A stretch of DNA of 36,267 nt from Bifidobacterium breve (GTDB lineage: Bacteria > Actinomycetota > Acidimicrobiia > Acidimicrobiales > Acidimicrobilacustridaceae): contig CAMCTW010000006.1 in NCBI GenBank assembly GCA_945878645.1, positions 1 through 36,267 on the forward strand. The letters run 5' to 3'. A model generated the notes under the pieces. That model was given only the letters and a program-made list of their open reading frames with translations, was not told the DNA's origin and ran no database searches. Positions 1-36,267 of the stretch are shown piece after piece. Within the stretch, counting starts at the first letter, position 1, and every line of letters starts with the position of its first letter. Position numbers and translations under genes: made by a program.

Positions 1-2
1 CG

Positions 3-629
3 GTTGGTGGTTCGGCCGTGTTCTGGATGGCCGCGCGCTACGGACGCACACAGACCAATGTCTTGCTCGATCAACCAGCGCCGATAGATGCGTACAAACG
101 TCTTGCACCTGCGTTCGCTCACGATTACGACACCAACCCTCGAACGGCAGAAGTTCCGTTTGCAACCAGGCCGGTGTCACATGTTGTCGATGCCGCGGCA
201 TGGCTCACTCCGCTCGTTCTCGCGCTACCGGTCAGCGGACAACAAGACGAGAACCTCGTCGTGCTGGTTCCATCAGCCGGCGTCATGTTTGCCGGCGCGT
301 TCATCTCCATCGGAACCACACCAAATGCATGGGATGGCGACCCCGTCACGTGGGCCGACACACTCGGTGAACTCGCCGATCAAGCCACGGTAATTGTTCC
401 CGGCTATGGCCCAATCGGTGCGCCGCGTCATGTGCACCTCCTACAGGCCTACCTCTACGCGTGCGACGATGTGAGCGGTGACCCTTCCCGCATCCCTGCA
501 GGCCCTTGGGATGATTGGACAGGCCGCGATCTCGATGCAGTCAATGTCGAACGAGCGGTTCGTGTTGCACAAGGCGACCGTGGTGTTCCCCGTACCATGC
601 TTGAACGGCTGGGCATGGGGGACGACTAG
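3..629 (+). CDS. MBL-fold hydrolase-like protein, 5' truncated, degenerate metal site
   Basis: Only the C-terminal part is present; the frame is open to the left edge, so the true start and any HxHxDH motif lie outside. The visible part has the second half of a metallo-beta-lactamase fold: a strand pair ending VMFAGAF, then a conserved W..TL..L segment, then VIVPGYGPIG followed by a helix starting HVHLL. In canonical members these motifs read G-D (bridging Asp) and PGHG (zinc-ligand His). Here Asp is Ala and His is Tyr, so two usual metal ligands are missing. Either the protein is a non-metal or one-metal variant, or it has lost catalysis. It overlaps the Nudix gene by one base (TAGTG), so the two are probably translationally coupled. 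The family call is fairly secure; the substrate is unknown. Confidence 0.6.
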   Translation, partial: VGGSAVFWMAARYGRTQTNVLLDQPAPIDAYKRLAPAFAHDYDTNPRTAEVPFATRPVSHVVDAAAWLTPLVLALPVSGQQDENLVVLVPSAGVMFAGAFISIGTTPNAWDGDPVTWADTLGELADQATVIVPGYGPIGAPRHVHLLQAYLYACDDVSGDPSRIPAGPWDDWTGRDLDAVNVERAVRVAQGDRGVPRTMLERLGMGDD

Positions 630-1381
630 TGGACGAAGCAAAAAGCAATCGCCCAGAAGATTGGGTCAAGCCAGAAGTCGAACGAGTCGCCGTTCCTGCT
701 GCCACTGTTGTGCTCGTTCAAAATGCCACCGATGGTGCCAGCGGTATTGAAGTTCTGCTTGCACGTCGCAATTCAAAGATCTATTTCGCGGGCGGGGCGT
801 GGGTATTCCCAGGTGGCCGTATCGATGCCGAAGATCACGGTCCATCGTTCACTGGCGATCACTTCGACGAAACGCATGCCGAGTTCCTCGATGTTGCCCG
901 TCGCGCTTGCGTTCGTGAAGCCGCCGAAGAGGCCGATGCCATAATCAGCGCAGATGATCTGGTGTTCATGTCGCACTGGACTCCGCCCATGGAAGCGCCA
1001 AAGCGATTCTCTACCTATTTCTTCATGGGGCCCGCTCCCACCGAAGCCCTCACCGCCGATGGCGGAGAAATTCACGAACTCGCATGGATGCGCCCTGCAG
1101 ACGCAATGCGCCGACGCAACGAGGGCGAGATCGAACTCATTCCGCCCACATTCATCACACTCGCGTTACTGGCACCATTCGCGACAACAGCCGAAGCCCT
1201 CGCTCACTACCGTGACAACTCGCCCGAGTATTTCGTCACCAAGTTCACTCGCGCCGACGGCTACAACATCGCGCTGTACGACGGCGATGCTGGCTACGAA
1301 TCAGCCGACGCTGCAGTGCCCGGCCCGCGCAATCGTTTGCTTATGGGTGAAGGCGACTGGGTCTACGAACGCGACGTTTGA
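629..1381 (+). CDS. Nudix hydrolase
   Basis: 250 aa. It should hydrolyse a nucleoside-diphosphate-linked compound. After an N-terminal strand (PAATVVLV, residues 23-30) comes the substrate platform with AWVFPGGR (57-64), then a long insertion, then the Nudix helix with REAAEEA (96-102), which supplies the metal-binding Glu cluster. The insertion between the glycine pair and the REAAEE helix, and the later MEAPKRFSTYFFM segment, resemble the NUDT19-like or CoA-pyrophosphatase-type branch, but substrate cannot be read from this. The last Gly of the classical box is Asp103. The GTG start overlaps the stop of the upstream MBL-fold gene. The gene ends 16 bp before the convergent FmdB-type gene. 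Confidence 0.85.
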   Translation: MDEAKSNRPEDWVKPEVERVAVPAATVVLVQNATDGASGIEVLLARRNSKIYFAGGAWVFPGGRIDAEDHGPSFTGDHFDETHAEFLDVARRACVREAAEEADAIISADDLVFMSHWTPPMEAPKRFSTYFFMGPAPTEALTADGGEIHELAWMRPADAMRRRNEGEIELIPPTFITLALLAPFATTAEALAHYRDNSPEYFVTKFTRADGYNIALYDGDAGYESADAAVPGPRNRLLMGEGDWVYERDV

Positions 1382-1397
1382 TCTGTCGCGTGCAGAA

Positions 1398-1628
1398 CTA
1401 ACAGCCGCACATCCCGCCGCCACAACCGTGGCCACCAGCGCGTGGCATTGGCGCAGGAGCAGGTTCCGCGGAACTCGATGATCCGCCAACCGTTGCGAAC
1501 ACGCTCAACAGGCGACGAGATCCGGCGTGCCCGTTGGGACAATCGACGGGGTCTGACGCTTCGGCCATTGAGCGACGAGCTTCAAAGGTCGTGTCGCACT
1601 CGGGGCACTTGTAGTCATAAAGCGGCAT
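1398..1628 (-). CDS. FmdB family zinc-ribbon protein
   Basis: 76 aa, starting MPLYDYKCPEC, which is diagnostic of the FmdB putative regulatory zinc-ribbon family. ATG 1628 is chosen over the TTG two codons upstream because it matches the family start and has an AGGG about 7 nt upstream. Cys8, Cys11 and Cys30 are present. The usual fourth Cys (CPxCG) reads CPNGH here, so His34 may complete the site. RRLLSVF follows as in the family, then a Ser/Ala/Pro linker and a Gly/Cys/His-rich tail (HGCGGGMCGC) that could bind a second metal. Its role is unknown even in well-studied relatives. It lies just downstream of the SDR at 1643-2431 on the same strand. Confidence 0.85.
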   Translation of the reverse strand: MPLYDYKCPECDTTFEARRSMAEASDPVDCPNGHAGSRRLLSVFATVGGSSSSAEPAPAPMPRAGGHGCGGGMCGC

Positions 1629-1642
1629 GAGCAAACCCTAGA

Positions 1643-2431
1643 TCAGTGCGGAACCATGCCGCCGTCGGCGAGGATGCATTGGCCGGTGATGAAACTGCCG
1701 GCGTCAGAGGCCAGCAACAGTGCTGGGCCGACCATCTCGTCGGGGTGAGCCGCACGCTTCATGGGCGAGGCAGCTGCCATCGAGGCTTGCGCTTCGGGAC
1801 TGTTTGCTCGAACCATGTCGGTATCGACGGTGCCAGGCGCAAGAGCATTCACGCGAATGTTCTTCTTGGCCAAACCGCTTGCGAATGAACGGGTGAATGA
1901 CATGAGCGCAGCTTTCGCTGCCGCGTACATCGACACCTGCGGACCAGCAAGAAAGGCACCGGCACTAATCACGTTGATGACAGATGCGTGTTCACTTTGT
2001 TCAAGATACGGAAGCGCCGCTTGAATGAGAAACATCGGGCCACGCAGATTCACTTCGAACTGCTTGTCCCATGCTTCGGGAGTGAACTCACCGATCGGCA
2101 TGGCTAAACCGGTTGCTGCATTGTTCACAACAATGTCGACACCGCCGAATTTGGCGACGGTCACGCCGACCAAGGCATTGAGCGCATCAACATCGCCCAT
2201 ATGGGTGGGAACCCCGAGTGCTCGACCACCCTTGGCCGCGCCGGCGGCCAGCACATTCAAGTGCGTTTCAGTTTCTTCGCAGGCATCGGCCTTCCGGCTC
2301 GCCACAACCACGTTGGCACCGGCACAAATAAGGCCTTCGGCAATAGCCCGGCCAATCCCCCGGGTTCCGCCGGTGACAATGGCAGTGCGACCAGTGAGAT
2401 CAAACAATGAGTCGAATTTTTGCGAGTCCAT
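1643..2431 (-). CDS. SDR family NAD(P)-dependent oxidoreductase
   Basis: 262 aa, a classical short-chain dehydrogenase/reductase. Visible motifs are the cofactor loop TGGTRGIG (20-27), NNAA (103-106), catalytic Ser156, and YxxxK (Tyr169, Lys173), ending with ITGQCILADGG. ASRK after the second strand would favour NADP(H), because basic residues sit where NAD enzymes carry Asp; this is inference. The length is normal. It reads towards the FmdB gene 14 bp downstream and is divergent from the crotonase at 2489 across only 57 bp. The substrate is unknown; the acyl-CoA context suggests a beta-hydroxyacyl or alcohol substrate. Confidence 0.9.
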   Translation of the reverse strand: MDSQKFDSLFDLTGRTAIVTGGTRGIGRAIAEGLICAGANVVVASRKADACEETETHLNVLAAGAAKGGRALGVPTHMGDVDALNALVGVTVAKFGGVDIVVNNAATGLAMPIGEFTPEAWDKQFEVNLRGPMFLIQAALPYLEQSEHASVINVISAGAFLAGPQVSMYAAAKAALMSFTRSFASGLAKKNIRVNALAPGTVDTDMVRANSPEAQASMAAASPMKRAAHPDEMVGPALLLASDAGSFITGQCILADGGMVPH

Positions 2432-2488
2432 GGGCTGAAACTAACCGGGCCGGCCGGGTCTGGGGGTGCGAACTGGTAGAAACTGCTT

Positions 2489-3346
2489 ATGACTGCACCG
2501 ACCTACGCAAACGATCCCAACGGCATTCTCGGCACCGACATCCTCTTCGAGATCTCCGATAGCGGCGTGGCCACCCTCACTCTCAACCGCCCCGACGCGG
2601 CAAACGCCATTACTCCCGATCAGCGCAACCTCACCATTTCTCTCATGGAGGGCGCGTCGAACGATCTCAACATTCGCTGCGTGGTCATTACTGCTGCCGG
2701 CGAGCGTCACTTCTGCACCGGCGCCGACCTGCGCGTTTCCACCATTCCGATCAACCCTGGCCCCGCCGACGCTCCCGACAAGGTGCTCGGCGATGTTGGC
2801 CGCAACATCAAGCGCGGCGCACAGCGCCTCATTGCTTCGATCATGGATTGCGAAAAGCCCGTGATCTGTGCGGTGAACGGAACCGCTGCCGGAATCGGCG
2901 CACATATTGCGTTCGCTTCCGATCTTGTGATCGCCGCTGACAACGCAAAGTTCATCGAAGTGTTCGTACGTCGTGGCATCACCCCCGATGGTGGTGGCGC
3001 CTACATGCTCCCCCGCCTTATCGGTATGCAGAAGGCTAAGGAACTCATCTTCTTCGGTGACGATCTCAAGGCTGCCGATGCCGAACGCGTTGGTCTCGTC
3101 AACAAAGTTGTTCCGCAAGCCGAACTCATGACCGCTGCTGGCGAATGGGCTGGCCGTCTTGCCGAATCACCGACCAAGGCCATCATGCTGTCGAAGTGGC
3201 TCCTCAACCGCAGCCTTGATTCAAACCGTCATGGCGCGTTTGAAGACGAAGCATGGGCACAAGAAATGGCTTCGTACACCAAGGACTTCCAAGAAGGTGT
3301 CGCAGCGTTCAAAGAACGTCGCGACGTGGAATACCGCGGCTGGTGA
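2489..3346 (+). CDS. Enoyl-CoA hydratase/isomerase family protein lacking both hydratase glutamates
   Basis: 285 aa crotonase-fold protein. The oxyanion-hole segments are present (GERHFCTGAD, 71-80; NGTAAGIGAH, 130-139). Aligned with rat enoyl-CoA hydratase from memory, the catalytic Glu144 position is His139 and Glu164 is Phe159. An Asp is present at 167 in the PDGGG motif, where dienoyl-CoA isomerases and related isomerases keep an acid. It is therefore probably not a simple hydratase; isomerase, hydrolase or dehalogenase-like chemistry on an acyl-CoA is more likely. It is transcribed alone, divergent from the SDR at 1643 and convergent with the secreted protein at 3359. The start is ATG with no strong Shine-Dalgarno sequence. 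Confidence 0.85.
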   Translation: MTAPTYANDPNGILGTDILFEISDSGVATLTLNRPDAANAITPDQRNLTISLMEGASNDLNIRCVVITAAGERHFCTGADLRVSTIPINPGPADAPDKVLGDVGRNIKRGAQRLIASIMDCEKPVICAVNGTAAGIGAHIAFASDLVIAADNAKFIEVFVRRGITPDGGGAYMLPRLIGMQKAKELIFFGDDLKAADAERVGLVNKVVPQAELMTAAGEWAGRLAESPTKAIMLSKWLLNRSLDSNRHGAFEDEAWAQEMASYTKDFQEGVAAFKERRDVEYRGW

Positions 3347-3350
3347 TTGC

Positions 3351-3366
3351 CGGGCGATTTAGCCCG
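3351..3366. terminator. Short inverted repeat at convergent gene ends
   Basis: CGGGC, six-base loop, GCCCG. It lies between the stop of the crotonase and that of the minus-strand secreted protein, whose stop codon is inside the loop. No T-run on either side, so it is a weak candidate bidirectional terminator. Confidence 0.3.
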
Positions 3367-4606
3367 TGAACTTCGGGCCCAGTCCGAAGCATGCATCGGC
3401 TCCGAGACGTTCGAAAACCGAACGCTCGCAATAGGTGGCCTCGGGGTAATACAAGCCCATGGTTGCTCGAGCGGCCGCATTGGATTGAGTAACGGGAATG
3501 TTCTGAACGGCGTTGGTAAATGATGCGGCCGGAAGCATGTTGCGCAGGATCAGGTTTCCGTTGGGCTTCAACTCATCAGGAAGTGCTTCACCAATAGGTC
3601 CGAACCACTTCAGCCAGGTTCCGCTATCGCGAGCGATCGATGCGTCGGTCGGATGATCTTGTTCAGCACCGATCACATAGAGATAGCGACCCTGAGCATC
3701 GAGATCGGTTTCAGTGTCGCGCGCGCACTCAACAACTGGAGCGGGCGTCACAAGAAGATTCGTGCACATCGACCAATAACGAAGTTGCTGTTCGGGGTAG
3801 AGACCCTGAGATGGCGTATTGGGAAACGCTGGAGCCAAGCCTCGAACGAGGGCGAGGCGACCGGGCTTCCACGAGGTGGTTGCGTAGACGTACTTATTGT
3901 CGGCATTCGGGAACAGGCCTCCGCCTCCCGAGAATGAGAACTCGGGGACATCAGCAGGCGGAATGGCATCGGCAATCGCTTGACCCATAATCGCTGCAGC
4001 TAACGCGACGATTGCCGGTTCCGGACCGAACGTGGTGCAACCCGTTTTCGTAACGCTATTGACGGTGATCGACGGAATTAGAACACCGCCGCTTGGACTG
4101 TTGGCATCGAAAGGCACATACACACGGATGAGTAGCCATCCGACTCCAGGAATCGCGTCGATGGTTCCAGCAACGGCCGAGGTGACCTGTGGCGCGTTCG
4201 TGACATTCACATTGACGGTGTAATTACGAGGCGTGCCCGTGAGAGATTGACCGTCGAGGAACGGGTTGATGCTTCCCGCATCGGGGACGATCGCTGTATC
4301 GCGCAGACCGCCAACACTCGACCCCGTGGCGTCGTACGCGTTGAATGACATGTAGCGGGCGTAGGAGAACTGGCCAGTGATTGTGACGATATCGCCGAGC
4401 GAGAAGTTCGTGGGCATCGCCCAGTAGGTCGAGTTCGTGTCGGGATAGGCGACGTTCGCATCGGCTTGGTTCACGATGATTGGGAACGCACAACCTGGAG
4501 TGATGACAGAAGGGGTGACCTGCGCTGATGCGGTCGAAACCGATGCCAACGCGGCCAGTGTCACAAGAGCAAGAACAACAGCAAGGCAACGCTTGAGGAA
4601 AGTCAT
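3359..4606 (-). CDS. Secreted protein of unknown function
   Basis: 415 aa with a clear Sec signal peptide: basic MTFLKR, a hydrophobic core to about residue 22, and a likely cut after ASA at 28. The mature part has a segment reading YPDTNSTYWAM, then IVTITGQFSYARYMSFNAYD. I recall this pattern from secreted actinobacterial proteins, loosely like the DUF1214/DUF1254 region, in which a beta-rich domain precedes a conserved ARY.SF.xYD motif. Four Cys in the C-terminal half could form disulfides outside the cytoplasm. Its ATG overlaps the TetR stop (ATGA), so it is co-translated with a regulator and is the last gene of the acyl-CoA operon. A role in binding or sensing a lipid or steroid outside the cell is possible but is inference. 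Confidence 0.7.
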   Translation of the reverse strand: MTFLKRCLAVVLALVTLAALASVSTASAQVTPSVITPGCAFPIIVNQADANVAYPDTNSTYWAMPTNFSLGDIVTITGQFSYARYMSFNAYDATGSSVGGLRDTAIVPDAGSINPFLDGQSLTGTPRNYTVNVNVTNAPQVTSAVAGTIDAIPGVGWLLIRVYVPFDANSPSGGVLIPSITVNSVTKTGCTTFGPEPAIVALAAAIMGQAIADAIPPADVPEFSFSGGGGLFPNADNKYVYATTSWKPGRLALVRGLAPAFPNTPSQGLYPEQQLRYWSMCTNLLVTPAPVVECARDTETDLDAQGRYLYVIGAEQDHPTDASIARDSGTWLKWFGPIGEALPDELKPNGNLILRNMLPAASFTNAVQNIPVTQSNAAARATMGLYYPEATYCERSVFERLGADACFGLGPKFTG

Positions 4607-5244
4607 GACAAGGGGGCTCCAGTTAGAGAGGAATAAAGAAGTCGGGCAACAGTTTCGATCATGGCTTCACGACTTGTGCCGCGCTTTTCGAAACCCTCGC
4701 GGTAATTGGGAAGCCGATCAAGTGCAGCAAGCATGGCACCCGCAGTTGCCTCTGCATCGAGCGCAGTGGTGAGTCGACCTGAATCTTGAGCAGAACGCAC
4801 CTTGGCAACCATCGCCGTCATGAATGGAGCGTTGTAGTCGCGACGGATCTGACGGAAACGCTCATCGCGCTCATCAGCACGCAACAGCATGATTCTCAGC
4901 ACTGCACCGTTGACATCCCAGAAATCGGTGTACTCGGAAACAAGACGTCGAGCATGGTCAAGGCCAGTTGCGCCTTCGTTCCAATCCGCTGCCATTTGCG
5001 CGTGGATTGGTGCGACCTTTTCGATCATCTCCACCGACAGCGCAAAGATCGCATCTTCGACATCGGCAAAGTATTGGTAGAACGTCGCCGGCGACGCTCC
5101 CACTTCACGAGCAACATCCATGACCTTGAGGTCGAGCGCGCCTTGCTCGCGCAGGAGCGCAGCGGTGGTTTCGAGGATGCGGCGCCGCGTTTGTAAGGCG
5201 CGCTCTCCGATCACCCGACCATCAGTGGCGGTGGTGTCGCTCAC
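4603..5244 (-). CDS. TetR family transcriptional regulator
   Basis: 213 aa from GTG 5244, which overlaps the stop of the upstream SDR (GTGA); a longer reading frame exists but runs back into that SDR. The N-terminal TetR domain has RRRILETTAALLREQG (20-35) and the recognition helix region VAREVGASPATFYQYF (44-59). The rest is an all-helical ligand domain. It does not look like mycobacterial KstR or KstR2. It sits inside the FadD-FadD-SDR operon, so autoregulation is likely. The near-palindrome at 9379-9395, just before the first gene, is the best operator candidate, and the related site at 22212-22228 would extend the regulon. The ligand is probably an acyl-CoA made by the pathway (inference). 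Confidence 0.88.
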   Translation of the reverse strand: MSDTTATDGRVIGERALQTRRRILETTAALLREQGALDLKVMDVAREVGASPATFYQYFADVEDAIFALSVEMIEKVAPIHAQMAADWNEGATGLDHARRLVSEYTDFWDVNGAVLRIMLLRADERDERFRQIRRDYNAPFMTAMVAKVRSAQDSGRLTTALDAEATAGAMLAALDRLPNYREGFEKRGTSREAMIETVARLLYSSLTGAPLS

Positions 5245-6140
5245 GTGCCATGAACCGGGAATGGTGCGGGTGCAGCCTTCACGAGGTCGTCGACGACGGA
5301 ACCAATCTCCGCTGGATCCCACTTGGCGCCCTTGTCGAACTCGGCACCGACCTGCCAACCATCGGAAAGACTGATGAGGCCACCGGCGCACTCAAAGACA
5401 CGGCCCGAAATGTTGCAATCGCCGCTGCCAAGCCACACCACAAGTGGGCTGATGTTGGCCGGGTCCATGGCATCGAAGCCGGTCTCGGGCTTGGCCATCA
5501 TCTCGGCAAAGGCTTCTTCGGTCATACGGCTGCGAGCTGACGGAGCGATCGAGTTGGCGTTCACACCAATACGGCCGAGTTCGGCGGCGATGTTGATGGT
5601 GAACGTGGCGATGCCCGCCTTGGCTGCCGAGTAGTTGGCCTGAGCGATGGAACCGTGAAGACCTGCACCCGAAGACGTGGTGACAACGCGACCATCGCGT
5701 TGACGGCCAGCTTTGGACTCGGCCCGCCAGTACTCGACGGCATGCTTCACCGGACAGAAGGTGCCGCGAAGATGTACACGAATAACTGCGTCCCATTCAT
5801 CGACGCTCATGTTGACGAACATGCGATCGCGCACGATGCCGGCATTGGTAACGACAGTGTCGAGACCGCCGAATGTATCGATGGCGCTCTGCACGAGACG
5901 GCCAGCGCCATCCCAGTCGGCGATGTCGTCGCCATTGGTGATGGCTTCACCGCCGCGTTCGCGAATGAGTTCAACGACTTCCTGGGCCGGGCTCATATCA
6001 TTACCATCACCCTGAAGCGATGCGCCGACATCATTCACCACAACCTTGGCGCCTTCGGCAGCGAATGCCAACGCGTGCTCACGACCAAGGCCGCGGCCTG
6101 CACCAGTGATGATGACAACACGTCCGTCACAAATACCCAT
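5241..6140 (-). CDS. SDR family hydroxyacyl-CoA dehydrogenase-like protein
   Basis: 299 aa. It has TGAGRGLG (12-19), the acidic NDVG after the second strand that favours NAD, catalytic Ser157, and Tyr170 with Lys174. The start (CDGRVVIITGAGRGLGREHA) and the long C-terminal tail resemble the dehydrogenase part of multifunctional beta-oxidation enzyme type 2 and the mycobacterial 17-beta-HSD/hydroxyacyl-CoA group. It probably oxidises a 3-hydroxyacyl-CoA. AGGAGA lies 7 nt before the ATG. It is the third gene of the operon, 32 bp after the second ligase, and its stop overlaps the TetR start by 4 bp. Confidence 0.85.
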   Translation of the reverse strand: MGICDGRVVIITGAGRGLGREHALAFAAEGAKVVVNDVGASLQGDGNDMSPAQEVVELIRERGGEAITNGDDIADWDGAGRLVQSAIDTFGGLDTVVTNAGIVRDRMFVNMSVDEWDAVIRVHLRGTFCPVKHAVEYWRAESKAGRQRDGRVVTTSSGAGLHGSIAQANYSAAKAGIATFTINIAAELGRIGVNANSIAPSARSRMTEEAFAEMMAKPETGFDAMDPANISPLVVWLGSGDCNISGRVFECAGGLISLSDGWQVGAEFDKGAKWDPAEIGSVVDDLVKAAPAPFPVHGT

Positions 6141-6172
6141 TGCTTATTTCTCCTTCTGAGTTTGGAAATACA

Positions 6173-7732
6173 TCATCGTTGCCACTTCTTTTGCGCATCG
6201 GCTGCCGCTGGCGCCAAAGATCGCTTGTCGATCTTGGACATTGCCGTGAGTGGCAGTTCATCGAGAAGAACGAGCGCATCGGGTGCTTTGTAGGAAGCAA
6301 GTCGTTCGTTACACCAGACCCGCAGTTCTTCGAGAGTTGGCGGGTTCGACGCATCGGCAGGCACAACAAAGGCAACGCCGATTTCGCCGAGGACTGGTGC
6401 GGCCGTGCCTGTGACCGCGACGCGATCAACGAGTTCGTGCTGACCGAGATGATTTTCAACTTCGATCGGATACACGTTGTAACCGCCGCGGATGTACATC
6501 TCAGTGCTGCGCCCGGCGAGGTGGAGATCGCCGCGGGCATCGAGGAATCCAAGATCGCCCGTAAGCAACCAGCCGTTTTCGTCGATGGCGTCGGCGGTGA
6601 GTTCGGGTTCTTGCCAATACCCGCGCATTACCGCTCGGCTTCGCAAACACACCGTGCCAACTTCGGTATCTCCTGAGTCGGTCGTTGCCACAACACGTCC
6701 GCGACCCTCATCGAGTCGCAGTTCCATTTCAACGCCCGAACCAGGCGTGCCGACGGTATTGCAGATCACATCGTCGGGATCATCGAGAGAAGTGCCGGTT
6801 GAGACACACGCTTCGGTGCTTGTATACCGAACCACAACCGGCGATTGGAAGCGATCGCGCATGGCGTCGACCATTTCCGGTGGGATGCGGGCGGCGCCCG
6901 AAGAAACGATGCGAAGTGAGGACGTGTCAGCCGTCGCCAACTGGGGAAGAGCCAACATCATCTGCCATTGAGCGGGAACACCCTGACCAACACTGACGCG
7001 TTCTTCTTCAATGAGTTTCAATGAACCAACTGCGGTCCACGGCGTTGGGCAGATGATCGTCGTAATGACGTACATCAATTCGTCCCACACGCGAGTCATG
7101 TACCCAACATGGGCAAATGGCAATGGGGACAAACGATGGTCCCCCACCGCAGACAACGGCCCTGCAGCCTGCGCCATTGCCCGCAGGCATGCGTGGTCGA
7201 ACATCGCACCCTTTGGTTTGCCAGTGGTTCCTGATGTCCAAACGATGGCGAGAAGATCGGTATCGACAATTGTCGGTCGATTCGCGAATGGTTTGTCGTT
7301 GTATGAGTCGCGCAGTGCAGCAATCGAAAGCGTCGCCACCGATGGGTCATTCACAACAAGCGCATCGGTAACGATCACTTTGGGCGAAGACTTCGCAATG
7401 ATGTGCTCGGTTTCGGCAGGACCAAGTTTCGGGTTCATGCCACTAGCGATCGCACCGAGACGAACAACGGCTTGGTACGCAACTGCATACTCAATCGATG
7501 ACGGCAATGAGATCCCAACAACATCACCCCGTGTCACGCCCATTGACGAAAGCCGAGTCGCTACGCCATCGGCAGCGCGCGCCCACTCAGCGAAGGTGAT
7601 CCGAGCTCGAGATTCCGCCTCGCCATTACCATCCACGAACGCCGTTACATCGCCACACTCCGCCACAACCGCGTCGAAGAGTTCAAGCAGGTTGGCGTAG
7701 TCGCCAGTGAACGGGGCATCAGGCAACGGCAT
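6173..7732 (-). CDS. Acyl-CoA synthetase (FadD-type, ANL superfamily)
   Basis: 519 aa adenylate-forming ligase that activates a carboxylate through acyl-AMP to acyl-CoA. Motifs in order: phosphate loop TSGTTGKPKG (166-175), substrate-pocket stretch around FAHVGYM (206-212), YTSTE (303-307), TGD (391-393), the hinge region with RGGYNVYP (415-422), and the C-terminal catalytic Lys in TAMSKIDKR (Lys500). The length is normal for medium-chain or aromatic acid ligases. It starts 5 bp after the stop of the FadD3-like gene, so it is the second gene of the operon. Two ligases in tandem suggest two acid substrates, or two steps of one pathway. The substrate cannot be read from sequence. Confidence 0.9.
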   Translation of the reverse strand: MPLPDAPFTGDYANLLELFDAVVAECGDVTAFVDGNGEAESRARITFAEWARAADGVATRLSSMGVTRGDVVGISLPSSIEYAVAYQAVVRLGAIASGMNPKLGPAETEHIIAKSSPKVIVTDALVVNDPSVATLSIAALRDSYNDKPFANRPTIVDTDLLAIVWTSGTTGKPKGAMFDHACLRAMAQAAGPLSAVGDHRLSPLPFAHVGYMTRVWDELMYVITTIICPTPWTAVGSLKLIEEERVSVGQGVPAQWQMMLALPQLATADTSSLRIVSSGAARIPPEMVDAMRDRFQSPVVVRYTSTEACVSTGTSLDDPDDVICNTVGTPGSGVEMELRLDEGRGRVVATTDSGDTEVGTVCLRSRAVMRGYWQEPELTADAIDENGWLLTGDLGFLDARGDLHLAGRSTEMYIRGGYNVYPIEVENHLGQHELVDRVAVTGTAAPVLGEIGVAFVVPADASNPPTLEELRVWCNERLASYKAPDALVLLDELPLTAMSKIDKRSLAPAAADAQKKWQR

Positions 7733-7737
7733 TGAGC

Positions 7738-9357
7738 TCAGGCCCCAGTGCTGTTGTCGAGTTTCGCCATTTCGGCGCGACCAAGTTCGCGAAGTTCGAC
7801 CTTCACGACTTTGCCACTGGCATTGGTGGGCAGTACGTCTACCAGGCGGTAATGGCGAGGAGCTTTAAAGTTCGCCATTTCTTCGCGGGCCCACGCGCTA
7901 AGAGCATCGACGTCGATCGTTACGCCATCACGGGGAACAACAAAAGCCATTCCGACTTCACCCATGCGTTCATCGGGGACACCGACAACTGCGACCTGAG
8001 CAATGCCCTCGAATCCCATAAGGAGATTTTCGATCTCGGCTGGGTAGGCGTTGAAACCACCAACAATGAACATGTCCTTGGTGCGATCGGTGATGCGCAC
8101 GTAGCCACGTTCATCCATGATTCCGACATCGCCGGTATGGAGCCAACCCTCGGGATCAATGGTTTCGGCGGTGGCTTCAGGGTTATCGAGATAGCCGAGC
8201 ATGACGTTGTAGCCACGACAAACAATCTCGCCGGCCTCGCCACGCGGTAGTTCGTTGTTGTTCTCGTCGACGATGCGCACCTCGGTGTCGGGAATCGCAC
8301 GGCCCGATGTGAGCGCAATCGTTTCCGGATCGTCTTCGGGTCGACACATCGTGACAGTTCCCGTTGCTTCAGTGAGTCCGTAGGCGGTGATGATGTTCTT
8401 AAACGTGAGCTCGTCGCGCATGCGCTCGATCATTGACACCGGGATCGCTGCAGCGCCAGTAACCGCAACGCGCAACGACGAAAGATCGAAGTTCGCACGG
8501 TTGGGGTCGTTGAGAATGGAAAGAAACAATGTGGGCGGTCCAGGCAACATCGACACCTTTTCGGTGGCAATGCGAGCCAACACCTTCTGCACATCGAATA
8601 CGGGCTCGGGAATCATCGTGGCGCCCTTCAAGAAACTGGCGATGATTCCGGCCTTGTAGCCAAAGGTGTGGAAGAACGGATTAACGATCAGGTAACGGTC
8701 ATTTTCAGCGAGTCCGACGACATCGGCCCACACTTCAAACACCCGCAGCGTTTGCGCGTGCGTAACCATGACGCCCTTTGGCTTACCCGTGGTTCCTGAA
8801 GTGAATACGAGATCGCACAGATCAGCGGGGCTCGTCGCATTGACGCGCGCATCGACCGATTCCACCGGTACGGCGGCACCCGCATCGAGATAGTCCTGCC
8901 ATGAGGTCGTGCCTGCTGGCGCTTCACCCTTGATGACGACGATGCGGCAGTTCTCGTCAATGCCCGTGCCCGACAACATGCCGACATAGTCATTGCCAAG
9001 GAAACCGTTCACGCACAGCAACACCTTGGCGCCGGAACGACGAATAATGTCGGCCGCTTCGGTTCCCTTATAACGAGTGTTGAGCGGAACCAATACGCCG
9101 CCAGCCATGACTGCACCGAGACCCGAGATAACCCACTCGGCGATGTTGGGAGCCCAGATTGCGACCTTGTCGCCCTTTTCAATACCGGCAGCAATGTGCG
9201 CCCGAGCGGCATCGACGATGCGATCGCTCAACTGAGGGAAGGTCAGGCGGAGATCGCCATCGACCAAGGCCTCGACCTTGGGAAACCGATCTCTCGCGGC
9301 CAACACCAGCCGGCCAATGGTTCCCCAATTCTCGTCTGCTCGCATGGGTGGTGACAC
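7738..9357 (-). CDS. fadD3: FadD3-like acyl-CoA synthetase
   Basis: 539 aa ANL ligase. Motifs: TSGTTGKPKG (186-195), NPFFHTFGYKAG (226-237), LPGPPT (271-276), AYGLTEATG (325-333), TGD (408-410) and catalytic Lys516 in ASGKVVK. The stretch from residue 226 to about 355 follows, from memory, mycobacterial FadD3, which activates the steroid-derived indanedione propionate HIP. The symbol is given on that basis; a different cyclic or branched acid is possible. GTG 9357 is preferred over ATG 9345 because AGGA lies 7 nt before it. First gene of the minus-strand operon. The operator-like site at 9379-9395 lies 22-38 nt upstream of the start. Confidence 0.75.
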   Translation of the reverse strand: MSPPMRADENWGTIGRLVLAARDRFPKVEALVDGDLRLTFPQLSDRIVDAARAHIAAGIEKGDKVAIWAPNIAEWVISGLGAVMAGGVLVPLNTRYKGTEAADIIRRSGAKVLLCVNGFLGNDYVGMLSGTGIDENCRIVVIKGEAPAGTTSWQDYLDAGAAVPVESVDARVNATSPADLCDLVFTSGTTGKPKGVMVTHAQTLRVFEVWADVVGLAENDRYLIVNPFFHTFGYKAGIIASFLKGATMIPEPVFDVQKVLARIATEKVSMLPGPPTLFLSILNDPNRANFDLSSLRVAVTGAAAIPVSMIERMRDELTFKNIITAYGLTEATGTVTMCRPEDDPETIALTSGRAIPDTEVRIVDENNNELPRGEAGEIVCRGYNVMLGYLDNPEATAETIDPEGWLHTGDVGIMDERGYVRITDRTKDMFIVGGFNAYPAEIENLLMGFEGIAQVAVVGVPDERMGEVGMAFVVPRDGVTIDVDALSAWAREEMANFKAPRHYRLVDVLPTNASGKVVKVELRELGRAEMAKLDNSTGA

Positions 9358-9378
9358 TAGCGATTCCTACCTCGTCTA

Positions 9379-9395
9379 TCTGACGGATTGTCAGA
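9379..9395. promoter_or_regulatory. Operator-like inverted repeat, copy 1
   Basis: TCTGACGGATTGTCAGA: perfect 6-bp arms around GGATT. It lies between the divergent FadD3-like ligase (start 9357) and crotonase (start 9541). A related site at 22212-22228, read on the minus strand as TCTGACGGTTTATCAGT, matches at 14 of 17 positions and also lies just upstream of a lipid gene. The spacing from the gene start suits repression. The TetR encoded in this operon is the likely binder (inference). Confidence 0.6.
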
Positions 9396-9540
9396 ACTGA
9401 AGATCGGACTCGTCTCCGGCCTGGAAGTGGCATCTCAATGAGTGGAGAGAAGGCGACCTGTCGGCTCTGTTGGGAGGGATGCGACCAGTCGATACGGATT
9501 CGTTCACAAGCCAATCCCGGCTGCTTGGTAGGTTGCCCGT

Positions 9541-10359
9541 ATGGCTACTGATGCTTCGCACCCGCTGTCCGAGAATCTCACTGCAATCCTGTTCGACGTC
9601 ACTGACGGTGTCGGCGTCATCACGCTGAATCGGCCCGATAAGTACAACTCCTGCGACCTCGCGCTCGTCACGGAACTCGAGCACCTTTACAAAGAGATCC
9701 GTTACGACGACACCGTCAAGGTTGTCGTTCTCACCGGTGCCGGCGACAAAGCGTTCTGTACCGGCATCGACCGCGATTTCGCCATGGACAACCGTCAGCC
9801 CGACTCGCCATTCATGATGGACGATCCGATGCTGAAGCTCGGCCCGAAGCAGGCCGACCTGTGGAAGCCCGTCATCACAGCGGTCAACGGCATGTGCGGT
9901 GGCGGCGCGTTCTACGCACTCGGTGAAAGCGAATTCATCATCGCCGCCGAACACGCCACGTTCTTTGACCCGCACACCACCTACGGCATGGCCGCCTGCT
10001 TCGAACCCATGTTTATGTTCGACCAAATGCCATGGGGTGAACTTGTGCGTATGTCGCTCATGGGCAACTACGAACGCATTTCCGCGCAAACCGCGCACGG
10101 GTGGGGAATGGTGAGCGAGGTTGTTCCTGGCGATCAACTTCTCGACCACACGATGGAGATCGCCTCGAAGCTCGCATCGCTTCCGCAGATCGCAGTGCAA
10201 GGCACCATGCGCGCGCTATGGGCTCGACGCAACATGCCGCGTACGCAGGCGATCGCTACTGCGAATCACTTAGTAGAAATTGGCAACCGCCCCGAAGCGC
10301 TGGCTGAAGGCCAGGCGTTCTTCAAAAGCGGCGTGCGCGTCACACCCACCATTCGCTAA
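9541..10359 (+). CDS. Enoyl-CoA hydratase/isomerase family protein
   Basis: 272 aa crotonase-fold protein, with DKAFCTGID (69-77) and NGMCGGGAF (116-124) forming the oxyanion hole. At the two hydratase glutamate positions it has Phe124 and, in the FFDPHTTYGM motif (141-150), His145. It is therefore not a classical hydratase. The DPH..YGM motif recurs in a group of actinobacterial crotonases of uncertain reaction. An AGG lies 8 nt before the ATG. It is divergent from the FadD3-like operon across 183 bp that hold the operator-like repeat, so it may share its control. Confidence 0.83.
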   Translation: MATDASHPLSENLTAILFDVTDGVGVITLNRPDKYNSCDLALVTELEHLYKEIRYDDTVKVVVLTGAGDKAFCTGIDRDFAMDNRQPDSPFMMDDPMLKLGPKQADLWKPVITAVNGMCGGGAFYALGESEFIIAAEHATFFDPHTTYGMAACFEPMFMFDQMPWGELVRMSLMGNYERISAQTAHGWGMVSEVVPGDQLLDHTMEIASKLASLPQIAVQGTMRALWARRNMPRTQAIATANHLVEIGNRPEALAEGQAFFKSGVRVTPTIR

Positions 10360-10377
10360 CGAGCAGGTGCCTCGTTA
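10357..10377. terminator. Perfect inverted repeat containing both convergent stop codons
   Basis: TAACGAG, seven-base loop, CTCGTTA. The first three bases are the stop of the crotonase and the last three, on the minus strand, are the stop of the amidohydrolase. It could end or stabilise transcripts from both sides; there is no T-run. Confidence 0.4.
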
Positions 10378-11550
10378 CGGGAGGCGGTACAGGCGCCGGG
10401 CGTTATCGCCCATGACCTTGCGACGAGCCGATGCAGGAAGCGAGTTCACTGCAACTGCCGCCTGAGTGAGACCGTCGGGATACAAACAGGTCGGGTGCGG
10501 GAAATCTGTTTCAAACAGCACCCGATCTTCACCAAGGGCGGCGACTGCGCCAGCAACGCCGGCCTCTTCAAACCAGAAGCAGGCTGACATCTGACGCTGG
10601 AAGTATTCGGTGGGCGTCAGTGACAGTGTCGAACCCGGAATGGATTGTTTCAACTGGTAGTCAAGCGACTCCAAGAAGAACGGAATCCAACCGATGCCGC
10701 TTTCCACCGAAACGAACTGCACTTCGGGGTGACGCTCAAGCACGCCACCGAAAATGAGGTTGGCCATTACGCCGGCGTTCGACAAGTACATCATCGCCGA
10801 ACCGATCGCGAGTTTCGTATCGAGATCTTGTGAAGGCCACGGTGTCATTCCGAACCACGACATCGTGTCGGAGGACGCACCAATGTGGAAGTTCACGGGC
10901 ATTGCTAATTCCGCACATACATCCCACAGCGGATTCCAATAAGCCTCGGCCAGATCGGGAAGCCCAAAGGTGTGCGGACCGGTTCCCATATTCACGCCGC
11001 GCAACCCGAGCCCGTGTGAGCGGCGGATTTCGCGAACCGCAACGTCGACATCCCACATTGGCGTGATCGCCATCGGGAACATCCGTTGCCCGGATTGTTC
11101 CTGCAACTCCGCCGAAGCGTCATTGAAGATTTCGACAGCAAGAAGGCGCAGGTCTTCGTCGGGGTTGTCCACAAACCGCTGCCCACCGAAACCAACAGTG
11201 TTGGGGTACACGATCTGCGCCCACACGCCGTGGTCATCCATGTACTCAAGGCGCGGCTCGATGCGCCACGCGCCCTGATGAATACCTTCATAACCAAGGC
11301 CCATGAAACTCATGCCGAGGTGTTTCCCACCGTCACGATCAATGACCGATGATCCGCCGGCAATGCCCATTTCGACACCATCGAACATCCACACCAGGCG
11401 GCCATTGCTTTCCTCGACGCGTGGCAACCGATCGGCGTATTTCGATGGCGCGCGCGATGACCAAAGGTCGGCCGGTTCCGTGAGATGGGTGTCGACATCG
11501 ACAATCAAAACATCGGGTTCGAGGCCGAGGACTTCGGTAAACGAGTTCAT
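10375..11550 (-). CDS. Amidohydrolase family protein (ACMSD-like, TIM barrel)
   Basis: 391 aa. It shows the amidohydrolase_2 pattern: an N-terminal DVDTHLTEP with DxH (Asp20, His22), a central strand-end histidine in VNFHIGASS, an acidic SVESGIGW segment, and a C-terminal FETDFPHP that supplies the conserved Asp, followed by the GDNARRLYRL ending typical of the family. Members are zinc-dependent decarboxylases or hydrolases. This group is frequent in actinobacterial gene sets for aromatic and steroid compounds, but the substrate is unknown. It is divergent from the SDR at 11580 with only 29 bp between starts, so the promoters must overlap. Confidence 0.87.
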   Translation of the reverse strand: MNSFTEVLGLEPDVLIVDVDTHLTEPADLWSSRAPSKYADRLPRVEESNGRLVWMFDGVEMGIAGGSSVIDRDGGKHLGMSFMGLGYEGIHQGAWRIEPRLEYMDDHGVWAQIVYPNTVGFGGQRFVDNPDEDLRLLAVEIFNDASAELQEQSGQRMFPMAITPMWDVDVAVREIRRSHGLGLRGVNMGTGPHTFGLPDLAEAYWNPLWDVCAELAMPVNFHIGASSDTMSWFGMTPWPSQDLDTKLAIGSAMMYLSNAGVMANLIFGGVLERHPEVQFVSVESGIGWIPFFLESLDYQLKQSIPGSTLSLTPTEYFQRQMSACFWFEEAGVAGAVAALGEDRVLFETDFPHPTCLYPDGLTQAAVAVNSLPASARRKVMGDNARRLYRLP

Positions 11551-11579
11551 GGTGCGAGTCTGCCACTACCGTTCCGTTT

Positions 11580-12404
11580 ATGTCGTTTGAACTCACAGGT
11601 ATGTCCGAAAAAGTCGCAATCGTTACAGGCGCAGGCCGGATGCGTTCCATCGGCCGGCCCATTGCCGTTGAATTGGCTCGCGCCGGTTGTGATGTCGTCA
11701 TCACTGGCACCGGTCGAGCTCCGGCCAACTATCCCGCCGATGAACAAGCGGCAGGTTGGCGCGATATCGAATCGGTTGCCGAGGAAATTCGCGCTCTCGG
11801 GCGACGATGCATTCCTGTTGTGAGTGACATCGCAAATGCCGATGCAGTAGATGCACTCGTTGCCCAGACAATTAGCGAGCTCGGCCGCGTCGACATCGTC
11901 GTGAACAACGCGGGCGCTGCTCGTGGTCCCGACCGTTTCAATGTTGTCGATCTCGATCCTGCCGAATGGCGCAAAGTGATCGATGTGAATCTCAACGGCA
12001 CGTTCTTATTGAGTCGTGCAGTAGCGAAGCACTGGCTCGCCATCGAGCAACCAGGTTGCATCGTGAATATCTCAAGCGTTGGCGGCAAGATCGCCGGCGC
12101 CGGTACCGCGGCCTACTCAGCAAGCAAAGCGGCCATCCACGCACTCGGCGCGGCGATGGCGGCCGAACTCGGACCATTCGGCATTCGCGTCAACGCCATT
12201 TGCCCCGGCATCGTCGACACAAGTCGACTCGATGACATCGACCGCGGCGCGAACTGGGAGCGGCTGCGCAACATCATTCCCATGCGTCGTCACGGCTCTG
12301 GCGAAGACATCGCCAACATGTGCGTGTACTTGTGTAGCGATCAGGGCTCGTGGATTACCGGCCAGGCCATCAATGTCGACGGCGGGCAGTTAACGATTCG
12401 TTGA
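11580..12404 (+). CDS. SDR family oxidoreductase
   Basis: 274 aa. It has the cofactor loop in an extended form, TGAGRMRSIG (16-25), two residues longer than the usual TGxxxGIG. Then NNAG (109-112), Ser166, Tyr179, Lys183, and the ending ITGQAINVDGG. Start ATG 11580 gives the usual lead-in FELTG...VAIVTG; ATG 11601 is an alternative. It is the only plus-strand gene between two minus-strand genes and shares a 29-bp divergent gap with the amidohydrolase, so the two may act together. The substrate is unknown. Confidence 0.88.
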   Translation: MSFELTGMSEKVAIVTGAGRMRSIGRPIAVELARAGCDVVITGTGRAPANYPADEQAAGWRDIESVAEEIRALGRRCIPVVSDIANADAVDALVAQTISELGRVDIVVNNAGAARGPDRFNVVDLDPAEWRKVIDVNLNGTFLLSRAVAKHWLAIEQPGCIVNISSVGGKIAGAGTAAYSASKAAIHALGAAMAAELGPFGIRVNAICPGIVDTSRLDDIDRGANWERLRNIIPMRRHGSGEDIANMCVYLCSDQGSWITGQAINVDGGQLTIR

Positions 12405-12407
12405 ACA

Positions 12408-12419
12408 GGGCTCACGCCC
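12408..12419. terminator. Short GC-rich hairpin between convergent genes
   Basis: GGGC, TCAC loop, GCCC, placed in the 18-bp gap between the SDR stop and the DUF1643 stop. It is small and lacks a T-run, so it is weak evidence. Confidence 0.25.
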
Positions 12420-12422
12420 GGC

Positions 12423-12935
12423 TCATACCCAGCTCATCGGCTGCGTATCGGCGGCGACATAGAGCGGGTGGCCCGGGTGGCCCGCTTTCGTGAGTTTCAG
12501 TGCGAGTAGTTCAACGCCCGCTTCGCAGAGCATCGCGCACACGACTTCGCCCCTCCCCTGGAATTCGCCATGGGTTCCCCACGCTGCGATGACGAGATCC
12601 GCGTTCTTCGCCGCAGTCAAGATTGTCTCGTCGTTGTCGGGACCAACGGGATCTTTCGCCGTTCGCAATCCGGCAGGATTCGTCGAACGAAACGCGAAGA
12701 TGTTCGTTGTCACTATCGACCCATATCCCCATGCCTGCGCAAACCCCACACAACGACGATTGGTGGGATCAAGTTGAAATGCATCAGCCGTCGACGGATT
12801 GAGCATGAGAAAATTCACCGTGGGCAGCGATGCATCCCACACGCGAGTGAGCAGGTAACGGTGTTTTCGATCAGCAGAGAAGGTCGCAGAAGCATCGCCC
12901 CACTCCCCGGATGCGGTGTCAGTGATGAGCGGCAC
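12423..12935 (-). CDS. DUF1643 domain protein
   Basis: 170 aa. The sequence follows the DUF1643 pattern: RYLLTRVWD (26-34), FLMLNPSTADAFQLDPTNRR (42-61), CVGFAQAWGYG (62-72), NIFAFRSTNP, then an AAWG segment. The function of the family is not known; members are small soluble proteins often encoded near mobile or defence genes. It starts with GTG inside the end of the MFS gene (17-bp overlap), which suggests co-translation with the exporter, although no Shine-Dalgarno sequence is visible. The C-terminus ends soon after a PGHPLY segment typical of the family. Confidence 0.85.
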   Translation of the reverse strand: MPLITDTASGEWGDASATFSADRKHRYLLTRVWDASLPTVNFLMLNPSTADAFQLDPTNRRCVGFAQAWGYGSIVTTNIFAFRSTNPAGLRTAKDPVGPDNDETILTAAKNADLVIAAWGTHGEFQGRGEVVCAMLCEAGVELLALKLTKAGHPGHPLYVAADTQPMSWV

Positions 12936-14358
12936 GGATCACCGAAACCCCACGGCGGTTGGCATACAGGACAACGAGGAGCCCTGCGGCGAGATACGAA
13001 AAGAAACAGAAGACACCTGCCAGGTGAAAGGCGTCGGCCTGTTGGCGATACGCATCAAGATTCAGTGCGGTATCGCGCTCGAGATCATTGAAAATGATGG
13101 TTCCGGTTATGAGGCCAGCTATGGCGATACCCAAGTTCACTGCTGCGTTTCGCACTGACGATGCCGAACCTACGCCGTCTTCAGGAGCAAGTTCCATGAA
13201 TGCGTGTGTCAACGGCCCCACTGACCCCGCTATCGGAATCGCCGCAATCGTGAGAACGATCACCGGGGCCCACGCCGAGGCTTCAGCCCCGACGAGAAGC
13301 GTCCCGAGAGAAAGCGCCGCAGCACTAAAGAATGCGAAGGCTGCGACCCTTGCGCTTCCCAATCTTGCGCTCAATCGACCCCCCACAACGGCCGCAACGC
13401 CCGCGACCGCTTGCGGCAGGATGAGTAGTACCGCGGTCTCAATCAACGTCTGGTGATACCGGAACTGCAAGAGCAAATACGTGAAAAAGAATAGATTCAC
13501 TCCGTTGACCAGAAAGAGCGCACCCAGGATAGGAAGCGAACCTTTGCTCCGCAGACTTCGAAGATCAAGGGTAGGTGTTGCCACACATCGCATGGTCATG
13601 ATCAGTAAAACCGTTGCGACCGCAGCGACTCCAGCAGAGATCAGTCCATTCTGGAAATGGTGGCCTTCTTTCGGACCGATAGCGAAAAACGAGAACGCCA
13701 ATGCAGAGCCTGAAAGTGCGATGCCCGCCAATGCCGGCGTGACCAGCTCAGAACGAACTGAACCTCCAGTGCCCTTTGGCAATGTCCGGCTAACCAGCAA
13801 CCGCGTCCCGAGCCCAACGAGGACCCACAAGATTGTGACAAATCGCCAGTTTGAGCGCGGAATAATCACTGAAGAAAGAAGAGGAACCACAATCGCTGCC
13901 ACGGGTGCAATCATGGCGAAGAGGCCGAATGCACGTGCGCGCTGTGCCTTCTCCGGAAATGTCTTGTTCAGAACCGAGAGACCAACAATCGCCATCACGA
14001 TTGATCCGACGCCGCCAATCGCGAGGCCCACGATCAAGGTCCACTCATGAGGCGAAAGCCCAACCATGACTGCTCCGAAGCAAAAGGCTGCACTCGCCCA
14101 CGAAAGGACTCGTCGTTCACCAAGGCGATCAGCAAGTGCACCAGCCAGGAACACGGCGAACAAACTGGCACCCGCAGCAATTTGAGCGACCACGATCGTG
14201 GCGTTGGGCGACATCGAAAAGTCAGTCTGGATTTCGACCAGCATGAACTCAAGACTTGAGTAAGTGACGAGCCCAGCGGCAATCGCAAGAAACGCAGTTG
14301 CAGTCTTCATTCGGACTGATGCAAAAGCGTGGGTTCGAGCGATCTGCTTCGAGGGCAC
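12919..14358 (-). CDS. MFS transporter (DHA-type drug/proton antiporter-like)
   Basis: 479 aa with 12-14 predicted membrane helices. The loop after helix 2 reads LAGALADRLGERRVL, matching MFS motif A (GxLaDrxGrrr). The overall plan, with a long C-terminal half, resembles EmrB/QacA-like exporters. GTG 14358 is the longest start; ATG 14310 (MKTATAFLAI) is an alternative, and neither has a clear ribosome site. The gene reads as somewhat richer in A+T than its acyl-CoA neighbours, possibly from transfer (impression, not computed). It overlaps DUF1643 at its 3' end. Confidence 0.85.
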   Translation of the reverse strand: MPSKQIARTHAFASVRMKTATAFLAIAAGLVTYSSLEFMLVEIQTDFSMSPNATIVVAQIAAGASLFAVFLAGALADRLGERRVLSWASAAFCFGAVMVGLSPHEWTLIVGLAIGGVGSIVMAIVGLSVLNKTFPEKAQRARAFGLFAMIAPVAAIVVPLLSSVIIPRSNWRFVTILWVLVGLGTRLLVSRTLPKGTGGSVRSELVTPALAGIALSGSALAFSFFAIGPKEGHHFQNGLISAGVAAVATVLLIMTMRCVATPTLDLRSLRSKGSLPILGALFLVNGVNLFFFTYLLLQFRYHQTLIETAVLLILPQAVAGVAAVVGGRLSARLGSARVAAFAFFSAAALSLGTLLVGAEASAWAPVIVLTIAAIPIAGSVGPLTHAFMELAPEDGVGSASSVRNAAVNLGIAIAGLITGTIIFNDLERDTALNLDAYRQQADAFHLAGVFCFFSYLAAGLLVVLYANRRGVSVIRAAHH

Positions 14359-14402
14359 GAAAAATATTTACATGGACCGATCAGAGGCGCGTTATCCAGG
14401 CA

Positions 14403-15875
14403 TCATCTTTTACCCCGAGCGAACACCAACTGCTCGACTCGTTCCGGCACGCTTGACCGACTCCACCCCTTGGGTGAATGCACGGTGAACTCCGCCTGTT
14501 CGGAAAGCTCCATGCGATAGCCCGGTTTATGAAACTCCCGATGGTGTGTGCCGCATAACAACACCATTCGGTCGACATCGGTCCGGCCCCCATTGATCCA
14601 ATGATCAAGATGATGGACATCGCAATGTTTGGGTTTTGTTCGACATCCCGGCGCTCGACAATGCCTATCTCGAGCAACAATTGCTCGTCGTTGCGCTGGC
14701 GTTGCGGTTCGGACTTCTCGGCCCAGATTCAATACCTTCGAATCGGCCATGAGGACCCGCTGCACCACGGAATCGCAGGTGAGCATCCCGGCGGCCACAG
14801 CTTCAAGCACATTGCCCTCATGCGACATCGCATCGCCCTGGCGCACCAACGCATCGGCGAACCACGCCCGTTCAGCAGCCGACCAACCAAACGCCTTGGC
14901 CTGTTGCTCGAGATCGTCATGAGAGCACACGCCAGCGCCTCGCAATGCCGATGCACGCAACTCCTGAATATCGACCACCAACGACACATGCGGAACGAAA
15001 CGACCGGACTCCCCCGCCCCCTCACGATGCGATAGTGCGAACTGGCAGATTTCTACGAGTGCATCGGCATTGCGTTTCCCGAGTGATCGAGACTCGCCGA
15101 TGAGTTCACCCCGTTCATCGACGGCATCGGGTATATCGAACACCCGCAATGCCGACTGCACGATCTCGGCTTCAGTTTGTGAAAGCTGACCCTGCAGGGC
15201 CACACGACCGTCGAGCAGCCTGTCGAGATGCACCCCAGACGGACGATCGATGAACTGCTCGGGCCCGTCGGAGGCTTCAGCACAACGCACCCACTGACGC
15301 ATTGCCACTTCGGTTTGCGCACTATCGAGCGGTTCCAAGACACGCACGACTTCGCCAGCCCGCATCGCAAACTCAGAAACGAACCGTGTCGGCACCGCCG
15401 CAACCACAACATCGACCTGCGCGCCGCTCAATCGACCAGCGCCCCACGCCTCGACAAGCTCGGGCCAGGACTCAAGCCGTTCGGCCCGAAGAGCCACACG
15501 CGACGCCTCTTTGCGCGACAACCCATAGGCATCAGCGAACCATGCCCGCAACGAGCTGGCACCGGCATTGCGCCACAGTTCGTGCCGATCGAAACGAATC
15601 TCGGCCTCGCAGACCAAGGCCGACAACGCATCGAGTTGCGCGTGCAACGCCACCAAGACCGCTGCATCGGCAGGCACGCCACGTTCGCTCATTGTCGAGA
15701 CCGAATCGCACAACAGAGCGAACGCACCATCGAAGGACCCGAACCCGAATGCTGCGGGCACCGATGCGAGAGCAGACGAAACTGATGCACAAGCAACGGC
15801 GACGCCGCCGCACCCACTCGAGGTCTCGTTGCAAGTTTCGTACATGTGTTCGATCATATGGATGCGAAATGACAT
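14403..15875 (-). CDS. DUF222 domain protein with C-terminal HNH endonuclease domain
   Basis: About 490 aa from ATG 15875; an in-frame GTG at 15935 would add 20 residues. The large N-terminal helical part is DUF222 (13E12-type), with the typical segment LRAWFADAYGLSRKEASRVALRA split across two helices. The C-terminal part is an HNH domain: paired Cys in CRAPGCR, then DVHHLDHWINGG (the HH pair and Asn), then LLCGTHHREFHK. Such proteins are multicopy in many actinobacterial genomes and behave like selfish or mobile nuclease genes, though most are not characterised. It is upstream of the MFS gene on the same strand and divergent from 15956. The start is uncertain. Confidence 0.85.
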   Translation of the reverse strand: MSFRIHMIEHMYETCNETSSGCGGVAVACASVSSALASVPAAFGFGSFDGAFALLCDSVSTMSERGVPADAAVLVALHAQLDALSALVCEAEIRFDRHELWRNAGASSLRAWFADAYGLSRKEASRVALRAERLESWPELVEAWGAGRLSGAQVDVVVAAVPTRFVSEFAMRAGEVVRVLEPLDSAQTEVAMRQWVRCAEASDGPEQFIDRPSGVHLDRLLDGRVALQGQLSQTEAEIVQSALRVFDIPDAVDERGELIGESRSLGKRNADALVEICQFALSHREGAGESGRFVPHVSLVVDIQELRASALRGAGVCSHDDLEQQAKAFGWSAAERAWFADALVRQGDAMSHEGNVLEAVAAGMLTCDSVVQRVLMADSKVLNLGREVRTATPAQRRAIVARDRHCRAPGCRTKPKHCDVHHLDHWINGGRTDVDRMVLLCGTHHREFHKPGYRMELSEQAEFTVHSPKGWSRSSVPERVEQLVFARGKR

Positions 15876-15955
15876 CGTGAATAGGTCATTCGGATCATTC
15901 CCGAACTCCCCGCCCGATCCATCACCCACGCGCACCCGTCGGTACCGTCTCGGCC

Positions 15956-16492
15956 ATGCGCCTCCCCACCTTCACGCCAACTCCCAGCGGCGATTGGTCG
16001 CCGACATTGCCCGGCCTCGATCGGCTGCGACTTCAGTGGGTCGTGCTCGTGCAACTCGTCGTGACCGTTCTCATGGTTGGGATGATCTGGACCGTGCATG
16101 TCGTGCACTACGACCTCTTTCCGCTCGTCGGCGCCGACTCGTGGGATGCCTACGAACACGCTCATGTCGACCGCATCGGCAAAGTGCTCTTCGGGCCGTG
16201 GCTGATTGAAGGATTGTGCGTGCTCGTGCTACTGCTCGCCCATCCGAAGCGCATGCGTGTTGCGGCGATCATCAGCGCATTTCTGATGTTGTTCATCCTC
16301 ATCGACACAGCGGCATTCTCCGCTCCGGCGCACGGAGTGCTGCTCGACCGCTGGGACCAGCAGACCTACGACGAGTTGATGGTTGTGAACCTCATCCGGG
16401 CATGGTTGTGGACGGCAAAGGGCGCCGTTGCCGTGTGGATGATGGTCGAAGTCATGCGCAGAGGACGGAACGCCGAAACTGTCAAACTCTGA
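15956..16492 (+). CDS. Small integral membrane protein, about four helices
   Basis: 178 aa. Helices are apparent near residues 28-48, 82-95, 101-120 and 145-165. Between the first two is a conserved-looking stretch, TVHVVHYDLF then W..YEHAHVDR, rich in His, Asp and Tyr. I have seen the pattern VHY.LF...G...F..Y...H in small four-helix proteins of unknown role. It could bind metal or haem near the membrane surface, but that is speculation. The gene stands alone between the divergent DUF222 gene and the DUF35-thiolase operon 116 bp downstream. Confidence 0.7.
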   Translation: MRLPTFTPTPSGDWSPTLPGLDRLRLQWVVLVQLVVTVLMVGMIWTVHVVHYDLFPLVGADSWDAYEHAHVDRIGKVLFGPWLIEGLCVLVLLLAHPKRMRVAAIISAFLMLFILIDTAAFSAPAHGVLLDRWDQQTYDELMVVNLIRAWLWTAKGAVAVWMMVEVMRRGRNAETVKL

Positions 16493-16608
16493 ACCAGAAG
16501 TTTTGCGCGGATCCACGGAGAAATCCGGTAGGAAGCCAGATCATCCCTGGAATTTCGAGCCCCCTGTGTCCGACCGGGCCCTGAAGTCCCAAGACCAGCG
16601 CAGACGTC

Positions 16609-17097
16609 ATGCAGGCCCTCTCCTCCGACACCACTACATTGCAGAACGTGACAACCACAGAGCGAATTCCTGCGGTCGAGGGGTGGTTCACCACCTCCGA
16701 GCCGTACACCCTCATCGGCGCCAAATGCACTGGGTGCGGAACCGTCGTGTTCCCTCCCCGCTCCGGCTCTTGCCCCAGCCCCGACTGCGACGGCACCGAG
16801 CTTGAGCCCACACCGCTTTCCCGCAAGGGCAAGGTGTGGTCCTACACCGAGAACCATTACGCGCCGCCACCCCCCTATGTGGCTGCTGAACCATTCGAGC
16901 CCTATGCGCTTGCTGCCGTTGAACTCGAAGCCGAGGGCATCGTGATTCTTGGTCAGGTCGCCACGGGCGTCATGGCCGCTGACCTTTCTATTGGCCAGGA
17001 AGTCGAAGTTGATCTGCAGGTGCTCTACCGCGACGACGAAGGTGTCGACCACTGGATCTGGACTTGGGCACCTTCGGCCCCGAAAGGCAGTGCGTGA
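16609..17097 (+). CDS. DUF35 zinc-ribbon/OB-fold protein, thiolase partner
   Basis: 162 aa from ATG 16609, or 149 from GTG 16648 (VTTTERIP), which matches the usual family start better; neither has a strong ribosome site. A rubredoxin-like zinc ribbon with CTGC and CPSPDC supplies four Cys, followed by FPPR and an OB-fold that ends in WIWTW. DUF35 proteins bind thiolase-fold enzymes; examples are the DUF35 part of ChsH2 with the Ltp2 aldolase, and the archaeal protein linking thiolase and HMG-CoA synthase. The stop overlaps the thiolase ATG by one base (TGATG). As in mycobacterial ltp operons, it is most likely the obligate partner of the next gene. Confidence 0.9.
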   Translation: MQALSSDTTTLQNVTTTERIPAVEGWFTTSEPYTLIGAKCTGCGTVVFPPRSGSCPSPDCDGTELEPTPLSRKGKVWSYTENHYAPPPPYVAAEPFEPYALAAVELEAEGIVILGQVATGVMAADLSIGQEVEVDLQVLYRDDEGVDHWIWTWAPSAPKGSA

Positions 17098-18299
17098 TGG
17101 CAACCGAACGTGATCTTGTTGTTCTCGGTGCAGGTATGCACCCGTGGGGCAAATGGGGAAAGAACTTCGTTGACTACGGACTTGTCGCAGCCAAAGCCGC
17201 TCTTGCCGATGCCGACGTTGCCTGGCGCGACATTGAATTCGTTGCTGGTGCCGACACCATTCGTAATGGCTACCCCGGATTTGTTGCTGGCTCCACCTTC
17301 TCGCAGGCAATGGGTTGGACTGGTGCGCAGATTTCTTCTTCTTACGCCGCGTGTGCTTCTGGCGCACAGGCCATGCAGTCGGCTCGCGCGCAGATCCTTG
17401 CGGGCTTTGCCGATGTTGCCATGGTGATTGGCGCCGACACAACACCCAAGGGCTTCTTTGCTCCGGTTGGTGGCGAGCGAAAGGAAGATCCCGATTGGCA
17501 GCGTTTCCATTTGCTGGGCGCAACGAACCCGGCGTTCTTCGCGCTCAATGCGCGTCGTCGCATCGACGTGTTCGGCGACACCGTCGAAGACTTCGCTCTT
17601 GTAAAAGTCAAGAACTCGAAGGCGGGCGTGGGCAACCCGAATGCCCGTTTCCGCAAAGAGTTCACGCTTGACGACTTTGCCGGTTCGCCGATCGTTTCCG
17701 ATCCGCTTCGTCTTCTCGACATTTGCGCGACTTCTGATGGCGCAGCGGCAGTGATCATCTGCACGCCCGAATACGCCATGAAGAAACTCGGAACCCTTCA
17801 GGGCACGGTGCGTATCCGTGCAGTGTCGAACACGACGCCGACCTACCCGCAGGTCCGTCTCGAACTTCCCGATATCGCCACCGACTCCAACTCGGTTGTG
17901 CAAGCACCCGCTCGCGGTTTCAAAGATTCAATTGCGTACAACGCGTACGAACAGGCTGGCCTTGGTCCCGAAGACGTTTCGTGTGCAGAGGTGTACGACC
18001 TTTCCACTGCACTCGAACTCGACTGGTACGAAAACCTCGGCTTCTGCCCTGAAGGTGAAGGCGCTCGACTTGTTCGTGACGGCGTCACTGCACTCGGCGG
18101 TTCGAAGCCGGTCAACGCATCGGGCGGACTCGCCTCATTTGGCGAAGCAATTCCCGCACAAGCCATTGCGCAGGTGTGCGAACTCACCTGGCAGTTGCAA
18201 GGACGCAGCGATGGCCATCAGGTCGAAAACGCCAAGGTTGGACTTGCTATTAATCAAGGCCTGTTCGGCCATGGTTCCTGCACGATCCTGTCGGTCTGA
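17097..18299 (+). CDS. Thiolase-fold lipid-transfer protein, probable acyl-CoA aldolase or non-canonical thiolase
   Basis: 400 aa, Ltp/SCP-x thiolase family. Start ATG 17097 overlaps the DUF35 stop. The nucleophile motif is present (YAACASG, Cys86) and the C-terminal GHGSCT is kept. The His of the usual HDCF motif is Tyr300 (EVYDLS), and GHP reads Gly-Glu350-Ala. With both catalytic His gone, a Claisen thiolase reaction is doubtful. As I recall, mycobacterial Ltp2 with its DUF35 partner uses tyrosines in a rebuilt thiolase site for retro-aldol cleavage of a steroid side chain, and pairing with DUF35 here fits that model. A role in side-chain cleavage of a branched acyl-CoA is likely; the substrate is unknown. 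Confidence 0.8.
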   Translation: MATERDLVVLGAGMHPWGKWGKNFVDYGLVAAKAALADADVAWRDIEFVAGADTIRNGYPGFVAGSTFSQAMGWTGAQISSSYAACASGAQAMQSARAQILAGFADVAMVIGADTTPKGFFAPVGGERKEDPDWQRFHLLGATNPAFFALNARRRIDVFGDTVEDFALVKVKNSKAGVGNPNARFRKEFTLDDFAGSPIVSDPLRLLDICATSDGAAAVIICTPEYAMKKLGTLQGTVRIRAVSNTTPTYPQVRLELPDIATDSNSVVQAPARGFKDSIAYNAYEQAGLGPEDVSCAEVYDLSTALELDWYENLGFCPEGEGARLVRDGVTALGGSKPVNASGGLASFGEAIPAQAIAQVCELTWQLQGRSDGHQVENAKVGLAINQGLFGHGSCTILSV

Positions 18300-18314
18300 G
18301 CCCAGCATTGTCTC

Positions 18315-18329
18315 GCCGATAACCTCGGC
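18315..18329 (+). other. Small inverted repeat between thiolase genes
   Basis: GCCGA, five-base loop, TCGGC, in the 69-bp gap between the aldolase-like gene and the FadA6-like gene. It may attenuate or process the transcript; it is weak on its own. Confidence 0.2.
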
Positions 18330-18368
18330 TCATTCGTTCTGATCACAATCCACTCCGAGGAGTCCCCC

Positions 18369-19517
18369 ATGGCTGAGGCCTACATCATCGATGCCGTTCG
18401 CACCCCAGTTGGTCGACGCGGCGGCGGTTTGTCCGATGTGCATCCCGCCGACCTCGGGGCTGCGCCAATCGTTGAACTCTTCAACCGCGTCGATGTCGAC
18501 CCCGCACTCATCGACGATGTCGTCTACGGCTGTGTCGACGCGATCGGCGGCCAGGCCGGCGACATTGCTCGCACCGCATGGCTCGTTGCGGGAATGCCGC
18601 AGCATGTGCCCGGTACCACCATCGATCGCCAGTGCGGTTCTTCGCAGCAAGCCGTGCACTTCGCAGCACAAGGTGTCATGAGCGGAACGCAGGATCTTGT
18701 TGTTGCTGGTGGCGTGCAGCAGATGTCACAGATTCCGATCAGTTCAGCGATGCTCGTTGCCGAACCATTCGGCTTCACCGACCCATTCACCGGTTCCAAG
18801 GGCTGGGTTGCCCGTTACGGCGCCGGCGAGGTTTCGCAGTTCAATAGCGCCGAGATGATCGCCCAGAAATGGGACATCAGTCGCGACGACATGGAAGCGT
18901 TCGCCGTTGAGTCACATGAGCGCGCGATTCGGGCTCGGGCCGAAGGTCGCTTCGAGAACGAAATCTTTGAATTCAACGGTCTCAACTTCGATGAAGGTCC
19001 CCGTGAGCCGAACTGGGAAAAGATCCGTTCGTTGAAAACGCTCACCGAAGGCGGACGAGTAACCGCAGCATGCGCCTCGCAGATATCCGATGCCGCCGCC
19101 GCAATGCTCATCGCCAGTGAAGATGCAGTGAAGCGTCACGGCCTCAAGCCCCGTGCTCGCATTCATCATCTTTCGGTGCTGGCCGACGATCCGATCTACA
19201 TGCTCACCGCACCGATTCCCGCAACGAAGCGCGCTCTTGAAAAGACCGGCCTCACCATGGCCGACATCGACCTTGTTGAAATCAATGAAGCATTCGCCAG
19301 TGTTGTGCTCGCATGGCAAAAGGAACTCGACGCCGATCTTTCCAAGGTCAACGTGAACGGTGGCGCCATTGCCCTTGGTCACCCTCTCGGCGCCACTGGT
19401 GTTCGCCTCATGACCACCATGCTCAACGAACTCGAGCGCACCGGTGGTCGTTACGGCCTCCAGACAATGTGTGAGGGCGGCGGACAAGCCAACGTCACCA
19501 TCATCGAACGCCTGTAG
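18369..19517 (+). CDS. fadA6: FadA6-like acetyl-CoA acetyltransferase (thiolase)
   Basis: 382 aa thiolase II with a full catalytic set: nucleophile Cys89 in DRQCGSS, NEAF (Asn306-Phe309), His338 in ALGHPLGATG, and Cys368 in TMCEGGG. The sequence follows mycobacterial FadA6 closely from memory: the opening MxEAYxIDAVRTxVG, GCVDAIGGQAG, and the LQTMCEGGG..NVTIIERL ending. FadA6 belongs to the KstR2 set for late steroid ring C/D breakdown. It should cleave a 3-ketoacyl-CoA with CoA. A strong GAGGAG lies before the ATG, 69 bp after the previous gene on the same strand. A hairpin terminator follows. Confidence 0.85.
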   Translation: MAEAYIIDAVRTPVGRRGGGLSDVHPADLGAAPIVELFNRVDVDPALIDDVVYGCVDAIGGQAGDIARTAWLVAGMPQHVPGTTIDRQCGSSQQAVHFAAQGVMSGTQDLVVAGGVQQMSQIPISSAMLVAEPFGFTDPFTGSKGWVARYGAGEVSQFNSAEMIAQKWDISRDDMEAFAVESHERAIRARAEGRFENEIFEFNGLNFDEGPREPNWEKIRSLKTLTEGGRVTAACASQISDAAAAMLIASEDAVKRHGLKPRARIHHLSVLADDPIYMLTAPIPATKRALEKTGLTMADIDLVEINEAFASVVLAWQKELDADLSKVNVNGGAIALGHPLGATGVRLMTTMLNELERTGGRYGLQTMCEGGGQANVTIIERL

Positions 19518-19543
19518 TCGTCCCAACTTCTTCCCCGACGCGA

Positions 19544-19572
19544 CGAAGGCCCTGCGTAATGCCGGGCCTTCG
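19544..19572. terminator. Intrinsic terminator between convergent thiolase genes
   Basis: CGAAGGCCC, 11-base loop, GGGCCTTCG, followed on the plus strand by CTATTTAT. The 9-bp perfect stem sits between the FadA6-like stop and the stop of the minus-strand thiolase, and may serve both. Confidence 0.75.
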
Positions 19573-19602
19573 CTATTTATAGAAACGTCAGAAGCGGCCG
19601 GA

Positions 19603-20802
19603 TCAGTCGAGTTCGGCGCCGAGGAGCGAAACGAAGCTCACCATCTCGCCTGGGTAACCACCCAGGTTGTGGGTGAGCGCCAGCTTGCGACCTTCGGCCA
19701 GTGAATGGATCTTGCGCTCTTCGGGGACTTCACCACGAAGCTGCAAGAACGCTTCGAACATCATGCGCAAACCGCTGGCACCGGTGGGATGACCAAAGGA
19801 CTTCAGGCCGCCGTCGGGATTCACCGGAAGTTCGCCGTCGAGATCGAATACACCGTCGAGCACATCGCGCCATGCGGTACCGGGCGCCGAGAACTGAAGA
19901 TCTTCCATAAGAAGAAGTTCGGTTGGCGTGAAGCAGTCGTGAACTTCAGCCATTGCGACCTGTTCACGGGCGTTGGTGACGCCAGCTTGCGCATAGGCAT
20001 CGACCGCGCATGCAGCGATCTCGGGGAAGGTCGTGTAGTCGTAGTTCGGGTCGGTGAGTCCGCCGCCGTTGCCAGCGATGAACGAAAGTGCCTTCACGTA
20101 AATCGGCTTATCGGTGTACTTGTGCGCATCTTCAGCGCGACACACGATTGCTGCGGCCGAACCATCGGCAACACCAGCGCAGTCAAAGAGGCCCAGCGTG
20201 CCCGCCATCTTCGGGGCCTTCTCGACAGTTTCCACCGTGATCTCTTTGCGGAACTGTGCACGAGAATTACGGGCACCGTTGTAGTGGTTCTTCACGGCGA
20301 TATGACTGAGTGCCGCGCGCATTGTGTCTTCGTCGACGCCGAACTTATTGCCGTATGCCGGAACGATCATTGAGAACATCGCGGCTGCGGTAAGCGTGCG
20401 TGCCGTTCCGTCATTCGGAATCGGGTTGGCATTGAGGCCTTGGAAGCCGGTGTCCTTCACCTTTTCGGCACCGACAACCATGCACAGGTCGTACGCGCCC
20501 GCAGCCAATGCATACGAAGCCTGACGAAGCGCTTCAGAACCGGTTGCGCAGTAGTTCTCAACACGAGTCACCGGCTTGTTCTGCAACTGCAGCGCGCGAG
20601 CAAGAGCGATACCGCTCATGGCGCTCTGCGCGGTGCCAAACCAATACGCGTCGACATCGTCTTTGTTGACGCCGGCCGAGGCATAGGCCTCGTTCGAGGC
20701 ATCGATCATCATGTCGTCGAGGCTGGCTCCCCAGTTCTCAACGAAGTTGGTGCAGCCCATCCCGACGATGGCTACCTGGTCGCGAATTCCATGACTAGCC
20801 AC
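19603..20802 (-). CDS. SCP-x/Ltp-type thiolase with canonical active site
   Basis: 399 aa thiolase-superfamily protein. Cys85 (NYCATGSEA), His288 (VHDCF) and His338 (SFGHPTGASG) are all present, unlike the paralogue at 17097. It should be able to do Claisen chemistry on an acyl-CoA. GTG 20802 has GGGAAG about 7 nt upstream and lies 8 bp inside the end of the HMGS-like/DUF35 gene, so the two are co-translated. By analogy with the archaeal thiolase-DUF35-HMGCS complex, the product may form an assembly with the upstream fusion protein (inference). Confidence 0.87.
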   Translation of the reverse strand: MASHGIRDQVAIVGMGCTNFVENWGASLDDMMIDASNEAYASAGVNKDDVDAYWFGTAQSAMSGIALARALQLQNKPVTRVENYCATGSEALRQASYALAAGAYDLCMVVGAEKVKDTGFQGLNANPIPNDGTARTLTAAAMFSMIVPAYGNKFGVDEDTMRAALSHIAVKNHYNGARNSRAQFRKEITVETVEKAPKMAGTLGLFDCAGVADGSAAAIVCRAEDAHKYTDKPIYVKALSFIAGNGGGLTDPNYDYTTFPEIAACAVDAYAQAGVTNAREQVAMAEVHDCFTPTELLLMEDLQFSAPGTAWRDVLDGVFDLDGELPVNPDGGLKSFGHPTGASGLRMMFEAFLQLRGEVPEERKIHSLAEGRKLALTHNLGGYPGEMVSFVSLLGAELD

Positions 20803-22198
20803 GGATCAGCTTCCCCTTCCAGAAGTAGTTGTGGATGCCATCGGCGGTGAACAGACGACGGAACGTCATCTCGACACGGCCACCAATGGCGACCTCTTCA
20901 AGATCAGTATCAGTGAGTTCGATTGGCAAACGTCCGCCACCGTCGAAATCGACGACAGCAAAAATAATTGGCGGACTCGGCGAATACGCAATGCGATCGA
21001 CCGTGAACGTGGCGATCGTGCCCTCCACATCGGCCATCGGTGCGTCTTCCATCTGATCGGTGCGCTGACCATCAGAAGAAACTCGTATCGGCGGAAGGAA
21101 GACATCACCAGTTTGTGAATCACGACTGCCAACGAAACCAAACTTCCAATCGGTCGTGCGGGCAGCGGCTGTTCCCGAAGGACGGGCCGGTTCGGGACGA
21201 CGGGGCGGTTCGACATTGATCATGCCGCGCCATGAAAGGAATCGGCCGTAGGCCAGTGGCGCACCCGATGCGAGTTGTGTCGCAATTGAACGAGTGGGCG
21301 TGTACTTGGCAATCGCAGGCGATGTGCGAAGAATCATGACGTCGGCGCCATCGGCAAGAACAACAAGCGCAATGGTTTGGCCAGGTTCGGCGTTCTCAAG
21401 TGCGTTGGCCAGCACCAAACCGGGCTGCGCTGCGCCAGTGCATCCGATCGTTGCGGTGAGGTCGTCGACAACCTTGGCGGCGCCAACCTTTGATGCAAGC
21501 GCAGAGCCGATTCGAGCAGTTGGTGCAGCGACGGCAACAAGGTCAACCTGATCGGCCGAAAGGCCGGCGGCTTCGAGAGCGTTCTTGTAAGCCTGACGTC
21601 CAGCGGCGACGTAGGTGAGTTCAGAGAACTTGTCGTCCCACACCTTCGAGCGAATCTCACCCGGGGTCCGCCAGCGATCGATGAATTCCTCGGTGATGCT
21701 GGCCCCGCCGATGTATTCGGCAACCACTGCATCGCTCTCACCAATGACAAATGCTGCGGCAGCATCGCCGCCATTGGCTTCATCCGCCGAACCGGCCAAA
21801 CCGGTGCGCATATCGGAGGTGACAACGAGTCGATTGCCCACCGTGGAAAGAGCAAGGCGCAGAGCGCCAGCAGTGGAGCCGACCGATGCGCCCATGTCGA
21901 ATGCCGGAACTGCAGCCGGCAGACGCAGTGCCGCATGGATTGCTGTGGCGTTGGTTTTGTCGGCGTAGGCAGGAAGCGCGGTGCCGAAGAGGACTGCCTC
22001 GGGAGCCGAAGCGCCGGAAACGTCAGCACCACGAAGTGCCAGGCGTGCTGCCTCGACACCCATTGAAGTTGTGTCTTCATCGAAGGACGCAACCGCTCGA
22101 GTGCCGCGGCCACCTCCCTGTCCGATGAAAGCCGAAATTTGTGACTTATCAAGCCGTCGATACGGGAGGTAAGCCCCCCAAGAAATGATGCCTCGCAT
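20795..22198 (-). CDS. HMG-CoA synthase-like domain fused to DUF35 OB-fold, catalytic and zinc residues missing
   Basis: 467 aa from ATG 22198. Residues 1-310 have the HMG-CoA synthase/KAS III-like thiolase fold (GAYLPYRRL; FDEDTTSMGVEAA at 39-51; TIGCTGAAQPG at 250-260). The catalytic Cys position is Ser105 (GASVGST) and the expected His is in AAPTAR, without His. Residues 345-467 form a DUF35-type OB-fold, but the ribbon GSRDSQTGDVFLPP has no cysteine. The whole protein has one Cys (253). It probably does not make HMG-CoA and may act as a scaffold or CoA-ester binder for the overlapping thiolase. The operator-like site at 22212-22228 lies just before the start. The in-frame extension upstream to 22975 lies over the oxidoreductase gene and is not coding. 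Confidence 0.85.
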   Translation of the reverse strand: MRGIISWGAYLPYRRLDKSQISAFIGQGGGRGTRAVASFDEDTTSMGVEAARLALRGADVSGASAPEAVLFGTALPAYADKTNATAIHAALRLPAAVPAFDMGASVGSTAGALRLALSTVGNRLVVTSDMRTGLAGSADEANGGDAAAAFVIGESDAVVAEYIGGASITEEFIDRWRTPGEIRSKVWDDKFSELTYVAAGRQAYKNALEAAGLSADQVDLVAVAAPTARIGSALASKVGAAKVVDDLTATIGCTGAAQPGLVLANALENAEPGQTIALVVLADGADVMILRTSPAIAKYTPTRSIATQLASGAPLAYGRFLSWRGMINVEPPRRPEPARPSGTAAARTTDWKFGFVGSRDSQTGDVFLPPIRVSSDGQRTDQMEDAPMADVEGTIATFTVDRIAYSPSPPIIFAVVDFDGGGRLPIELTDTDLEEVAIGGRVEMTFRRLFTADGIHNYFWKGKLIRG

Positions 22199-22201
22199 GC
22201 C

Positions 22202-22228
22202 TCTGACAGTAACTGATAAACCGTCAGA
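22202..22228. promoter_or_regulatory. Operator-like inverted repeat, copy 2
   Basis: The inner site at 22212-22228, read on the minus strand, is TCTGACGGTTTATCAGT, a 14/17 match to the site at 9379-9395. It is flanked by a further TCTGAC at 22202-22207, pairing with GTCAGA at 22223-22228. It lies 14-30 nt upstream of the HMGS-like gene and in the divergent promoter of the F420-type oxidoreductase. Confidence 0.6.
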
Positions 22229-22264
22229 CACCGCAAAGACAAGCCTCAAAACCAAGGAACCGCC

Positions 22265-22297
22265 ATGCCCGCCACATCGACGATCGTGCCCCAGTAG
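22265..22297 (+). CDS. Possible 10-residue leader peptide
   Basis: ATG with AAGGA 6 nt upstream opens a 10-codon frame (MPATSTIVPQ) whose TAG directly abuts the ATG of the oxidoreductase at 22298. The main gene has no ribosome site of its own, so this frame may carry ribosomes to it. No attenuator structure was seen. Confidence 0.35.
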   Translation: MPATSTIVPQ

Positions 22298-23335
22298 ATG
22301 ACCGCCACCGTCCTGCCTGAACTTGGCTTCTACACACTTCCCGGCCAGCCCGATTCCTCTCGCGACCTCATTGCCGAGGTTCGTGAAGGCGAAGCGTTGG
22401 GCTTTGGCCGCGTGTTCGTCAGCGAGCGCTACAACAAGAAGGAAGCCGCCACGTTGTGTGGCGCGGTTGGCGCGGTGAGCGAACGCATTGCGATCTCGAC
22501 CGCGGCGACAAACCACAACACTCGCCACCCGATCGTCACCGCCGGGTTTGCGCGCACGATGCAAAGTCTGACTGGCGGCCGTTTCACATTGGGCCTCGGT
22601 CGTGGCATTGCGCCGATGCAAGATGCATTCGGCATTGACCGCATCACCACTGCTCAGATGGAAGATTTCGCCGGGCTTATGCGCCGACTGTTTCGTGGCG
22701 AGGTCATCATCGGCCACGACGGACCAGCGGGCTCCTGGCCGGTTCTTCACATTGACGCAACGCTCGACGAATACTTGCCGATGGGGATAGTGGCATTCGG
22801 CGACAACACGCTTGAACTCGCAGGCCGCTGCTTCGACGAGGTTGTGCTCCACACCTTTTTTACCGACGAAACCACCGCACATTGCGTACAGACTGTGAAG
22901 CGTGCTGCCGAACAAGCGGGCCGTAACCCTGATGAAGTGAAGGTGTGGTCGTGTTATGCCACCATCGGCGATCACATCGGCGAAGAAGAACGGCTGATGA
23001 AGCTGGTGGGTCGTCTCGGCACCTACCTACAGGGCTACGGACACTTACTTGCTCGCACAAACGGTTGGGACGAAGCCGTTGTCGATCGCTTCCTTGCCGA
23101 TGAAGTGGTGAGTTCGGTTCGCGGCCTCGATGTTGTGGGCACCACCGAACAGTTGCAGCACGTCGCCACCCTTATTCCCGAGGAATGGCTTTCGTCAGCC
23201 GCGGTTGGCTCCCCCGCTAACTGCGTCGCGGCGGTGCGTAATCAACTCGCGTTGGGTTGCGACGGCGTGATCATGCACGGCGCAACTCCAGCGGAACTTG
23301 CGCCCATCGTGGCCGAGTACCGGGCCACGGCCTGA
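22298..23335 (+). CDS. LLM-class F420-dependent oxidoreductase (TIGR03857/MSMEG_2249-like)
   Basis: 345 aa luciferase-like TIM barrel. The sequence follows the TIGR03857 family as I recall it: LPELGFYTL at the start, GAVGAVSERI, ATNHNTRHP (70-78), LTGGRFTLGLGRGIAP, QMEDFAGLMRRL and VLHTFFTDET. The family is predicted to use reduced F420 or oxidised F420 with an unknown substrate; in Mycobacterium, F420-type genes lie near ltp thiolase genes. ATG 22298 gives the family start, though the ribosome site belongs to a short leader frame. It begins a plus-strand run with the CoA transferase and KSI-like genes, and is divergent from the HMGS-like gene with a shared operator-like site. Confidence 0.9.
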   Translation: MTATVLPELGFYTLPGQPDSSRDLIAEVREGEALGFGRVFVSERYNKKEAATLCGAVGAVSERIAISTAATNHNTRHPIVTAGFARTMQSLTGGRFTLGLGRGIAPMQDAFGIDRITTAQMEDFAGLMRRLFRGEVIIGHDGPAGSWPVLHIDATLDEYLPMGIVAFGDNTLELAGRCFDEVVLHTFFTDETTAHCVQTVKRAAEQAGRNPDEVKVWSCYATIGDHIGEEERLMKLVGRLGTYLQGYGHLLARTNGWDEAVVDRFLADEVVSSVRGLDVVGTTEQLQHVATLIPEEWLSSAAVGSPANCVAAVRNQLALGCDGVIMHGATPAELAPIVAEYRATA

Positions 23336-23368
23336 ACCTCTGCTCGGCTCGCCCGGTAGGGTCGGCGC

Positions 23369-24616
23369 ATGGAACTCGGAGCAATCACCAATCCCGATGC
23401 CGTCCAGTACGGCAAGCCCCTCGAAGGCGTGCGAATTCTCGCCCTCGAGCAGATGCAGGCTCTCCCTTACGCCACACAACTTCTGGCTCGCCTCGGCGCC
23501 GACGTTGTGAAGGTCGAGAGCGTCAAGGGCGGTGATTTGGGCCGCGGTTCACAACCGGGCATCACCGACCCCGATGGCCGCTTTGTCGGTGCTACCTATT
23601 TGCGCAACAACCTCGACAAGAAGTCGATCTGTGTCGATCTGAAGGCGCCCGAAGGCAAGCAGCTCATCCTCGACCTCGCTCCCAAGTTCGACATCGTCGC
23701 CGAGAATTTCAAAGGCGGCGCGCTGTCACGCATGGGTCTTGGTTATGACGACATCGCCGCAGTGCATCCGGGTGTGATCTACCTGTCAGTTTCCGGATTT
23801 GGCAACACCGTTGCAACGCCATACGACGGTTGGCCCGCGTACGCCGCAGTCGCAGAAGCAATGAGCGGCATCTACGACTACAAACTCGAGCCCGGCCGCC
23901 CGCCCGCAGTTTCACCCGTTGGCGCACTCGGTGACATCGGCACCGCGCTCTTCGGCACCATCGGCATTCTCGCTGCACTTCGCCATCGCGATCGCACCGG
24001 CTTAGGTCAGTACATCGACGTTGCGATGTTCGACGCCATGATTTCGATGACCGATCTCGTCACCAACTTCTGGTCACTCGGATTGCGCCCCGCCCCAGGT
24101 CAAGGCCTGGCCATGATCCTCGACGGCTTCGAAGCCTCGAATGGTTGGTTCATTATTCAGGTCGGTCGCGAGCACGAGTTTGAACGTCTCGCCAATCTCG
24201 TCGGCAAGCCGGAATGGCTCACCGACGAACGACTCTCAACTCGCGCCGGCTGGCGCGAACACATGGACGACATCCTTCGCCCTGGAGTGAAGGAATGGGC
24301 AGCCGGCATGACCAACATCGATGCATGCCGAGCGCTCGCTGATGCCGGTGTTGCGGCGGGGCCATGCCTTACCGCACAACAGGTCATTGATGACCCTCAC
24401 GTTGCTGCCCGCAACATGCTCATGGAGATTCCTCGGCCCGAGGGCGGCGACCCGGTGCTCACTCCAGGAAACCCCATCAAGATGTCGCGGGTTTCCGAAG
24501 GCCCCGATGTACGCATGCCGTGGCTTGGCGAACACACCAACGAGGTGCTCGCCGCTGAGCTTGGTCTTGATGACGCACGCATCGAACAGCTTCGTGCCCA
24601 TGGAGTGATCGCATGA
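23369..24616 (+). CDS. CaiB/BaiF family III CoA transferase
   Basis: 415 aa. It has the family opening LEGVRILALEQ, then LLARLGADVVKVE (38-50), NLDKKSICVDLK, VAENF, and the catalytic aspartate region GALGDIGTALFG with Asp189. Family III enzymes move CoA between carboxylates through an aspartyl-CoA anhydride; some act as racemases, but the AMACR-type His/Asp pattern is not evident. AGGG lies 7 nt before the ATG, and it starts 33 bp after the oxidoreductase. The stop overlaps the next gene (ATGA). It is likely to re-activate or swap CoA on the pathway acid; the donor is unknown. Confidence 0.9.
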   Translation: MELGAITNPDAVQYGKPLEGVRILALEQMQALPYATQLLARLGADVVKVESVKGGDLGRGSQPGITDPDGRFVGATYLRNNLDKKSICVDLKAPEGKQLILDLAPKFDIVAENFKGGALSRMGLGYDDIAAVHPGVIYLSVSGFGNTVATPYDGWPAYAAVAEAMSGIYDYKLEPGRPPAVSPVGALGDIGTALFGTIGILAALRHRDRTGLGQYIDVAMFDAMISMTDLVTNFWSLGLRPAPGQGLAMILDGFEASNGWFIIQVGREHEFERLANLVGKPEWLTDERLSTRAGWREHMDDILRPGVKEWAAGMTNIDACRALADAGVAAGPCLTAQQVIDDPHVAARNMLMEIPRPEGGDPVLTPGNPIKMSRVSEGPDVRMPWLGEHTNEVLAAELGLDDARIEQLRAHGVIA

Positions 24617-25023
24617 GCGAACTCTCTGCCCATCCGGCAGTTGCTGCCGTTCAACAACATGCCAGCAACTGGAACGCTCAGGATCGCCAGGCATGGCTTG
24701 CACTGTTCGAAGACAGCGTCACGTTCGAGGACCCGGTCGGTAAAGCCCCAAAGGTTGGGCGCGCTGCTGCCGAAGGTTCTTGGGACAACTCCTTCACCGA
24801 TGGTCGGGTCTGGACGCTGCACCCGCAGCGAATCATCCCCGGCGGCACCCACGAAGCAGCAGTTGAGATGCTCAACAAGGGCACTCTGCACGGCGAACTC
24901 GTGGAGTTACGCGGCATTGAGATCTACAAAGTGAACGACGCCGGCAAGATCATCTCGGTACGAGCGTTCTTCGAACAGCCCACCGATTTCGAACTGAACC
25001 CGTTCTTTGTTCCTGAGGCTTGA
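24613..25023 (+). CDS. Ketosteroid isomerase-like (NTF2-fold/SnoaL) protein
   Basis: 136 aa. It aligns well by eye with bacterial delta5-3-ketosteroid isomerase: VQQHASNWNAQD (13-24), LFEDSVTFEDPVG (31-43) and GKIISVRAFFEQ (111-122). The general base Asp is conserved (Asp40). The catalytic Tyr14 position is His16, and Asp99 is Glu103. A steroid or related cyclic enone/CoA ester is a fair guess for the ligand, but the changed oxyanion hole means isomerase activity is not assured. It overlaps the CoA transferase by 4 bp (ATGA) and ends the operon. Confidence 0.75.
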   Translation: MSELSAHPAVAAVQQHASNWNAQDRQAWLALFEDSVTFEDPVGKAPKVGRAAAEGSWDNSFTDGRVWTLHPQRIIPGGTHEAAVEMLNKGTLHGELVELRGIEIYKVNDAGKIISVRAFFEQPTDFELNPFFVPEA

Positions 25024-25034
25024 ATCCTGAATCA

Positions 25035-25057
25035 CCGATCAACGCAGGTCCGATCGG
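25035..25057. terminator. Weak inverted repeat between convergent genes
   Basis: CCGATC, 11-base loop, GATCGG, in the 80-bp gap after the KSI-like gene and before the stop of the minus-strand dioxygenase. No T-run. Confidence 0.25.
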
Positions 25058-25103
25058 CACAAAGACGCACCGACGACACCGATACGCCCTTCAGCGAATG
25101 GGA

Positions 25104-25946
25104 TCAGTCCCGGAAGAAAGGTCGCTCACCGTCAATGGTGCAGCGACGCATGCGCCGATGCTGCGGATAATGATCGGCGAGCGCGCGATGGTTGGTTGAC
25201 GCTTCGTCCCAAATAGCGACATCGCCGTGTTGCCAGTGCCAGCGCACCTGATTGTTGGGATCGTCGATAAGGCCTTGCAAGTAACCAAGAAGCAGATCGC
25301 TCTCGGCACGGTTCATGCCCACGATCTGATCCATAAAAAGTCCGGCGACAAAGAGCGCCTTCTTGCCAGTGACGGGATGAGTGCGAATGAGGGGATGCTC
25401 AACTGCTGGATAGGTCGCTTCGAGATCGGCGATGAGTTGTGCCCCGAATATTTCCCCGGTGATGCGATCGAATTCCGCGCCGCGATGATGCAAGACGGAT
25501 AGCTGTTCACAGAATGCGGCCAATTTGGGACTCAACTGGTCATAGGCGGCATAAAGACTCGACCACATCGTGTCGCCCCCAGAGGGCGGAATGATGTCGC
25601 CATAAAGCACGGCGATTCGCGGTGGTTCGGCGACCCAGGTCACATCGGTGTGCCAAGTGTCGGTCGCGGGCGGACTCTCAACAGTATCTTCGATCACCGA
25701 CATCGTCGTATCTCGTCCCATCATTTTCGAAACAGGGAACACCGAGAGCGGTCCCCATCGCCCGGCGAAGGCGGCTTGGGAGTCGGCGGTGAGTTCCTGG
25801 CCCCGGAGAAAGACGACCTGATAGCGCATAAGCGCTTCGTCGATGGCCGTGAACTCCGCACCGTCGAGGTCGGTGAGATCGACACCGTCGATCTGAGCGC
25901 CGATCCGATTGGAAAGTGGGGTCACCGTGAGAGATGTCGTCGTCAC
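25104..25946 (-). CDS. TauD/TfdA-family Fe(II)/2-oxoglutarate dioxygenase
   Basis: 280 aa from GTG 25946, chosen because GGAGGT lies 8 nt upstream; the open frame runs on upstream into the neighbouring gene. It has the iron-binding HxD (His99, Asp101 in WHTDVTW), the distal His253 (TNHRALADHY) and Arg264 for 2-oxoglutarate. The start SNRIGAQIDGVDL and SGGDTMWSS are typical of the family. It hydroxylates a substrate with loss of CO2 and succinate, and in TauD/TfdA or AtsK members releases sulfite, sulfate or a phenol. The substrate is unknown. It follows the duplicated alpha-beta protein by 32 bp, so they form an operon. Confidence 0.88.
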   Translation of the reverse strand: MTTTSLTVTPLSNRIGAQIDGVDLTDLDGAEFTAIDEALMRYQVVFLRGQELTADSQAAFAGRWGPLSVFPVSKMMGRDTTMSVIEDTVESPPATDTWHTDVTWVAEPPRIAVLYGDIIPPSGGDTMWSSLYAAYDQLSPKLAAFCEQLSVLHHRGAEFDRITGEIFGAQLIADLEATYPAVEHPLIRTHPVTGKKALFVAGLFMDQIVGMNRAESDLLLGYLQGLIDDPNNQVRWHWQHGDVAIWDEASTNHRALADHYPQHRRMRRCTIDGERPFFRD

Positions 25947-25978
25947 GTTCAAATACCTCCGGGTCAGGTCAGAGTGTG

Positions 25979-26758
25979 TCAGAGAGTCGGTTGCGTGTCG
26001 TCGGAACCGAACCACATTTCGAGCGACGCGTCTTCCCAGTCGTCGGGTCCGACGATGGTACGAGGCAGCGGCGTCATTACATGAGTGGTTCCACCGATGG
26101 TGTACTCGGCGCTTCGGCGTTCCCACGCAACGATGCGCTCATCGGCTTCGCCTTCATCGCATAATCCGAGAGCAGTGTCGCGGTTTCGGTGAAGGCGAAT
26201 TTGTGCCGGGATGTTGGTCGACCACACCATGACAACTTCGTGAGGGTTCGACACGACTTCATAGAGACCAACAGGTTCGTGCTCATATTCGCGCCACAAG
26301 GGAACGCGCTCGGCAACGTTCGCAGCTAAAAACTCGAGTGCGGTCCCGGCGCGCACGTCGAGTACTTCGTGTACAAACAGCGTGCCTTTTAACTTCTTTT
26401 CGACGAGATCAGAGGTGGTTGGGCTACCAGGAACGCCAGCCAGAAGGCGGTCGAAACCACCACTTCGCCACTGCGCGGCTTTGTCCCACCAATCGCCATA
26501 GAACGCGTTACGCCGTTTCAGGTTCAACCTGTCGACATTGCGACCCCACGACTCCCAGCCCTTATCGCCACAATCCCAAATGTTGATGACCTGCGGCCAA
26601 CGACCGCCACCTTGCGCACACACGTAGAACGACCCAAGCAAGTTGTTCATCTCAGGCATGCGCAACACGGGGTCCTGCCACAGGTGCTCCATGTAGTCGT
26701 ACTGGCCTTGACCAACGACATCGACGACTTCATGCAAGTACAAGCTGCGCTTTGCCAT
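25979..26758 (-). CDS. Two-repeat alpha-beta (NIPSNAP/dimeric ferredoxin-like) protein
   Basis: 259 aa. I do not recognise a named family with certainty. Two halves repeat: LYLHEVVDV (6-14) matches LFVHEVLDV (127-135), and GSFYVCAQ...VINIWD (42-62) matches GLYEVVSN...VMVWS (164-180). Each half looks like a dimeric alpha-beta barrel unit of the NIPSNAP or EthD type, fused in tandem to make a pseudo-dimer. Such proteins act as small oxygenases, dehydratases or lipid-binding proteins. GGGGAAG lies before the ATG. It is the first gene of the operon with the dioxygenase, so it may prepare or accept the same substrate. Confidence 0.55.
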   Translation of the reverse strand: MAKRSLYLHEVVDVVGQGQYDYMEHLWQDPVLRMPEMNNLLGSFYVCAQGGGRWPQVINIWDCGDKGWESWGRNVDRLNLKRRNAFYGDWWDKAAQWRSGGFDRLLAGVPGSPTTSDLVEKKLKGTLFVHEVLDVRAGTALEFLAANVAERVPLWREYEHEPVGLYEVVSNPHEVVMVWSTNIPAQIRLHRNRDTALGLCDEGEADERIVAWERRSAEYTIGGTTHVMTPLPRTIVGPDDWEDASLEMWFGSDDTQPTL

Positions 26759-26803
26759 GACTTCCCCTTCGAGAGCGATCGACGAAACCTACCGGGCAAA
26801 CGC

Positions 26804-26837
26804 GAAGAGGGCGCCAGCCGAAGCTGACGCCCTCTTC
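26804..26837 (-). terminator. Strong hairpin with UUCG tetraloop after the receptor gene
   Basis: A stem of 10 bp, one mismatch, then 4 bp closes a four-base loop. On the minus strand the loop reads C-TTCG-G, a very stable tetraloop. It starts 20 bp after the stop of the substrate-binding protein gene. The downstream T content is low, so it may act mainly as a 3' end stabiliser. Confidence 0.7.
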
Positions 26838-26856
26838 AACATCTGTGACTGATCTA

Positions 26857-28269
26857 CTACTTGCTGATCGGATACCAAACAGCGTCTACAGGAACCCAGC
26901 ACTGAATATCGGCTGGGCAGTTGTTGTAGGTGCCATTGGCATTCTTTGCGGTGCCCGTAGGAGCCGCGGTCAACTTGTCGCCATGGATGAAATCGGCGAG
27001 GTAGGTCTTGCCTGTGGCCTGTGAACCCTTGCCATCAGAGCCGAGGGCGATCGGAAGACTGCCAAGGCCACGCATGGCCTTCATGAAGCTTTCACGGGTC
27101 AGCTTCTTGCCGGCCTTTTCGAGGGACAATTTGAGGACATTGGAAAGCGTGCACTCATTCGGCGGGGCGTCGGAACTCGCCTTTGTGCCGTCAGGCATGG
27201 TGCGGGTTTCGCCGGAAGGAATACCCGGAGTGGACTTAACGCCGCCGAAGTCGTTCGCAGAAATCTTGTCGAAATGTGCACGACATTCTTTCTCGAAATC
27301 GGTTTCAGCGCGGAGCTTGCCGTCAGATGAGGTTGAATCGCCCCAGATCGTGTAGCAAATGCCACCGACGGCGGAAGGCTTGAGGCTCTTCGCTCCGTAT
27401 GCGGTGCACATCGATGAAGCAACGTCGAGGAAGGTGAACTTCCAGCCGTTGCCTGCTGCGTTGTCCCAGAAGCCACCTGAAGCGGTGAACTGAAGGGCAA
27501 CAACAACGTTGGCAAGACCGGCGGCCTTGAAGGTGTTCACGGCAGCAGCCGACTCGGTGTTCTGAATACCCGGGTCACCCTGAAGTGTGTTGATCTGAGC
27601 AACGGTGACCTTGTTGCCATTCGCTTCAAGGACGGTCTTGGCTGCACTAACGGCCGCAACGTGCTCTGGGCCATTACCACTAAGGACGCCCACTGCGGCA
27701 CCCTTCGCGATCTGACCAGCCTTGACCGCGGCAGCGACGCCAGCGCTCGCATTGGTCTCAGCCGAAGGCGAGATCGAGGTGAGCCAACCGGTGTCATGCG
27801 CAGACTGCGGAGCGTTGTCACCAAAGAGAACGGGAACGCCCGCGGCGGCGATGCACTCGATGTACTTGGCACCCATGCCGTTGGTGTTCATGAATGCGAA
27901 CACCGGGGTATTGATCGTGGCATCGTCGCAAACCTTCTGCGCAGTGGCCGGCTTCACCGGATCCCATGTCATGACAACGGCTTCAATCTTACGGCCATTA
28001 ATGCCGCCAGCCGCGTTCCACTCATCAAAGTAAGAAGTAACACGCTTTGAAAGGTTCGTAGTCGTGAGTGCCGGGGCAAGCGCAATACCTGCGGCACGGA
28101 GACCATCGAGATCGGAGACAGCAACAGCGATCTTGATAGTGGTGTCGGTGACGCCAGTGGTGTCGCCGGCCCCGCCGGAACTGCTATCGGAACTGGAACA
28201 TGCAGCAGCTAGGAGCGTGAATGCACACACAACCGCAATTGCTGCAGTCCAAGTTTTTGAACGTGCCAT
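26857..28269 (-). CDS. Branched-chain amino acid-type ABC substrate-binding lipoprotein
   Basis: 470 aa. It has a lipoprotein signal with lipobox LAAAC (Cys24), then a Ser/Gly linker, then a type I periplasmic-binding fold of the LivK/Peripla_BP_6 class (TTIKIAVAVSDLDG; FDEWNAAGGINGRKIEAVVM; FMNTNGMG). It should hold the substrate outside the membrane for the LivHMG and LivF parts encoded divergently. Related receptors bind amino acids, aromatic acids, amides or steroid-like acids, so the substrate is open. AGGGGG lies 6 nt before the ATG, and a perfect 11-bp palindrome lies 26 nt upstream. A UUCG hairpin follows the stop. Confidence 0.92.
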   Translation of the reverse strand: MARSKTWTAAIAVVCAFTLLAAACSSSDSSSGGAGDTTGVTDTTIKIAVAVSDLDGLRAAGIALAPALTTTNLSKRVTSYFDEWNAAGGINGRKIEAVVMTWDPVKPATAQKVCDDATINTPVFAFMNTNGMGAKYIECIAAAGVPVLFGDNAPQSAHDTGWLTSISPSAETNASAGVAAAVKAGQIAKGAAVGVLSGNGPEHVAAVSAAKTVLEANGNKVTVAQINTLQGDPGIQNTESAAAVNTFKAAGLANVVVALQFTASGGFWDNAAGNGWKFTFLDVASSMCTAYGAKSLKPSAVGGICYTIWGDSTSSDGKLRAETDFEKECRAHFDKISANDFGGVKSTPGIPSGETRTMPDGTKASSDAPPNECTLSNVLKLSLEKAGKKLTRESFMKAMRGLGSLPIALGSDGKGSQATGKTYLADFIHGDKLTAAPTGTAKNANGTYNNCPADIQCWVPVDAVWYPISK

Positions 28270-28295
28270 GAAGGTCCCCCTTGAGGATTTGGAGA

Positions 28296-28319
28296 TGGTT
28301 CTCGCATTTGCGAGAACCA
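28296..28319. promoter_or_regulatory. Perfect 11-bp palindrome in the liv divergent promoter
   Basis: TGGTTCTCGCA, two-base spacer, then its exact complement TGCGAGAACCA. It sits 26-49 nt upstream of the receptor start and directly downstream of a TACAGT (-10-like, minus strand, 28322-28327). It is likely an operator for a dimeric regulator; as RNA it could also form a 5' leader stem. Confidence 0.6.
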
Positions 28320-28346
28320 GAACTGTAGCAAAATCCGACGCCTCAA

Positions 28347-28360
28347 GTGACTGGTGTCAC
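28347..28360. promoter_or_regulatory. Second palindrome in the liv divergent promoter
   Basis: GTGAC, TGGT, GTCAC: perfect 5-bp arms, 28 bp from the larger palindrome. It differs from the CTGAC-type sites elsewhere and may be a second operator or an activator site. Confidence 0.35.
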
Positions 28361-28452
28361 CCACTCCGATCTTCCGCTAGGTTTCCCCGTGGGGTTTGGG
28401 GCATTGGACACTCGCGGTCGCATGCCCCTCGAGGCAAAGAATGAGGAGAGCC

Positions 28453-30669
28453 ATGTCAACAACCGATGACGAGAGCACCAGCAGCCAGGGCTTGTCGAGC
28501 CTGACCTCTGTGATCTTTGAAGAAGAGCAGCAACGCCTCGCCGCCGCCAACGAAGAGATCGTGGTGCTGCCCGATGACCTTCTACCCGGAGTCGGCGGAA
28601 AAGGGATGCGCCTGAGTGAGGGTCTGAAACAGGGAGGGGTCTCAATGATCGCCCTGCTGCTGCTGCTCATCGTCGTTGAAGAATTTCAGACCGTGGCCCT
28701 GCTCGTCCTTGGTCCCGACATTCAAGAGACGCTTGATATTTCCGATACGACGCTTCTCGGTCTCATCAGTTTTGGCGGAGTCGTGCTGGTGCTTGCTTCG
28801 TTGCCATTTGCTTGGCTCGCCGATCGCTATTCCCGCACAAAGGTTCTTAGTGTTGCAACTGCGGTCTGGGGGGCTTGCGGTGTAGGTCTCGGTTTCATCG
28901 TGAACCCGTTCCAGATGGCTTTCGGTACTGCAGGAACAGGAATTGGCAAGTCAGCAAATATTCCAATCACCCCGTCATTGATCGCCGATCAATATCCGAT
29001 CGGGGTCCGTACTCGCATGTTCGCCGCCCAAACCTTGGGCCGGCCAATCGGTCAAGTTGTAGGGCCGATCGTCGCTGGCGGAATTGTCCTCATCGCCGGC
29101 GATCAAGCCGGTGACTGGCGCTGGGTGTTTTGGATGTTCGGATTTCCGGCTGTGGGACTCGCAATTGCGTTCGCCTTCAAGCGCGAGCCCAAGCGCGGGC
29201 GCAACGAACAAGAAGCTGTTTTTGGTGAGGACATCACCGAAAGCGAAATTCATGACGGACCGGTTCGCCTTAGCGCTGCCATGGCAAGGCTCAAAAAAGT
29301 TCGGACCTTTTATTTTCTTATCGTCGGCATCGGCGTTCTTGGTTTCGCGCTCGTCGCGGTTCCCGCCACCTTCAACCTGCTCATGAAAGATGTGTATGGG
29401 TATGGGGCATTCCAGCGCGGTTGGATCATGTCAATCACTTGGTCGGTCTCGGTAATTGCGATTCCGATAGCTGGTCGTTATGGAGAGCGCCTCTTTCGCA
29501 GAAATCCGCCCTCGGCCCTCAAACTCATGGGCGCATCAATTTTGATGTACGGATTTTTCCTCACAGTCGGACTCCGATTCCAACAAGCAGCAATCCTGAT
29601 CGCATTCTTTGCAATCGGCAACGCGTGCCAAGGAATGGCCTTCACCCAACTCGGGCCAACAATCTCCGCCGTCGTTCCGTACCAGATGAGAGCCCAAGCG
29701 TTCTCGATGGTGGGCGTCTACATCTTCCTGATGGGTGGATTCTTCGGTGGCCTTCTCACCGGAGCATTCTCCGACGCATTCGGGCAACGCACTGCGCTCA
29801 CAGTCGTCATCCCTGTGGCGACACTCATCGGTGGGCTCATGATCATTTACGGATCCCGCTATATGAAGCGTGATATCTCACTCACCGTTTCCGAACTTAT
29901 GGAAATGCAAGAGGAGCAAAAGCGAATGGCCGCCGACCCCGAGAACGTCCCTGTTCTTCAGGTGCGAAATGTCGACGCCTCTTACGGAACCCTTCAAGTG
30001 CTTTTCGACGTGAGTTTCGAAGTCAAGAAGGGCGAGTGTCTTGCCCTTCTCGGCACGAACGGTGCAGGAAAGTCAACCATTTTGAGGTCCATCAGTGGTT
30101 TGTTGAATCCCGACCGCGGCGTCATACGCATGAACGGGAGGACAATCACTCTTGTCGATCCTCAGTATCGAGTAGCGCTCGGAATGATGCAGATCCCTGG
30201 CGGCGATGCAGTGTTCCCATCAATGACCGTTTCGGAGAATCTGGAACTCTGGAGTGAACTCATCGAAGACAAGCAGAAGCGAGCAGAGCGGGTTGAGGCA
30301 ACATTTGAGGTCTTCCCAGAACTTCTTCATCTCGTCGATTCGAAAGCCGGCTCTCTGTCCGGCGGTCAACAACAGATGCTTGCGCTAGGCAAAGCAATCA
30401 TGCTTGAACCCGACCTGCTTCTCATCGATGAACTGTCGCTGGGGCTCGCCCCAATCGTTGTGCAACGTTTGCTCGGCATCGTGGAGAAACTGAAAGAGCA
30501 GGGGACAACGATGGTGCTTGTCGAACAATCAGTAAATGTGGCATTGGCGGTTGCTGACCGAGCGGTGTTCATGGAGCGTGGTCAGGTGAAATTCGAAGGA
30601 CCGGCCCAAGAATTGTTAGAGCGCGATGACCTCCTTCGCGCCGTGTTCCTTAGCGGAGAGGGTGCCTGA
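28453..30669 (+). CDS. MFS transporter fused to LivF-type ABC ATPase
   Basis: 738 aa from ATG 28453 (AGGAG 4 nt upstream). Residues 1-60 are cytosolic and acidic. Residues 65-475 are an MFS domain of about 12 helices with motif A (AWLADRYSRTKVL, 120-132). Residues 498-738 are a full ATPase of the LivF class: Walker A GTNGAGKST (534-542), signature LSGGQQ (635-640), Walker B LLLIDE, and the LivF-like VLVEQS in place of the H-loop. The neighbours hold LivH, LivM, LivG and the receptor but no other LivF, so this ATPase must complete the importer. The reading frame is continuous, so this is a real fusion, not a misjoin. Tethering of a secondary carrier to the ABC pump, or regulation of one by the other, is inferred. 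Confidence 0.9.
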   Translation: MSTTDDESTSSQGLSSLTSVIFEEEQQRLAAANEEIVVLPDDLLPGVGGKGMRLSEGLKQGGVSMIALLLLLIVVEEFQTVALLVLGPDIQETLDISDTTLLGLISFGGVVLVLASLPFAWLADRYSRTKVLSVATAVWGACGVGLGFIVNPFQMAFGTAGTGIGKSANIPITPSLIADQYPIGVRTRMFAAQTLGRPIGQVVGPIVAGGIVLIAGDQAGDWRWVFWMFGFPAVGLAIAFAFKREPKRGRNEQEAVFGEDITESEIHDGPVRLSAAMARLKKVRTFYFLIVGIGVLGFALVAVPATFNLLMKDVYGYGAFQRGWIMSITWSVSVIAIPIAGRYGERLFRRNPPSALKLMGASILMYGFFLTVGLRFQQAAILIAFFAIGNACQGMAFTQLGPTISAVVPYQMRAQAFSMVGVYIFLMGGFFGGLLTGAFSDAFGQRTALTVVIPVATLIGGLMIIYGSRYMKRDISLTVSELMEMQEEQKRMAADPENVPVLQVRNVDASYGTLQVLFDVSFEVKKGECLALLGTNGAGKSTILRSISGLLNPDRGVIRMNGRTITLVDPQYRVALGMMQIPGGDAVFPSMTVSENLELWSELIEDKQKRAERVEATFEVFPELLHLVDSKAGSLSGGQQQMLALGKAIMLEPDLLLIDELSLGLAPIVVQRLLGIVEKLKEQGTTMVLVEQSVNVALAVADRAVFMERGQVKFEGPAQELLERDDLLRAVFLSGEGA

Positions 30670-30671
30670 TC

Positions 30672-33482
30672 GTGATGTTCGGACTCACATTCAGCGGAGA
30701 CATCATCTTCTCCGGATTCATTCAAGGATTGGTCTATGCCCTCGTGGCATTCGGCCTCGTTCTTATCTTCCGAGCAACGGGTGTTATCAACTTTGCTCAA
30801 GGCCAGATCGGAGCCTTCGGCGGTTACGCCATGGCGTTGCTCTTCATTCAGTACAAGATTCCCTACGTCTGGTCTATGCCCATAGCCTTGGGGGCCGGGG
30901 TGCTTCTTGGCGTCGCCTCTGAACTCATCCTCCGGCGATTATTCACCCAACCGAGACTCCTACTTTTCGTCGCAACGCTCGGCCTCACCCAACTTATTCA
31001 GTTGCTGCAACTTCGCCTTCCGATCCCCGAGGGTGATGTAGCGGGCGTGACTTATCCAGTCATCCTGAGTGGCAGTTGGGATCCTTTCGGGGTGACTGTC
31101 ACCGGACCGATGATCACGATCATCATCGCCGTTCCACTCCTGATGCTCGGTCTCACACTTCTGCTTCAGAAATCGAAATTTGGTCGGCAGGTCAGAGCCA
31201 CTGCCGACAATTCCGCGTCGGCGCAACTAGCAGGCATCTCAATCCGAAGCGTATCGACCAAGGTCTGGGCTCTCGGTGGCCTGCTGGCTGTCATCGCTGC
31301 ACTTCTTATTGCACCCGTACAAGGGGGCAATATCGCAACTGTGAGTTCGGCGCTCGGGCCAACTCTGCTCCTCTTAGCTCTTACCGCAGCAATGTTTGGT
31401 CGGATGCGATCATTCGGTTGGACCGTTGTTGGCGGTGTGGTTGTTGGCATCGTCAATGGGCTTTGTGTGACCTGGGCCCAGGTCGGTGAAATACCGCAGG
31501 GATCTAACATTTTGGCAATCTTCCTCATCCTCCTCGTTCTCATTGTGTTCAACGGAAGCGGAAGTGGGCTGAGTGCTGACGAATGGCAACTCACCACGAA
31601 ACTCAAGTCAGCCAACGAAGAACTGCGAAAGCATCCGCTCTATCGATTGTCCACCGTGCTTGGGCTCGGACTACTTCTCGCAATCGCGCTGCTTCTTCCG
31701 CAAATCTTCAACAAGCCGACCGACCCACTTCGATATGCCGAGATTTTGGTCTGGATCATTGCCGCACTCTCCGTCACGGTGCTCACCGGATGGGCAGGGC
31801 AGCTATCTCTTGGCCAGTTCGGATTTGTAGCAATCGGGGGATATTTCACCGTGAAGTTCTCCGGAGGCTTACCCGTCCCTGTTGCCATTCTGTTCGGAGT
31901 TGCCTTTGGAGTCATCGCCGCCCTCATCGTTGGTGTGCCGGCATTGCGAATAAAAGGCCTCTTCCTCGCCGTGATCACCCTTGGATTCGGGCTGATGGTT
32001 CGAAATTGGCTCATCTTCAATAGCGCGCTTTCTGGACAAGGAGCTATTGCCAATCTTGACGTCAATCGAGCAAAGGGCTACCGACTTTTGTTCTGGAACG
32101 TGAAAGGCAACAACTTCCAAGGTGTGTATTGGTTCTGCCTTCTCGTGACGATCCTCGCTCTTTTGTTGGTGTGGCAGATCAGGCGGACAGGGGTTGGCCG
32201 ATCAATCATCGCGGTGCGCGACAACGAACTCGCCGCCGCGGCGTACACCGTCTCCCCCACCGCGAAGAAGATCACCGCGTTCGCGGTTTCAGGCGGCCTC
32301 GCAGCCCTTGCCGGTGGACTTCTCCCGCTGCTGTCGGCTCAACTCGAACTCAGCCCCAACACCGGATGGTTCGATGTTGAGCAATCCCTTCGAGTCGTCG
32401 CTGTCGCCGTTGTAGGCGGTATCGCATCGATTACTGGCGCTGTTCTTGGCGTTATTGTGGTCATCGCGATACCAATTCTTTTTGATGGCACGCCACAGGT
32501 AAAATTGTTTGCCAGCAGTATCGGCATGTTGGTTGTACTGCTCTATTTCCCCGGTGGTCTTATTTCGATCATCCATTCAGCACGCGACCTTCTCCTGGGC
32601 TGGCTCGCTAAGCGCACCGGATGGGAGCCAAAACGAAACACCCAAGTTGGTTCCGTAAGTTCACTGGCATCAGTGAAGACTCATGATGAGAACAGCGCAA
32701 TGCCGCTCGTGGCGACTGATGTCACGGTTCGCTTTGGCGGACGAGTTGTTGTCGACAGCGCCTCGATCACGGTCAAGCCTGGCGAGATTGTTGGCCTCAT
32801 CGGTACCAATGGTGCCGGCAAGTCAACGCTCATGAACGCGGTTAGTGGTTTCATTCCCAGCACGGGAACCATTGAAATCTTTGGGACCGAAGCTCACGAT
32901 CGTTCGGCGCCACGCCGTGCTCGCCTCGGCATCGGTCGTGCATTCCAAAACGCCCGATTGTTCTCATCGCTGAGCGTCCGTGAAACCCTCATGGTCGCTT
33001 TGGAAGCTCGCGAGAGTTCGCTATTGGTTCCATCGATGCTTTCGCTTCCGCCCTCACCACAACGCGAGAAGCGCAAGCACAAGCAGGCCAACGAGATCAT
33101 CGGCTACCTCGGACTTTCTCGTTACGCCGATTCCCTCCTGGGCGAACTCTCTACCGGCACTCGACGCATCGTCGAACTCGGTGCATTGTTAGCCCTCGAC
33201 AGCGAACTGCTGCTTCTCGATGAGCCCACCGCCGGTGTGGCGCAGAAAGAGACAGAAGCATTCGGTCCTCTCATCGAATCGATCCGCAAGGAACTTGGCG
33301 CTTCGATTCTTGTGATTGAGCACGACATGCCAATGGTCATGTCGATCTCTGACCGGATCTACTGCCTTGAGGCTGGTTGTGTCATTGCAGAAGGCGACCC
33401 AACGTCAATCCGTAATAATCCTGCCGTGATTGCTTCATACCTCGGCACTGACGAACGAGCCATCGCCCGTTCTGATTCGTAA
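30672..33482 (+). CDS. LivH-LivM-LivG fusion: ABC permease, permease and ATPase
   Basis: 936 aa. Residues 1-300 are a LivH permease (GLVYALVAFGLVLIFRATG, with INFAQGQIGAFGGY). Residues 325-645 are LivM (GWAGQLSLGQFGFVAIGGY; ALRIKGLFLAVITLGFG). Residues 675-930 are a LivG-type ATPase with Walker A GTNGAGKST (711-719), signature LSTGTRR (826-832, with Thr-Gly-Thr in place of the usual Gly-Gln-Gln), Walker B LLLLDEPTAG, and VIEHDM. One chain thus supplies both permeases and one ATPase. It starts 2 bp after the MFS-LivF stop; GTG 30672 is followed by ATG 30675. The stop directly abuts the stop of the convergent dioxygenase. Confidence 0.93.
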   Translation: MMFGLTFSGDIIFSGFIQGLVYALVAFGLVLIFRATGVINFAQGQIGAFGGYAMALLFIQYKIPYVWSMPIALGAGVLLGVASELILRRLFTQPRLLLFVATLGLTQLIQLLQLRLPIPEGDVAGVTYPVILSGSWDPFGVTVTGPMITIIIAVPLLMLGLTLLLQKSKFGRQVRATADNSASAQLAGISIRSVSTKVWALGGLLAVIAALLIAPVQGGNIATVSSALGPTLLLLALTAAMFGRMRSFGWTVVGGVVVGIVNGLCVTWAQVGEIPQGSNILAIFLILLVLIVFNGSGSGLSADEWQLTTKLKSANEELRKHPLYRLSTVLGLGLLLAIALLLPQIFNKPTDPLRYAEILVWIIAALSVTVLTGWAGQLSLGQFGFVAIGGYFTVKFSGGLPVPVAILFGVAFGVIAALIVGVPALRIKGLFLAVITLGFGLMVRNWLIFNSALSGQGAIANLDVNRAKGYRLLFWNVKGNNFQGVYWFCLLVTILALLLVWQIRRTGVGRSIIAVRDNELAAAAYTVSPTAKKITAFAVSGGLAALAGGLLPLLSAQLELSPNTGWFDVEQSLRVVAVAVVGGIASITGAVLGVIVVIAIPILFDGTPQVKLFASSIGMLVVLLYFPGGLISIIHSARDLLLGWLAKRTGWEPKRNTQVGSVSSLASVKTHDENSAMPLVATDVTVRFGGRVVVDSASITVKPGEIVGLIGTNGAGKSTLMNAVSGFIPSTGTIEIFGTEAHDRSAPRRARLGIGRAFQNARLFSSLSVRETLMVALEARESSLLVPSMLSLPPSPQREKRKHKQANEIIGYLGLSRYADSLLGELSTGTRRIVELGALLALDSELLLLDEPTAGVAQKETEAFGPLIESIRKELGASILVIEHDMPMVMSISDRIYCLEAGCVIAEGDPTSIRNNPAVIASYLGTDERAIARSDS

Positions 33483-33486
33483 TCAG
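33472..33486. terminator. Inverted repeat spanning abutting convergent stops
   Basis: CTGATT, CGT, AATCAG. The plus-strand TAA (33480-33482) and the minus-strand TGA (33483-33485) are both inside it. The genes have no spacer, so a stem here is the only nearby candidate for ending either transcript. Confidence 0.35.
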
Positions 33487-34346
33487 GCAGGTACAAACGA
33501 ACGTGGTGCTCGGCGATTCGCGGTAACCCGCGTGAGCTTTCGGTGCTCGGGGTGGAAGTCCGATGGACCCCGATGCACCGTGGCATGTTCATCCCACATC
33601 ACAAGATCGCCTTCATGCCAGCGATGGCGATAGTGGAGCGAGGAATCGTTGAGCAGTTCGAAGAGCATCTGCAACATTGACCGACTCTCCGGAGCGGTAA
33701 GACCGTCAATGGAAACGGTGTAACCAGGATTCACAAATAGAAGCGGCTCCCCCGTTACCGGGTGGGCCGTGATAACTGGGTGCATCACCGAGGGAAACGC
33801 ATTGCGCGCCTTCGTGGCCTGCTCTGGGCCAAGCATGCGATCCATCTCGAACCAGAATCGTTCACCGGCATCGTGAACGCCGTTCATGCTTCCAAGTATT
33901 TGGCGGTACGAATCAGAAAGAAGTCGATACGCAGCCGCAGTCGATGACCAAATCGTGTCGCCTCCATTCGCTGGAAGAATTTCTGGGCGCAGAACCGCGA
34001 GGTCCGGGATCTCGCCGTTGAACGAGTAGTCCGTATGGAAATCCTGATCATCCTGCGGGGGTTTCTCTGCGTCGTTTTCAACGACAGAGATCGGATCATC
34101 GGGACCGCCGACCAAGAACTCCTTCACCGGGTGGCCCATCGGTGATCCGAAGTGAGCAGCGAAGGCACATTGCTCGTCGGCGGTCATGCCCGGGGCATGA
34201 AAGACCAAGACACCGTGACGTCCGAGTTCTTCACGAAGTCTCGTCGCGAGTTCGCTGTCGATGTCACGAGGATCAATGCCCTCGATACGAGCACCTATGG
34301 AACTCGTCAGTCGGTCGACAGTGAAGTTCTTTGCCGCACTAGCCAT
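33483..34346 (-). CDS. TauD/TfdA-family Fe(II)/2-oxoglutarate dioxygenase
   Basis: 287 aa from ATG 34346 (MASAAKNF); an in-frame start 11 codons upstream is possible. It has His104 and Asp106 (FHTDYSF), NGGDTIWSS (127-135), the distal His258 (ATVHRGPSDF), and Arg residues downstream for 2-oxoglutarate. It is a paralogue of the enzyme at 25104. It is likely to oxidise a sulfonate, sulfate ester, aryloxy or other acid. The next genes upstream on the same strand encode a sulfatase and its maturase, which makes sulfur release a reasonable guess but not proof. There is no clear Shine-Dalgarno sequence. Confidence 0.88.
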   Translation of the reverse strand: MASAAKNFTVDRLTSSIGARIEGIDPRDIDSELATRLREELGRHGVLVFHAPGMTADEQCAFAAHFGSPMGHPVKEFLVGGPDDPISVVENDAEKPPQDDQDFHTDYSFNGEIPDLAVLRPEILPANGGDTIWSSTAAAYRLLSDSYRQILGSMNGVHDAGERFWFEMDRMLGPEQATKARNAFPSVMHPVITAHPVTGEPLLFVNPGYTVSIDGLTAPESRSMLQMLFELLNDSSLHYRHRWHEGDLVMWDEHATVHRGPSDFHPEHRKLTRVTANRRAPRSFVPA

Positions 34347-34403
34347 CGTGTCCCCACCCGTCGTCGTCCCAGCCAGCACTTGCTCAACAGCCCAAGCCCC
34401 ATG

Positions 34404-34415
34404 TTGCTAAAGCAA
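34404..34415. promoter_or_regulatory. Small palindrome upstream of dioxygenase
   Basis: TTGCT, AA, AGCAA, about 58 bp upstream of the dioxygenase start in a 137-bp gap after the radical SAM gene. It may be an operator. No strong terminator for the radical SAM gene is visible in the gap. Confidence 0.25.
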
Positions 34416-34483
34416 GAATCAAATCAGTTCTAGCAGTCTGACCAGTTTTTCGGAGCCGGAAACTGCTCATCGGTGCAAAGAGA

Positions 34484-35785
34484 TCAATCGGCTTGGGCGA
34501 GGATCGCCATGACCTCGTCGGCGAGGCGCCCCGTGCGCAGCAACTCGGCCATGACCTTCATCGGCCGATCAATGTGGGTGAAGAACTCGTAGTAACCGGC
34601 ACACAAATAGTTGAGCCCGTCTTCGCCATCGGCCGTTGTCGCGAACCGATTACGAGGGCATTCGCCATGACAGGCGAATCGAACCTCACATGTGACGCAC
34701 TGGGAAGGCAGCGTCGTGGCTTTGGCTGTGCCAAAGGCCTGCTGCTGCGGAGAGGCCACCATTTCGGCCAGGTGGCGCTCGGAGATGTTGCCCAACAAGT
34801 ACTCGGGCTCGACATAGTGATCGCAGGAATACACGTCTCCGTTGTGCTCCAGAGCGATTGCCGTTCCGCAGGTCTCAGAGAAGATGCACATCGATGACTG
34901 CATGCCAAGCCATGCCGCGAGCGCAGCGTCGAAGGACGGCACGAAAACTTCGCCAACGTCGTTACGCACCCATTCATCGAACACTGCCGTGAGGAAGTTT
35001 CCCCATTGCTCGGGGGTCACCGATCGTTCCGTGACAAGTGAGCCGTCCTGCACATACAGCGGCCGTTCGGAGGCTCGTACTCCCCAACCAGCGTCGGCTT
35101 GAACGATGAGTTCAGGCGTGGCCCGTTCAACGATTGGGATCAACTGGATGAATCGAACCCCGAGTTCGTCGCGGAAGTGCTTGTACACCTCAATACCATG
35201 ATCGGCGTTGGCGGCATGCACTGAACACAAGACGTTCGTGGCCACGTCGTGGCGCTGCAGGAGCTCCCATGCCGCCTTCACGCGTTCGTAGGTGGGTCTT
35301 CCCTGCTTATCGACACGATAGGCATCATGCATCGCTGGCGGGCCATCGAGAGACAGACCTACCAACACGTTTTCCGCTGCGAGAAACTCACACCACTCAT
35401 CGTCGAGCAGAGTCCCATTGGTCTGCAACGTGAACTCGAGAATTCGCTGAGGTCCCGCGATCTCTTTGGCTTTGGCCACAAGGCGGCGGTAAAAGTCGAC
35501 GCCCATCAATGTGGGTTCGCCGCCTTGAAACGCGATCGTGATTTCGCGAGTTCGGTGCGCTGCAATGAGTTGGGTCAGATAGGTCGTAACGAGATCGTCG
35601 GACATCCGAAATCGGTCACCGGGATACAACTGTTCCTTCGACAAGAAGAAGCAGTAGGTGCAATCAAGATTGCAGATTGCCCCTGTTGGCTTGGCGAGCA
35701 CGTGGAACGCAGGAGGAAACCCCTCGGGCCAGGTTGGCGGAAGTTCGGGTTCGCCAGAGCGGCGGAACGTAACGGGTTGACTCAC
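34484..35785 (-). CDS. Radical SAM/SPASM protein, anaerobic sulfatase maturase type
   Basis: 433 aa from GTG 35785, 10 bp after the sulfatase stop. It has the radical SAM motif Cys38-x3-Cys42-x2-Cys45 (CNLDCTYC), then FQGGEPTL and LQTNGTLL. The SPASM-type C-terminal half has SETCGTAIALEHNGDVYSCDHYV split over several Cys, QCVTC...CHGECPR, and LCAGYYEFF, enough for two more Fe-S clusters. The layout is that of anSME enzymes, which oxidise an active-site Cys or Ser of a sulfatase to formylglycine. The sulfatase gene lies immediately upstream. The in-frame extension beyond 35785 is antisense-like and not coding. Confidence 0.9.
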   Translation of the reverse strand: MSQPVTFRRSGEPELPPTWPEGFPPAFHVLAKPTGAICNLDCTYCFFLSKEQLYPGDRFRMSDDLVTTYLTQLIAAHRTREITIAFQGGEPTLMGVDFYRRLVAKAKEIAGPQRILEFTLQTNGTLLDDEWCEFLAAENVLVGLSLDGPPAMHDAYRVDKQGRPTYERVKAAWELLQRHDVATNVLCSVHAANADHGIEVYKHFRDELGVRFIQLIPIVERATPELIVQADAGWGVRASERPLYVQDGSLVTERSVTPEQWGNFLTAVFDEWVRNDVGEVFVPSFDAALAAWLGMQSSMCIFSETCGTAIALEHNGDVYSCDHYVEPEYLLGNISERHLAEMVASPQQQAFGTAKATTLPSQCVTCEVRFACHGECPRNRFATTADGEDGLNYLCAGYYEFFTHIDRPMKVMAELLRTGRLADEVMAILAQAD

Positions 35786-35795
35786 GCGAACCAGA

Positions 35796-36267
35796 TCATT
35801 GCGAAGCGAAGAACGCTTCGATTTCGAGGGCGAGGTCGCGGAACGGGGTACCCGACACATCGACGACCACGGTGTCGAGTCGACCAGTGAAGTGGAACGG
35901 CGCCAAATAGGTGTTGTCGACCGGCGTTCCGTCGTCATATCCGATACAGAAGTATTCGCCGAACAAGTGATACGAATAAATCGTCGTCTGCGGAATCTCG
36001 CCACTGGCCACCACTTCGCCGTCGACAAGTAAGTCAACTGTGCCAGCGAACTGACCCGTTGGCGTGAATGAATAGCCGAGTGTGTGATGGCCTTCCGGCA
36101 GCGGAGGTGACGACACGCGAAAACGCTGCTTACCCAAGAAGTTGTGCACGTAATGGAGCGCGTTGTCTTGCATGTAGAGCGCGTACCCACCGAAGCGACC
36201 GCCATGGGCGACGAGCACACCTTCATCGTCGGCGGTGTAGTCAACATCGGCAACCGTGAGCGAGGGA
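35796..36267 (-). CDS. Arylsulfatase, C-terminal part only
   Basis: The frame is open to the right edge, so only about 157 residues are present and the active-site CxPxR or SxPxR box lies outside. The visible part is the beta-rich C-terminal domain of arylsulfatases: VLVAHGGRFGGYALYMQ, NFLGKQRFRV, GHHTLGYSFT, TVDLLVDGEVVASG, and a final FTGRLDTVVVDV. It is the substrate for the maturase just downstream. Whether the protein is exported cannot be seen here. Released sulfate or the freed alcohol is the likely benefit. Confidence 0.85.
   Translation of the reverse strand, partial: PSLTVADVDYTADDEGVLVAHGGRFGGYALYMQDNALHYVHNFLGKQRFRVSSPPLPEGHHTLGYSFTPTGQFAGTVDLLVDGEVVASGEIPQTTIYSYHLFGEYFCIGYDDGTPVDNTYLAPFHFTGRLDTVVVDVSGTPFRDLALEIEAFFASQ

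Follow-up and report, generated by a model that had tools for sequence, protein, structure and literature searches.

A Spinster-type MFS domain fused to the LivF ATPase of a Liv-type importer is conserved across many actinobacterial genomes

Liv-type (HAAT) importers, fusions among Liv subunits and carriers of the Spinster family are all already known, and the MFS and ABC transporters are usually held to be separate classes with separate energy sources. In the Spinster HnSpns, Asp41 of TM1 pairs with Arg122 of TM4, Arg42 is a substrate residue, Glu129 of TM4 serves as the intracellular protonation master switch, and Asp87, Arg91 and Asp142 form the motif-A charge relay (PMC9440201). The scheme has since been extended to a mycobacterial Spns (PMC13192786). 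Here we describe a locus in which the two transporter classes share one polypeptide. The window, by which we mean the whole stretch of 36,267 nucleotides that was analysed, contains the following features:

26857-28269, minus strand: Peripla_BP_6 substrate-binding protein with a lipoprotein-like signal (Pfam, E 4e-14)
28453-30669, plus strand: MFS-LivF fusion gene, 738 aa
28627-29862, plus strand: Spinster-type MFS domain, residues 59-470, 12 helices (Pfam, sequence and fold comparison, AlphaFold2)
28678-28692, plus strand: TM1 residues 76-80, EEFQT (alignment with HnSpns)
28813-28836, plus strand: motif A, residues 121-128, WLADRYSR (alignment)
28927-28950, plus strand: TM4 residues 159-166 (alignment with HnSpns)
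29863-29952, plus strand: helical linker from TM12 to the ATPase, residues 471-500 (AlphaFold2, alignment)
29953-30657, plus strand: LivF-type ATPase domain, residues 501-735 (Pfam, NCBIfam, comparisons)
30052-30078, plus strand: Walker A GTNGAGKST, residues 534-542 (sequence)
30355-30375, plus strand: ABC signature LSGGQQQ, residues 635-641 (sequence)
30418-30453, plus strand: Walker B region LLIDELSLGLAP, residues 656-667, with catalytic E660 (sequence)
30672-33482, plus strand: partner gene, a LivH-LivM-LivG triple fusion, 936 aa (two BPD_transp_2, ABC_tran, BCA_ABC_TP_C)

The sequence-only reading of this DNA had proposed that an MFS domain with motif A and a LivF nucleotide-binding domain lie in a single frame, and our analysis confirmed this. 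The frame is open from the ATG at 28453 to the TGA ending at 30669, GAGGAG ahead of the ATG provides a good ribosome-binding site, and Pfam recognized MFS_1 at residues 73-417 (E 3.5e-38) and ABC_tran at residues 518-660 (E 7.7e-29), each as a single stretch. Motif A reads LADRYSRTK in the product, and Walker A, the LSGGQQQ signature and Walker B are all intact. The Walker B core of the LivF half is LLIDE, followed by leucine to give DEL in place of the usual DEP; since the same spelling occurs in sister systems that lack an MFS domain (DELSLGLAP), it marks a subfamily of LivF. Among NCBIfam models the ATPase half scored best against those for UrtE and LivF, falling under both curated cut-offs (198.7 of the 285.8 bits needed for UrtE, TIGR03410, and 182.8 of the 441 bits needed for the LivF equivalog, NF008626). 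It ends with VEQ, which we take to be typical of LivF. An AlphaFold2 model built from 33 sequences confidently resolved two domains (mean pLDDT 82.7, pTM 0.77), with a complete 12-helix MFS domain and one unbroken helix, residues 445-494, running from TM12 into the linker.

We searched for the joined MFS and ABC order across genomes. In the sample of the window's class we counted matches at E <= 1e-95, a threshold that requires both domains and that single-domain matches in this sample fell short of. The fusion was present in 76 of the 296 genomes sampled from that class. An independent genome collection yielded 79 loci, and MFS and LivF were joined in every one of them, with a local frame break in LivF at one locus (L173) and some loci ended by contig edges; two of the 79 match the window without a difference over the searched part (residues 1-528) and stem from separate studies. 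Of 396 genomes sampled across the phylum, 19 matched over both domains; 13 of these belong to the window's class, and six further genomes gave partial matches. Several of the 79 loci lie on chromosomes of long-read MAGs and one comes from an isolate, Jiangella muralis DSM 45357. Embleya sp. NBC_00888 carries a 44.5% identical copy on a linear megaplasmid, with LivH-LivM-LivG and a binding protein after it. Its presence in these named strains, the Jiangella being available from a culture collection, makes the fusion testable. Several genomes carry at least two copies (for example L225), which suggests different substrates. At L225:73-15764 two divergent MFS-LivF / LivH-LivM-LivG systems flank one binding protein gene. 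Five MAG records titled Bifidobacterium breve (L102, L126, L129, L158 and L161) contain sequences 51-100% identical to the acidimicrobial locus studied here, and these titles therefore look wrong.

A misassembly, a frameshift artefact or read-through of unrelated neighbours would have undone the proposal. The sole point in favour of such an origin is that the source assembly is fragmented (172 contigs); it is countered by 79 loci with the same fusion, some of them from long-read MAG chromosomes and one from an isolate, and the single seeming exception was a scaffold gap. We consider the probability of an artefact to be negligible. That exception, L052, had been a candidate for an unfused close homologue, and was rejected because a gap of 10 Ns sits at the junction. 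We likewise rejected the reading of frames of 1700-1900 aa in class B (defined below) as five-domain single chains, as their N-terminal part holds no in-frame LivH or LivM domain and is probably an overlapping frame. The fusion is conserved across many actinobacterial genomes, and artefact and chance are excluded.

The gene after the fusion begins 2 bases past its stop codon. The expectation that LivG would be found there was correct in that LivG is present; the gene is, however, a LivH-LivM-LivG triple fusion of which LivG forms the C-terminal third. Pfam identified two BPD_transp_2 permease stretches within 30675-33479, the set of Walker A, signature and Walker B is present in both the LivF-like and the LivG-like ATPase domain, and upstream of MFS-LivF a divergently transcribed gene codes for a Peripla_BP_6 binding protein. 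Since LivF, LivG, LivH, LivM and a binding protein are all found, the locus is, judged by its domains, a complete Liv-type (HAAT) importer in three genes to which an MFS module has been added. The LivG signature is LSTGTRR, not LSGGQ, and this variant is shared by nearly all related systems with or without an MFS domain. A profile made from the binding proteins detected one in the flanks retrieved with nearly every locus; those without one are mostly short contigs.

Three gene arrangements were observed. The order is [MFS-LivF][LivH-LivM-LivG] in what we call class A, [LivH-LivM][MFS-LivF-LivG] in class B (L064, L066, L220 and L224) and [MFS-LivF][LivH-LivM][LivG] at L223, and in all three the MFS domain is joined directly to the N-terminus of LivF. 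Among the 79 loci, 75 have at least 300 bases after the fusion, and in all 75 the start of LivH, usually as part of a LivH-LivM-LivG fusion, lies no more than 400 bp beyond the stop of MFS-LivF, at a median distance of 15 bp. The window's genome also has conventional stand-alone LivF genes (frames of 261 and 268 aa on C2). It had been argued that the LivF half must serve the adjoining LivH/LivM pump, thereby placing a secondary carrier physically on an ABC importer. The constant proximity of LivH bears this out, as do the class B genes, in which MFS-LivF-LivG stands beside LivH-LivM.

For identification of the MFS half we compared both sequence and fold. The nearest solved structures by sequence are Spns1 (9boi), HnSpns (6e8j) and Spns2. 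By fold, Spns1 (Z 39.8 over 411 residues) and Spns2 (Z 39.6) came first with other MFS families close behind (Z 38 and below), so the assignment to the Spinsters rests on sequence and fold together. None of the fold-search matches listed contained MFS and ABC as one pair in a solved structure. When 114 fusions were aligned with HnSpns residues 27-420, the motif-A relay (D124, R128 and D179 in the window, corresponding to HnSpns D87, R91 and D142) proved invariant in all 114, indicating that the gate is retained.

The proton switches gave a different picture. The window has Q79 at the position of the proton-coupled D41 of HnSpns, T80 at that of Arg42, T159 at that of Arg122 and K166 at that of the switch Glu129. 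Position 129 is never Glu among the 114 aligned fusions, and in the non-redundant set only 4 of 61 fusions have an acid anywhere in HnSpns 129-133, compared with 14 of 20 unfused relatives, where the TM4 acid is mostly at position 133. At positions 41 and 122, D or E occurs together with Arg 77 times and neither occurs 35 times, with one exception. On the tree this pair changes about five or six times, the window's lineage being among the losses, and L115, a near relative of the window, keeps D and R. Of the two named strains, Embleya retains the pair as E and R, and Jiangella, with S and Y, has lost it. Both members change together in 5 of 6 independent contrasts (sign test p = 0.06; six contrasts are too few for this test to reach 0.05). 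In the window's lineage the absence of the Spinster switches argues against an ordinary proton-driven carrier. The pair is nevertheless kept in 46 of 61 non-redundant fusions, about three quarters, and some proton coupling may therefore remain in the fusions that retain the TM1 acid and TM4 Arg. A further TM1 acid, E76 in the window, is D or E in 113 of 113 fusions with the column filled. We considered it as a mark of the fusion and rejected it, because 19 of 20 unfused relatives have the same acid beside the usual pair; being common to both, it is a feature of the subfamily and not of the fusion. It could be another proton site.

Since synonymous sites were near saturation, we used dN alone in comparing the window with five relatives. 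The MFS domain (0.095-0.217) is on par with LivH (0.085-0.196) and the N-terminal tail is loose (0.18-0.54). Four of the five pairs put the linker at 0.00-0.07 and the remaining one at 0.19, values closer to those of LivF (0.02-0.09). Within the N-terminal tail, which is cytosolic, the stretch DDLLPGVG (28573-28596, residues 41-48) is conserved in class A and absent from class B. Of the 33 class A rows, 32 have a span of 27 residues from D474 to P500, and the range for the two classes together is 25-28. Across 35 class A loci the mean identity is 0.42 for the MFS domain and 0.42 for LivH, and MFS distances track those of the Liv domains with r of 0.63-0.68, compared with 0.67 for LivF and LivH. 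By helix, TM2, TM7, TM11 and TM12 are the most conserved in class A and TM1, TM3, TM9 and TM10 the least. Weak conservation of the cavity helices TM1 and TM10 would fit either loss of transport or a change of substrate in that class. As proof of an interface, the conservation of TM12 was judged too weak, being seen in class A only and at a ratio of 1.29 against 0.90-1.14.

Close kin of the fusion ATPases occur in the window's class as LivH-LivM-LivF-LivG chains without an MFS domain (for example L213). The existence of these sister importers indicates that the MFS part is an addition which the pump does not require. Class A forms a single clade in the MFS tree (SH-aLRT 99), where class B has fused and unfused kin interleaved around it; in the LivF tree class A is again one clade (98), and class B is mixed with the MFS-less systems. 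These topologies could reflect a single joining with later losses, or two joinings. Two unfused MFS genes (L221:7644-10559 and L241:7125-9014) are nested among the class B fusions in the MFS tree, and their fetched flanks carry no Liv genes; they are possible losses of the motor half. At L240:4695-9789, LivH-LivM, LivG and LivF are unfused to any MFS, and a separate, distant MFS gene lies 5 bases after LivF.

The region 6173-26126 of the window encodes acyl-CoA ligases, a CoA-transferase III, three thiolase-like proteins, a ChsH2-type OB-fold protein, a luciferase-like monooxygenase and a TauD dioxygenase, and is likely an acyl-CoA catabolic cluster. The window as a whole contains two acyl-CoA ligases, one CoA-transferase and two TauD dioxygenases. 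Given these genes, the substrate at this locus may reasonably be guessed to be an amphipathic organic acid. At other loci the neighbours are mixed; 95 neighbouring proteins have no pathway in common beyond the binding protein, and we therefore rejected deduction of a substrate from neighbours. At the window's edge (34487-36266, minus strand), a radical SAM protein with a SPASM domain, reminiscent of sulfatase maturation, lies beside the end of an unassigned protein.

How the two halves work together allows several explanations; the sequence-only reading had offered that the MFS part could pass substrate, exchange a counter-solute or gate the pump. We tentatively favour, as quite possible and short of probable, the one in which the carrier still moves, tied to the ATPase cycle instead of to protons, and handles an amphipathic organic acid. 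The observations behind it are the composition, conservation and adjacency of the genes, the ATPase motifs, the retained MFS gate, the missing proton switches and the constrained linker. The binding protein and LivHM would perform the uptake step itself; the MFS module would sit beside LivHM in the membrane, and the LivF/LivG ATPase cycle would open and close it through TM12 and the linker. An MFS module set by the ATPase in this way would no longer need proton coupling, and it would probably move an amphipathic organic acid from the membrane to LivHM, or release a product moving with it. That the LivF/LivG cycle powers alternating access in the Spinster module by way of TM12 and the linker helix, which made the proton switches dispensable, we judge to be rather unlikely. 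Coupling to the ATPase has to contend with the majority of fusions that keep the TM1 acid and TM4 Arg, with E76 as a potential proton site, with the poorly conserved TM1 and TM10, which fit lost transport as well, with the sister importers, whose pumps can work without an MFS part, and with the mixed neighbours of the other loci.

Alternatively, the MFS part may be an independent secondary carrier merely co-located with the pump, which exports or exchanges a product or counter-solute in fixed ratio with it and has no mechanical coupling to it. We regard this as somewhat doubtful, if a serious contender: the gate residues are intact, purifying selection resembles that on LivH and LivM, among the products of the window are acyl-CoA ligases, a CoA-transferase, thiolases and a ChsH2-type OB-fold protein, and the participation of both ABC and MFS transporters in the re-uptake of cholate metabolites by Rhodococcus jostii RHA1 offers a functional precedent (PMC8399759). 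However, with the Spinster switches lost in the window's lineage the usual driving force of such a carrier is not evident, and a constrained linker of fixed length exceeds the needs of scaffolding. The missing switches would also suit an MFS module that has ceased to transport and serves as a membrane anchor or in assembly or regulation, keeping LivF at LivHM or sensing the membrane, as would the MFS-less sister pumps and, in class A, the weak conservation of TM1 and TM10 beside the strong conservation of TM2, TM7, TM11 and TM12. A simple anchor would need no gate, though, and here all 12 helices and the motif-A relay are kept and amino-acid substitution does not outpace that in LivH; we find this explanation doubtful. 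It is improbable that the module is an ordinary proton-coupled symporter or antiporter that uses E76 in place of the usual Spinster acid and runs in parallel to the ABC pump on the same substrate. The invariance of an acid at position 76 is in favour of this, but the presence of that acid beside the usual pair in unfused relatives shows that it is not a new replacement, and parallel transport would leave the fusion unexplained.

What the locus presents is a conserved and repeatedly rearranged importer in which the proton switches of the carrier have eroded and the gate has been kept. Only proof that ATP hydrolysis powers the MFS part would make it categorically new. An ABC-driven MFS would mean two translocation pathways on one motor pair in one complex, and a transporter fold that swapped its energy source in evolution; if the ATPase does not move the carrier, there is still a stable super-complex of carrier and pump. 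In open-access full text we found no account of an MFS carrier joined to an ABC motor; database architectures may list such a fusion without comment.

The locus can be compared with several described systems. With the Liv/HAAT importers (LivFGHM with LivJ/K) it shares LivF, LivG, LivH, LivM, the Peripla_BP_6 protein and intact ATPase motifs; it differs in that these membrane and ATPase subunits are gathered in two chains, that a 12-helix MFS domain is attached to LivF, and that the LivF and UrtE scores lie under the cut-offs. The LivH-LivM-LivF-LivG single chains (L213) have the same DELSLGLAP Walker B and the same LivG LSTGTRR, and no MFS domain. As for fusions of MFS carriers, the excerpt of the TCDB table in PMC3924187 contains no MFS-ABC motor pair; it does include the sensor kinase-MFS proteins (2.A.1.34), in which an MFS is likewise joined to another functional domain. 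CamABCD and CamM of R. jostii RHA1 are an ABC and an MFS transporter in one catabolic pathway, and they differ in being separate proteins acting on different metabolites (PMC8399759). The closest solved relatives are the Spinsters HnSpns, MsSpns, Spns1 and Spns2, with which the fusion has the Asp-Arg-Asp relay in common; unlike them, it carries an ATPase and lacks the TM4 switch Glu, and members of the window's lineage are also without the TM1 Asp, TM1 Arg and TM4 Arg.
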